Source: Selaginella tamariscina
Lineage: Eukaryota; Streptophyta; Lycopodiopsida; Selaginellales; Selaginellaceae
Assembly: GCA_003024785.1 (NCBI GenBank)
Contig: PUQB01000228.1
Location: 491,597-555,596 of the forward strand
Reading direction: 5' to 3'
DNA: 64,000 bases
This document shows positions 1-64,000 of the stretch, one piece after another; the first letter of the stretch is position 1; every line of letters begins with the position of its first letter. A program made the position numbers and the translations under genes. The notes under the pieces are model-generated. The model saw nothing but the letters and a program-made list of their open reading frames with translations. It was not told the DNA's origin and ran no database searches.

Positions 1-700
1 TGCATACTATGACAAACACACTAATATTAAATTGATATATTAATTCCATGTATATAATTGTCATAATGTAAATTAAATACAAATATTTTATCAATCGATG
101 TGATTATGTAGTGTATAAACATAGTTTGAAATTAAATATTATGATATCTTTGTATTAAACACACATGTCCACACCCAATATTATGCATTAAATATGTTCT
201 CTCAAGTTTATAGCATGTGCACGTGTACACGCATGTGTACATATTCATAACTTACATCATTTTGTATGTTATTCTAATGTAAGACTAGAGGGCCAAACAC
301 ATTGTTAATTAATTTCGCTAATTTCATAAAAAATATAATTAATTTCATTAGTTGAATTAACATAATTATTATGCAATGCTATGGTTAATTTACAATTGTG
401 TTTTGTACTAGTTAATTTTGTTAAATATTAATAAATTGTATTAACATTATAGGAAATTTACATTTTACATGGGTACGTAGTTTTTCGGTGCACCCGAAGG
501 GTTATTTTTATTATTTAATTTGTATCACATGCGTATGGTAGAATAAGGGTGTAACAAGTTTAGGCTATGGTTAGGGTAAATGAGACTTTTAACCTTCCTT
601 GTGTATATAAGTATAATATTTAAGTAGTTATATTAATTAAATAAAGATATATATATAGTGTTATAAGAGGGGAAAGAATTTGAATAATATCTAAAATATT
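1..700. other. AT-rich intergenic DNA, no gene seen
   Basis: Very AT-rich sequence with only short fortuitous reading frames. It lies where the left arm (a plus-strand oxygenase copy and its tail) of the first palindrome would be expected, but I see no trace of that arm. No transposon ends, RNA gene or promoter were recognised. Confidence 0.6.
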
Positions 701-3170
701 ATAACTTTTAGTATCATATAATGTACATAATTATATTATACATAGTTATTAATTTATATAAATTTATTTAAATTATGTATTTACAAAAGAAAAACATGTT
801 AAAAAGAAGTAAATATGATAATCAAATGGATTTTCAATATGGTGTGTATGTATACTTTTTGCATTTGTTAATAAAATTTAGCAATATAAAGATATTAGAA
901 AAATTATGTTTTGTTGTGTACTTGGGATTTTTAATTACTTGTCATTTGCAAATAACATATATATATTAGTCTTATAAATTAACATATATATAGTTTTGGG
1001 TTTGGATTATAAATTTAAATATAAAGGAATTCAAACTTGAGAAAGGTTTAAGTAAAAGCACTAATGCAATAAGACTAAAAGTCTTCCATGGACATGTTAT
1101 ACCTGTCTTGCTTGAAAAGGAGCATATATAGGAGCATCGCCATTTTTCTTGCCATCATATGGTTCTTAAGAATAATTTAAATTATTATTTTTTCCATAAC
1201 ATACTGCATAAACTTTTCAATATCATAATCAACATTACCGTCTCCAACGTTAAATAAAAAATCATGCAAGCACAACAAGGACCACCTATGTGTGAATATA
1301 TTAATTAAAAACATAACTTAACTAATTTATTTATTTACCTTTTCTTATAGGGAGTTTACCATATGAAAACTATGTATATCAAATATGCATACAATTACTT
1401 ATGGCGTAAGAGTAAGTAATTTTCCTATAGGGTAGAGCATATTAAAATGGATTTATCAATATTTCTGTTTCACAACACTAGTAAAGAAGATTTTATATTT
1501 TGGATTTTAAATTCAATACATGAGTTTATAAAAAAATTATATTAAGAATTTATAAGTTTTAACTTTTTTCAAGTCCGTGACATAGATAAGGGATTCTTTT
1601 GGTTGTATAAAGGTGTTAGACAGGTCTCTACACAAGTAGATCTCTTTGGTAATGCAGATCCGCCCTTCTAGCAGTCAGAATCTCTCCTTTAACAATCCCT
1701 CACTCACCCTCCTCCTACATATACAAATATATTCTGATTTGCACATTAAATATATATATTAATTTATAATATACATACGTGGTATATACAAGCTATGTAC
1801 CTATAATAAGTTGTATTAAATAATTGCTTAAGAATAGTTCTTCCTCTCACATATTTAGAGTCATGTACTCATGGTTAAATCATATGTTTATCAGCTAGTA
1901 TATAAGGTTCTACAGGTTTGCTTCCTAAATATATCGTTGGTTATTTTAATATAGATCTTTTATTTATCTTTTGTGAATAGTAAAGTTATTACATACCACG
2001 TGAAGTTGTATGGGAGATATACATACCGTATGTATATAACCATGTAATAAAAACAATAGTGTGAAATGTGAATAATAATAATTTCTTCATTCTTGTTATT
2101 TAGTACATAAGTAATGATTAGGGTTTAATTAATTTAGAATAATCTAGCTTTGTAAATGACGTCCAAGAATTATAATGAGAATTCAAATTTCTTAAGAGTT
2201 TTAACAATTAATTATTCTTTATAAATAAGTAATTTCAAATATAAATTCATAACATAATAAACTCAAATAACCTTAATTCCTTACATTTCTGCTACGTAAC
2301 AAACTTTTCCAAATAATAAACATGAAGGGTTTAAGAAGTAATACATCACAAAATTAGTAATCTTTTCAAAAGGACACATTGGTTTTCTAATATATAACGA
2401 AACATATAAGTTTGAAGGTCTAAATTTCAACCAGCATACATTTAAATTATAATAAGCACCACACATGCACACATGTACTTAACCTTTCTTGAGCTAAATA
2501 GTGTAAAAATAGTATATACATTATATATTATGAAATATATGTACAATTTGTTTCACATGTGGGAAAGAGTATCATAAATATTATAAATAAGCTATAACTT
2601 TAAAATAAATATATTATATTGCCATGTAGATATAGTTGTGCTTTGAAGTTAAATACCATGAATTACAAAGTATTTATAAATTCTATATTATTTTTTTAAA
2701 TACACGAAAGTTTAACTCTATGTTCAACCACGTCACTGCCTGCCATGTCACCTGCCATGTCACCTCTTTAATTGATATGGCAGGAAGAAGGTGGTGACAT
2801 GGCAGGTAGAGGCACCGACACGTGGCACCCGTATTATAGTAGTCATTTACTAAAACTCAATGAAGTAGCATAAACATTTAGTTGTGTAGTTGCATTAAAC
2901 ATATATATATGAATTTGTTTAAGTCTCTGGCACACAAAATATGTGTGTGTACACACACACATATATGCTAAACTATTTGATTAGATGAAAATACAGGTCT
3001 TTTATTTAACTGGAGGAGTCTCTTATCCTAGAGAACTAACAGAGGATTTATTAGCTGGTAATTGATTAAGCTAATACGATGTGTGTATGTTATTTACTCT
3101 CTCACTCAATCACACAAACACATAAAAGGTGAGGAATTGGTAACAAACTTCATAACAGTATACTCCTTGG
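700..3170 (+). repeat. Loop A, copy 0 (spacer of tail-to-tail gene palindrome)
   Basis: This AT-rich spacer matches 29870-31890 in the same orientation and 50465-52490 in reverse. It differs from the later copies by about 1 kb of extra sequence (roughly 1645-2709) and by lacking the segment matching about 30200-30880. No convincing gene is present; the small ORFs at 775-969 and 2281-2472 have no recognisable product. It ends at the junction motif TTGGACTTAAG near 3170-3180, which also marks the loop edges near 29860, 31895, 50460 and 52490. Confidence 0.75.
2739..2806. repeat. Inverted repeat / hairpin in loop A
   Basis: CCTGCCATGTCACC occurs twice (2739-2752 and 2751-2764) and its reverse complement GGTGACATGGCAGG lies at 2793-2806, so a strong stem-loop can form. 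The equivalent place in copy 1 (about 31470-31530) keeps only part of this, so the hairpin was expanded here or reduced there. No function can be assigned. Confidence 0.6.
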
Positions 3171-3179
3171 ACTTAAGTT

Positions 3180-3778
3180 CTATAAAACATTTAATTATTA
3201 TACTTTTAATCAATTATCATTAGTAATGTCTTTCTAAAGCATAATACTAGTAAATTAGAATTCAAATAAGAAATGAATAATCGTTTATATTTTATAGAAG
3301 TTTTTCTAAGAAATTGCTTTCCATGAGATAAACTTATAAAACATTACTCAGTTCTGCGCTCCAATACAGCAAATAAATATTAAGTTTTTAAGCGTGCATG
3401 AAGCTTGAAATATAATTTTTTTTTATTTAATGCAAAAAGTAATTAGAAAATTGTTTTATTGCAATGATGTAAGACATGAAAGATACATATGTCTATAATA
3501 AAACTCAATCTTTCTCTAGGCAAATTGTGTAAAATAAGCACCGTACTTAATCTTTTTGGAGCTAAATAGTGTTAACATAAGTACCACATCAGCACAGTAG
3601 TATCAATCTTAAAAATGAAAGGTTACAGTGTATATAATCCATAAAACTGCCTACTACTTATGCCACACACGACAGAAGCAAAACCAGGTCAATACAAGAT
3701 TGTTTGTTTGTACACGCATCATGTAATATTTAAGAATAAAGACAAACGGATGAAAGAATATTTTCAATATATGTTTGG
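3180..3778 (-). repeat. Conserved 3' flank (tail) of oxygenase copy 0
   Basis: This 0.6-kb segment lies downstream of the minus-strand gene and recurs beside every other copy: 29223-29860 (reverse), 31895-32515, 49818-50460 (reverse) and 52490-53103. It presumably contains the 3' UTR and polyadenylation region. No separate gene is evident; the small frame starting at 3660 runs antisense to the gene end and is a shadow. Confidence 0.7.
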
Positions 3779-4813
3779 TCAATGCAAGTGCGTAAACGGG
3801 CACAAGACATCTCCGTCGTGTCGAGGCCCAAGCTTCCCGTGTTTAAGTGCGCCAAGCTCGGAGAGCTTATACCCCTTCTGGAATGCAGGAGGCGCATAAA
3901 CATTGCCATTTAATTGCCTGAGTAGGTCTGGATTTGCAGCAGGATCGGGGCACCAGTCCACCTGAATACTCCCTTGTGCATTCTGCACGCTCCTGGGAGG
4001 CATGAATAAGGAAACAAAGGTCCCGGCCACCAGCTTGAGGGATCCCATAATCATCCACTCCACAAGCATGGGTGGCTTGTGTAGACCCACGGCGTGTCTC
4101 ATCCTTGAGTCAATCATGGAGCACACACCAGCCTCCACGACGGGTTGAATGAAGTTTGGAAAGCTGTCCAGCACCAAGTGCTTGAGCTCTTGCACAATCT
4201 TCTTGTTCTGCTCGGTGAACACTGCATTTTTGGCCTTGAAATCCTGAATGAAATCCCTCATAGCCTGAATGTTGTGGGGGATGTCCTTCATCCCCATTCT
4301 CACGCCCACATCGTGCCACACTGTGTAAGCGGCCAGCTGCTCGCTCTGGGTCCAACGCCTGAACCCAAACTTACTACAAAAGTCGATGGTGTGCACCACA
4401 TTGAAGCACAGTACATACACAAACTCGTGGTTGGGTATCTTGAACTTGGCATGGATCCCATTCAGCCTGTGCACGGCATAGGAGCCACGCTCGCTATCCA
4501 CGTGGTGGCTAATCATCTCCGCCACCAGAATGTTGGTCTCGGCAGCCCGTTTCTGGGGCTCCTTGAGACCGTACTTGGTCTTGAACAGCAAGTTGGTGAT
4601 GTGGGGTATACCCAGTGTGCGTATGGTTCCCAGCTCTAGTGCCTTCTGGGACAGGAATGGGAACTCTACCGAGTGCAAGTACCAAAGGATCTTGCGAGCG
4701 TCTTTCACAAGATTCAGAGACGCTATGTACCTGGCCCTCTGCTTCCTCTTCACAATGCAAAACACTTTCCATGCGAGTGCAAGTGCAAGTGTGACAATGG
4801 CTATGTAAGACAT
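3779..4813 (-). CDS. MpaB/Lcp-family (rubber-oxygenase-like) membrane protein, copy 0, intact frame
   Basis: The 344-residue intronless frame begins MSYIAIV and is the only uninterrupted copy of the array. Residues 2-20 are hydrophobic and followed by KRKQRARY, which looks like a single N-terminal membrane anchor facing basic residues. The central part (about 115-260) has the pattern of the ER-bound oxygenase MpaB / rubber oxygenase catalytic domain: RLNGIHAKF, then FGFRRWTQSE, then VWHDVGVRMGM, then SMIDSRMRHAVG. Family members include haem-type oxygenases that cleave isoprenoid chains (fungal MpaB) or polyisoprene (bacterial Lcp); the substrate here is unknown. The start is the only ATG matching all copies, just downstream of a GAAA repeat. 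The upstream TATA box is split by a copia element, so expression may be lost or rewired. Confidence 0.85.
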   Translation of the reverse strand: MSYIAIVTLALALAWKVFCIVKRKQRARYIASLNLVKDARKILWYLHSVEFPFLSQKALELGTIRTLGIPHITNLLFKTKYGLKEPQKRAAETNILVAEMISHHVDSERGSYAVHRLNGIHAKFKIPNHEFVYVLCFNVVHTIDFCSKFGFRRWTQSEQLAAYTVWHDVGVRMGMKDIPHNIQAMRDFIQDFKAKNAVFTEQNKKIVQELKHLVLDSFPNFIQPVVEAGVCSMIDSRMRHAVGLHKPPMLVEWMIMGSLKLVAGTFVSLFMPPRSVQNAQGSIQVDWCPDPAANPDLLRQLNGNVYAPPAFQKGYKLSELGALKHGKLGPRHDGDVLCPFTHLH

Positions 4814-4890
4814 TCTTCTTTCTTTCTTTCTTTCTTGTTAGAGGAGACGATGAGATGAGATGTTGTATGCAGAGAGCCTTAACCATGTAG

Positions 4891-4897
4891 CTATTTA
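4891..4897 (-). promoter_or_regulatory. Disrupted TATA box of oxygenase copy 0
   Basis: Other copies carry TATAAATAG about 70-80 bp upstream of the ATG. Here the plus-strand sequence reads CTATTTA and then changes directly into the copia LTR (TGTTGTGAAAAAGG). The element therefore landed inside the TATA box, leaving only TAAATAG on the gene strand. Confidence 0.75.
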
Positions 4898-6845
4898 TGT
4901 TGTGAAAAAGGTGTTAAAGCACGAGCCGAGCCGAATATCAAGTAACCTATGTTTTTATATTTCTGGATACTATTTATGTCATAGTTTTTACTATGACTCG
5001 ACCCCTTACTTTGGACGTTGACTGTTGTTACTTATTGTACTATGTTGATGAACTCTAGATATAATAGGAAATAGGTCCACTTAGTGCACTTGGGTATCTG
5101 GTGATGGTCCGGCCGGGTGTTATTAAGTATTTGTAAAAACTCTAAGCGAAGCTAGAACTTACCTTTTAAAAACCCACCCCCAATTTTGACGTCCCAATCA
5201 GGCTGATTGGTTAATATAGATAAGTTCGGCGTGTTTAGTAAGGTTAGGAACACCCCTAGGGCTGACCTAACTCTAGGGTTGCCCTAACCCACGCCCTAAA
5301 AACCCCCACCCCTTGGGTAGGGTTTTAGGGTTAGAGTTAGGCTAAGTTAAACACTCTCTCATTAACTTAATAAGGGGCTAGCTAATTTAGTGCCAGCCCA
5401 CATACACATACAGGAAAAGAGGGGGAGGGGCTTCGTCACATAAATAAGGTAGAGTATACGTAGGAGAGCTTCTGGGTTCATGACTAAGTTCGTTACTCTT
5501 CTGTCGGTGCAAGCTTTAGCTTGTGTCGTTAAGGTACAACCCTCTGTTGTGCCGCCCTAACTTTCAAATGATAAGGGTACGTCCCACCTTTGGGGTAGCT
5601 TACCCTTAACGTTGGCGAATCCATGCATAGGAGGTCTTGTCAGGATGCAAGTTCCAAGAGGCAGAGGTTGTGGCTTGTCTCTAACTTCCTCTTCCACGTC
5701 AAGTTAGGTGTAGCACTCATGGCCAAGCAAGGCACATCCGTGTCCTTGACCAACTGTGAGTGTGAGATCTTGTTTAACAGGTTCACATTACCAGTTCCTG
5801 AGGGTTCACTAAGGGGTTCTAGAGTTGGCATTTAGGGGCCACGTTTGTGGCACTTGGTGCAACTCTCGAATCTAAAGGGCTATGGCATGATAGCCCACAT
5901 CGTGGAAGGTAGTGTCACATGGAGATGTGACACTAGGCTAGACATCACACGATATAACGCCCGAGGCACGCCCTTTGGGGTTGTGTCATTTTGTTGCCAA
6001 GGGGTTGGATACTCTAGTAAACATACATGCTTGTGTTTGCACTAGGGTGTTAAACCTTGAGCATTCGCTCAAGGGAGGTTAGGTTTCGTAACTAGGTGTG
6101 CTTTGGCACACCTGGTTAGGGGTGTTCTCCTTAAGATTTAAGGGTTGAATAACCTAAGTTCATTAGCAAAAGCCCTATCATGAGACACTCGCAAGGTCAT
6201 GTACTTAGGGTTATCCAAACCTAGCCTTAGGGAGTTTGCTTAGTAGAACACTTGTGTCCACCTATGGCGCACACTCGTGTCTTCACTAAGTACTAGCCCT
6301 AGGTTTAGGGTATGACTTGACCACTCAAACCCTTAGGGGTTAGTCGTGGTTCAGGGTACCCCTTGTCGCCCTAAAGGGGTTGTACTCCCGGATGAGGGTG
6401 ATTCCTCGAGGGGTAAGTGACAATGCCTTAGCTATGTCATGGGGGTATGTGTGAGACACATCTCCTTTGTGGGGTTAGGGCATGAGCCTGTCTAGGTCTA
6501 CTGGGACAGGATCCTAAAGTCTACTCAGGTTATCCTCTAGGGTTCAAGGGATGGTCATTTTAGGGGACTTAGGGTAGGACTCTAAGTCTTTTGCTTAATT
6601 GGGCCCCTGAGTCAGACTCTTAAGGGTTATCTTGGAAGACTTAACGTTGCTCACACAGGGTGATGACGTCGAATGGCCACTTGGTAGCCACGTGTTGGCC
6701 CTTTAGGTTAAAACTCTGACAATTTATACAGTTTTCTTTATAACTATATATGGTAGTTCTCCATAAGTATATATGGCCTAAGCTATATATGGTCTAAACC
6801 ATATATAATTGTTCTTCCAGCTTGGACTCCACGCTAGATATCTCA
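4898..6845 (-). repeat. Copia left LTR (3' LTR), interrupted by a nested solo LTR
   Basis: Positions 4898-4976 and 6722-6845 together match the right LTR at 11147-11343, with shared blocks GTGTTAAAGCAC, ACAGTTTTCTTTATAACTAT and CTTGGACTCCACGCT. The break is filled by a gypsy-type LTR flanked by a 5-bp duplication. Confidence 0.85.
4977..6721 (+). mobile_element. Solo LTR of a Ty3/gypsy-type element nested in the copia LTR
   Basis: The 1745-bp block starts TGTCATAGTTTTTACTATG and ends AACTCTGACA, the same termini as the gypsy LTRs at 14930-15888 and 21264-22136, and is flanked by the 5-bp duplication ATTTA (4972-4976 and 6722-6726). It has no internal genes, so it is a solo LTR left by LTR-LTR recombination. 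It is nearly twice as long as the other LTRs and clearly diverged, so it belongs to a related subfamily. It is rich in CCTAA/TTAGG-like blocks. Confidence 0.85.
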
Positions 6846-6855
6846 ACACTCTCAC

Positions 6856-7340
6856 TCAGTCGTGAGAGTTCAAGATGGTCATTCGAGACCGATGTCGCTG
6901 GAAACTATCCCTGCTCAAGGCCTTGGTCATAATATATGCAACCATCTCGATAATAGACACATGCTTGAGCTTGATGTTTCCGGCTCGAACCTCTTGTCGG
7001 ATGAAGTGGTACTTCACATCGATATGCTTGACTTTGTCATGATGTCTGGGGTTCTCTAAAGTAGCTATGGCACTAGTGCTGTCACAATAAATTGTGATTG
7101 GCCTTGGAAATGAAATTCCCATGTCCTTCAGCAACTTCATCAACCACGTTGCTTCCTTGCCGCCTCTGTTGCTGAAATGTACTCAGCCTCCATCAAGGAG
7201 AGTGCAATCACTCGTTGCAGTTTGCTCATCCAACTGATAAGCCCATCATCCAAAAGAAACACATATCCTAAAGTGGACTTCCTAGTCTCCTTGTTTCTTG
7301 CCCAATCTAAATCTATGAAACCCACTAGATCCATTACCAT
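6856..7340 (-). pseudogene. Copia RNase H, 3' end of pol (minus strand)
   Basis: Two adjacent minus-strand frames carry the copia RNase H signature: DLDWARNKETRKST, then LMEAEYISATEA, then IYCDSTSAIA, HIDVKYHFIR and DIMTKAL-like (here YIMTKAL). A frame change near 7140 separates them. This is the proper 3' end of the leftward element, adjacent to its 3' LTR. Confidence 0.85.
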
Positions 7341-7386
7341 GTGATCTCCTGTAGAGCTCCCACTAGTTGAATATGTGAGACAAAAC
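7252..7386 (-). repeat. Inverted-repeat arm 1 within copia (RNase H region)
   Basis: Reverse complement of about 10441-10575. Both encode the same RNase H stretch (start of the QETRKST-type motif). The pair bounds the inverted internal segment, so about 130 bp of pol is present twice in opposite orientation. Confidence 0.75.
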
Positions 7387-10300
7387 CACGGTGCTTCTCG
7401 GGGCCTTAACTAGGCCAGACCATGTGACTCTCAAGATGACACTGAGAATACATCAGGGATGTCTTATCAGGAGATTCAAGCTGCAGTCATCAACCATGAT
7501 GCAAATCCTCAAGCAGACATAACTAGCGGTACGTGGGACATTCTCAAGTCCTCTTCACTTCGAGCCAATTCGAAAAGAAAACCAACTTCAATCCATAGTC
7601 AGTGAGGAGGGAACAGTGCTTCACACTATAAAGGCAACATTAGCACAAATAGGCAGGACATTCCACCGTCAAAGCTTGGACCGTGCAAATACTGCAAGAA
7701 GATGGGGCATTTTGCCAAGAGCTGTCCGGACAAGGCAGCAGGAAAACCACGAGCAAGCGAACTGAAGAACAAGGGCAATCAACGGATGGCCCTCATGGTA
7801 ACCACTAACCTCAATCCTTTCAAGGAAGAAAATATCCTCTGGTTGGATAGTTGTGCCAATGTTCATTGTACTCTAGTATTTGCCGCTTTTAAGACATATA
7901 GGCAATCCCAGTGGGAGAAGGAGTCTACATGGGAGATCATCAACCATTGAGCATTGCAGGATCGGGACAGTAGAGATTCAACTCCAAACGATGAGATTGT
8001 CGACCTTCGATTCACTATGTCCCCACACTCAGCGAAACTCTTATCTCAGTTGGGAAGATAGCAGATGCCGATTGGAAAGGTCAAATCGATAAGGACAAGA
8101 TCACTTACACTGACAAGCAAGAACCATAGTAGCACGTGGCCAAAGACATGCTGGGAACTATAGGCTAGACACCACATTGGTGATACCCAAGAAGAAGATC
8201 TTCTCCACAACTCTTCAACGATGGCATCAACGATTGGGACATGCAAACAAGGCAGCGATTCGAGCTGTAGCTCGGGACCAAGACCAACTTTCAGACTTTC
8301 AGGTACTTAGAGACAACCTTGAGTTCTGTGAGGCATGCTGTTTTGGAAGACAACATAAGTAACCGTTCCCTAGTAAGGGCATCTGCTGTAAGACCACTCA
8401 ACCTCTAGAATTAGTGCACACAGACGTGTGTCAATGCATGTTCAGTCATTGAACAGAAGGAGGTATTTTGTGATGTTTATAGATGATTATACTCATTACA
8501 CAGTGGTGAAATTCTTGATTAACAAATCAGAAGTAGCAGAAATGTTTCGGCTATATAAGATTGCTGCAGAAAACGTGTGGCAGAATTTGAAAATCTGCGT
8601 ACTTAGGAGTGATAGAGGTGGGGAGTATCAAACAAGTGTGCTCAAGAAGTTGTGCGAAGAATCTGGGATTCAGTAGCAGTTTACAGCCCCATACTCAGCT
8701 TAGCAAAATGGAATGGCGGAGAGAATGAATCGGACTCTAGTGGAGACGACAAGATGCATGCTTATGCATGCAAGAACACCGCTCAATTATTGGGCAGAGG
8801 CCTTAAGCACAACCAGCTACATCCGGAATCGACTTCCTGCAAGCAGCATTGGTGGAGAAGTTCCATTCACCTGGTGGACTGGGAAGTGAGTCACCTCCGT
8901 GTGTTTGGGTGCCTAGCATATGCACACTTTTGGACGAACTCCGTTGTAAGTTGGAGCAGAAGAGTAACATGTATATCATGATGGGATATTGCCATGAGAG
9001 CAAGGCATATAGGCTTTACGATCCCACTCACCAGAAAATTATTGTGAGCCAAGATGTTAAGTTTAATGAGGATATGCTTTATATAGGATAGGTTTATAGT
9101 TCAAGTTAATCCGACGGCCTATATTCTTGAGGAAGAGCAGCCATAGATCCACCAGCACATGGGGCCTGATCAGGGCGGATTGGGGAAGATCCAAGACTGT
9201 AGATTGTAGCAATCCAGATCTGAGTAAGGAGCACGAAAGTGAGGAGGAGATTCCTCCACTTCAACAAGCACCTCCGCAGGTACCTAATCCATCCCGACCC
9301 ATCAACACAATCATGAGAAGTGGGAGAATTAGCTACAAGTCATAAAAGGCAAGAGAAGCTGATGAGTCTTCAACCTCCTTCTTCACCTTCAGGTATCTCG
9401 GGAGCCCCGGACAGTGCATGAGGCGATGCAATCACAGGAGGCGGCAGAATGGAGGGTTGCCATAGAGAAGGAATATGCTTCTCTTCTCAAGAACCAGGTT
9501 TGGGAGCTTGTTACTCTTCCCCATGGTCGCCGCACTGTAAGTACCAAGTGGCTATTCAAGAAGAAGCTGGATGCACAGGGCGAAGTACTCCGATACAAGG
9601 CTTGGTTCATTGCACAAGGATTCTCACAAATCGCTAGAGCTGACTTCCATGAGATGTATTCACCAATGGTGAAGATGGCTTCCATTCGTCTCGTTCTTCG
9701 GATAGCAACTAGCTTGAATCTGGAGGTTCACCAGCTTGATGTAAAGACTGCTTTTCTGTATGGAGAGCTGAAGGAGGAATTTACACTACACAGCCTAAGG
9801 GATTCATGGTGCAAGGACAAGAACACAACATTTGTCGTCTTCGAAAGGCCCTATGGCTTGAAGCAGTCACCACAAGCCTGGTATGATCATGTAGATAGGT
9901 TTCTCACCTCCATCAGTTTCCAGAAGTCCACTGCAAATGGAAACGTATATGTCTTCAGCAAAGTGGACTTTGCATACCTGGCATTATACGTTGATGACAA
10001 CATCATGGCCGCAAACTTTTGTTTCAATTCTTTGAACACCAGTTTCGCTCTCAGTTTGAGATCTCTGCATCCGGCGACCTATGCTATTGTTTGGCATTCA
10101 GGTGTTCTGGGATAGAGCTGCAGGGGTGATTCAGCTATCTCAAGCACACTATGTGCAAGAGATACTTCAGAATACACATGGCCGACAACAACCCCATTAA
10201 CACCCCCATGGACGTACACACACAAATTTCAAAAGATCAACAGTCGACGTCTGAGGAGAGAGACGAGTCATGACACAAGTTCCTTATAGGTATATAGTTG

Positions 10301-10575
10301 GTTGTTTATTATATCTAGTCATTTCCACTCGACCAGACTTGGCTTTTGCAGTCAGAGTGGTTTCCAGGTTTGTAGAGAATCCAGGAGAGGCTCATTGGAT
10401 AGCAGTCAAACGTATCTTACGATACTTGTGAGGCACAGTCAGGTTTTGTCTCACATATTCAGCTAGTGGGAGCTCTATAGGAGATCACATGGTAATGGAT
10501 TTAGTGGGTTTCACATTTTAGATTGGGCAGGAAACAAGGAGACTAAGAAGTCCACTTCAAGATATGTGTTTCTCG
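7386..10575 (+). pseudogene. Copia gag-protease-integrase-RT segment, inverted relative to its LTRs
   Basis: On the plus strand, in order: gag middle, a CCHC zinc knuckle at about 7684-7725 (CKYCKKMGHFAKSC), the aspartic protease start (LWLDSCANVH, where copia has DSGA-type), a GAG-pre-integrase and integrase core (HQRLGHAN, then FIDDYTHYTVVKF, about 8220-8700), and reverse transcriptase at 9414-10115 with ALYVDDNI for the YVDD box. It ends inside RNase H. Stops and frameshifts interrupt it. Because the LTRs, primer site, gag start and RNase H end are all on the minus strand, this block has been flipped inside the element. Confidence 0.85.
10441..10575 (+). repeat. Inverted-repeat arm 2 within copia
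   Basis: Partner of 7252-7386. It reads TTTTGTCTCACATATTCAG and onward into the RNase H region, and it abuts the oppositely oriented gag N-terminus at about 10576. Confidence 0.75.
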
Positions 10576-11042
10576 GAGGAGGTCGGGTGGTTTTGTCTAT
10601 ATCTGAAATGGTATGTTCGAGAGCAGTGAGCTGAGCAAGAATGGACTTCATTCTTCTGAGGAACATAGATGCTAGTTTTGTGGGACCAATTAAAAAACTT
10701 TCCTTTCAACGATACCACGGATCTCTCCTTCCGTGCCTGATTGCCAAAAATTGCCTTCAACTCTGTCCAATTCTCGGAAGCTGACTTGCTTAGATCCAGG
10801 TGATGGTGGTGATGCCTACCAAGCCTAATCCCCATTAGTGACAACACTTTGTCATGTCGAACTTGCCAATCTTCTGGGTTCGTCTGAGGTTTCACCTCAC
10901 TGCCATCTGCAATTTGTAGACAATTGTCATGCATCATAACAAACAAGATTTCCTGCTACCAATTCTCAAAGTCGTGCCCATCAAAGACCGGAATTGGGAT
11001 TGATTTGTGGCTTGTCGTCATGTTCTCAAGTACGTCTGTCAT
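10576..11042 (-). pseudogene. Copia gag N-terminal part (minus strand)
   Basis: The minus-strand ATG at 11042 opens MTDVLENMTTSHK and leads to VFDGHDFENW, typical of copia gag starts. A stop follows that tryptophan, and the frame then continues with the gag core (NWTELKAIFGNQ, then SLKGKFFNW). The frame is cut off at about 10576, where the inverted segment begins. It lies about 90 bp inside the primer site, as expected for gag. Confidence 0.8.
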
Positions 11043-11134
11043 TGACTAACCGTTCTTGAGGATATAATGTTCCATGAACTGCACTTGCTGCACACTTGCT
11101 GCTTCCTATGACCCTTGAACTATTGTTGTTCTTG

Positions 11135-11146
11135 GCTCTGATACCA
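11135..11146 (-). other. Copia primer binding site (tRNA-Met type)
   Basis: On the minus strand TGGTATCAGAGC follows the LTR end (CGTAACA) directly. This is the standard plant initiator-methionine tRNA primer complement and fixes the element's orientation. Confidence 0.9.
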
Positions 11147-11343
11147 TGTTACGAAAAGGTGTTAAAGCACAAGTCGAGCCGAATATCAACTAACCTATGT
11201 TTTTGTATTTCTTGATACTATTTATACAGTTTTCTTTATAACTATATATGATAGTTTTCCATAAGTATATACGGCTCAAGCTATATATGGTCTAAACCAT
11301 ATATAACTGTACTTGCATCTTGGACTCCACGCTGGATATCTCA
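11147..11343 (-). repeat. Copia right LTR (5' LTR)
   Basis: A 197-bp LTR bounded by TGTT and ATCTCA on the plus strand, matching the interrupted left LTR. Beyond 11343 the oxygenase upstream flank resumes (AATGCCATGTGGAACATG). Confidence 0.9.
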
Positions 11344-11595
11344 AGAATTTAATGCCATGTGGAACATGTTTGGGACTGTAGCCACCGTACGTAACGCTAG
11401 TTTTGACACGGCATTGTTAATTACGCTTGCATCTAACAAGGTACACACAACACTGGTGTTTTGTGTAGCTATAAGTTATTGATTGTGATAGGCTTTGGCT
11501 TCAATATGTGTACCGCCGCTGATGCCATTCTGCATGTTTTCCTTATGTACCACTGTTTATGAAAAAGATCTATCCACCCCAAGGCTTGACAAAGT

Positions 11596-11781
11596 TCACG
11601 TGTTCATGTTGTACCCAATAACTTCAGGTGGCCACACACGTACTCCTAGATTGAGGGCCCCCAATTGAGGGAACTGCTTTTTGATCAGAATGGTCAATTG
11701 AATGTTGTCTTTTGTAAATCTTAAGCGTTTCGATCGTTCCAAATTGGCTAGAAGGAAGACGTTTTGTACGATATCTGCCAC
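11596..11781 (-). other. Conserved small ORF upstream of the oxygenase, function unknown
   Basis: A 61-codon frame starting MADIVQNVFLLANLERSKR, on the same strand as oxygenase copy 0 and about 700 bp (excluding the copia) upstream. The same DNA occurs in every other flank, but the frame is broken in most of them (for example an early TAA near 24083 in the copy at 24015-24210). On the opposite strand it overlaps exon 2 of the candidate mini-gene described at 24095-24496, so at most one of the two is coding. No family is recognised. Confidence 0.25.
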
Positions 11782-13641
11782 TTCATCATTTTCATTGTAT
11801 GGCTTGTAATCTCATTTACTTATATAGTTAGAGTTCTATAAAATAACATTTAATACTTAAGTTTACTGTAACTAAACTAATCGATGAACAAACACCACAA
11901 AAAAGAGTCTTACTTATTTGATAATAATTTATTAACAATAAATTATTTTATTTCACTTCAAATTTGTAATAAACAAGCTGGTCAAATGGTTCACACATAA
12001 TTTAAACTGTATACTATATATATTTATATATTATTATTAGAATGTTCTCGTTTTAATTTTAGTACTTTTAAAATAGAATTTATGCATATTTTAAACACCC
12101 TTATTTATTTATAACTTATTTTCATCTTATACACCGTGTTTAAAATTTATTCTACATATACATGTGTATAAGCGATGATTCATTTAATTCGATCTGCAAA
12201 ACTTTGGCACACATAATTTAATAAAAAATAAACGCATTTGCCCCTTATATAAAATACAAGACATTTTAGTTTTAATATTTTAAATTGCTTCAGTGAAATA
12301 TCCCAGTTCCCTTTATTTAAAATTCAAAACATTATTAATAGAATTTATTATTAGGTTGAAAGAAATTTAAATTTTTCAACCACACTTAATGTATGGAAAC
12401 ACTACGGGTTCTCTGCTCTGTTTCAACCATTGAAGTGGAGCTCTTTACACACAACGTGGACTTGTGTGGAAAATCTATGTATTATCTGCAATTGTACAGT
12501 TAAAATTAACATGAATTAACTAAAGAAATTAAAAGAGAGTAACCGTAGCTATTCCAAAGGCATAATTATACTGGTTGGGATATCAAAGTTTGACATATCA
12601 ATATTTTAATAATAATTAAAAATTTCCGAGTTAAATAGTTATTACAATGTCTTAAAAGTTATTATTAAAACACAAGATCCTTATAGTAAAGTTGAGTTAA
12701 CGATATTAATTTTTAAAAGTTTTACCAATCAATTATAAAGTTGAGAAAACAACATTGTAACATGCACATTTAATATTTAATTGAAAAATCTGTATATTAC
12801 ACTTAGTTAGCTTAACCATTTTGCTAAAAAAATAACCACACAAGACACCTATAATAACACTTTAATTAACCCTTTAACTTTTAAATGTTATATGCATTAT
12901 CATGGATATGTGTGTACACCTTTTTTAACACGTGCTTGTGGAAGCATTTAATTAAATTATAAATTGCTTTAATTACATTTAGAAGAGTATATCTTCATAT
13001 TCATAATTAATTTTAATATGTTATAATTTTTCTCTAAATTAAATTTATGATTGAAATAAATTTAAATAATTCAATTTGTGTTTACAATCAATCCATGTTT
13101 ACTTAACAAAGAGAGTTGTGGACACACCTCCCCTAACATGAGATTTGCCACCACATAAATGAATCCTTGTTACATTGCACACGACTTAAAATTGTGTAAC
13201 TAATATTTATGTAACTCGATAGCACTTACACAAGAAATAATTAAATTTAATGTGTCACATGAATCATCGGGTTCGGTGCTTGTAGGGTTTGATTAACATT
13301 ATTTAATTTTAAAAAAATAAAAATAAATTTAATATCTAAATAGATTAGTACATAATCAGTTTCACATTATAATTTAAGAAAACAAAATCAAATCAGTGAA
13401 GCAAAAGATGGATTTGAATAAGCTTATAAAGAAGAAATATACATTATAATTTAATAAAAAGACAAATTCATGATATATTATGTAACTTTGATCAATAATT
13501 TAGAAAAAGAAGATCATCAATCTTACTAAATGGTTTGAAAAAATAAAAAGATGAATTGCAAAAGTCTTACTCACATGATATCGAATTCAAACTATATATA
13601 AGGTGGAAAACAAATGAAACACGTTATAATAAAATATCTAA

Positions 13642-13797
13642 AGCGACTTAGAAGCAGTGATTAAATGCGTAGTCGAAAAAATGTTACGGAAATGTTTAAT
13701 TATTAATTTAATTATAGTTTACTAATTATTAATCTAGTTTAATTACTAATCCATAACATTTTTTTACTACAGCATATATCACTGCTTAGAAGCTCTC
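13642..13797. mobile_element. Palindromic MITE, about 156 bp
   Basis: The ends are inverted repeats: GCGACTTAGAAGCAGTGAT at the left and, in reverse, GAGCTTCTAAGCAGTGAT at the right, followed inside by GTAGT(C)xAAAAAATG on both sides. The centre is AT-rich and non-coding. A reversed copy lies at 54899-55055. It is absent from the shortened flank near 38480, so it may have inserted after divergence. The superfamily is not clear. Confidence 0.65.
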
Positions 13798-14303
13798 AAG
13801 GAAAAGAGCTATTGATACATATGAAATAACTACTATATATAATTATAAGAAAAAGAACATCAACTTCACAACGTTGCATTACACCTTTCTAGTTTTTGTA
13901 ATATATTTTTTCTTAAAATTTATATGTTATATAAGAAAGTGCATATTAGTAATCATTTAACACGTGTATATATAACAAAGCATATCATTTGTAAAGTTAT
14001 TAAACTAAATTTGAATGAACACAATCTTTTATTTTAAATTATGTAAGAACGTTAATTATCTTTTTTTAGCCAAATAATGTAAAACAACACCGAGCGTGCA
14101 CACATTAATTAAAATGAAAGTGTAATGGATACATCTTACAATGTATATAAGTCAAGAAAACAACATTGTAACATGCACATTTAATATTTAATTGAGAAAT
14201 TGGTGATCACACTTTTGACTCGGATAATGATACCCACTGTCGGGACATTATTTCGTTAATACATAAAAATAAAAGCTCTTTGAGGAGATCATATTGTCAA
14301 ATA

Positions 14304-14820
14304 CAGTAAAACCTGTCTAAATTAATACTGTATAAATTAATAACCTATGTAAATTAATATAATTCTTTGGTCCTAACTTGGGCCCGTATAAAATTAATAA
14401 ACCTCCACAAATTAATAATTATTAGAACTTTGTCAGTCCCGATTATTTCGTAAATTAATTTTATTATATATTAAATATAAAATCGTGTAAATTTACATAT
14501 AAACATTGATTAAACACTTATTAAACACTAATAAAGAAGTCATAAATGGGCATATTAAATTGGTTTTGTGTGTGTTAAATATCAAACTAATGATTTTGAC
14601 ACCTTTCTAATTATTTCTTAAGAAATTATTAATAATAATTGATATTTAAATATGAAAACAAAGAATAAGATAGTTTACTTATAATTAGAGTTTATATGTA
14701 GTTATGTGTATTACAAATGTGTGTTAATTCATTAATTATTTTTTAAAATTTTTTAATTAACTGTCTAAATTAATACTGCCACCTTGGTCCCAATAGTATT
14801 AATTTAGATAGGTTTTACTG
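14304..14820. mobile_element. Emigrant/pogo-like MITE, about 517 bp
   Basis: The termini CAGTAAAACCTGTCTAAAT and, in reverse complement, CAGTAAAACCTATCTAAAT are flanked by TA dinucleotides (14302-14303 and 14821-14822), matching the known Emigrant/Lemi1 terminal repeat (CAGTAAAACCTCTATAAATTA) of plant pogo-like elements. The interior is AT-rich and non-coding. Paralogous copies in the array are at 37495-38031 and 53849-54384. Confidence 0.8.
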
Positions 14821-14929
14821 TATGTAAATAGAAATAAAAGCTCTAGGGAATCTATTGTCAAATATGATTATAGTTGGCCTATATGTATATGTACACTTGT
14901 ATGATGATTACTTGTTGTTAAATACTATG

Positions 14930-15888
14930 TGTATCATAGTTTTTAATATGACTCAACCCTTTACTTTGGGGTTTGACTGTTGTTACCTACCGTGTTGTGT
15001 GACGAACCCTAGTTGTATGAGAAACAGCCCCACTTAGTGCACTTAGGTGTTTAGGGTAGTGGTCGGCTGTCACTAGGTACCTCGAGAAACTCTAGGTGAA
15101 GGTAGTACTTACCTTCTAGAAAACTCTCCCCCAGTTTGACGTTAAAGTAGGTTTTCCGTTAAATATAGCTTGTCAAAAAGGGTTAGGGCACCCCTAGGGT
15201 TGACCTAACCCTAGGGTTGCCCTAACCCCACGCCCTAATACCCCCCCTAGGGGTTAGGTTTAGGGTTAGGTTAGGACAACCATTTTCTCTAAGGGCTGGC
15301 ATTTCGTGCCAGCCCACTTACTCATTTAGGTAAACAGGGGGGGGGGGTCACATAAATAAGGTAGAGTATATGTAGTGAGGCTTCCTGGGTTCAAAAGAGA
15401 GCTCGTTAACCTCCTACCGGTGCAAGCTAAGCTTGTGTCGTCAAGGTGCAACCCTCTGTTGTGCCGCCCAAACTTCCAACGACAGGGGTACAACCCACCC
15501 TAGGGTTAGACTATCCTTATCGTTGGCAGGATCTTGCCTTTTGAGAGCAGTCGTACTTCCAAGGAGTTAGTCAGATTCCTTGGTCCGAAAACCTGCTCGC
15601 AAGCTCAAAGGTATTGCCGAGTTCACGTTCCGCAAACTAGTGGTTGAGGCCTTGCTCCGGCCGCCTCAACCACGCCAAGCTAGGAACGAACACCTAAGCT
15701 CGGCTAGTCGCGTTCCTGATTCACAAGGTGAGTCTCGTTCGTGGACTTGGTCAGTTAGGGGTTTAAGTTCCTAAGGTTGGGTTCCTAATACGGGTTACTT
15801 TACCAGATTCCGTGGGGTTTCCAGAGAGGGGATTCCAGGGTTGGCACCTGGCAAGCCGCCTTTGTGGCACCAGGTAAAAACTCTGACA
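14930..15888 (+). repeat. 5' LTR of gypsy copy 1
   Basis: A 959-bp LTR running from TGTATCATAG (TGTCATAG in the other LTRs) to CTCTGACA. It has a cluster of CCCTAACCCTAGGG-like blocks at about 15178-15275 and a G run at 15340-15347. The sequence GTGCCAGCCCACTTACTC after the hairpin GGCTGGCATTTCGTGCCAG (about 15295-15315) is where the second copy is broken by inversion. Confidence 0.9.
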
Positions 15889-15890
15889 AT

Positions 15891-15902
15891 TGGTATCGGA
15901 GC
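15891..15902 (+). other. Gypsy primer binding site
   Basis: TGGTATCGGAGC lies 2 nt after the LTR end. It differs by one base from the usual TGGTATCAGAGC complement of initiator-Met tRNA. Confidence 0.8.
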
Positions 15903-16213
15903 AAGTTCTCTGCGGTCAGTAGGACTGCCTTAAGTCATAGGGTGTTTCAATGTTTAGATAACTCTAAATTCTTGATATACTCTATTGCTTTGGTTGACAT
16001 GTCTGTATTCTGCGCAGAGAGTTTGATCCTGTGAGTTGTCAAACTTCGGAGAACACTTGCTCAGTGAGTCGGCGTGAGATTCTAGGTATGTCCGAAAGTC
16101 TTATGCTAGTTTAAGCTGATGTGTGTGGGTGTACAACCTGTGCAGGGTGTTTCCAACTTCACATTGGGAATATTCCAAGTATTCTCCGAGTGTTGAAACT
16201 AGGGTTCAATACG

Positions 16214-17370
16214 ATGAGCAAAAGAAAGCAACCAGAGCCTGAGGCAGAGAGGGCTGTCGCAGAGGCTCAAAATGAGGAGATGGATGAGGCTGATCCAGGT
16301 CGACCCCCTAGAGTTAGACAACGACCTGGTTGGCGAGAAATAATGATGGATGCCCTAAACGAACTTCGAGGGGATGTTTTGGGTTGAACGACCGAATCGA
16401 TAATGTTGCCGTTCGGACGAATACTGCAGTGCCAGATGTTCCGCAACCAGACACACAAAAAAGAAGAAGAAGCATGACTCAGAGTCAGGTTCCTCTGAAT
16501 CAGATTCTTCGACGGAAGTAGTGGTGGAGGTCCCAGTAAATTCAAACCGGTAAAGCCTTCGAATTTCATGGGTTCAAAGGATTACAAGGTTTTGGATGAC
16601 TGGTTGTATGATATGGAAAGCTATTTCGAGGCTGCTTCCGTGAGAAAGACAGAAAAGGTTGCATGTGCCAAGCAGTTTCTTAAAGAAGAAGCTAAGACTT
16701 GGTGGCGAATTGTTGAAGGTGAACGTGGATACCGAAACAGCTGGAAGCACATGAAAAAGGAGATCAAAAAGCAGTATATGCCGGATGATCTCGGTTTGCG
16801 ATTGCGTGCTGACCTGGCACTTTGTCAACAGGGAGTTCGGGGAAGTCCAATGGACCACGTTTATCGATTCGAAAGTGTACGGCGATTGGTGCCAAATATG
16901 AGCGATGATGAAGCTCGAAGTTGCTTCATGGCTAGCTTGAATGAGAAACGCGAAGAATCTTAAGGTACAAGCCAACAAGCTATCGGGAATGTCAAGAGGC
17001 AGCTCAAAAGGTTGCTTATGGCATGTCGTTAGAAGACTTGTACAAAGGGGAGGAAGCAAAACCTAAACCAAGGAGGTTTCCTCCAAAGTCTGGGTTCAGA
17101 AGGTTTGATAGGCGACCAGATCAATCCATCAATTCGAAGTGCAAGTCCCTTTGTTGGCAGTTCCAAGTTTTCGGACACATCAAGACCCACCGGATTTCGG
17201 AAACCATTGGCGTTACCACCTCCTCAGCAGCCAAAGGATCGGCTCCAAAGTCTGCTCCCCGCGTTCCGCAGGCGGGGTCGTGAAATGTTATAATTGTAAC
17301 AAGCCTGGTCATTTTGCTAAAGAGTGTCGGCACCCTCACAACAATCAGGACATTTCAAGGCGATGGTAGA
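16214..17370 (+). pseudogene. Gypsy gag (copy 1), frameshifted
   Basis: Starts at ATG 16214 (MSKRKQPEPEAERAV). A retrotransposon gag domain spans about 16568-16963, with WLYDMESYFEAA and TWWRIVEGE. A CCHC zinc knuckle is at about 17286-17330 (CYNCNKPGHFAKEC). Several one-base shifts occur, for example GTTTTGGGTTG near 16378 where copy 2 has an extra G. Gag would package the element RNA. The charged low-complexity start is typical of plant gypsy gag. Confidence 0.85.
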
Positions 17371-20300
17371 AGAGGAAGTTGCTGAACCAGAAACGCTTGA
17401 AGATCCGGAAGATGAGTCAGAAGAGGTAATGTTGTGCCAGACACAACCTGCCTTATTCGCTATTCAAGACAAAACTGACCCTTTGCTATATTTGACAGGA
17501 AGGATACGAGGGGACCGAGTCCGAATGATGATCGATACTGGAGCAACATACAACTTCATATCGACTAGTCTAGCTCGTCGATTGAATTTGGATGTAATAA
17601 AGATGTGTGAAATAAAGATCAATTTTGGCAAAGGTTCTCAAAATACTAATAATATAGCAAGGGCAGTTCCTGTCCAAATCAAAGATTGGAAGGCTAAGCT
17701 AGACTTAGTTGTCTTGAATATGACGGGGTTTGACTTTGTTTGGGTATGGAATGGTTCCATAAACATGTAATCGAAATGAGGGGTTCGGAGATAATCGAAT
17801 CACGCTTGCAGCAGATAAAGAGACATTAGAAAAACACGCTCAATGGAAACGCTAACTGATAAGGATTGGAATCCTATGTTCCTTACCTTAACTCAGTTGC
17901 GTAAGGCAGTTAGACATCGGGAACGTGTGTTTCTTGCAATGGTTTTGGATACTGGTGAAGTCAAAATAGGAGATGGTCAAGAATGTTCCGAACCTATTTT
18001 GGAAGTCTTGAACATGTTTAGGATGTTGCCGGAAGACTTGCCCCGAGTTACCTCCACGTCGAGTTGTGGACCACAGATAGAGATTTTGCCAGGTTCGTCT
18101 CCACCGGCAAGAGCCCCATATCGGTTGAATCCTCAAGAGTTAGTAGAATTGAAGAGACAGCTGACAGAATTGATTGGTCGAGGACACATTCGACCTAGTC
18201 GATCGCCGTATGGTGCACCTATCTTGTTTGTAATGAAAAAGGATGGTACGATGCGAATGTGTGTGGACTATCGAGCACTGAACGCGATAACTATCAAAAA
18301 TAAGTATCCTCTTCCACGAGTGGACGACTTATTTGATAGGCTATCAAAAGCAAAGTATTTTTCAAGAATAGACTTGAGATCTGGGTACCATCAGATTCGG
18401 GTAGCAGAGAATGACATTGAGAAGACCGCTTTTCGAACGCGTTATGGATCATTTGAGTTTCTAGTCTTACCATTCGGGTTGTGCAATGCTCCAGCAACTT
18501 TTTGCACAATGATGGATGATGTGTTTAGAGACTATCTAGACGAGTTCGTAGTGGTGTATATTGATGACATTCTGTTTTCAGTTCGACAATTGAGGAACAT
18601 GTGGAACACTTAGAAAAAGTGTTTCAGAGGTTGAGAGAGAACCATTGTATGCTAAAGAAAGCAAGTGCGCATTTGGTCAAACCAAGATAGATTTCTTGGG
18701 ACACTTGATCTCAGGTGGGGAGGTTGCCATGGACCCAAAGAAAATTCAAGCTATTACGAGTGGATGACTTTAAAAGATGTGCATGAAGTTAGATCATTTC
18801 TTGGTCTGACAGGGTATTACCGAAGATTCATAAAGGGTTACTCGGAAATAGCGGCCCCATTGACAGATCTTACAAAGAACATTCCATGGCATTGGACTCC
18901 AGAGTGCCAACGTGTTCGTCAAACTCAAAGAGGCTATCTCTTCTGAGCCAGTTTTGCAGTTGCCCATCTTTGAAGATCCCTTTGAAGTAGAATGTGACGC
19001 TTCCGACTTTGCAATTGGTGGTGTATTGCAACAAAAAGGACATCCAGTGTCCTTTTTCTCGAAGAAGTTAGATGCCGCGCAAACTCGATGGCCTACTCAC
19101 GAAAAGGAGATGTATGCTATTGTTGCTTCCTTGGAGTATTGGCGTCATTATCTTCCAAGTCATGGCACTGTGGTTTGGACAGATAGTGTAACTCTAAGGT
19201 ATTTTGAAACGCAGCCGAAGCTATCGCCGAAGTATGCTAGATGGCAGCAGAAGTTGGCACGATTTCAGCCTGAAATCAGACATAAGGCGGGAAAGGACAA
19301 TGTGGTAGCTGATGCACTCAGTAGAAAGGGTCATCTTCGTATTATGTCAGCACCCGTGTCAACTTTGGTGGATGAATTTGTGACGGCGTATCCTCAGGAC
19401 AAGTTTGCTAAGGAGGCTTTGAGCCTGGTGGCAAAGAGGAAACAAGTTCATCAATTACGAAGAGATGGTAATATTCCAGCAGGAATAGAAAGTCGAATGG
19501 ATGCACTCAAACAGGCCATTTTGCGGTACGAGATGGAGTTCTTTATTATAAAGAAAAGAGACTCTATGTTCCAGAAGGGACATGGAGGGAGAGGTTGTTA
19601 AGAGAGCATCACGACGTTCCTTTGGCAGGACATGGTGGAAGGCATAAGACATTGGCTTTGTTGAAACAGGGATTCTATTGGCCGGGTATGATAGATGATG
19701 TTGCCAAGTATGTCAAGACATGCCCCACATGTCAACAAGTGAAAGAGCCGATCGCAAAAACGAGCTGGGAAGTTGCAGTGTATACCGATTCCAGAGCGGC
19801 CATTTCAAAGTGTTACTTTGGACTTTATCATGGGATTGCCAAAATCTTGTGGTTTTAATGCTCATGGTGGTAGTCGATCGTTTTCAAAGGTTGCTCATTT
19901 CATTCCAACTGTAGAGACAGTGAATGCAATTCAAGCAGCGAAGTTGTTCTTCCACGAAGTCATAAGAGTGCGGGCTACCGGAAAGATGATCTCAGATCGG
20001 GATCCTCGATTTACGCAAGTTTTGGGGACATTGTTAAGCAGTTTGGTACGATGCTGAAGTTCAGTACAGCTACCATCCGCAAACTGATGGTCAAACGGAG
20101 AGGGTGAACCGACAAGTCGAGGACTATCTCAGATGCTATGTTCAAGGTGATCAACTTGATTGGGCTGAACACTTAGATATGGCTGAGATATGTTACAATA
20201 ACTCGACACACACTGCAATCGGATGTAGCCCGATGGAAGTGTTAACTGGGAATAAGGGTGGTATTCCTCAGAGTATGGTGTTACCGAAAGACGATAATCG

Positions 20301-20892
20301 AGTTCCATCTGTAGCAGAGTTCACGGGACAATTGTATCGGGGAAGCTGCTCGTCAAGCGATGGCTGCAGCACAGGAAAGGTATCGTCAGCAGTACGATAA
20401 ACATCGGCGGGATGTAGAGTATCAGGTTGGGGATATGGTATTGTTGAGTACCAAAAACCTGAAGGTTCCAACGACTCTTTCGAGGAAGTTTCTATCGCAC
20501 TACATAGGTCCATACAAGGTGGTGAAGCAAGTAGGGAAAGTGGCTTATGAGTTAGATCTTCCTCCGGAGTTGGGAACAATACACAATGTGTTTCATGTCA
20601 ATTTACTCGAGCCATTCCACAAGGATGAGAAACATCCGCAGAGATATGAAACTTACGTCCGCTTCCTGAGCTGGTCGGCGATATGAAGGAGTTCGAAGTT
20701 GAGTCGATTTGGATGCAAAGGATATTAAACGCCGAGGGACGCGAAACGTAAACGAGAATATCTTGTTAAGTGGAAGGGTTACCCGGCATGCGAGTCGACA
20801 TGGGAACCATTGGATAATCTACAGAACGCGATGGAGATAGTGAAGGAGTTTGAGGCAAGGTCTCAAACTGTTAGTAATGATGATGAGAAATA
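17324..20892 (+). pseudogene. Gypsy pol (copy 1): protease, RT, RNase H, integrase, chromodomain; frameshifted
   Basis: Domains in order: aspartic protease with IDTGATYNF near 17531; reverse transcriptase 17843-18613 and on, with [17 protein letters not shown] and VVYIDDIL near 18550; RNase H from 18912 with VECDASDFAIGG; integrase from about 19595 with HHDVPLAGHGG and CPTCQQVK as the zinc-binding start; and a C-terminal chromodomain at about 20690-20860 ([18 protein letters not shown]). The chromodomain is known in this group to guide integration to marked heterochromatin. At least six frame changes separate the blocks, most of them single-base differences from copy 2. Confidence 0.9.
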
Positions 20893-21263
20893 AAGTGAAC
20901 TTATTTCTTATTAACCTAGGGGCCGACAGACAACCTTAACAGAGGCCTCCAATATAAATTCTAGTTAACTTAAAGAAATTAACTAACTTGTTGTCTGTGT
21001 CGTGACAGACTTTGCAGACGTGCAAAAGGTCTCCAAGTGACTTCTTGTCGCAGGTGGTGCCTCCGGCTGAGTTGTCAATCAGTGAACGACGGTTCTGAAG
21101 TACTTGGCTTCGCGTAATGCAAGGGGGGTAATAAAACTTGTGAACTTTTTGCTGACTCCGCATAGAGTGATTAGGTTAGTTTTTCAGTTAATTTTTCCTA
21201 ACCTAGTCTAGTCTTGGAGTTAGACGTCAATGAGGACATTGACATTTTCAAAGGCGGGGAGTG
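20893..21263 (+). other. Gypsy 3' untranslated region and polypurine tract
   Basis: Non-coding stretch after the pol stop. It ends with AAAGGCGGGGAGTG (21250-21263) directly before the 3' LTR, the expected plus-strand primer. The same region opens at 63753 in copy 2 and runs to the window end. Confidence 0.75.
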
Positions 21264-22136
21264 TGTCATAGTTTTTACTATGACTCGACCCTTTACTTTG
21301 GGGTTTGACTGTTGTTACCTACCGAGTTGTGTGACGAACCCTAGTTGTAGTGAGAAAGCCCCGCTTAGTGCACTTAGGTGTTTAGGGGTAGTCCGGCCGG
21401 CTGTCACTAGGTACTCGAGAAACTCTAGGCAAAGGTAGTACTTACCTTCTAGACACCCCTAGGGTTGCCCTAACCCCCCCTAAACCCCCCTAGGGGTTAG
21501 GTTTAGGGTTAGGTAGGACAACCATTTTCTCTAAGGGTGGCATTTTCGTGCCAGCCACTTACTCACTTAGGAAAACAAAGAGGGGGGGGGGGCGTTACAT
21601 AAATAAGGTAGAGTATATGTAGTGAGGCTTCTAGGTTCAAAAGAGAGCTTTTAACCTCCTACGGTGCAAGCTAAGCTTGTGTCGTCAAGGCGCAACCTCT
21701 GTTGTGCCGCCCTAACTACATACGACGGGGTACGTCCCACCTTTGGATTAAACTATCCTTATGTGGCAGGATCATGCCTTTGTGACGGGAGTACGTTACT
21801 TCCAAGGAGTTAGTTAGATTCCTTGGCCCGAAACATGCTCACAAGCTCAAAGGCGTTGCCCGAGTTCATGTTCTACAAAATTAGTGGTTGAGGCCTTGCT
21901 CTCGGCCGCCTCAACCACGCCAAGTTAGGAATGATACCCGTAGCTCGGCTAGTTCGTGTGTCCTGATTCACAAAGGTGAGCCTCGTTCGTGGACTTGGTC
22001 AGTTAGGGACTTAAGTTCCTAAGAGTCGGTTCCTAATACGGTTTACTTTACCAGATTCCGTGGGGTTTCCAGAGAGGGGATTCCAAGGTTGGCACCTGGC
22101 AAGCCGCCTTTGTGGCACCAGGTAAAAACTCTGACA
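21264..22136 (+). repeat. 3' LTR of gypsy copy 1
   Basis: Runs from TGTCATAGTTTTTACTATG to CTCTGACA (873 bp). It is shorter than the 5' LTR because several internal blocks are reduced, including part of the CCCTAA-rich section around 21455-21510. The differences from the 5' LTR are mostly small indels. Confidence 0.9.
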
Positions 22137-24440
22137 ATGTCTATAATGATGTTGTCATAGCTGACCTATATGATCACTTGCTGCTAAAGGCCATGACCAA
22201 AACAATGTTACAAAAGTAACTCGCTACCATTTTAAATGGGCCTCAGTAAAACACATATTGTATCTATGTCATGCAAGTACCAAGGACATACAATTCTAAA
22301 GGTAGAGTTTCAAATGGGCCTCAAGGTGAACTTTAAGTAAGACATATATTGTAGTCTTAGGGACACTCCTGGATATGATATGCAACTGTCAAGGACGTAC
22401 AATTCTAAAGGAAGAGTTTCAAATGGGCTTTTAGGTGAACTTGACTAAGACACATATTGTAGTCTTAGGGACATTGGTGGATATGACATGTAAGTACCAA
22501 GAATAAACAATTTTAAATGTAGAGTTTCAAATGAGTCTCGAGGTGAACTTCTAAAAGTAGAGTTTTAAATGGGCCTTAAGGTGAACTTGATTAAGACACA
22601 TATTGTAGTCTTAAGGACACTCGTGAATATGACATGCAAATACTAAGGTCAGATAATTCTAAAGGTAGAAAGGTACAAATAACTAGGGTATATCATACAC
22701 AAGAGAAACATATGGCATGCATGAGTGAGAAAGGAGAAAAGCAACACAATGTGTATATTATGGAATACACAAGGAGTTAATAATAAAACATGTAAATGCT
22801 TAGAATGTTAAAAGAAATAATATGGTGCAAAGCTTAGTTTAATATGAAAACTTAAATTAAGTGAGACAAATGGGAACAACTTAATAAAAACTTCATTTAA
22901 TATGCAACAATGACATAATATGTTATAATGGTAATGAAAATTCAAATGTACCTAATGAAAGTTTAAGTTTAAAAATATGCACTGCAGTATGTAATGAAGA
23001 TGAATATATAAACATCCAAGTTGGTTATGATGAAATGAAAAACTTGAAGGAGCTTGTTTTGACACACCAAATTGGATGGAGGTTTGACTTAACAAAATAA
23101 ACCATGAAGATAAGAATGGATTTGAACACCTTACTTGCGAGGGTAAACGAATGTATAACTCTCACACACTAGTTATATCAGAGAGATGGAGTAAGATTCA
23201 AGATATACAGGATGTTTATGAACATGGAGATGATATATAGCCAGAAACTATATGGAATGGCAACACCTAAAGTGATAAAGACATTTGCAAAGTTGAGATT
23301 TAGATCGCACATGTTACAATTGTACAATTGCAGACAATACACAAGTTCACTTTGTGTGTAAAGAGCTCCACTTCAACAGTTGAAACACAGCAAAGATTAA
23401 TTTACGCTCCCACAAAACCCATAGTGTTTCCATGCATTAAGTGTGGTTGAAAAATTTTAATTTCTTTCAACCTAATAATAAATTATATTAATAATGTTTT
23501 GAATTTTAACTAAAGGGAACTGGGATATTTCATTGAAGCAATTTAAAATATTAAAATTAAAATATGTCTTGTATTTTATATAAGGGGCAAATGTGTTTAT
23601 TTTTTATTAATTATGTGTGCCAAAGTTTTGGAGATCGAATTAAATGAATCATCACTTGTACACATGTATATGTAGAACAAATTTTAAATAGGGTGTATAA
23701 GATTAAAATAGGCTATAAATAAATAAGGGTGTTTCAAATATGCATAAATTTTATTTTAAAAGTACTAAAATTAAAATGAGAACATTCTAATAATAATTCA
23801 TAAATAAATATATAGTTTAAATTATGTGTGAAACATTTGACCAGCTTGCTTATTACAAATTTGAAGTGAAATAAAATAATTTATTATCAAATAAGTAAGA
23901 CTCTTTTTTGTGGTGTTTGTTCCTTGATTAGTTTAGTTACAGTAAACTTAATTATTAAATGTTTTTTATAGAACTCTAAATATATAAGTAAATGAGATTA
24001 CAAGCCATACAATGAAAATGATGAAGTGCCAGATATCATACAAAACGTCTTCCTTCTAGCCAACTTGGAACGATCAAACGCTTAAGATCTACATTCAATT
24101 GACGATTCTGATCAAAAAGCAGTTCCCCTCAATTGGGGCCCTCAATCTAGGAGTACGTGTGTGGCCACCTGAAGTTATTGGGTACAACATGAACACGTGA
24201 ACTTTGTCAAGCCTTGGGGTGGATAGATCTTTTTCATAAACAGTGGTACATAAGGAAAACATGCAGAATGGCATCAGCGGCGGTACACATATTGAAGCCA
24301 AAGCCTATCACAATCAATAACTTATAGCTACACAAAACTCCAGTGTTGTGTATACCTTGTTAGATGCAAGCATAATTAACAACGCCGTGTCAAAACTAGC
24401 GTTACGTACGGTGGCTACAGTCCCAAACATGTTCCACATG
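22137..24440 (+). repeat. Loop B, copy 1, right part, and upstream flank of oxygenase copy 1
   Basis: The reverse complement recurs at 33680-34690 (promoter-near part) and 36040-37380 (loop part). It is AT-rich with a 112-bp tandem repeat at its left end. No gene is seen apart from the candidate mini-gene at 24095-24496. Confidence 0.75.
22240..22690. repeat. Tandem repeat, unit about 112 bp, four to five copies
   Basis: The phrase AATTCTAAAGGTAGAGTTTC recurs at roughly 22290, 22400 and, in variant form, 22510, 22555 and 22640, each followed by AAATGGGCCT and GAACTTGACTAAGACACATA. The reversed copy is at about 36800-37280. Non-coding minisatellite. Confidence 0.75.
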
Positions 24441-24496
24441 GCATTGATAAGTGACGTATAAATAGCTACATGGTTAAGGCTCTCCGCATCCAACAT
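24095..24496 (-). CDS. Candidate two-exon mini-gene divergent from the oxygenase, unknown product (copy near gene 1)
   Basis: Exon 1 on the minus strand starts at 24496 (MLDAESLNHVAIYTSL) and runs 47 codons to AACAAG followed by GTATAC. A 51-nt GT-AG intron with in-frame stops would join in phase to a 69-codon exon (LASICVPPLMPFCMF to LIRIVN) ending at 24095, giving about 116 residues. The short intron resembles those of the methyltransferase gene in this window. Against it: exon 1 lies over the oxygenase TATA box, and conservation between copies follows from duplication anyway. The same arrangement is at 33640-34041. No family is recognised. Confidence 0.3.
24457..24465 (+). promoter_or_regulatory. 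TATA box of oxygenase copy 1
   Basis: TATAAATAG lies 78 bp upstream of the original ATG (24543), directly preceded by TGACGT, an ACGT-core element of the bZIP-binding type. The GAAA repeat before the ATG sits in the presumed leader. The hAT insertion separates this promoter from the gene body. Confidence 0.75.
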
Positions 24497-24542
24497 CTCA
24501 TCTCATTGTCTCCTCTAGCAAGAAAGAAAGAAAGAAAGAAGA

Positions 24543-24553
24543 ATGTCTTACAT
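24543..24553 (+). pseudogene. 5' scrap of oxygenase copy 1 (start codon plus target duplication)
   Basis: ATGTCTTACAT, the first 11 bases of the oxygenase frame, is left on the promoter side of the hAT element. The last 8 bases are the target duplication repeated at 28160-28167. Confidence 0.85.
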
Positions 24554-24724
24554 CATAGTTACGAACACGAACACGGAACACGAACACGAGCCTTAGATTT
24601 CAAGAACCCGACCACAGAACACGAACACGGAACACGAATGGCTCACGAATATTCTAGTGAATATTCTAAGAATATTCTAATTTTAATTCTAGAAATATGC
24701 TACTTTTTATTATATATAAACTAA

Positions 24725-26763
24725 TCAAACATCCTCAACCTCACAATCTTCGACATTGTCTCCATCTTCCTCTTCCTCTCCTGACTCAAGCTCGTCTTCC
24801 GGATGAGGAACTGTCTCTAGTACTTTGTAGCTCACAAACTTGTTGTAGTCACAGTCATTTTTGCAAGTTAACAACTTGCTATTGCAAGCCACAAAAACCA
24901 GATCTGCTGTCCTATCCACAGTAAGTCTGTTCCTCTTCTTTGAAGACACATGCTCGAAAGTGCTAAACAGTCTCTCCACCGAGGATGATGAGCATGCCTG
25001 ACTTAGAACTCGAATGGCCAACTTCTGAAGAGCTGGAATTTCATAACCATAGTTCTTCCACCAACGTACAGCTCCCTTCCTAGTGCGATCAGCCTTAGCA
25101 TCAATCGATTTGAAAATGCCTCCTATCCTCCTGTAAGTTAAAAGCTCATCCCGTATCACGTCCCTCTCACTAGATGTAAACATGGCCGACAAATAAGCAT
25201 TCCAATCCTTCATGACTTCTCTACTGGCATGTTTTTCATGCTCTTGAAACTCGGGGTCCAGCATATATGCCACCGAGTGCATGAGCGAGTGATACTCATG
25301 CCACCGGTTAGACATGATCTGATGAAGTTCCATGTACCTGCCATAATCCGACTGTCCTTCCTCTAAACTTGCATCCAACCTGTTCATACACTCATATATT
25401 TTTCCAATCGCAGGTATATCACCATCCACAAGACGAAGTAGCAGCATAACATCTTTGGACACCTCTAACATGTCCTTAACCTGTTCCCAAAAATGATCAT
25501 CAAAAACAGTTTCATAACTGTCTTTGCCTGCTCTCGTCTTCGACTCAGGTCTTGCTTTGTATGCAGGGCATACAAACATCTGTTGTAGAGCTTCCCGGAG
25601 CTCTACTAGCCTCTCCATCATAATGAAATTGTAACCAAACCGCGTATCACAATAGCGCAGCATTCGCTTGTGAGTAAACTCCGCCAACAGTGCCACCATA
25701 TGAGAGTGGTTCCTGATGAAGCTCACCAAAGCCTTTCCTTGCTCCAGAAGCATTACCATCCATGGAAGTTCACCAAAGTCTTTCAAGGCATTGTTCAAGC
25801 AATGGGCAAAACATGCTGCCCATTGAATCTTCGGGTACCTTTGTTTTAGAATTGCTGCTGCTGCTCTGTTCGCATTTTCCCCATCTGTTACAACCATGAC
25901 AACGTTCTCTACACCCACAATGCTAATGCCTTCTTCCCAGCAACGCAAAGTATTCTCAGCTGTTTTTCCTATTGAGGAAATATCGATAGCCTTCAGAAAA
26001 GCTACTCGTCCTTGACTATATGCCACAAGCCCCATGATATGCCGATTCCTTCTATCTGCCCACCCATCTGCGCATATGGTTACACCCCTCTGTTCCCACT
26101 GCTTCCTCATGGATGCCATCTCAACGTCAATGAATCCTTTCTCTTTCAATAGAAGCTTCTCCCGAAGATCATCATATTTTGGTGGTGCATAAGGCACACC
26201 ATGCCTGGCAACTTCCTGGATCATGTTGAGGAAGTAAGGGGACCGAGCCTTCACAAATGGAATGTGTTCATTCCAAAAAAACCTTCCAATCGCCACATCA
26301 ACTCGACTCTTCTGCTCTGGATCCATCGAATCTACAATATGGACTTGGCTCTGCTTGTTAAACAACGAGGAAAGGCAGCCACTTCCACTTGCATGGGATG
26401 ATACCACTGGCACTAAAAGTTCTACATTCGACCGTTTCTTCCCCCTTGTGCCTTTTTCAGAGTCAATAACCTTTTGCATGTTAACTAGCTCTGCCTTCTT
26501 GTTACTTGAGATAAGGGGCAACTCACGATATCCCTACTACTTGGGCCATCTCCCAACAGATGAACTCGCACACGATCAACGCCACTGAGCTTGTTCACCA
26601 TTGTGCAATATTTGCATGACCATAGTTTGTGGCCATGCCCCCTGCTCTCCAGCACATTTACCTCGTCCCACCACCGTGAAGAAGGGTGCTTTCGCCCCTG
26701 TAGTATGCTAGATTGTTGCGCCATACTTGGTAGCAGTAAGACACTATTATGAATGTAAAACAT
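24725..26763 (-). CDS. hAT transposase, nearly intact
   Basis: The N-terminal frame (26763-26485) has a BED zinc finger: WWDEVNV, then WSCKYC and VRVHLLG. The main 598-codon frame (26521-24725) has the RNase H-like core with TDGENANRAAA and AACFAHCLNNALKDFG, and ends with the hAT dimerisation region (SSSVERLFST, then KKRNRLTVDRTADLVF). The two frames overlap around a CCCC run near 26515, where a single-base shift would join them, so this is either a frameshift or a base-call error. Length and domain order fit plant hAT transposases. It is on the opposite strand to the host gene. Confidence 0.88.
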
Positions 26764-27118
26764 TAATTATATTTTTATAAAGTAATATTCATGTTAGTAT
26801 TAGTTTAATATTATAGTTACAATCGTTCCACGTACACATACACATACACGTACCCAATAGGATGATATCTCTTGTCTGGATTCCCAGTAGCATAACCTTT
26901 AAAGTAGAAATAGCGAGACACTACATAAAGAGTGCCTAGGAATGTAGCGGCAACTGGAAACTGTTAACTAATAAAATAAATAACTAATGAAAATATTAAA
27001 TTAAAAAAAAAATAAAGTTTAATTAAATGCACAACCTTGAGACCTTGAGAATTGAAAGCGGCAACCGCGGCGAGCAAGATTAAGGAGATGGAGTCGAAAT
27101 AGGTGCACAAAACCTTCC

Positions 27119-27544
27119 AAAAATCAGCACCATGCTATCCCCCTGCAAATCCACTATTCACTTGTATGTGTCATCATATATAATATCTACTGTGTTATCT
27201 ACAACGTATATATGCTCTTTCTCTATAAAAATCAGCACCATGCTATCCCCACTGCAAATTCACTATTCACTTGTATGTTCATCATATATACATATATATT
27301 ATGTTGTCTACAACGTATATATGCTCTCTCTCTCTCTCCAAAAATCAACACCATCCGCAAATCCACTATTCACTTGTATGTGTCATCATATATACATATC
27401 TATTGTGTTGTCTACAACGTATATATGCTCTCTCTCTCTCTCTCTCAAAAAATCAGCACCATGCTATCCCCTACAAATCCATTATTCACTTGTATGTGTC
27501 ATTATATATACATATCTACTGTGTTGTCTACAACGTGTATATGA

Positions 27545-27547
<3 letters not shown>
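27119..27547. repeat. Tandem repeat inside hAT, unit about 110 bp, four copies
   Basis: Each unit begins AAAAATCAGCACCATGCTAT (shortened in the third), then CAAATCCACTATTCACTTGT, then TCTACAACGTATATATGCTC, ending in a CT run. Copies start near 27119, 27228, 27341 and 27448. The CT run lengthens from unit to unit. Confidence 0.85.
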
Positions 27548-27593
<46 letters not shown>

Positions 27594-27692
27594 TCTCTCT
27601 CTCCTCTCTCTCTCCTCTCTCTTCCTCTCTCTCTCTCTCTTCTTCTCTCTCTCTCTCTCTCTTCTCTCTCTCCTCTCTCTCTCTCTCTCTCC
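27545..27692. repeat. (CT)n low-complexity tract
   Basis: About 150 bp of almost pure CT/TCTC on the plus strand following the last tandem unit. The apparent reading frames across it are artefacts. Confidence 0.95.
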
Positions 27693-28156
27693 ATATATAT
27701 ATATAATATATAGATTTTTGCATACGGATGGAGTCAGAGGACAGTGATGCCAAAGCTACAATGAACTGCATTTAAATCCGTTTAAAAAAACTCACCAGAA
27801 TTGAGGATCTTCTCATGTTCAAATCCATTGAATACTAAATAAAATGCTAGCTCTCCAAAATGTTGCCTTCATCAGAACTGCACCACACTTATGATGAACA
27901 GCATGAGATATATAGAATCCTGTAGAATGAAGATGAACTCACCAGATTCAACAAGCCCTAGAAAATATTATTATGTGTGCCCTAACCCTAAATTGGTGTT
28001 ACGAACACAGGCCGTGGTCCCAACAACCACGGCCGGGATCACGGCCCATGTTCGTAACAGTATTTACTGTTCATGAACACGGCCGTGGGAACACTACCCA
28101 TGGCCATGTTCATGAAACACGGTGAACACGGCCGGGATCCGACCGTGTTCGTAACT

Positions 28157-29222
28157 ATGTCTTACATAGCCATTGTCGCACTTGCACTTGCACTCGCATG
28201 GAAAGTGTTTTGCATTGTGAAGAGGAAAGAGGGCCAGGTACATAGCGTCTCTGGATCCTGTGAAAGACGTCGCAAGATCCTTTGGTACTTGCGGTAGAGT
28301 CCCATTCCTGTCCCAGAAGGCACTAGAGCTGGGAACCATACGCACACTGGGTATACCCACATCACCAACTTGCTGTTCAAGACCAAGTACGGTCTCAAGG
28401 AGCCCGAGAAACGGGCTGCCGAGACCAACATTCTGGTGGCGGAGATGATCAGCCACCACGTGGATAGCGAGCGTGGCTCCTATGCCGTGCGCAGGCTGAA
28501 TGGGATCCATGCCAAGTTCAAGATACCCAACCACGAGTTTGTGTATGTACTGTGCTTGAATGTGGTGCACACCATCGACTTTTGTAGTAAGTTTGGGTTC
28601 AGGCGTTGGACCCAGAGCGAGCAGCTGGCCGCTTACACAGTGTGGCACGATGTGGGTGTGAGAATGGGGATGAAGGACATCCCCCACAACATTCAGGCTA
28701 TGAGGGATTTCATTCAGGATTTCGAGGCCAAAAATGCAGTGTTCACCGAGCAGAACAAGAAGATTGTGCAAGAGCTCAAGCACTTGGTGCTGGACAGCTT
28801 TCCAAACTTCTGCAAGAGCTCAAGCACTTGGTGCTGGACAGCTTTCCAAACTTCATTCAACCCGTCGTGGAGGCTGGTGTGTGCTCCATGATTGACTCAA
28901 GGATGAGACACGCCGTGGGTCTACACAAGCCACCCATGCTTGTGGAGTGGATGATATGGATCCCTCAAGCTGGTGGCCGGGACCTTTGTTTCCTTATTCA
29001 TGCCTCCAAGGAGCGTGCAGAATGCACAAGGGAGTATTCAGGTGGACTGGTGCCCCAATCCTGCTGCAAATCCAGACCTACTCAGCAATTAAATGGCAAT
29101 GTTTATGCGCCTCCTGCATTCCAGAAGGGGTATAAGCTCTCCGAGCTTGGCGCACTTAAACACGGGAAGCTTGGCCTCGACACGACGGAGATGTCTTGTG
29201 CCCGTTTACGCACTTGCATTGA
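28157..29222 (+). pseudogene. MpaB/Lcp-family oxygenase, copy 1, frameshifted
   Basis: Matches copy 0 from the start codon to the C-terminal CPFTHLH-type end. The ATG at 28157-28159 is supplied by the hAT terminus (ACTATG), and the frame then reads MSYIAIVALALALAW. Breaks include AAGAGGAAAGAGG near 28225 (2 nt missing), missing bases near 28290, a 44-bp tandem duplication at 28767-28854, and smaller indels near 28955 and 29090. Between breaks the MpaB-type motifs (RLNGIHAKF, FGFRRWTQSE, VWHDVGVRMGM) are intact. Probably non-functional, unless some indels are assembly errors. Confidence 0.85.
28767..28854 (+). repeat. 44-bp exact tandem duplication in oxygenase copy 1
   Basis: Unit TGCAAGAGCTCAAGCACTTG... 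at 28767-28810 is repeated exactly at 28811-28854. Since 44 is not a multiple of 3, it shifts the frame. The same duplication is in copy 1' (32888-32975) and in no other copy. Confidence 0.95.
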
Positions 29223-29860
29223 CCAAACATATATTGAAAATTATATTCTTTCATCCGTTTGTCTTATTCTTAAATATTACATGATGCGTGTACAAACAAA
29301 CAATCTTGTATTGACCTGGTTTTGCTTCTGTCGTGTGTGGCATAAGTAGTAGGCAGTTTTATGGATTATATACACTGTAACCTTTCATTTTTAAGATTGA
29401 TACTACTGTGCTGATGTGTACTTATGTTACGCTATTTAGCTCCAAAAAGGTGCTTATTTTACACAATTTGCCTAGAGAAAGATTGCCCTTATTATATATT
29501 TAAATTGAAATGTCAGTTTTATTATAGACATATGTATCTTTCATGTCTTACATCATTGCAATAAAATAATTTCTAATTACTTTTTGCATTAAATAAAAAA
29601 AAATTATATTTCAAGCTTCATGCACACTTAAAAACTTAATATTTATTTGCTGTATTGGAGCGCAGAACTGAGTAATGTTTTATAAGTTTATCTCATGGAA
29701 AGCAATTTCTTAGAAAAACTTCTATAAAATATAAACGATTATTCATTTCTTATTTGAATTCTAATTACTAGTTTATGCTTTAGAAAGACATTACTAATGA
29801 TAATTGATTAAAAGTATAATAATTAAATGTTTTATAGAACTTAAGTCCAAGAATTTAGTA
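29223..29860 (+). repeat. Conserved 3' flank (tail) of oxygenase copy 1
   Basis: Reverse complement of 31895-32515 and related to the other tails. It begins right after the stop codon. No gene seen. Confidence 0.75.
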
Positions 29861-29869
29861 ATTTAGAAT

Positions 29870-31890
29870 TATATCATATAATGTACATAATCATATTAAA
29901 TATAGTTATTAATTTATATAAATTTATTTAAATTATGTATTTACAAAAGAAAAACATGTTAAAAAGAAGTAAATATGATAATCAAATGGATTTCAATAGG
30001 TGTGTATGTATACTTTTGCATTTGTTTAATTTAATAAATTTTGCAATATAAAGATATTATAAAAATTTGTATACTTGAGATTTTTAATTACTTGTCATTC
30101 GTAAAAAGCATACATATATTAGTCTTATAAATTAACATATATATGGTTTTGGGTTTGGATTATAAATTTAAATATAAAGGAATTCAAACTTAAAAAGGTT
30201 TAAGTAAAAGGAAACACATGATGCCATATGTAGTTGCCATCAAAGTCATAGTACGTATTCTTGTTTCTGTACGTATGACATGCAGTCGGGATGCATCCTT
30301 TTGGCATGGATGTCTGTAAACATCTTTTATACATAGCACACACGCTGATACAAATATACATACAATTCGACACACACAACACACACATATGCATTATGAT
30401 GTCATAGTGATGCCAAGAGAGGTGTGTGTCATAAAATATTACACAAGTTATATAATTATCTATCTACCATAATACGCTTGTTTTATTGTGTAAAACTATG
30501 CAAAACATGTCACTAAGAAGATGCATACGCACAGCAAACGCAGATTATACATATTAGTGAGATGTAATATGGCTTCGAAATATATTATTATATTATTGAA
30601 TTATGTAATTTTATAAAAATTATATAAATTATATGCATACAACTTTTGTAAAAATGAAAATATTGATATGTTTATTCCAAAAATATTAGAAAACATAGAT
30701 TTTGTCATGTGTATTAATTCATATAAAGAAAGGATATTTAATCACTGTATTGAAATCCTTGTGTGGATATACTTTTTGCATTTATTTTAATTTAATAAAA
30801 TTTCCGCAATATAAATATATATAAAAATTTGTATACTTGAGATTTTTAATTACATATAAAGGAATTCAAACTTAAAAAAGGTTTAAGTAAAAGCACTAAT
30901 ATAGTAAGACATGTTATACCTCTCTTGCTTCAAAAAGGGGCATATATAGGAGCATCGTAGTTTTCTGCCATGGTATGGTTCTTAAGAACAATTTAAATTA
31001 TCTATTTTTTCCATAGCATGCTACATAAACTTTCAGTATCACGATCAACATTACCGTTTCAAATGTTAAATCAAAAATCATGCAAGCACAAACAAGTAAG
31101 GACCACTTATATACAAATATATGAATTAAAAACATAACTTAACTAATTTATTTATTTACCTTTTCTTATGGGAATATATCAAATATGTGTAGAGCTAGGG
31201 AAATAATTGTACTATTGGTTATGGTGTAAGAGTAAGTAATTTTCCTATAGGGTGAAGCATATTGAAATCGATTTACCAATATTTCTGTTTCGCAACACTA
31301 GTAAAGAAGACTTTTATATTTTGGATTTTAAATTCAATACCTGGCTTTATAAAAAATTTATATTAAGAATTTATAATTTTAAGTTTTTTCAAGTTCGTGA
31401 TAGATAAGGGTTCTTTTGGTCATATAAGGTCTTTGCACACGTAGATGCCACTCTGTTTAACTCTATGTTAAACCACGTCACTGCCTACCATGTCACCTCT
31501 TTAATTGATATGGTCGGTAGGTGGGGCACCGACACGTGGCACCCGTATTATTGTAGTCATTTGCTAAACTCAATGAAGTAGCATAAACATTTAATTGTGT
31601 AGTTGCATTAAACATATATATATATATGAGTTTGTTTAAGTCTCTGGCACACACACACACACACATATATATATTAATTAATATGCTAAACTATTTAATT
31701 AGATGAAAATACAGGTCTTTTATTTAACTGGAGGAGTCTCTTATCCTAGAGAACTAACAGAGGATTTATTAGCTGGTAATTGATTAAGCTAAATACGATG
31801 TGTGTATGTTATATACTCTTCAGTCAATCACACAAACACACAAAAGGTGAGAAATTGGTAACAAACTTCATAACAGTATACTCCTTGGAC
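29870..31890 (+). repeat. Loop A, copy 1
   Basis: AT-rich spacer between the tails of copies 1 and 1', in the same orientation as copy 0's loop and reversed relative to 50465-52490. The phrase AGGAATTCAAACTTAAAAA occurs at about 30178 and 30858, so part is internally duplicated. It includes a (CA)n run near 31652-31665. The small cysteine-rich minus-strand frames at 30190-30394 (also at 51947-52141) have no recognised product. Confidence 0.75.
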
Positions 31891-31894
31891 TAAG

Positions 31895-32515
31895 TTCTAT
31901 AAAACATTTAATTATTATACTTTTAATTAATTATCATTAGTAATGTCTTTCTAAAGATAATACTAGTAATTTAGAATTCAAATAAAAATGAATAATCGTT
32001 TATATTTTATAGAAGTTTTTCTAAGAAATTGCTTTCCGTGAGATTAAACTTATAAAACATTACTCAGTTCTGCGCTCCAATACAGCAAATAAAATATTAA
32101 GTTTTTAAGTGTGCATGAAGCTTGAAATATTAATTTTTTTTTATTTAATGCAAAAAGTAATTAGAAATTATTTTTATTGCAATGATGTAAGACATGAAAG
32201 ACATATGTCTATAATAAAACTATGACATTTCATTTAAATTATAATAAGGGCAATCTTTCTCTAGGCAAAATTGTGTAAAATAAGCACCTTTTTGGAGCTA
32301 AATAGCGTTAACATAAGTACACATCAGCACGTAGTATCAATCTTAAAAATGAAAGGTTACAGTGTATATAATCCATAAAACTGCCTACTACTTATGCCAC
32401 ACACGACAGAAGCAAAACCAGGTCAATACAAGATTGTTTGTTTGTACACGCATCATGTAATATTTAAGAATAAAGACAAACGGATGAAAGAATATAATTT
32501 TCAATATATGTTTGG
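31895..32515 (-). repeat. Conserved 3' flank (tail) of oxygenase copy 1'
   Basis: Mirror image of 29223-29860, completing the right arm of the palindrome centred near 30880. No gene seen. Confidence 0.75.
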
Positions 32516-33593
32516 TCAATGCAAGTGCGTAAACGGGCACAAGACATCTCCGTCGTGTCGAGGCCCAAGCTTCCGTGTTTAAGTGCGCCAAGCTCGGAGA
32601 GCTTATACCCCTTCTGGAATGCAGGAGGCGCATAAAACATTGCCATTTAATTGCCTGAGTAGGTCTGGATTTGCAGCAGGATTGGGGCACCAGTCCACCT
32701 GAATACTCCCTTGTGCATTCTGCACGCTCCTTGGAGGCATGAATAAGGAAACAAAGGTCCCGGCCACCAGCTTGAGGGATCCCATAATCATCCACTCCAC
32801 AAGCATGGGTGGCTTGTGTAGACCCACGGCGTGTCTCATCCTTGAGTCAATCATGGAGCACACACCAGCCTCCACGACGGGTTGAATGAAGTTTGGAAAG
32901 CTGTCCAGCACCAAGTGCTTGAGCTCTTGCAGAAGTTTGGAAAGCTGTCCAGCACCAAGTGCTTGAGCTCTTGCACAATCTTCTTGTTCTGCTCGGTGAA
33001 CACTGCATTTTTGGCCTCGAAATCCTGAATGAAATCCCTCATAGCCTGAATGTTGTGGGGGATGTCCTTCATCCCCATTCTCACACCCACATCGTGCCAC
33101 ACTGTGTAAGCGGCCAGCTGCTCGCTCTGGGTCCAACGCCTGAACCCAAACTTACTACAAAAGTCGATGGTGTGCACCACATTCAAGCACAGTACATACA
33201 CAAACTCGTGGTTGGGTATCTTGAACTTGGCATGGATCCCATTCAGCCTGCGCACGGCATAGGAGCCACGCTCGCTATCCACGTGGTGGCTGATCATCTC
33301 CGCCACCAGAATGTTGGTCTCGGCAGCCCGTTTCTCGGGCTCCTTGAGACCGTACTTGGTCTTGAACAGCAAGTTGGTGATGTGGGGTATACCCAGTGTG
33401 CGTATGGTTCCCAGCTCTAGTGCCTTCTGGACAGGAATGGGAACTCTACCGAGTGCAAGTACCAAAGGATCTTGCGAGCGTCTTTCACAGGATCCAGAGA
33501 CGCTATGTACCTGGCCCTCTGCTTCCTCTTCACAATGCAAAACACTTTCCATGCGAGTGCAAGTGCAAGTGCGACAATGGCTATGTAAGACAT
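32516..33593 (-). pseudogene. MpaB/Lcp-family oxygenase, copy 1', frameshifted
   Basis: Inverted partner of copy 1. The start ATG at 33593 reads MSYIAIVALAL. It keeps a long intact middle (RLNGIHAKF through FTEQNKKIVQELKH) but has a one-base deletion in the CTGGGACAGG run near 33427, the same 44-bp tandem duplication (32888-32975) as copy 1, and further indels near 32575 and 32635. No transposon interrupts it and its TATA box (33671-33679) is intact, so it would be transcribable. Probably a pseudogene, unless indels are sequence errors. Confidence 0.85.
32888..32975 (-). repeat. 44-bp exact tandem duplication in oxygenase copy 1'
   Basis: Units at 32888-32931 and 32932-32975 are the reverse complement of the duplication at 28767-28854. 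Shared only by this arm pair. Confidence 0.95.
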
Positions 33594-33639
33594 TCTTCTT
33601 TCTTTCTTTCTTTCTTGCTAGAGGAGACGATGAGATGAG

Positions 33640-34041
33640 ATGTTGGATGCGGAGAGCCTTAACCATGTAGCTATTTATACGTCACTTATCAATGCCATGT
33701 GGAACATGTTTGGGACTGTAGCCACCGTACGTAACGCTAGTTTTGACACGGCGTTGTTAATTATGCTTGCATCTAACAAGGTATACACAACACTGGAGTT
33801 TTGTGTAGCTATAAGTTACTGATTGTGATAGGCTTTGGCTTCAATATGTGTACCGCCGCTGATGCCATTCTGCATGTTTTCCTTACGTACCACTGTTTAT
33901 GAAAAAGATCTATCCACCCCAAGGCTTGACAAAGTTCACGTGTTCATGTTGTACCCAATAACTTCAGGTGGCCACACACGTACTCCTAGATTGAGGGCCC
34001 CAATTGAGGGGAACTGCTTTTTGATCAGAATCGTCAATTGA
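33640..34041 (+). CDS. Candidate two-exon mini-gene divergent from oxygenase copy 1', unknown product
   Basis: Same structure as at 24095-24496: exon 1 at 33640-33780, a possible 51-nt intron 33781-33831 (GTATAC to GATAG) with an in-frame stop, and exon 2 at 33832-34041, all in phase, about 116 residues. Start codons of this frame and the oxygenase are only about 46 bp apart, head to head. Exon 2 alone is also open at 39435-39641. No signal peptide or family was recognised. Confidence 0.3.
33671..33679 (-). promoter_or_regulatory. TATA box of oxygenase copy 1'
   Basis: CTATTTATA on the plus strand is TATAAATAG on the gene strand, 78 bp upstream of the ATG, with the ACGT-core TGACGT just upstream of it. 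Confidence 0.75.
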
Positions 34042-37000
34042 ATGTTGTCTTTTGTAGATCTTAAGCGTTTGATCGTTCCAAGTTGGCTAGAAGGAAGACG
34101 TTTTGTATGATATCTGCCACTTCATCATTTTCATTGTATGGCTTGTAATCTCATTTACTTATATATTTAGAGTTCTATAAAATAAACTTCAAATTTGTAA
34201 TAAGCAAGCTGGTCAAATGTTTCACACATAATTTAAACTATATATTTATTTATGAATGATTATTAGAATGTTCTCATTTTAATTTTAGTACTTTTAAACA
34301 TATTTGAAACACCCTTATTATTTATAACTTATTTTCATCTTATACACCCTGTTTAAAATTTGTTCTACATATACATGTGTACAAGCGATCATTCATTTAA
34401 TTCGATCTGCAAAACTTTGGCACACATAATTAATAATAAATAAACACATTTGCCCCTTATATAAAATACAAGACATATTTTAATTTTAATTTTTTAAATT
34501 GCTTCAATGAAATATCCCAGTTCCCTTTAGTTAAAATTCAAAACATTATTAATATAATTTATTATTAGGTTGAAAGAAATTTAAATTTTTCAATATACAT
34601 CACTGCACTTAGTGTATGGAAACACTACGGGTTTTTGATGGGGCATAAATTAATCTCTTGCTCCGTTGCAACCGTTGAAGTGGAGCTCTTTACACACGAC
34701 ATGAACGTGTTATATAGTAGAAAAAAATTAAAATTAGTGTGAAACATAAATAATAAATTATGATTAGGGTTTTATTAATAACTATTGGAAGGCATACTTT
34801 GTGTCGCTGTGATATGAAAGTTTGACATATCAATATTTTAACAACAACTACAAAATTGCTGAGTTAAATAATTAATATAACGTTTTAAAAGCTAATTTTG
34901 AAACATATGATCCTTGCATTAAATTGAATTAACAATATTATTTTTTAAAAGTTTTATCAATCAGTTATAAATTATAAATTATAAGAAAAAAAATATTAGT
35001 AATCATTTAACACAATTTTTTATATAACAAAGCATATCATTTGTAAAGTTAATAGAATGAACAAATCTTTTATTTTAAATTATATAAGAAGGTCAATTAT
35101 CTTCCTTTAGTCAAATAATATAAAACAACACAAAGCATGCACATGTTAATTAAAACGAGAATGTGTCAACGTTAAAGTGTAATGGATCCATCTTACAACA
35201 TATACAATTCGAGAAAATAACATGCACATTTAATATTTAATACACTTATTTGGCCTAACCATTTTGGTAGAAAAACAACCCCACAAGATGCTTATAATAG
35301 CACTTTAATTAGCTCTTTAATTTTTAAATATTATATGCACTATCATGGATATGTGTGTACACCTTTTGTTCATAACAACATTTGATTAAATTATAAATTG
35401 CTTAAATTGTATTTAGAAGAATATATCTTTAGACTTATAATATATTTTAATATGTTATAATAATTTCTCTAAATTAAATTTATGGTTGAAATAAATTTAA
35501 ATATATTCTAGTATGTGCTTACAATTAATCCATATTTACTCAATAAAGAGAGTTGTAGAAACACATGGATTTTGCCACCACATAAATGAATCCTTATTAT
35601 ATTACACATATTACACATGATTTAAAATAAATATTCATATTGCCTTATTGCACTTACATAAGAAAAAATTAAATCTAATGTATTGTCACTTATCAGATAC
35701 ACGTGCTTGTAAAGTTTGATTAACATTATTAAATTTTAACAAAAAATAAATTAATTAATATTTAAATAAATTAGTGCACAACCGGTTTCACATTGTAATT
35801 TAAAGAAAGAAAATCAAACGAATGAAGCAAAACAAAGATTTCAAAAAGGTTATGAAGAAAAAAGAAAAATGAATATACATTATGGTTTAATAAAAAAGTA
35901 AGTCATGACATATTATTTAATTCGACCAATGATTTAGAAAAGAAGAGCACCAATCTTACTAAATCATTCTTCTTTATAATTATAATAATTTATATTATCT
36001 TATTATATTTTCTTCTTATTACATTCTCTTTTTACCTTATTTTTCTCCAAAATTTATAAATATTTAAATGTCACAATTGTATTCAATCATATGCATGACA
36101 TTTTATAATAAAATGTCATGCTTACGAATGAGACATAACCTATATTTTAGGTTTTATCCATTTCCTACTTTTGTATGTAACATGTACGATCTAAATTTTA
36201 ACTTTGCAAATGTCTTTATCACTTTAGGTGTTGCCATTCCATATAGTTTCTGTTTATATATCATCTCCATGTTCATAAACACCCTGTATATCTTAAATCT
36301 TACTCTATCTCTCCGATATAACTAGTGTGTGAGAATTATACATCGCAAGTAAGGTGTTTAAATCCATTCTTATCTCTATGGTTTATTTTATTAAATCAAA
36401 CCTCCATCCAATTTGTGTCAAAACAAGCTCTTTCAAGTTTTTCATTTCATCATAAGTAACTTAAATGTTTGTACATCCAACTTCATTACATACTACAATG
36501 CATATTTTTAAACTTCAACTTTCATTAAGTACATTTGAATTTTCATTATCATTATAACATATTATGTCGTTGTTGCATATTAAATGAAGTTTTTATGAAG
36601 TGTTCCTATTAAGTTTCCATATTGAACATACACCAAGTTGAGCTTTGCACCATATTATTTTTTTAACATTCTACGCATTCACATGTTTTATTATTAACTC
36701 CTTGTGTATTCCATAATATACACATTGTGTTGATTTCCTCCTTTCTCACTCATGCATGCCATATGTTTCTCTTGTGTATGATATACCCTAGTTATTTATA
36801 CCTATATACCTTTAGAATTATCTTTCCTTAGTACTTGCATGTCATATTCACGAGTGTTCATAAGACTACAATATATGTCTTAATCAAGTTCACCTCAAGG
36901 CCCATTTAGAATTGTTTATCATGTCATATCCACGAGTGTCCTTAAGACTACAATATGTATCTTAATTAAGTTCTCTTCGAGACCCATTTAAAACTCTACA

Positions 37001-37494
37001 TTTAAAATTGTCTATCCTTGGTACTTGCATGTCATATTCACCAATGTCCCTAATATTACAATATGTGTCTTAGTCAAGTTCACCTAAAAGCCTATTTGAA
37101 ATTCTTCTTCTTGCATATATATCGAGGAGTGTCCTTAAGACTACAATATATTTCTTACTCAAATTCACATTAAGGCCCATTTGAAACTCGACCTCTAAAA
37201 TTATATGTCGTTGGTACTTGCATGTCATATTCACCAATGTCCCTTAGATACAATATGTGTTTTACTCGGGGCCCATTTGAAAGGGTAGCAAATTACTTTT
37301 GTAACATTGTTTTGGTTATGGCCTTCAGCAGCAAATGATCATATAGGTCAACTATTTACATATTTAACAACATCATTATGGACATAGTCTTCAACAACAA
37401 GTAATTAGTATACAAGTATATATATACATTTAGGCCAATTATTTACATATTTGACAATATGATTCCCTCAAGAGCTTTTATTTCTATTTACATA

Positions 37495-38031
37495 CAGTAA
37501 AACTTATCTAAATTAATACTATTGGGACCAACGTGGCAGTATTAATTTAGGCAAGTTATTAATTTAGATAGGTTAATTAATTTTTTTTAAAAATAATTAA
37601 TGAATTAACACACATTTATAATACACATAACCACATATAAACTCTAATTATAAGTAAACTATCTTATTCTTTATTTTCATATTTAAATATCAATTATTAT
37701 AATTATTATTTTAATTTAAAATATTAATAATTTCTTAAGAAATAATTAAAAAGCTGTTAAAATCATTACTTTGATATTTAACACACACAAAACCAATTTA
37801 ATATGCCCATTTATGACTTCTTTATTAGTGTTTAATCAATGTTTATATGTAAATTTATATGATTTTATATTTAATATATAATAAAATTAATTTACAAAAT
37901 AGTCGGGACTGACAAAGTTCTAATAATTATTAATTTGTGGAGGTTTATTAATTTTTATACGGGGCCCAAGTTGGGACCGAAGAATTATATTAATTTAAAT
38001 TTATACAGTATTAATTTAGATAGGTTTTACT
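37495..38031. mobile_element. Emigrant/pogo-like MITE, array copy in loop B 2
   Basis: Begins CAGTAAAACTTATCTAAATT after TA and ends with GATAGGTTTTACTA. It is the reverse complement of 14304-14820 with small differences. Its presence in both loops shows it predates the loop duplication. Confidence 0.75.
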
Positions 38032-39434
38032 ATATATTTGATAATATGATCCAAGTAGGATCGTCAAGATAAAGTGTTTGGGTTACCCTATTGTGACCTT
38101 GGTCGTGATGACAAAGTGTGATCACCAATTTCTTAATTAAATATTAAATGTGCATGTTACAATCTTGTTTTCTTGACTTATATACATTGTAAGATGTATC
38201 CAATACACTTTCATTTAAATTAATGTGTGCACACTCGGTGTTGTTTTATATTATTTAGCTAAAGAAAGATAATTAACGTTCTTATATAATTTAAAATAAA
38301 AGATTGTATTCATTCAAATTTAGTTTAACAAATTTACAAATGATATGCTTTGTTATATATGAAAAAATACACGTGTTAAATGATTACTAATATGCACTTT
38401 CCCATATAACATGTAAATTTTAAGAAAGAATATATTGCAAAACTAGAAAGTTGTAATGCAACGTTGTGAAGTTGACGGTCTTTTTCTTATAATTTTAATT
38501 TATAATTGATTGGTAAAACTTTTAAAAATTAATATTGTTAACTCAATTTTACTATAAGGATCTTGTGTTTTAATAATAACTTTTAAGACGTTGTAATAAC
38601 TATTTAACTCAGAAATTTTTAATTGTTGTTAAAATATTGATATGTCAAAATTTTGATATCCAAACGAGTATAATTATGCCTTTGGAATATTAAGGTTACT
38701 CTCTTTTATATATAAAGAGAGAAAGAGATTACACAATTTCTTTAGTTAATTCATGTTAATTTTAATTGTACAATTGCAGACAATACACAAGTTCACTTTG
38801 TGTGTAAAGAGCTCCACTTCAACAGTTGAAACAGAGCAAAGATTAATTTACGCTCCCACAAAAACCCATAGTGATTCCATGCATTAAGTGTGGTTGAAAA
38901 ATTTAAATTTCTTTCAACCTAATAATAAATTATATTAATAATGTTTTGAATTTAATTAAAGGGAACTGGGATATTTCATTGAAGCAATCTAAAATATTAA
39001 AATTAAAATATGTCTTGTATTTTATATAAGGGGCAAATGTGTTTATTTATTATTAATTATGTGTGCCAAAGTTTTGCAGATCGAATTAAATGAATGATCG
39101 CTTGTACACATGTATATGTAGAACAAATTTTAAACAGGGTGTATAAGATGAAAATAAGTTATAAATAATAAGGGTGCTTCAAATATGTTTAAAAGTACTA
39201 AAATTAAAATGAGAACATTCTAATAATCATTCATAAATAAATATATAGTTTAAATTATGTGTGAAACATTTGACCAGCTTGATTATTACAAATTTGAAGT
39301 TTATTTTATAGAACTCTAAATATATAAGTAAATGAGATTACAAGCCATACAATGAAAATGATGAAGTGCCAGATATCATACAAAACGTCTTCCTTCTAGC
39401 CAACTTGGAACGATCAAACGCTTAAGATCTACAT

Positions 39435-39641
39435 TCAATTGACGATTCTGATCAAAAAGCAGTTCCCCTCAATTGGGGCCCTCAATCTAGGAGTACGTGT
39501 GTGGCCACCTGAAGTTATTGGGTACAACATGAACACGTGAACTTTGTCAAGCCTTGGGGTGGATAGATCTTTTTCATAAACAGTGGTACATAAGGAAAAC
39601 ATGGAGAATGGCATCAGCGGCGGTACACATATTGAAGCCAA
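39435..39641 (-). pseudogene. Exon 2 remnant of the candidate mini-gene, separated by the MULE
   Basis: Encodes the same 68-residue stretch (starting ASICVPPLMPF) as the frames at 24095 and 33835. The upstream exon of this copy now lies beyond the MULE, at about 48630-48760. Confidence 0.3.
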
Positions 39642-39694
39642 AGCCTATCACAATCAATAACTTATAGCTACACAAAACTCCAGTGTTATGTATA

Positions 39695-39703
39695 CCTTGT
39701 TAG
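39695..39703. repeat. Left 9-bp target-site duplication of the MULE
   Basis: CCTTGTTAG, repeated at 48625-48633. The empty site is seen at 24354-24365 and 57235-57245 (ACCTTGTTAGATGC). A 9-bp duplication is the Mutator hallmark, although G/C runs at both ends leave 7-9 bp possible. Confidence 0.85.
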
Positions 39704-39905
39704 GGGGCACGGCGAAATTCGAGCGCAGGTCAACGAGCTTGACCTAGATTTCCGAATATTCTTGAATATTCCGTTGTTCCGTACGATTTCCGTCTAGATA
39801 TCTCGAATATTCTGTACGGAAATTTTTCGTACTGCCAAGTGTACACACAATTGGACCTTCCAAAATTTTCAAAATATTCTAGAATATTCTAGTGCGGCGG
39901 CCGCA
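39704..39905 (+). repeat. MULE left terminal inverted repeat with clustered motifs
   Basis: Starts GGGGCACGGCG and contains at least five AATATTC/GAATATTC words plus CGTACGATTTCC and CTGTACGGAAA, ending at AGTGCGGCGGCCGC. The same words recur in reverse in the right end, so they are candidate transposase (or ParB/methylase) binding sites. Confidence 0.75.
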
Positions 39906-40064
39906 TACAAAATATGGTAGTATATTTTTGTTGTATTTAAAGAAATATATGTTAAATTACTTAAAAATATGCTAAATAAAATTACCATTAAAATTTATAT
40001 TGAAAATTATAAGTTTGAAATAACAAATATAAAACCGAAGCTGTTTGAAAACAAACCAAACACA

Positions 40065-43000
40065 CTAAATAGATGGTGGAGGATGGAGGTTCCTTGGTAG
40101 CATCAATAAAGAACTTAGTTCACGGGGTGCAAGTGTACGACGTTGCAAATGCTTGACAACTCGAGGATCAGCTCCCAGTACACGCTTGTAAACAAAATAC
40201 ATATGTTTGCAAGGCACCCACTGACGACCATTGCAGAACTCCGAGCATGAACAAGATGGTGCGCTACAAATGACAACCCAAGCAGATGTATGGTCGTTGT
40301 CACATACTCTGAAGCGAATGCATGTTGGAGGATCAACCACGTCAACTTCTGCGACATATGCTCCCAACGTCAAACATGCTTCAAAACTTACCTGTTGTTT
40401 CTTAGACATCCCTAAAGGTGTTCTTGTTGCACGACCACTTGCAGGAACAGGAGGTCCACGAAATTGTGCAGGGGGTGTTGAAAATCCAGTGACTCCAACA
40501 GGAACTGAAGGAACATGAGGTGTTGAAAAACCTGGCACTCCTGCATGAGCTGAAGGAAGCCCAGCTAGCATAAAACCTGATCTTGCCAGATCATTGATCT
40601 CCATTGCTATCAGCTTCGTGCCCACTTGAACTTTCCAAACCGAGGTAGAAGCTGGCGGAGAAACAATAGTTGGTCTTGGATGTCTGTTGCAAAGCATGTT
40701 TGTTGGACAAAAATACATCATTTGTGAGCGAAAGCATTCTTCACCAGTTTCTTTGTCATTGTATCTGATCCTTCCAAAAAAACAAGGAGCAGCCACTCGA
40801 TTACCACTAGGACTGATCTTTTTGTCACAAGCACTCCACTGACCTCCTGAAGAGGGAAAGCCTGCCAGACATTTCACAGAACTTCTTTCACCACATCTTC
40901 TAATCGCCCATTGTCCAGGTGTAACATCTTGTTCTTCAACCAGAACATATTCTTCATGTTCTTCTGCAAGTTGAAAATCCAATCGTCGCTTCCGTCTACA
41001 CTGTGTTGGAATAACCTGTTCACTATAGAAGATGTCCGGTCGGTGGGATCGTTCAGCCTCTGACCCCATATTTCTTTGCACAGTGCGATGTTCAACATTC
41101 GTGGCAGCCACAAAAGCAGTATCCTGCATGCTTGATGGAGCAACATCTTCAACTAAGTCGATGATAACCTTTGCTGTAGGTGTTGTTGAGTTAGCATTTG
41201 ACATTCTTCTCTCGAACCTTGCTGAGAGCTCCTCTGAAGTCGGCCCGGAACCACTATACCTTCCATCTCTAAAAGCCTTCACAAGAGCACATTGTCGCAC
41301 TGATTCAGTCAGGTCGTGGATTGTAGCTTGGTACAATGAAATGTATTTTGAATCTCTAGCCCTCCTCCATCTTCCGTGAACAGACTCCGACTGGTTTGTC
41401 ATGGGCACAACCCTTGCAGCATTCTCCGGCATGCTTTCAAGAACAACATTTGAAATATGATTCTTCTGTCTTTCCCACCATGAAAACCACGTCTGCATAA
41501 CTCCAACATCCTTCACATTTTCATTCCAAAAGCGGAAAAGATTATTTTCAATTTCTTCACGATCAGTTGTTGATGTGGCTGTTGGCCATGATCTCAAAAG
41601 TTGAAGATGTTGTTGTTGATGTTCAAGAGGGACCCACTTCCTTGTCACACGTTGTATGGCTTGTTCATAGTGAAAGATACAGCTCCGTTCACGTCCAGGA
41701 ATTTCTTGGCCATTAAAGAACACATTCCTAATTGCTTGCCAGATCGCTCCTGCTTCATCGGACATAAACCCAGCGAACTGCACATTGTAGATTCCCTTCT
41801 CGGAACAGACATCCAACATAGCACGAAAAAACTTCTCCACAGCTCCAGCCGTTTGTCTCTTCATGTCACCATAAGCAATGGTGGATAATCGGCGCACACT
41901 ATAAAATAATCAAAGAGTTAAGCAAACAACAAAAAAGATAACATCTTACTTTGGGTCGTAAACATGCAATGCCAGAGTGATCCACTTATCAACAACACGG
42001 TGTGTGTGATCAAGTAGAACCCAACTCTTCTGCAAAGGGCCAAGAGGAGGTTGGCACATCCTTACATAATCGATTCCAGAACCTGGCCCTGAAACCGTCA
42101 TCTTAAAAACTAATGCCTGGTCGTCTGAACCACGGAAATTCATCCCAGGATAGTGAATCACGTGGATGAATGGGATAGACAACCTTCGTTTCAGCTCCAA
42201 TAATCCATCAATATTCTCTGGCATTTCAGCAGCTTCTCTTTGCGGACGCTACCCATTGACGAACTCTGCATCAAAGGTATTATCAAAGAATGCTCAGCAC
42301 AAAGTAAAACTCTAATTGTACTTCGGATGTTTGATAATGGTTGCAAATGATCCATGAGCTTATCCCAACTTCCAGGCTCAGAATTATCTAATAGAAAACC
42401 AAAGATAGCATCTTTACATGCTGCCATTTCGATGACTCTTGGACTAGCTCTGGGAGTTCTTTCTGTTGCATTCTGGACCGCCATATGCATTTCTTCTTTG
42501 TTCGATGCAGAAACACCATCACCCACTGGATGTGAATGTTTTCCCTGGTGGATAAACAATCTAGTCTTGGTTATGTCGTCTGGGAAAACGCAAAACGCCA
42601 CAGCATGACAAACTTCAAGGCACAATGGATTTTCTTTACAGAAAAAACATGTCAATCCTTTTGCCAGTTTGTCGATTGAAGGTGGGGAAACAATACATCC
42701 TTTCCATTTAGTGCAGTTCGGAAATCCTGCCTTAGAAGCAGGGCAGTCCGGGTTGATACAGCAAAGGCTCCCAACACATTTGCTCCTGGACACCCTCGCT
42801 TGAAAATTCCAGTTGCTGGTCGTTCCTGCTGTCCAGGTATGTCCATCCTCTTTCCGATTCATTCCTTTGTATTTGTATTCGGAAGGAGGGAGCTCAAAAA
42901 TGACATCCCCATCATACGCAATAGGCAATTCATTTGTATGAATGATCGTGGAACCCTCGATAAGAATTCTTCCCTTTTTGCAGGTATTAGAAGTGAAAAG

Positions 43001-43282
43001 GTTCTTCAACGTTGAGTATTCAGAGTCAGAAGCAACGACAAGCTTAAACAATGGTCCTTCATCCGGTAACAAAACATATCCTGGATTATCCTTCCCTCCA
43101 GCATCTTGGTCCTCGTTTATTTCGATCTGTAAAGCAGATTGCCCATGAAGAAGTTTAAAAAGACGAACACTTTGCCAATCAAAAATGCCAAAGAACGTTC
43201 TAATCTGATTAGTAAGAATGATTCCAACACCATCTATCACAGGAACATCGTGATCCAAATTGCCGTAAACAATCCTGGCCAT
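40065..43282 (-). CDS. Mutator-like (MULE) transposase
   Basis: Minus-strand gene from ATG 43282 (MARIVYGNLDHDVPV) of about 1060 residues. The N-terminal part (to 42191) has Cys/His-rich segments (CCINPDCPASKAGFPNC; CFFCKENPLCLEVCHA; HQGKHSHPVG) suited to DNA binding. The catalytic region follows, with candidate DDE residues in WVLLDHTHR, FAGFMSDEAGA and NQSESVHGRW, plus CIFHYEQAIQR between the second D and E. The C-terminus holds a SWIM zinc finger (CSCSEFC...CKHMYFV, about 40190-40260). A 51-nt intron (41899-41949) joins exons in phase. The junction at about 42190-42290 needs either another short intron or a one-base shift. The family cuts and inserts its own element with about 9-bp duplications. 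Confidence 0.85.
41899..41949 (-). other. 51-nt intron in the MULE transposase gene
   Basis: GTAAGATG donor and TTATTTTATAG acceptor on the minus strand. Removing it joins HVYDP to VRRLSTIAYG in phase between two open frames that otherwise end and start here. Confidence 0.8.
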
Positions 43283-44298
43283 TTTGCAAGCAGTTACCAC
43301 AAACGTGACAGAAAAACAACAACATTACTTAATCATCTTTTGGTAAATATCGGATATTACCATTTCAAAAATTCACAATCATGACTCAACGTGGGCGAAT
43401 ATTTAATTCAAGGAAACGTATAGATCTTAGATGCTAATATAGTATAGCACTTCACGTAGAGATAGAGCAATCTTTATTGTCTTTTAAATAAATGTGTGTC
43501 TAATCTACATTCATCTGACATATTTATTTATGACTTGTTTATATTCTGTTAATTTATTTATTATAATTATATAGTTATTTGATCCAGTATTTTATCAAAT
43601 GTAGATGTTGATTAATACTTGCTCCGCTACCAATTGTCAATTATAAATACATATTTTTACACGAATATTTATTTAATTATATAATAATATGTTTTTTTAA
43701 CATACAAATTTTTACTTAAATATGTGTTTGTATTTGTATCCTTTTATATAGTATGTTATTTATCGTAAGTATTATATATACTGTTGTATGGTTTAATTAA
43801 ACACAGTTTTATAGTTAAGGGTCAAAGGGTTAAGTGTTAGATTTTAGGGTAAAGGTTCAGGACTACCCATTCTTCTTCTCCATTCTCCATTGTTGAGAGA
43901 GGGCACTTTTGTTCTTTTTTTTGCGGCGACAAGAGGCTAGTGTGAGCGTCACGGCGACATGGCTACAGGTAAAATCTTATATATGTGTATAGTAATTTCT
44001 GTGAATGTATGTGCAAATTCAGTAGGATTTCTTTGTATTCACAAACGCACGCGCGTGTGCACACACACACACACCTCCGACGCATGAGTTATTGCCGATT
44101 TCGGCAAACACACACACACACACACACATTTCCTGCCAATTCGGGCAGGAAATCCGTGTGTGTGTGTGGTGTGTGTGTGTGTGTTTTTGCGCACACACAT
44201 AAATAACATTTTACACACGTATGATTATACAACATTAGACTTGTATACATGTGTGTGTGTATATAATATATATATATTTAAATACATACTTAAAAAGA

Positions 44299-44340
<42 letters not shown>

Positions 44341-44689
44341 GTATGTATGTATGTATGTATAAGTATATGAATTTAAGACTTGTATATATGAGATGATGCT
44401 TTTTCGTCTGTATATACATGTGAAGAGATATGAATATACCCATATTCTCTCACACAGACACATCACAAAACACAAACAACATTGCACACACACACACATA
44501 ATCAACATTACACACATACACAAGGAACATTATATAGTGAGCACACACACAAACAACATTACACGTATAAATATGTGTGTGTGTGCGTGTGTGTCTATAT
44601 ATATTGATAGGTATACATATATAGTAAATGTGTGTCCATAAATTAAAACAACTCACACACACACACTTATCAGTTGTTGTAATTGCAGA
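43283..44689. promoter_or_regulatory. Divergent intergenic region of the MULE
   Basis: The 1.4-kb region between the two start codons, so promoters for both genes should lie here. It is AT-rich on the left. A possible methyltransferase 5' exon ends at ATGGCTACAG|GTAAAATC (about 43961-43970), with an acceptor TAATTGCAG at 44680-44688. That spliced leader would contain only a tiny upstream ORF before ATG 44690. Microsatellites fill 44055-44640. Confidence 0.5.
44055..44640. repeat. Microsatellite cluster: (CA)n, (GT)n, (TA)n, (TATG)n
   Basis: (CA) runs near 44058-44073 and 44109-44128, (GT) near 44155-44182, (TA) at about 44300-44337, TATG repeats at 44338-44360, and further CA/GT runs near 44482-44500 and 44572-44595. 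Part can fold back, since CA and GT blocks flank CCTGCCAATTCGGGCAGGAA. Small frames here are artefacts. Confidence 0.9.
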
Positions 44690-47600
44690 ATGAGACAAAG
44701 GCAGAGTAAGAGACTACGAGATAAATACAAGACTTTGACACTTCAAGAACATATCGTCCAAGAAGCTCTTGCAGATATGGCTCCAAAACCTCGTGGCAAG
44801 AAAGGAGGCCGAGGCGCCAAGCAACAACTGCAACACAAAGAGATGATGCCGACGAACAATGAACCTGTGGATAGTTCGCAAGTCATTGATGAACATACTG
44901 TGGTGAGTGAATGGATGCCTAGAAATAGGGAGATTGCAGGAAGCTCTGCAGAACACGGTAATGCAGAGGAAGTACCGGATATTGATCTTGGTAGTAAAAT
45001 GTTCAATAAGAAGAGGAAACTGGATGCTCCTGAGGATGTTGCCGAATCATATGCAATTCCGGAGCGGCTGACACTTGAGGCTCCATCCAAGCTTCTTCGG
45101 GATCTTGTTATTCGGTATGACACAGATATTGACACATCGCTACAAGGACGAGACCACTACGTTCCAGTTGAGCTTGGTGAGCCTCCGCGTATCCCGGTTC
45201 ACAGGTTGCTCCCACACCAACGTTTGAGGAATGTCACTAAGGACGGCGTGAAAGACCTTGTTGGATGGATTAGAGCTGAAGGATTTTACCAGGAGACGTC
45301 AGTGTTCACCTTATCTTTCGGACCACAGCTGAGTGCAGACGAACGCCGAAGTTGGAATGAGTCAGAAGCACAGGTCGATAGAGAGTTTGAAGCGGATTTG
45401 CATAAGCCAGCATTTTCTGCATGGTATCGATTTCTGAAAGATGCAAAGTTTCTGGTGTGGGATGGGAATCATCGTCGGGTTGCTTTGAACACTTTGCTTG
45501 CTGAAGAGCCAGGTTTGAAATGGACTTTGCGTGTACGTGCAACACTCATAGCATCCACAGTGCAAGAGGAGAAGAGACTAATCGCTGCTTGCAATCGGTT
45601 GAATGAGTAAGTGACTTGTTTGTTTCATTATTTAAATACTAAATAAATGTTGTTTTGTTTTGCAGAGCAACTGCTCGTGTGGTTCCTACAACAATCATTC
45701 ACACCTTGCAGTTCTTACGGAATTGTTGTGTGAAGTCTGCAGATCTTTCTACCGAATCTTCTTCGCGGGATGCCGGAGGAAGATAGAAAAGCTGTGGAAG
45801 TGTGGAGATCGAACAGAAAAGAAGACGTTTGGTACGAGTATCCAAAGACGACATTGGTGAAGATTTTTTGGGAGGTAATCTTTTCTTCTTCTTTTGACTG
45901 TTTTTTGATTTTCGGTTTCTTTTGCAGAATCAACTGAAGCGACAAATCGCTACAAAACTTGCGAACAGAAAACCAAACCAGACAGAATCTCAGATCCTCT
46001 CCAGCGTTTACAAGACATTCACAGTTCGGATGAACAAATTCCTCACCATTGCTGATCCGGCGGTCGGTGAAGATTGGTTCAAGGCGATCACAGATATCAC
46101 TATCAAACCATCAACGAAGCAAATAACTCTGGAGAAGCTTCAAATGCTCGCGAAGTCCCAGCTTCCTTCCAACGTCAAGGTTGATATCCTTGGAAAGCTT
46201 GTGCACATTCAAGAACGTGGCGTTCTTGAGAAGCTGGTGAACATGACGGAGAAAGACAAGAAGGAAGGTGTCACCGGCTGGCCTGACAAGGACTTCATCA
46301 AGTTTTTGCACATCTTTACTTACTGGTTCCAGGTAATTTAATATTTATATTTTTCATTTTTATTCGTTTTATCGTGCCAGGTCGCGGAGGCAGCTAAAGA
46401 GCTTTTGGTCGAGCATGTAGAGGAGTTCATGACATGGTATATGAAGATGCACAATGAAATTAAGTTGGATATGTACCAGAACATGCTCGAGAACAAGGAG
46501 TTCGGTGCGACAATTCCACCTCCTCGACTATTTGAGCTGGAAAAATCTGCAAAAAGAATGGCATTCAGGCAAGTTTTTTTTTTTGTTTCTTTACAGATTT
46601 TTATCTATTTTTACAGGTTTTTAAAATGGAAGAACGATGCACTCCCTGAAGATTTCAAAGAGTGGATGGATGTTACCAAGGATTCTAGCATGTGGAGCCG
46701 GTTGTTACGTGATATCAGTGATTACGAAGTGGAACACTGTCCTTTCTGGCTGGATTTCCTTCCTGGTGACTGTCCCGAATGGGAGATGGCCAGCTATAAG
46801 ATACACAAGGATGATCGGCGAGAGCTATTATGGAAGAACGACAATGCTGCAAGGAAGCTCCATGTGAAGATGGATATCAGGTATGCTAGATCGGCGAGCA
46901 AGGTCAGCAAGGGACAAGCTTCTTCTTCAGCCCCATCCTTCATCTCGGCTGGATTGGAAGAAGATGATATGTTGAGGATGGTGATGCCTGAGAAGGGAAA
47001 TGGAAGCTGGGAAATCATTCATGCAGATTCAGAGAACCTTGCAGTCCAGTACTTCAAAGCCGGAAGGCCTTTTCCGTCAGGATTGAAGGAGCTTGAGGAT
47101 TGGATCGTGAGTCACAAGTCAAGTTGGACTATTCATGTGTTTGGTGCGAAGCCTCCACCAAAATGCATCCAGGGAGCTGTTGATCTCGTTGTCATCGACC
47201 CGCCTACCGGATGCGTTGCTGAGGCAGGCGGGATGGTGGATCAATACACGAAGTTCTCGGATGCTTTGCTGAAGAACTTGGTGAACCTTGCTTTCGGGAT
47301 ATTAGACAGAGCTGGCCATGTGGTAGTGTTTGTGCTACCGGATGATGTTCTAGCTTTGAAGAACACTGCAGAAACTTGCAAGCTAAAGTTTCTGCAGATG
47401 AGTTATGTGCACACGACAAAGTCATGGGGATACCGTTTCTCTAGAAAGGTAATTCTTCTTTTTGAGAATGTCATTTTTTAATGTTTATTTTTTCAGGAAA
47501 GCATCATTGCCATGTGTATTTTTGGTTCCCCCTACTCTAAGGTTGCCAAGAACAAGGAGATCTTGGACACTCGCTACACTCTTCTTTTTGATGAGCCAGA

Positions 47601-48321
47601 AGATTTCCAGCTCCCATGGTATAATGTTGTTTGTTATTTCTCATGTTCTAATATTGTAACTTTCAGGATTTCAATTGGCCCGAAATCTCCCAAGTTGTTT
47701 GCGATGCTAGTGGAGAAGCTCACAAAGCCTGGTGGAACTGTTGTGGATCTAACAGTGGGAACCGGTGCTAGTATTCTTGCAGCTTTTCACACAGGGAGAC
47801 ATGGTTATGGAATCGACATCAACAAGGATCTGGTTTTAGCAGCCAGAGATGTCTTCAGGAAGGTCATTCCAAGTGTTACAGCAGCTGAAGGTGGTGGGGA
47901 TGATCAAGTTGTTTCCATGATTACTCCTTTTGATGAGTGGAAGAGGGCCATGGAAACAGAAGCACAGGATTTGCCTTTGGCTAGCGACAACGATGGAGAC
48001 CAGGATCCGCCTTCTCGAAACGACAAGGATGTTGTTACGGAGAAGTCCGTGGAGCACAACGACGAGTCATCAGATGAGTCAGCAGAAGAGAGATCATACG
48101 AGTCATCAGATGATGAGTGAGATTTGTTTTATCATTTCTTTGGTTTTAAACTTTAATATGTTTTCAGTATTGTTCTACCAGACTACGCTAATCAGATGGC
48201 AAAGAAAATGGTTGAAGAGTTCGAAGTTTACGACAGACAGATTTTGGAGAAACGTTCACGACACCGTAACAATGCATTCATTAACGACGAGGCACTGGCT
48301 GGTGGAAACGAGTCTTCATGA
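44690..48321 (+). CDS. ParB-like domain fused to beta-class DNA amino-methyltransferase (6mA or 4mC)
   Basis: Eight exons fit: 44690-45606, 45666-45874, 45928-46332, 46381-46568, 46617-47448, 47497-47618, 47667-48116 and 48168-48321, about 1090 residues. A basic, low-complexity start is followed by a ParB/sulfiredoxin-like domain (about 155-305; IPVHRLLPHQRLRN, then DGNHRR at 258-263, then AACNRLNE). The C-terminal part has methyltransferase motif IV VVIDPPTGC (near 767), then SPKLFAMLVEKLTKPGG as motif X and DLTVGTGAS as motif I (near 918), then GYGIDIN. Motif IV before motif I is the permuted beta-class order of bacterial and phage N6-adenine/N4-cytosine enzymes. DPPT lacks the usual aromatic fourth residue. 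Exon 2 needs a one-base shift near 45735-45770. The acidic tail and last exon (NQMAKKMVEEFEVYDRQ) are of unknown role. Confidence 0.82.
45607..45665 (+). other. Methyltransferase intron 1 (59 nt)
   Basis: GTAAGTGA donor, TTGTTTTGCAG acceptor. Joins the ParB segment ending NRLNE to ATARVVPTT. The other introns are 45875-45927 (53), 46333-46380 (48), 46569-46616 (48, GC-AG type GCAAGT), 47449-47496 (48), 47619-47666 (48) and 48117-48167 (51). Confidence 0.75.
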
Positions 48322-48624
48322 TTGAGTTATGTTTTTATTGTAATTTTATTTAGTTTGATGCGGTATTTATATAAAAATATAATTATAGTTATAAATATAA
48401 ATATTAAAAAAAAAAACATAAATATAAATATAAATATATAAATATATATGTCAGATTAACCCCCAAATTTGTGAAACTTTGACACATTACCGTGCCGCCA
48501 TGATTGCCCGCCCGCCGCACCAGAATATTCTTTATATGAAAACGAATATTCTGTACGGAATGGAATATTCCGGTACGACGGAAATCCGTACGCTCGGCAA
48601 ACTGCGCTCGGAAATGTCAAAACC
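48322..48624 (-). repeat. MULE 3' non-coding region and right terminal inverted repeat
   Basis: AT-rich 3' UTR (48322-48460) followed by the terminal repeat. In reverse complement it reads GGTTTTGACATTTCCGAGCGCAG at the end, then GAATATTCC, TACGGAAxxGAATATTC and CTGGTGCGGCGG, matching the left end in the same order. Confidence 0.8.
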
Positions 48625-48633
48625 CCTTGTTAG
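48625..48633. repeat. Right 9-bp target-site duplication of the MULE
   Basis: CCTTGTTAG, followed by ATGCAAGCATAATTAAC, the continuation of the oxygenase flank seen uninterrupted at 24360 and 57240. Confidence 0.85.
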
Positions 48634-48726
48634 ATGCAAGCATAATTAACAACGCCGTGTCAAAACTAGCGTTACGTACGGTGGTTACAGTCCCAAACAT
48701 GTTCCACATGGCATTGATAAGTGACG

Positions 48727-48735
48727 TATAAATAG
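48727..48735 (+). promoter_or_regulatory. TATA box of oxygenase copy 2
   Basis: TATAAATAG preceded by TGACG, 61 bp upstream of the ATG (about 17 bp shorter than other copies because part of the leader is missing). The MULE end is 93 bp upstream, so the core promoter survives, but distal elements are displaced by 8.9 kb. Confidence 0.75.
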
Positions 48736-48787
48736 CTACATGGTTACATCCAACATCTCATCTCTAGCAAGAAAGAAAGAAAGAAGA

Positions 48788-49817
48788 ATGTCTTACATAG
48801 CCCTTGTCGCACTTGCACTTGCACTCGCATGGAAAGTGTTTTGCATTGTGAAGAGGAAGCAGAGGGCCAGGTACATAGCGTCTCTGGATCCTGTGAAAGA
48901 CGCTCGCAAGATCCTTTGGTACTTGCACTCGGTAGAGTTCCCATTCCTGTCCCAGAAGGCACTAGAGCTGGGAACCATACGCACACTGGGTATACCCCAC
49001 ATCACCAACTTGCTGTTCAAGACCAAGTACGGTCTCAAGGAGCCCGAGAAACGGGCTGCCGAGACCAACATTCTGGTGGCGGAGATGATCAGCCACCACG
49101 TGGATAGCGAGCGTGGCTCCTATGCCGTGCGCAGGCTGAATGGGATCCATGCCAAGTTCAAGATACCCAACCACGTTTGTGTATGTACTGTGCTTGAATG
49201 TGGTGCACACCATCGACTTTTGTAGTAAGTTTGGGTTCAGGCGTTGGACCCAGAGCGAGCAGCTGGCCGCTTACACAGTGTGGCACGATGTGGGTGTGAG
49301 AATGGGGATGAAGGACATCCCCCACAACATTCAGGCTATGAGGGATTTCATTCAGGATTTCGAGGCCAAAAATGCAGTGTTCACCGAGCAGAACAAGAAG
49401 ATTGTGCAAGAGCTCAAGCACTTGGTGCTGGACAGCTTTCCAAACTTCATTCAACCGTCGTGGAGGCTGGTGTGTGCTCCATGATTGACTCAAGGATGAG
49501 ACACGCGTGGGTCTACACAAGCCACCCATGCTTGTGGAGTGGATGATTATGGGATCCCTCAAGCTGGTGGCGGGACCTTTGTGTTCCTTATTCATGCCCC
49601 CAGGAGCGTGCAGAATGCCACAAGGGAGTATTCAGGTGGACTGGTGCCCAATCCTGCTGCAAATCCAGACCTACTCAGGCAATTAAATGGCAATGTTTAT
49701 GCGCCTCCTGCATTCCAGAAGGGGTATAAGCTCTCCGAGCTTGGCGCACTTAAACACGGGAAGCTTGGGCCTCGACACGACGGAGATGTCTTGTGCCCGT
49801 TTACGCACTTGCATTGA
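48788..49817 (+). pseudogene. MpaB/Lcp-family oxygenase, copy 2, frameshifted
   Basis: The ATG at 48788 reads MSYIALVALALALAW; the ALV variant is shared only with copy 2'. Open for 130 codons to PNH, then 2 nt are missing relative to copy 0 (ACCACGTTTGTG for ACCACGAGTTTGTG) near 49174. Further small deletions lie near 49455, 49506, 49570 and 49610. The motifs FGFRRWTQSE and VWHDVGVRMGM are intact in a second frame from 49140, and the C-terminus is intact from about 49650. Either a decayed copy or one with sequence errors. Confidence 0.85.
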
Positions 49818-50460
49818 CCAAACATATCTTGAAAATTATATTCTTTCATCCGTTTGTCTTTATTAAATATTACACGATGCGTGTACAAACAAACAATCTT
49901 GTATTGACCTGGTTTTGCTTCTGTCGTGTGTGGCATAAGTAGTAGGCAGTTTTATGGATTATATACACTGTAACCTTTCATTTTTAAGATTGACACTACT
50001 GTGCTGATGTGGTACTTATGTTAACACTATTTAGCTCCAAAAAGATTAAGTATGGTGCTTATTTTACACAATTTGCCTAGAGAAAGATTGCCCTTATTAT
50101 ATAATTTAAATGAAATGTCATAGTCTTATTATAGACATATGTATCTTTCATGTTTACATCATTGCAATAAAACAATTTTCTAATTACTTTTTGCATTAAA
50201 TAAAAAAAATTATATTTCAAGCTTCATGCACACTTAAAAACTTAATTATTTTATTGCTGTATTGGAGCGCAGAGCTGAGTAATGTTTTATAAGTTTATCT
50301 CATGGAAAGCAATTTCTTAGAAAAACTTCTATAAAATATAAACGATTATTCATTTTTTATTTGAATTCTAAATTACTAGTATTATGCTTTAGAAAGACAT
50401 TACTAATGATAATTAATTAAAAGTATAATAATTAAATGTTTTATAGAACTTAAGTCCAAG
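49818..50460 (+). repeat. Conserved 3' flank (tail) of oxygenase copy 2
   Basis: Same as 29223-29860 with small differences. Ends at the loop junction TTAAGTCCAAG near 50450-50460. No gene seen. Confidence 0.75.
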
Positions 50461-50464
50461 GAGT

Positions 50465-50656
50465 ATACTGTTATGAAGTTTGTTACCAATTTCTCACCTT
50501 TGTGTGTTTTGTGATTGACTGAGAGAGTATATAACATACACACATCGTATTTAGCTTAATCAATTACCAGCTAATAAATCCTCTGTTAGTTCTCTAGGAT
50601 AAGACTCCTCCAGTTAAATAAAAGACCTGTATTTTCATCTAATTAAATAGTTTAGC

Positions 50657-50693
<37 letters not shown>

Positions 50694-52490
50694 CCAGAGA
50701 CTTAAACAAACTCATATATATATATATGTTTAATGCAACTACACAATTAAATGTTTATGCTACTTCATTGAGTTTTAGCAAATGACTACAATAATACGGG
50801 TGCCACGTGTCGGTGCCCCACCGACCATATCAATTAAAGAGGTGACATGGTAGGCAGTGACGTGGTTTAACATAGAGTTAAACAGAGTGGCATCTACGTG
50901 TGCAAAGACCTTATATGACCAAAAGAACCCTTATCTATCACGAACTTGAAAAAACTTAAAATTATAAATTCTTAATATAAATTTTTTATAAGCCAGGTAT
51001 TGAATTTAAAATCCAAATATAAAAGTCTTCTTTACTAGTGTTGCGAAACAGAAATATTGGTAAATCGATTTCAATATGCTTCACCCTATAGGAAAATTAC
51101 TTACTCTTACACCATAACCAATAGTACAATTATTTCCCTAGCTCTACACATATTTGATATATTCCCCATAAGAAAAGGTAAATAAATAAATTAGTTAAGT
51201 TATGTTTTTAATTCATATATTTGTATATAAGTGGTCCTTACTTGTTTGTGCTTGCATGATTTTTGATTTCATTTGAAACGGTAATGTTGATCGTGATACT
51301 GAAAAGTTTATGTAGCATGCTATGGAAAAAATAGATAATTTAAATTGTTCTTAAGAACCATACCATGGCCAGAAAAAACGATGCTCCTATATATGCCCCT
51401 TTTTGAAGCAAGAGAGGTATAACATGTCTTACTATATTAGTGCTTTTACTTAAACCTTTTTTAAGTTTGAATTCCTTTATATGTAATTAAAAATCTCAAG
51501 TATACAAATTTTTATAATATATTTATATTGCGAAATTTTATTAAATTAAATAAATGCAAAAAGTATATCCACACAAGGATTTCAATACAGTGATTAAATA
51601 TCCTTTCTTTATATGAATTAATACACATGACAAAATCTATGTTTTCTAATATTTTTGGAATAAACATATCAATATTTTCATTTTTACATAAAGTTGTATG
51701 CATTATAATTTATATAATTTTTATAAAATTACATAATTCAATAATATATAATAATATATTTCGAAGCCATATTACATCTCACTAATATGTATAATCTGCG
51801 TTTGCTGTGCGTATGCATCTTCTTAGTGACATGTTTTGCATAGTTTTACACAATAAAACAGCGTATTATGGTAGATAGATAATATATATAACTTGTGTAA
51901 TATTTTATGACACACACCTCTCTCTTGGCATCACTATGACATCATAATGCATATGTGTGTGTGTGTGTGTCGAATTGTATGTATATTTGTATCAGCGTGT
52001 GTGCTATGTATAAAAGATGTTTACAGACATCCATGCCAAAAGGATGCATCCCGACTGCATGTCATACGTACAGAAACAAGAATACCGTACTATGACTTTG
52101 ATGGCAACTACATATGGCATCATGTGTTTCCTTTTACTTAAACCTTTTTTAAGTTTGAATTCCTTTATATTTAAATTTATAATCCAAACCCATATGTTAA
52201 TTTATAAGACTAATATATGTATGTTCTTTGCGAATGACAAGTAATTAAAAATCTCAAGTATACAAATTTTTATAATATCTTTATATTGCGAAATTTTATT
52301 AAATTAAATAAATGTAAAAAGTATATCCATGCACCGTATTGAAATCCATTTGATTATCATATTTACTTCTTTTTAACATGTTTTTCTTTTGTAAATACAT
52401 AATTTAAATAAATTTATATAAATTAATAACTATGTATAATATGATTATGTACATTATATGATATAATTCTAAATTACTAAATTCTTGGAC
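50465..52490 (-). repeat. Loop A, copy 2 (inverted orientation)
   Basis: Reverse complement of 29870-31890: it starts GAGTATACTGTTATGAAG and ends AAATTACTAAATTCTTGGAC, while loop A copy 1 starts AATTTAGTAATTTAGAAT and ends CAGTATACTCCTTGGAC. Contains (TA)n/(GT)n at 50660-50694. No gene; the small cysteine-rich frame at 51947-52141 is unconvincing. Confidence 0.8.
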
Positions 52491-53103
52491 TTAAACATTT
52501 AATTATTATACTTTTAATCAATTATCATTAGTAATGTCTTTCTAAAGCATAATACTAGTAATTTAGAATTCAAATAAGAAATGAATAATCGTTTATATTT
52601 TATAGAAGTTTTTCTAAGAAATTGCTTTCCATGAGATAAACTTATAAAACATTACTCAGCTCTACACTCCAATACAGCAAATAAATATTAAGTTTTTAAG
52701 TGTGCATGAAGCTTGAAATATAATTTTTTTTATTTAATGCAAAAAGTAATTAGAAATTATTTTATTGCAATGATGTAAGACATGAAAGATACATATGTCT
52801 ATAATAAGACTATGACATTTCATTTAAATTATATAATAAGGGCAATCTTTCTCTAGGCAAATTGTGTAAAATAAGCACCATACTTAATCTTTTGGAGCTA
52901 AATAGTGTTAACATAAGTACCACATCAGCACAGTAGTGTCAATCTTACAGTGTATATAATCCATAAAACTGCCTACTACTTATGCCACACACGACAGAAG
53001 CAAAACCAGGTCAATACAAGATTGTTTGTTTGTACACGCATCGTGTAATATTTAAGAATAAAGACAAACGGATGAAAGAATATAATTTTCAATATATGTT
53101 TGG
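52490..53103 (-). repeat. Conserved 3' flank (tail) of oxygenase copy 2'
   Basis: Mirror image of 49818-50460 and matching 31895-32515. No gene seen. Confidence 0.75.
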
Positions 53104-53373
53104 TCAATGCAAGTGCGTAAACGGGCACAAGACATCTCCGTCGTGTCGAGGCCCAAGCTTCCCGTGTTTAAGTGCGCCAAGCTCGGAGAGCTTATACCCC
53201 TTCTGGATGGCAGGAGGCGCATAAACATTGCCATTTAATTGCCTGAGTAGGTCTGAATTTGCAGCAGGATTGGGGCACCAGTCCACCTGAATACTCCCTT
53301 GTGCATTTTGCTCCTGGGAGGCATGAATAAGGAAACAAAGGTCCCGGCCACCAGCTTGAGGGATCCCATAATC
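53104..53373 (-). pseudogene. MpaB/Lcp-family oxygenase, copy 2', C-terminal part
   Basis: Minus-strand sequence of the last 90 or so codons (from MGSLKLVAGTF to FTHLH). It stops abruptly at 53373, inside GGATCCCATAATC, where inverted gypsy LTR sequence begins. The missing N-terminal part is at 57420-58170 on the opposite strand. Confidence 0.85.
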
Positions 53374-53731
53374 CTTAGAGAAATGGTTATCCTAACCTAA
53401 CCCCTAGGGGGGGTTTAGGGCGTGGGGTTAGGGCAACCCTAGGGTTAGGTCAACCCTAGGGGTGCCCCTAACCCTTTTTGACAAGCTATACTTTTTAATG
53501 GAAAACCTACTTTATAACGTCAAACTGGGGGAGAGTTTTCTAGAAGGTAAGTACTACCTTCGCCTAGAGTTTCTCGAGGTACCTAGTGACATCCGACCAA
53601 ACTACCCCTAAACACTTAAGTGCACTAAGTGGAGCTGTTTCTCATTACAACTAGGATTCGTCACACAACACGGTAGGTAACAATAGTTAAACTCCAAAGT
53701 AAAGGGTCGAGTCATAGTAAAAACTATGACA
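53374..53731 (-). repeat. First 358 bp of a gypsy 5' LTR, inverted
   Basis: Reverse complement of about 14930-15297. Starts CCTTAGAGAAATGGTT and ends CTATGACA at 53731, next to ACATAGTATTTAATT, the same flank as gypsy copy 1. The remainder of this LTR is at 58171-58745 in plus orientation. Confidence 0.85.
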
Positions 53732-53848
53732 TACATAGTATTTAATTAACAAGAAGTAATCATCATACAAGTGTACATATACATATAGGCCAACTATAAT
53801 CATATTTGACAATATGATTCCCTGAAGAGCTTTTATTTTATTTACATA

Positions 53849-54384
53849 CAGTAAAACCTATCTAAATTAATACTATTGGGACCAAGGTGGCAGTATTAAT
53901 TTAGGCATGTTATTAATTTAGACAGGTTAATTAAATTTTTTTAAAAAATAATTAATGAATTAACACACATTTGTAATACACATAACTACATATACACTCT
54001 AATTATAAGTAAACTATCTTATTCTTTGTTTTCATATTTAAATATCAATTATTATTAATAATTTTTTAAGAAATAATTAGAAAGGTGTCAAAATCATTAG
54101 TTTGATATTTAACACACACAAAACCAATTTAATATGCCCATTTATGACTTCTTTATTAGTGTTTAATAAGTGTTTAATCAATGTTTATATGTAAATTTAC
54201 ACGATTTTATATTTAATATATAATAAAATTAATTTACAAAATAATTGGGACTGACAAAATTCTAAATAATTATTAATTTGTGGAGGTTTATTAATTTTTA
54301 TACGGGCCCAAGTTAGGACCAAAGAATTATATTAATTACATAAATTATTAATTTATACAGTATTAATTTAGACAGGTGTTACTG
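53849..54384. mobile_element. Emigrant/pogo-like MITE, array copy in loop B 3
   Basis: Runs from CAGTAAAACCTATCTAAATT to CAGGTGTTACTG, flanked by TA on both sides. Reverse complement of 14304-14820. Confidence 0.8.
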
Positions 54385-54898
54385 TATTTGACAATATGAT
54401 CTCCTCAAGAGCTTTTATTTTTATGTATTAACAAAATAATGTCCCGACAGTGGGTATCCTTATCCGAGTCAAAAGTGTGATCACTAATTTCTCAATTAAA
54501 TATTAAATGTGCATGTTACAATGTTGTTTTCTTGACTTATATACATTGTAAGATGTATCCATTACACTTTCATTTTAATTAATGTGTGCATGCTCGGTGT
54601 TGTTTTACATATTTGGCTAAAAAAAGATAATTAATGTTCTTATATAATTTAAAATAAAAGATTGTGTTCATTCAAATTTAGTTTAATAACTTTACAAAAC
54701 GATATGCTTTGTTATATACACGTGTTAAATGATTACTAATATGCACTTTCTCATATAACATATAAATTTTAAGAAAAAATATATTGCAAAAACTAGAAAG
54801 GTGTAATGCAACATTGTGAAGTTGATGTTCTTTTTCTTATAATTATAATTTATAATATATAGTAGTTATTTCATACGTATCAATAGCTCTTTTCCTTT

Positions 54899-55055
54899 GA
54901 GAGCTTCTAAGCAGTGATATATGCCGTAGTAAAAAAAATGCTACGGATTAGTAATTAAATTAGATTAATAATTAGTAAACTAGTAATTAAATTAATAATT
55001 AAACATTTCCATAGCATTTTTTGACTACGCATTTAATCACTGCTTCTAAGTCGCT
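54899..55055. mobile_element. Palindromic MITE, array copy
   Basis: Reverse complement of 13642-13797 with terminal GAGAGCTTCTAAGCAGTGAT and CACTGCTTCTAAGTCGCTTT. Confidence 0.65.
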
Positions 55056-57194
55056 TTAAATATTTTATTTATAACGTGTTTCATTTGTTTTCCACCTTAT
55101 ATATAGTTTGAATTCGATATCGTGTGAGTAAAAATTCATCTTTTTATTTTTTCAAACCATTTAGTAAGATTGGTGATCTTCTTTTTCTAAATCATTAATC
55201 AAAGTTACATACTATATCATGAATTTGTCTTTTTTATTATTAATATATATATTTTCTTCTTTATAAGCTTATTCAAATCCATCTTTTTGCTTCACTGATT
55301 TGATTTTGTTTTCTTAAATTATAATGTGAAACCGATTATGTACTAATCTATTTAGATATTAAATTTATTTTTATTTTTTTAAAATTAAATAATGTTAATC
55401 AAACCCTACAAGCACCGTACCCGATGATTATGTAACACATTAAATTTAATTATTTCTTGTGTAAGTGCAATCGAGTTACATAAATATTAGTTACACAGTT
55501 TTAAGTCGTGTGCAATGTAAAAGGATTCATTTATGTGGGGCAAATCCCATGTTATGGGAGGTGTGTCCACAACTCTCTTTGTTAAGTAAACATGGATTGA
55601 TTGTAAACACAAATTGAATTATTTAATTTTTTTCAGTCATAAATTTAATTTAGAGAAATAATTATAACATATTAAATTTAATTATGAAATATGAAGATAT
55701 TACTCTTCTAAATGTAATTAAAGCAATTTATAATTTTAATTAAATGCTTCCACAAGCACATGTTAAAAATATACACACATATCCATGATAATGCATTATA
55801 ACATTTAAAAGTTAAAGGGCTAATTAAGTGTTATTATAGGTGTCTTGTGTGGTTATTTTTTTAGCAAAATGGTTTAACGTAACTAAGTGTAATATACAGA
55901 TTTTTCAATTAAATATATATTTAATTGTGCATGTTACAATGTTGTTTTCTCAACTTTATAATTGATTGGTAAAACTTTTAAAATTAATATCGTTAACTCA
56001 ATTTTACTATAAGGATCTTGTGTTTTAAATAAATAACTTTTAACACATTGTAATAACTATTTAACTCGGAATTTTTACTTATTATTAAAATATTGATATG
56101 TCAAACTTTGATATCCCAACCAGTAATTATGCCTTTGGAATAGCTACGGTTACTCTCTTTTAATTTCTTTAGTTAATTCATGTTAATTTTAACTGTACAA
56201 TTGCAGATAATACATAGATTTTCCACACAAGTTCACGTTGTGTGTAAAGATCCACTTCAATGGTTGAAACAGAGCAGAGAACCCGTAGTGTTTCCATACA
56301 TTAAGTGTGGTTGAAAAATTTAAATTTCTTTCAACCTAATAATAAATTCTATTAATAATGTTTTGAATTTTAAATAAAGGGAACTGGGATATTTCACTGA
56401 AAGCAATTTAAAATATTAAAATTAAATGTCTTGTATTTTATATAAGGGCAAATGCGTTTATTTTTTATTAAATTATGTATGCCAAAGTTTTGCAGATCGA
56501 ATTAAATAATCATCGCTTATACACATGTATATGTAGAATAAATTTTAAACACGGTGTATAAGATGAAATAAGTTATAAATAAATAAGGGTGTTTAAATAT
56601 GCATAAATTCTATTTTAAAAGTACTAAATTAAAATGAGAACATTCTAATAATATTACATATATAAATATATTAGTATACAGTTTAAATTATTGTGAACCA
56701 TTTGATCAGCTTGTTTATTAAAATTTGAAGTGAATAAAATAATTTATTATTAATAAATTATTATCAATAAGTAAGACTATTTTTGTGTGTTTGTTCATTG
56801 ATTAGTTTAGTTACAGTAAACTTAAGTATTAAATGTTATTTTATAGAACTCTAACTATATAGTAAATGAGATTACAAGCCATAGAATGAAAATGATGAAG
56901 TGGCAGATATCGTACAAACGTCTTCCTTCTAGCCAATTTGGAACGATCGAAACGCTTAAGATTTACAAAAGACAACATTCAATTGACCATTCTGATCAAA
57001 AAGCAGTTCCCTCATTGGGGCCCTCAATCTAGGAGTCGTGTGTGGCCACCTGAAGTTATTGGGTACAACATGAACACGTGAAGTTTGTCAAGCCTTGGGG
57101 TGGATAGATCTTTTTCATAAACAGTGGTACATAAGGAAAACATGCAGAATGGCATCAGCGGCGGTACACATATTGAAGCCAAAGCCTATCACAA

Positions 57195-57377
57195 TCAATA
57201 ACTTATAGCTATACAAAACACCAGTGTTGTGTATACCTTGTTAGATGCAAGCATAATTAACAACGCCGTGTCAAAACTAGCGTTACGTACGGTGGCTACA
57301 GTCCCAAACATGTTCCACATGGCATTGATAAGTGACGTATAAATAGCTACATGGTTAAGGCTCTCCGCATCCAACAT
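57195..57377 (-). pseudogene. Exon 1 of the candidate mini-gene near copy 2'
   Basis: Encodes the same MLDAESLNHVAIYTSL stretch as at 24496 and 33640 and extends through the would-be intron to an in-frame stop. The matching exon 2 (about 56985-57190) has a small deletion near 57012, so this copy looks broken even if the gene is real. Confidence 0.25.
57338..57346 (+). promoter_or_regulatory. TATA box of oxygenase copy 2' (in the inverted segment)
   Basis: TATAAATAG preceded by TGACG, 82 bp upstream of the ATG at 57420. Intact, but now drives only the N-terminal part of the gene, which runs into a gypsy LTR. Confidence 0.75.
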
Positions 57378-57419
57378 CTCATCTCATCGTCTCCTCTAGC
57401 AAGAAAGAAAGAAAGAAGA

Positions 57420-58170
57420 ATGTCTTACATAGCCCTTGTCGCACTTGCACTTGCACTCGCATGGAAAGTGTTTTGCATTGTGAAGAGGAAGCAGAGGGCC
57501 AGGTACATAGCGTCTCTGGATCCTGTGAAAGACGCTCGCAAGATCCTTTGGTACTTGCACTCGTAGAGTTCCCATTCCTGTCCCAGAAGGCACTAGAGCT
57601 GGGAACCATACGCACACTGGGTATACCCCACATCACCAACTTGCTGTTCAAGACCAAGTACGGTCTCAAGGAGCCCGAGAAACGGGCTGCCGAGACCAAC
57701 ATTCTGGTGGCGGAGATGATCAGCCACCACGTGGATAGCGAGCGTGGCTCCTATGCCGTGCGCAGGCTGAATGGGATCCATGCCAAGTTCAAGATACCCA
57801 ACCACGAGTTTGTGTATGTACTGTGCTTGAATGTGGTGCACACCATCGACTTTTGTAGTAAGTTTGGGTTCAGGCGTTGACCCAGAGCGAGCAGCTGGCC
57901 GCTTACACAGTGTGGCACGATGTGGGTGTGAGAATGGGGATGAAGGACATCCCCCACAACATTCAGGCTATGAGGGATTTCATTCAGGATTTCGAGGCCA
58001 AAAATGCAGTGTTCACCGAGCAGAACAAGAAGATTGTGCAAGAGCTCAAGCACTTGGTGCTGGACATCTTTCCAAACTTCATTCAACCCGTCGTGGAGGC
58101 TGGTGTGTGCTCCATGATTGACTCAAGGATGAGACACGCCGTGGGTCTACACAAGCCACCCATGCTTGTG
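57420..58170 (+). pseudogene. MpaB/Lcp-family oxygenase, copy 2', N-terminal part
   Basis: The ATG at 57420 reads MSYIALVALALALAW. A one-base deletion near 57566 (CACTCGTAGAG for CACTCGGTAGAG) shifts the frame. The MpaB-type core then reads through RLNGIHAKF and, after another one-base loss near 57878 (GGCGTTGACC for GGCGTTGGACC), through VWHDVGVRMGM. It ends at CATGCTTGTG (58170), where gypsy LTR sequence starts. The C-terminal part is at 53104-53373. Confidence 0.85.
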
Positions 58171-58745
58171 CCGTGCCAGCCCACTTATTCACTTAGGAAA
58201 ACAGGGAGGGGCACATAAATAAGGTAGAGTATATGTAGTGAGGCTTCCTGGGTTCAAAAGAGAGCTCGTTAACCTCCTACCGGTGCAAGCTAAGCTTGTG
58301 TCGTTAAGGTGCAACCCTCTGTTGTGCCGCCCAACTACCATACGACAGGGGTACAACCCACCTAGGGTTAAATATCCTTATCGTTGGCAGGATCTTGCGC
58401 TTTGTGACGAGAGTACGTCACTTCCAAGGAGTTAGTCAGATTCCTTGGTCCGAAAACCTGTCACAAGCTCAAAGGTTGCCCGAGTTCACGTTCCGCAAAC
58501 TAGTGGTTGAGGCCTTGCTCCGGCCCCTCAACCACGCCAAGCTAGGAACGAACCTAACTCGGCTAGTCCGTGTCCTGATTCACAAGGTGAGTCTCGTTCG
58601 TGGACTTGGTCAGTTAGGGTTAAGTTCCTAAGGGTTGGGTTCCTAATACGGGTTACTTTACCAGATTCCGTGGGGTTTCCAAGAGGGGATTCCAGGGTTG
58701 GCACCTGGCAAGCCGCCTTTGTGGCACCAGGTAAAAACTCTGACA
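58171..58745 (+). repeat. Remainder of the 5' LTR, gypsy copy 2
   Basis: Matches 15306-15888, ending CTCTGACA at 58745, followed by ATTGGTATCGAGC as the primer site (one base shorter than copy 1). Confidence 0.9.
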
Positions 58746-59063
58746 ATTGGTATCGAGCAAGTTCTCTGCGGTCAGTAGGACTACCTTAAGTCGTAGGGTG
58801 TTTCAATGTTTAGATAACTCTAAATTCTTGATTATACTCTATTGCTTTGGTTGACATGTCTGTATTCTGCGCAGAGAGTTTGATCCTGTGAGTTGTCAAA
58901 CTTCGGAGAACACTTGCTCAGTGAGTCGGCGTGAGATTCTAGGTATGTCCGAAAGTCTTATGCTAGTTTAAGCTGATGTGTGTGGGTGTACAACCTGTGC
59001 AGGGTGTTTCCAACTTTCACATTGGGAATATTCTATTGAGTGTTGAAACTAGGGTTCAATACG

Positions 59064-60212
59064 ATGAGCAAAAGAAAGCAACCAGAGCCTGAGGCAGAGA
59101 GGGCTGTCGCAGAGGCTCAAAATGAGGAGATGGATGAGGCTGATCCAGGTCGACCCCCTAGAGTTAGACAACGACCTGGTTGGCGAGAAATAATGATGGA
59201 TGCCCTAAACGAACTTCGAGGGGATGTTTTGGGGTTGAACGACCGAATCGATAATGTTGCCGACGAATACTGCAGTGCCAGATGTTCCGCAACCAGACAC
59301 ACGGAAAAAAGAAGAAGAAGCATGACTCAGAGTCAGGTTCCTCTGAATCAGATTCTTCGACGGAAGTAGTGGTGGAGGTCCCAGTAAATTCAAACCGGTA
59401 AAGCCTTCGAATTTCATGGGTTCAAAGGATTACAAGGTTTTGGATGACTGGTTGTATGATATGGAAAGCTATTTCGAGGCTGCTTCCGTGAGAAAGACAG
59501 AAAAGGTTGCATGTGCCAAGCAGTTTCTTAAAGAAGAAGCTAAGACTTGGTGGCGAATTGTTGAAGGTGAACGTGGATACCGAAACAGCTGGAAGCACAT
59601 GAAAAAGGAGATCAAAAAGCAGTATATGCCGGATGATCTCGGTTTGCGATTGCGTGCTGACCTGGCACTTTGTCAACAGGGAGTTCGGGGAAGTCCATGG
59701 ACCACGTTTATCGATTCGAAAGTGTACGGCGATTGGTGCCAAATATGAGCGATGATGAAGCTCGAAGTTGCTTCATGGCTAGCTTGAATGAGAAGACGCG
59801 AAGGAAATCTTAAGGTACAAGCCAACAAGCTATCGGGAATGTCAAGAGGCAGCTCAAAAGGTTGCTTATGGCATGTCGTTAGAAGACTTGTACAAAGGGG
59901 AGGAAGCAAAACCTAAACAAGGAGGTTTCCTCCAAAGTCTGGGTTCAGAAGGTTTGATAGGCGACCAGATCAATCGCCATCAATTCGAAGTGCAAGTCCC
60001 TTTGTTGGCAGTTCCAAGTTTTCGGACACATCAAGACCCACCGGATTTCGGAAACCATTGGCGTTACCACCTCCTCAGCAGGCCAAAGGATCGGCTCCAA
60101 AGTCTGCTCCCCCGTTCCGCAGGCGGGGTCGTGAAATGTTATAATTGTATGGTCATTTTGCTAAAGAGTGTCCGGCACCCTCACAACAATCAGGACATTT
60201 CAAGGCGATGGT
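59064..60212 (+). pseudogene. Gypsy gag (copy 2), frameshifted
   Basis: ATG 59064 (MSKRKQPEPEAERAV) and open to 59369, so the shift present near 16380 in copy 1 is absent here. The gag domain is at 59416-59748 and on. The CCHC knuckle near 60138-60170 has lost about 9 bases (CYNC is followed directly by MVILL), so the nucleic-acid-binding motif is broken in this copy. Confidence 0.85.
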
Positions 60213-63200
60213 AGAAGAGGAAGTTGCTGAACCAGAAACGCTTGAAGATCCGGAAGATGAGTCAGAAGAGGTAATGTTGTGCCAGACACAACCTGCCTTA
60301 TTCGCTATTCAAGACAAAACTGACCCTTTGCTATATTTGACAGGAAGGATACGAGGGGACCGAGTCCGAATGATGATCGATACTGGAGCAACATACAACT
60401 TCATATCGACTAGTCTAGCTCGTCGATTGAATTTGGATGTAATAAAGATGTGTGAAATAAAGATCAATTTTGGCAAAGGTTCTCAAAATACTAATAATAT
60501 AGCAAGGGCAGTTCCTGTCCAAATCAAAGATTGGAAGGCTAAGCTAGACTTAGTTGTCTTGAATATGACGGGGTTTGACTTTGTTTTGGGTATGGAATGG
60601 TTCCATAAACATGTAATCGAAATGAGGGGTTCGGAGATAATCGAATCACGCTTGCAGCAGATAAAGAGACATTAGAAAAACACGCTCAGAATGGAAACGC
60701 TAACTGATAAGGATTGGAATCCTATGTTCCTTACCTTAACTCAGTTGCGTAAGGCAGTTAGACATCGGGAACGTGTGTTTCTTGCAATGGTTTTGGATAC
60801 TGGTGAAGTCAAAATAGGAGATGGTCAAGAATCTGTTCCTGAACCTATTTTGGAAGTCTTGAACATGTTTAAGGATGTGTTGCCGAAGACTTGCCGCCCG
60901 AGTTACCTCCACGTCGAGTTGTGGACCACAGATAGAGATTTTGCCAGGTTCGTCTCCACCGGCAAGAGCCCCATATCGGTTGAATCCTCAAGAGTTAGTA
61001 GAATTGAAGAGACAGCTGACAGAATTGATTGGTCGAGGACACATTCGACCTAGTCGATCGCCGTATGGTGCACCTATCTTGTTTGTAATGAAAAAGGATG
61101 GTACGATGCGAATGTGTGTGGACTATCGAGCACTGAACGCGATAACTATCAAAAATAAGTATCCTCTTCCACGAGTGGACGACTTATTTGATAGGCTATC
61201 GAAAGCAAAGTATTTTTCAAGAATAGACTTGAGATCGGGTACCATCAGATTCGGGTAGCAGAGAATGACATTGAGAAGACCGCTTTTCGAACGCGTTATG
61301 GATCATTTGAGTTTCTAGTCTTCCATTCGGGTTGTGCAATGCTCCAGCAACTTTTTGCACAATGATGGATGATGTGTTTAGAGACTATCTAGACGAGTTC
61401 GTAGTGGTGTATATTGATGACATTCTGATTTTCAGTTCGACAATTGAGGAACATGTGGAACACTTAGAAAAAGTGTTTCAGAGGTTGAGAGAGAACCAGT
61501 TGTATGCTAAAGAAAGCAAGTGCGCATTTGGTCAAACCAAGATAGATTTCTTGGGACACTTGATCTCAGGTGGGGAGGTTGCCATGGACCCAAAGAAAAT
61601 TCAAGCTATTACTGAGTGGATGACTTTAAAAGACGTGCATGAAGTTAGATCATTTCTTGGTCTGACAGGGTATTACCGAAGATTCATAAAGGGTTACTCG
61701 GAAATAGCGGCCCCATTGACAGATCTTACGAAAAACATTCCATGGCATTGGACTCCAGAGTGCCAACGTGCGTTCGTCAAACTCAAAGAGGCTATCTCTT
61801 CTGAGCCAGTTTTGCAGTTGCCCATCTTTGAAGATCCCTTTGAAGTAGAATGTGACGCTTCCGACTTTGCAATTGGTGGTGTATTGCAACAAAAGGACAT
61901 CCAGTGTCCTTTTTCTAAAAGTTAGATGCCGCGCAAACTCGATGGCCTACTCACGAAAAAGGATGCTATTGTTGCTTCCTTGGAGTATTGGCGTCATTAT
62001 CTTCCAAGTCATGGCACTGTGGTTTGGACAGATAGTGTAACTCTAAGGTATTTTGAAACGCAGCCGAAGCTATCGCCGAAGTATGCTAGATGGCAGCAGA
62101 AGTTGGCACGATTTCAGCCTGAAATCAGAATAAGGCGGGAAAGGACAATGTGGTAGCTGATGCACTCAGTAGAAGGGTCATCTTCGTATTATGTCAGCAC
62201 CCGTGTCAACTTTGGTGGATGAATTTGTGACGGCGTATCCTCAGGACAAGTTTGCTAAGGAGGCTTTGAGCCTGGTGGCAAAGAGGAAACAAGTTCATCA
62301 ATTACGAAGAGATGGTAATATTCCAGCAGGAATAGAAAGTCGAATGGATGCACTCAAACAGGCGCATTTTGCGGTACGAGATGGAGTTCTTTATTATAAA
62401 GAAAAGAGACTCTATGTTCCAGAAGGGACATGGAGGGAGAGGTGTTAAGAGAGCATCACGACGTTCCTTTGGCAGGACATGGTGGAAGGCATAAGACGTT
62501 GGCTTTGTTGAAACAGGGATTCTATTGGCCGGGTATGATAGATGATGTTGCCAAGTATGTCAAGACATGCCCCACATGTCAACAAGTGAAGAGCCGATCG
62601 CAAAAACGAGCTGGGAAGTTGCAGTGTATACCGATTCCAGAGCGGCCATTTCAAAGTGTTACTTTGGACTTTATCATGGGATTGCCAAAATCTTGTGGTT
62701 TTAAGCGCTCATGGTGGTAGTCGATCGGTTTTCAAAGGTTGCTCATTTCATTCCAACTGTAGAGACAGTGAATGCAATTCAAGCAGCGAAGTTGTTCTTC
62801 CACGAAGTCATAAGAGTGGCGGGCTACCGGAAACCATGATCTCAGATCGGGATCCTCGGTTTACGGGAAGTTTTGGGGAACATTGTTTAAGCAGTTTGGT
62901 ACGATGCTGAAGTTCAGTACAGCTTACCATCCGCAAACTGATGGTCAAACGGAGAGGGTGAACGACAAGTCGAGGACTATCTCAGATGCTATGTTCAAGG
63001 TGATCAACTTGATTGGGCTGAACACTTGATATGGCTGAGATATGTTACAATAACTCGACACACACTGCAATCGGATGTAGCCCGATGGAAGTGTTAACTG
63101 GGAATAAGGGTGGTATTCCTCAGAGTATGGTGTTACCGAAAGACGATAGCAATCGAGTTCCATCTGTAGCAGAGTTCACGGACAATTGTATCGAACATGG

Positions 63201-63752
63201 GAAGCTGCTCGTCAAGCGATGGCTGCAGCACAGGAAAGGTATCGTCAGCAGTACGATAAACATCGGCGGGATGTAGAGTATCAGGTTGGGGATATGGTAT
63301 TGTTGAGTACCAAAAACCTGAAGGTTCCAACGACTCTTTCGAGGAAGTTTCTATCGCACTACATAGGTCCATACAAGGTGGTGAAGCAAGTAGGGAAAGT
63401 GGCTTATGAGTTAGATCTTCCTCCGGAGTTGGGAACAATACACAATGTGTTTCATGTCAATTTACTCGAGCCATTCCACAAGGATGAGAAACATCCGCAG
63501 AGATATGAAAACTTACGTCCGCTTCCTGAGCTGGTCGGCGATATGAAGGAGTTCGAAGTTGAGTCGATTTTGGATGCAAAGGATATTAAACGCCGAGGGG
63601 CGAAACGTAAACGAGAATATCTTGTTAAGTGGAAGGGTTACCCGGCATGCGAGTCGACATGGGAACCATTGGATAATCTACAGAACGCGATGGAGATAGT
63701 GAAGGAGTTTGAGGCAAGGTCTCAAACTGTTAGTAATGATGATGAGAAATAA
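60145..63752 (+). pseudogene. Gypsy pol (copy 2): protease to chromodomain; frameshifted
   Basis: Protease (IDTGATYNF) in the frame 60145-60675. Reverse transcriptase in two frames (60875-61258 and 61332-61925, the second with VVYIDDIL near 61411). RNase H continues to about 62170, integrase from about 62430 (HHDVPLAGHGG), and an uninterrupted 188-codon end (63186-63752) with the chromodomain ([18 protein letters not shown]). Breaks lie at different places from copy 1, for example GATCGGGTACC near 61240, where copy 1 has one base more. Confidence 0.9.
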
Positions 63753-64000
63753 AGTGAACTTATTTCTTATTAACCTAGGGGCCGACAGACAACCTTAACT
63801 AGAGGCCTCCAATATAAATTCTAGTTAACTTAAAGAAATTAACTAACTTGTTGTCTGTGTCGGGTGACAGACTTTGCAGACGTGCAAAAGGTCTCCAAGT
63901 GACTTCTTGTCGCAGGTGGTGCCTCCGGCAGCTGAGTTGTCCTCAGTGAACGACGGTTCTGAAGTACTTGGCTTCGCGTAATGCAAGGGGGGTAATAAAA
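63753..64000 (+). other. Gypsy copy 2 3' untranslated region (to window end)
   Basis: Matches 20893-21146 after the pol stop. The polypurine tract and 3' LTR are expected just past the window. Confidence 0.8.

Follow-up and report, generated by a model that had tools for sequence, protein, structure and literature searches.

Among the closest described systems is Sola1-1_Ec32 of Ectocarpus, a DNA transposon that carries an accessory gene for a 1104-aa ParB-like/N4C-N6A methylase, according to the available portion of the source (PMC12477816). In the VANDAL group of plant Mutator-like elements (MULEs), VANC binds short repeated motifs in the noncoding parts of its own copies, as described in the available sections of PMC10398659. 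Target-site duplications of the MULE superfamily are 8-11 bp long (PMC6446971), and DndB has been placed with the ParB superfamily (PMC10853773, in its excerpted text). We analysed a window of Selaginella tamariscina DNA, by which we mean the whole stretch of 64,000 nucleotides, and searched the 300.7-Mb genome for copies of an element that the window contains. As with the Sola1-type accessory gene, the methylase gene of this element lies inside the transposon, on the strand opposite to the transposase, and moves with it.

The original prediction of a single 8.9-kb unit with terminal repeats, a 9-bp duplication and empty paralogous flanks was borne out by self-comparison of the window, by alignments and by an end-score test (Table 1). 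In the self-comparison, four further places in the window show matches to the left and right flanks that share precisely 9 bp, revealing empty paralogous sites at about 11433-11441, 24355-24363, 33773-33781 and 57236-57244, which are also displayed directly in the alignments (the fourth only in part). The 9-bp duplication of the window copy falls within the size range of MULEs. The inverted repeats at the ends, though imperfect, are genuine: they extend over roughly 110 bp with a local score of 87. Among 216 random pairs from the window the median score was 28; two pairs outscored the element ends (185 and 488) and are taken to be repeats of the window. The AT-rich stretch between the two divergent genes presumably holds the promoters of both. 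The window contains no tRNA and no Rfam match at gathering score.

Table 1. Features of the element and its insertion site (positions in the window).
Feature	Position	Strand	Remarks
Whole element	39704..48624	.	8,921 bp; window self-comparison, empty-site alignments; many more genome copies
Target-site duplication, left copy	39695..39703	.	9 bp, CCTTGTTAG
Target-site duplication, right copy	48625..48633	.	9 bp, CCTTGTTAG
Left end, imperfect inverted repeat	39704..39925	+	Four GAATATTC palindromes at 39754, 39764, 39805, 39882
Right end, imperfect inverted repeat	48466..48624	-	Three GAATATTC palindromes at 48523, 48544, 48563
Transposase gene, distant Mutator/IS256-like	40065..43282	-	ATG 43282; main exon 41909-40065; first intron uncertain
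AT-rich, microsatellite-rich stretch between divergent genes	43283..44689	.	G+C 0.31
Methylase exon 1	44690..45606	+	ParB/DndB-like region (VWDGNHRRVAL)
Methylase exon 2	45666..45874	+	Frame-broken in window copy
Methylase exon 3	45928..46332	+	
Methylase exon 4	46381..46568	+	Then GC-AG intron
Methylase exon 5	46617..47448	+	Motif IV region (DPPT)
Methylase exon 6	47497..47618	+	
Methylase exon 7	47667..48116	+	SAM-binding motif I region (DLTVGTG)
Methylase exon 8 and stop codon	48168..48323	+	

A single set of ends encloses both genes, which have been copied as a pair into many sites, accompanied by target duplications. Among the matches listed, 59 of the 72 transposase places have a divergent methylase within 12 kb, and 55 of these pairs are spaced 5.8-6.9 kb apart, versus 6.55 kb in the window. 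The other 13 of the 72 listed lack a methylase within that distance, four of them (C336, C793, C603 and C563) having one at 12.2-13.6 kb by coordinates. A counterpoint is that 24 of 74 methylase places are without a transposase when scored against the 72 transposase places listed. The left end occurs at 40 places at 98-100%, with the methylase on the correct strand 3-12 kb inside 36 of them, and 29 of the 30 copies fetched extend to the right end, their flanks differing except for two with a common flank. Direct duplications of 8-12 bp were found in 14 of 19 paired copies (a raw count, the terminal G/C run leaving some play in the lengths); six are exactly 9 bp, and two copies sit at one common site. 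The remaining five copies have one duplication of 6 bp and four times none. The methylase behaves as a high-copy repeat with differing flanks, unlike a single host gene. The family is young: methylase exon 5 encodes an identical protein at 29 places in the genome, transposase exon 3 is identical at 21, and a 2,861-bp segment is the same letter for letter in nine of 29 loci. Joint copies, linked ends, duplications and identical segments therefore indicate that both genes move as one young family, which is probably active. Copies without the methylase, with the latter elsewhere as a host gene, would have spoken against the original prediction; the places listed, most of them paired, did not refute it.

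The transposase is likely a distant relative of IS256/MULE enzymes. Its main exon is open for 614 codons, and it matches NF033543 (IS256) at E=1e-6 and PF10551 at E=0.054 as a whole or E=0.013 as a core fragment (profile positions 2-96 of 99), all below the curated cut-offs. These matches are compatible with the predicted relatedness to MULE-type enzymes; the candidate acidic (DDE) residues and the SWIM-like CxC...CxH motif at about 40253-40211 were read by eye alone, the profile search giving no Pfam SWIM match. No tblastn match (E 1e-3) to the transposase was found in eight PF10551 loci taken from the same genome.

The methylase gene, on the other side of the AT-rich stretch, was modelled with eight exons, and this model was confirmed by 14 of the 30 fetched copies, which, cut at the same exon borders, have a frame open to the last codon and encode one identical protein (the comparison starts at residue 61 of what was fetched; the loci set in partway through exon 1, in its 3' half). 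The frame break in exon 2 of the window copy had been missed earlier. Of the 29 loci with both anchors, 24 carry a common exon-2 sequence differing from that of the window copy, so a mini-intron or a programmed shift is not favoured. The protein apparently contains a DNA N4C/N6A methylase domain: it scores 29.3 bits against PF01555 (cut-off 26.7), with the alignment confined to the final quarter of that model (positions 165-219 of 221), and matches phrog_67 at E=1.4e-10 across both motif regions, with scores far below cut-off for the NCBIfam methylase models. The ParB-like label of the predicted ParB-methyltransferase fusion is weak: the region matches the DndB profile of Pfam at E=5e-4, under the cut-off, does not reach the ParB_N profile, and gave no match by hhalign to five phage ParB-methylases. 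Folding exon 1 from its sequence alone (mean pLDDT 39.5) gave a model too poor to use, without a useful structural match. Searches for close relatives yielded none in viral contigs or plasmids, none among phages in one search and one phage at E=0.05 in another, and just one 30-residue bacterial match in genome contigs.

The explanation we favour, and consider fairly probable from sequence evidence, is that of a young high-copy Mutator/IS256-type family whose second protein is an accessory factor recognising the element's own ends and methylating DNA or binding SAM. The large ParB/DndB-like and beta-class methylase-like product of the divergent gene would be an element-encoded factor that recognises DNA motifs in these ends, with the GAATATTC palindromes as the likeliest targets. 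Once bound, it would methylate DNA or, since its catalytic motif is altered, serve chiefly as a SAM-binding factor docked on DNA, with the outcome that the element may escape silencing or the transposase may be helped to find or pair the ends.

Of the 12 GAATATTC copies in the window, seven lie in the 381 bp of element ends, versus a mean of 0.01 and a maximum of 2 in the simulated ends (5,000 simulations); the remainder of the element has none. An unrelated hAT element in the window also has three GAATATTC at one of its ends. Sub-terminal motif arrays bind transposases, and GAAnnTTC units form heat-shock elements. The palindromes may alternatively be bound by the transposase or by a host heat-shock factor, the second protein acting elsewhere, an alternative that we rate as a sizeable possibility, though short of even. 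The position of the motif in the terminal repeats is in keeping with it, as are the triple units of type GAANNTTCNNGAA or TTCNNGAANNTTC, of which all three in the window lie inside the element ends. Against it, all seven GAANNTTC matches in the ends are exactly GAATATTC, which is more specific than a heat-shock element; and since each gene has its start in the central part of the element, away from the ends, a heat-shock promoter role is not favoured.

A further alternative is genuine DNA methyltransferase activity of the second protein: it would tag the ends with 6mA or 4mC, possibly inside AATATT, so that the element labels itself either to guide the transposase or to counter silencing. The methylase family matches and the clustering of palindromes point in this direction, and so does the DPPT of motif IV, which is unchanged in the window copy and the 14 open copies. 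In canonical beta-class enzymes, W is also possible after DPP. In the phage relatives, however, the residue at that position is Y or F in 11 of 11 (nine DPPY, one DPPF, one DIPY), whereas here the catalytic aromatic has become T, so that motif IV is not canonical (DPPT, not DPP[YF]) and methylation is at most putative. Motif I (DLTVGTG) retains its glycines with F replaced by T relative to the DPFxGSG type; F is present in 10 of the 11 phage enzymes, but the eleventh, L006, also has T, and the T in motif I alone is therefore not disabling evidence. By eye, no counterpart of the HPTxKP stretch seen in the phage enzymes can be recognised here. Among 18 further copies, T is retained in 16 and the full DPPT in 10, but in such young copies this is not evidence of constraint. 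On balance, we find a working methyltransferase doubtful. Somewhat unlikely, in our view, is a self-recognition system in which the ParB/DndB-methylase attaches to the GAATATTC palindromes of the ends and either labels copies or stays there in the role of a non-catalytic SAM sensor; if true, it would shield copies from silencing and guide or count transposition, as a eukaryotic counterpart of a phage/plasmid self-marking device.

A single capture of the methylase gene, followed by passive carriage without function, seems to us quite unlikely. The frame is broken in many copies, including that of the window, and N/S in the 18 further copies (1.57 versus 2.55 expected under neutrality) is modestly below neutral and no more, as a passenger would have it. 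But 14 of 30 copies keep the eight-exon frame open and without differences, and ParB-methylase genes recur in unrelated transposon superfamilies, as far as the available text of PMC12477816 goes. With stops making up 7 of 300 changes in the 18 further copies (4.1% expected), the gene would seem to be maintained, the N/S signal being weak. Old diverged subfamilies were considered and rejected: these 18, taken from the copies with lower protein identity (52-93%), proved 93.4-99.9% identical in aligned DNA codons, and their low protein identity thus reflects frame-shifting, not age. Readings in which the unit comprises two distinct elements, or in which a methylase gene of the host happens to lie next to a transposon, could draw on the unpaired transposase and methylase places but are rejected by the linkage of copies and left ends, the duplications at differing flanks and the four exceptions with a methylase slightly farther off, and are extremely improbable.

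The original prediction knew of no described MULE with this cargo. That holds at most for MULEs, since the cargo is known in algal transposons from Sola1-1_Ec32, as far as the source is available (PMC12477816); our literature search found no paper combining ParB, Mutator-like and methyltransferase. Apparently new are the Mutator/IS256-like carrier, the recent amplification and the GAATATTC end palindrome. Finding a ParB-methylase gene aboard one more, unrelated transposon superfamily suggests that such genes were recruited repeatedly and hence have a real function. With a young family, near-identical open copies and a countable end motif, self-marking by transposon-borne bacterial-type methylases becomes directly testable. 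The phage ParB-methylase fusions and PHROG 67 methylases resemble the element protein in beta-class motif order and partial methylase homology, but the latter is far longer, has eight exons and DPPT as motif IV, and has no detectable match to five phage ParB domains. VANC is not known to be a methylase. VANDAL MULEs with their VANC anti-silencing genes are, like the present element, Mutator-type with extra genes, but VANC, by its description in the available sections of PMC10398659, induces loss of DNA methylation. TET/JBP-bearing fungal transposons and SET-bearing oomycete MuDR elements also have an epigenetic enzyme as cargo, a dioxygenase or a histone methylase there and a bacterial-type N-methylase here (PMC12730594, available part). 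Sola1-1_Ec32, likened by description, shares with our element a ParB-like and DNA-methylase protein on the strand opposite to the transposase, but it has a Sola1 transposase and is 21.5 kb long in the accessible text of PMC12477816, whereas the present element has a Mutator/IS256-like transposase, a 9-bp duplication and a length of 8.9 kb.

The transposase gene and the divergent methylase gene move as a unit within a single transposon, whose features are collected in the table.

Features of the element and its two genes (window positions)
Feature	Position	Strand	Remark
Element, window copy	39704-48624		both sides bounded by CCTTGTTAG
Transposase gene	start 43282	minus
Transposase main exon	41909-40065	minus	open for 614 codons
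Methylase gene	44690-48323	plus	eight exons

Self-comparison of the window revealed four paralogous copies of the host flank that match both element flanks, and because the matches overlap by exactly nine bases at the insertion point, these paralogues are empty sites with a single target copy (three of them aligned in full, the fourth in part), in agreement with the 9-bp duplication and empty sites of the original prediction. Compared with the flank duplications the insertion appears to be recent, since in the same comparison 400 bp of left flank share 99.5% identity with one of the empty paralogues. A gene has its start codon about 150 bp downstream of the insertion, and its paralogue at 3779-4837 gives a match to PF09995 (mpaB-type oxygenases). 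Copies of the gene region occur in both orientations at about 92-98% identity (e.g., 3779-4837, 28157-29851, 31884-33593, 48788-50460 and 57236-58170), and some of them seem broken or transposon-interrupted.

The host genome searched (300.7 Mb, 1,391 contigs) contains the window. Methylase exon 5 gave at least 147 matches (140 of 1,044 first-look candidates scored), with a full-length, 100% identical protein at no fewer than 29 places, and transposase exon 3 gave at least 77 match rows (72 of 2,297 candidates scored), being full-length at the common top score at 21 places or more; the window copy is among both sets. When the 72 scored transposase places were compared with 88 typed methylase places, a divergent methylase was found within 12 kb of 59, and the spacing was 5.8-6.9 kb in 55 of these 59 pairs (6.55 kb in the window copy). 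Conversely, 50 of 74 methylase places had a transposase among the 72 scored places and 24 had none among them, which may partly be due to only 72 places having been scored; truncated copies are likely to be included. Left-end DNA had at least 40 matches at 98-100% (40 of 128 candidates scored), and at 36 of these 40 a methylase exon lies 3-12 kb inside on the correct strand. The linkage seen from both the transposase and the left end bears out the expectation of one unit with both genes.

The right end was reached in 29 of 30 fetched methylase loci (the remaining match ends at a point corresponding to 47923), and the flanks beyond it differ among those 29, save for one pair with a common flank. 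A direct duplication of 8-12 bp, with slack allowed for terminal G/C runs and without a chance control, is present in 14 of 19 end-paired copies (exactly 9 bp in six of the 14, and two of the 14 at one common site), while one copy has a 6-bp duplication and four have none. A total of 2,861 bp are letter-identical in 9 of 29 loci. Our reading of these sequences is that the family was recently amplified with both genes travelling together, and it is probably active.

The transposase matches NCBIfam IS256 (E=1e-6), and its core fragment matches Pfam MULE (E=0.013, positions 2-96 of 99), both under the curated cut-offs, which points to a distant relative of IS256/MULE transposases. Three stretches with acidic residues (LLDHTH, SDEAGA and NQSESVHG) and a CxC...CxH motif can be recognized by eye, which we take to be compatible with a MULE catalytic core and a SWIM finger. 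The proposed MULE-type transposase is thus retained as a distant homologue, but with family matches under cut-off and with candidate residues and finger assigned by eye. The frame across its first intron is kept by many alternative splice pairs. Pfam finds classical MULEs readily in the same genome (77 matches), and in tblastn none of eight fetched classical-MULE loci matched either element protein. Judged by its duplication, ends and distant homology the carrier is Mutator-like, yet it appears to be a divergent branch, because the homology is distant and the fetched classical MULEs gave no match. The eight fetched loci are from a separate classical MULE family that has 16 PF10551 matches at one top score (e.g., contig positions C102:183580-183867 and C158:179831-180118). 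Nine transposase rows (e.g., on contigs C548, C1026, C391 and C481) share a match end at residue 483, and seven of them have an open frame of 498 codons, which suggests that a sub-family whose C-terminus is different or shifted is still spreading.

The methylase gene product has about 1,000 residues. In its C-terminal part there is a match to N6_N4_Mtase (PF01555) over profile positions 165-219 of 221, with 29.3 bits at a cut-off of 26.7, and one to phrog_67, a family of phage methylases, over both motif regions in beta order (E=1.4e-10); the protein is far under cut-off for the NCBIfam methylase models, and profile comparison with 11 phage enzymes aligned the SAM-binding part only (54 columns). 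The catalytic motif is DPPT, compared with nine DPPY, one DPPF and one DIPY in the phage set, and the T position of motif I (DLTVGTG) is F in 10 of the 11 phage enzymes and T also in one (L006). Methylase activity cannot be assumed from these motifs. For the N-terminal part, which contains FLVWDGNHRRVAL, there is a match to the DndB profile (E=5e-4); DndB is assigned to the ParB superfamily (PMC10853773). The 'ParB-like' label is plausible but not proven, because the DndB match is under cut-off, the N-termini of five phage ParB-methylases gave no match when compared directly, and the fold model of this part is too poor for use. Of the predicted ParB-like/beta-class methyltransferase gene, the eight exons and the beta-order methylase matches stand, but the ParB part is unproven and the motif is DPPT.

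The window copy has a frame break in exon 2, a region with one other common sequence in 24 of 29 loci with both anchors. The exon borders of the window copy were applied to the fetched loci, which were then read without correction from the 3' half of exon 1: 14 of 30 were open through the last codon and encode the same protein, compared from residue 61 of the fetched portion onwards, ten were not open (at least two possibly artefacts of exon 1 phasing) and six lack an anchor. Eighteen further loci from the exon 5 search, at 52-93% protein identity, are frame-shifted, with aligned DNA codons 93.4-99.9% identical. Relative to the window copy they show 1.57 nonsynonymous changes per synonymous change (random expectation 2.55) and 7 stops in 300 changes (4.1% expected), a weak sign of constraint on the gene; 16 of the 18 retain the T of DPPT, and 10 the full motif.

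Within 64 kb the palindrome GAATATTC is present 12 times, compared with 1.55 expected: the left end has four copies and the right end three, the remainder of the element has none, three lie at one end of an unrelated hAT element, and two are elsewhere. Simulated element ends contained a mean of 0.01 and a maximum of 2 in 5,000. GTACGGA occurs four times in the window (expectation 2.7), always in the element ends, and the CpG observed/expected ratio, 0.68 for the window, reaches about 1.7 in the ends. Most fetched copies have the palindromes, but such young copies would have them in common regardless. Because both genes start mid-element, the palindromes lie downstream of both, and this position would favour protein binding at the ends over a promoter role. 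The hAT element (24554-28159; DUF659 and hAT dimerisation domains) has, by eye, inverted ends CATAGTTACGAACACG and an 8-bp duplication TCTTACAT; its left end carries its three palindromes spaced 11-12 bp, and its right end none. One palindrome lies in each of 15305-21136 and 58172-64000, two 97.5% identical copies of a sequence that by eye encodes a Gypsy-like reverse transcriptase and a chromodomain-like C-terminus.

Our literature search found no paper combining ParB, Mutator-like and methyltransferase, and no other paper describing, by title or abstract opening, a MULE with ParB-methylase cargo; a MULE survey lists other second genes, and 'methyltransferase' is absent from its main text (PMC6446971). 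The claim that no such MULE had been described holds to this extent, but the cargo itself is already known, as in Sola1-1_Ec32 of Ectocarpus (PMC12477816), and the self-marking idea is already in print. Given this outcome, what appears to be new is the Mutator/IS256-like carrier, the palindrome in the ends, and the evidence that a family with an open gene was amplified recently. The second protein is probably an accessory factor that works on the DNA of its own element. It would bind the end palindromes via either its ParB/DndB-like or its methylase region, and would methylate them or serve as a non-catalytic SAM-binding factor; silencing might thereby be countered, or end pairing helped. VANDAL elements are a precedent, with accessory proteins recognising short, repeated motifs in the noncoding sequence of the elements themselves (PMC10398659).
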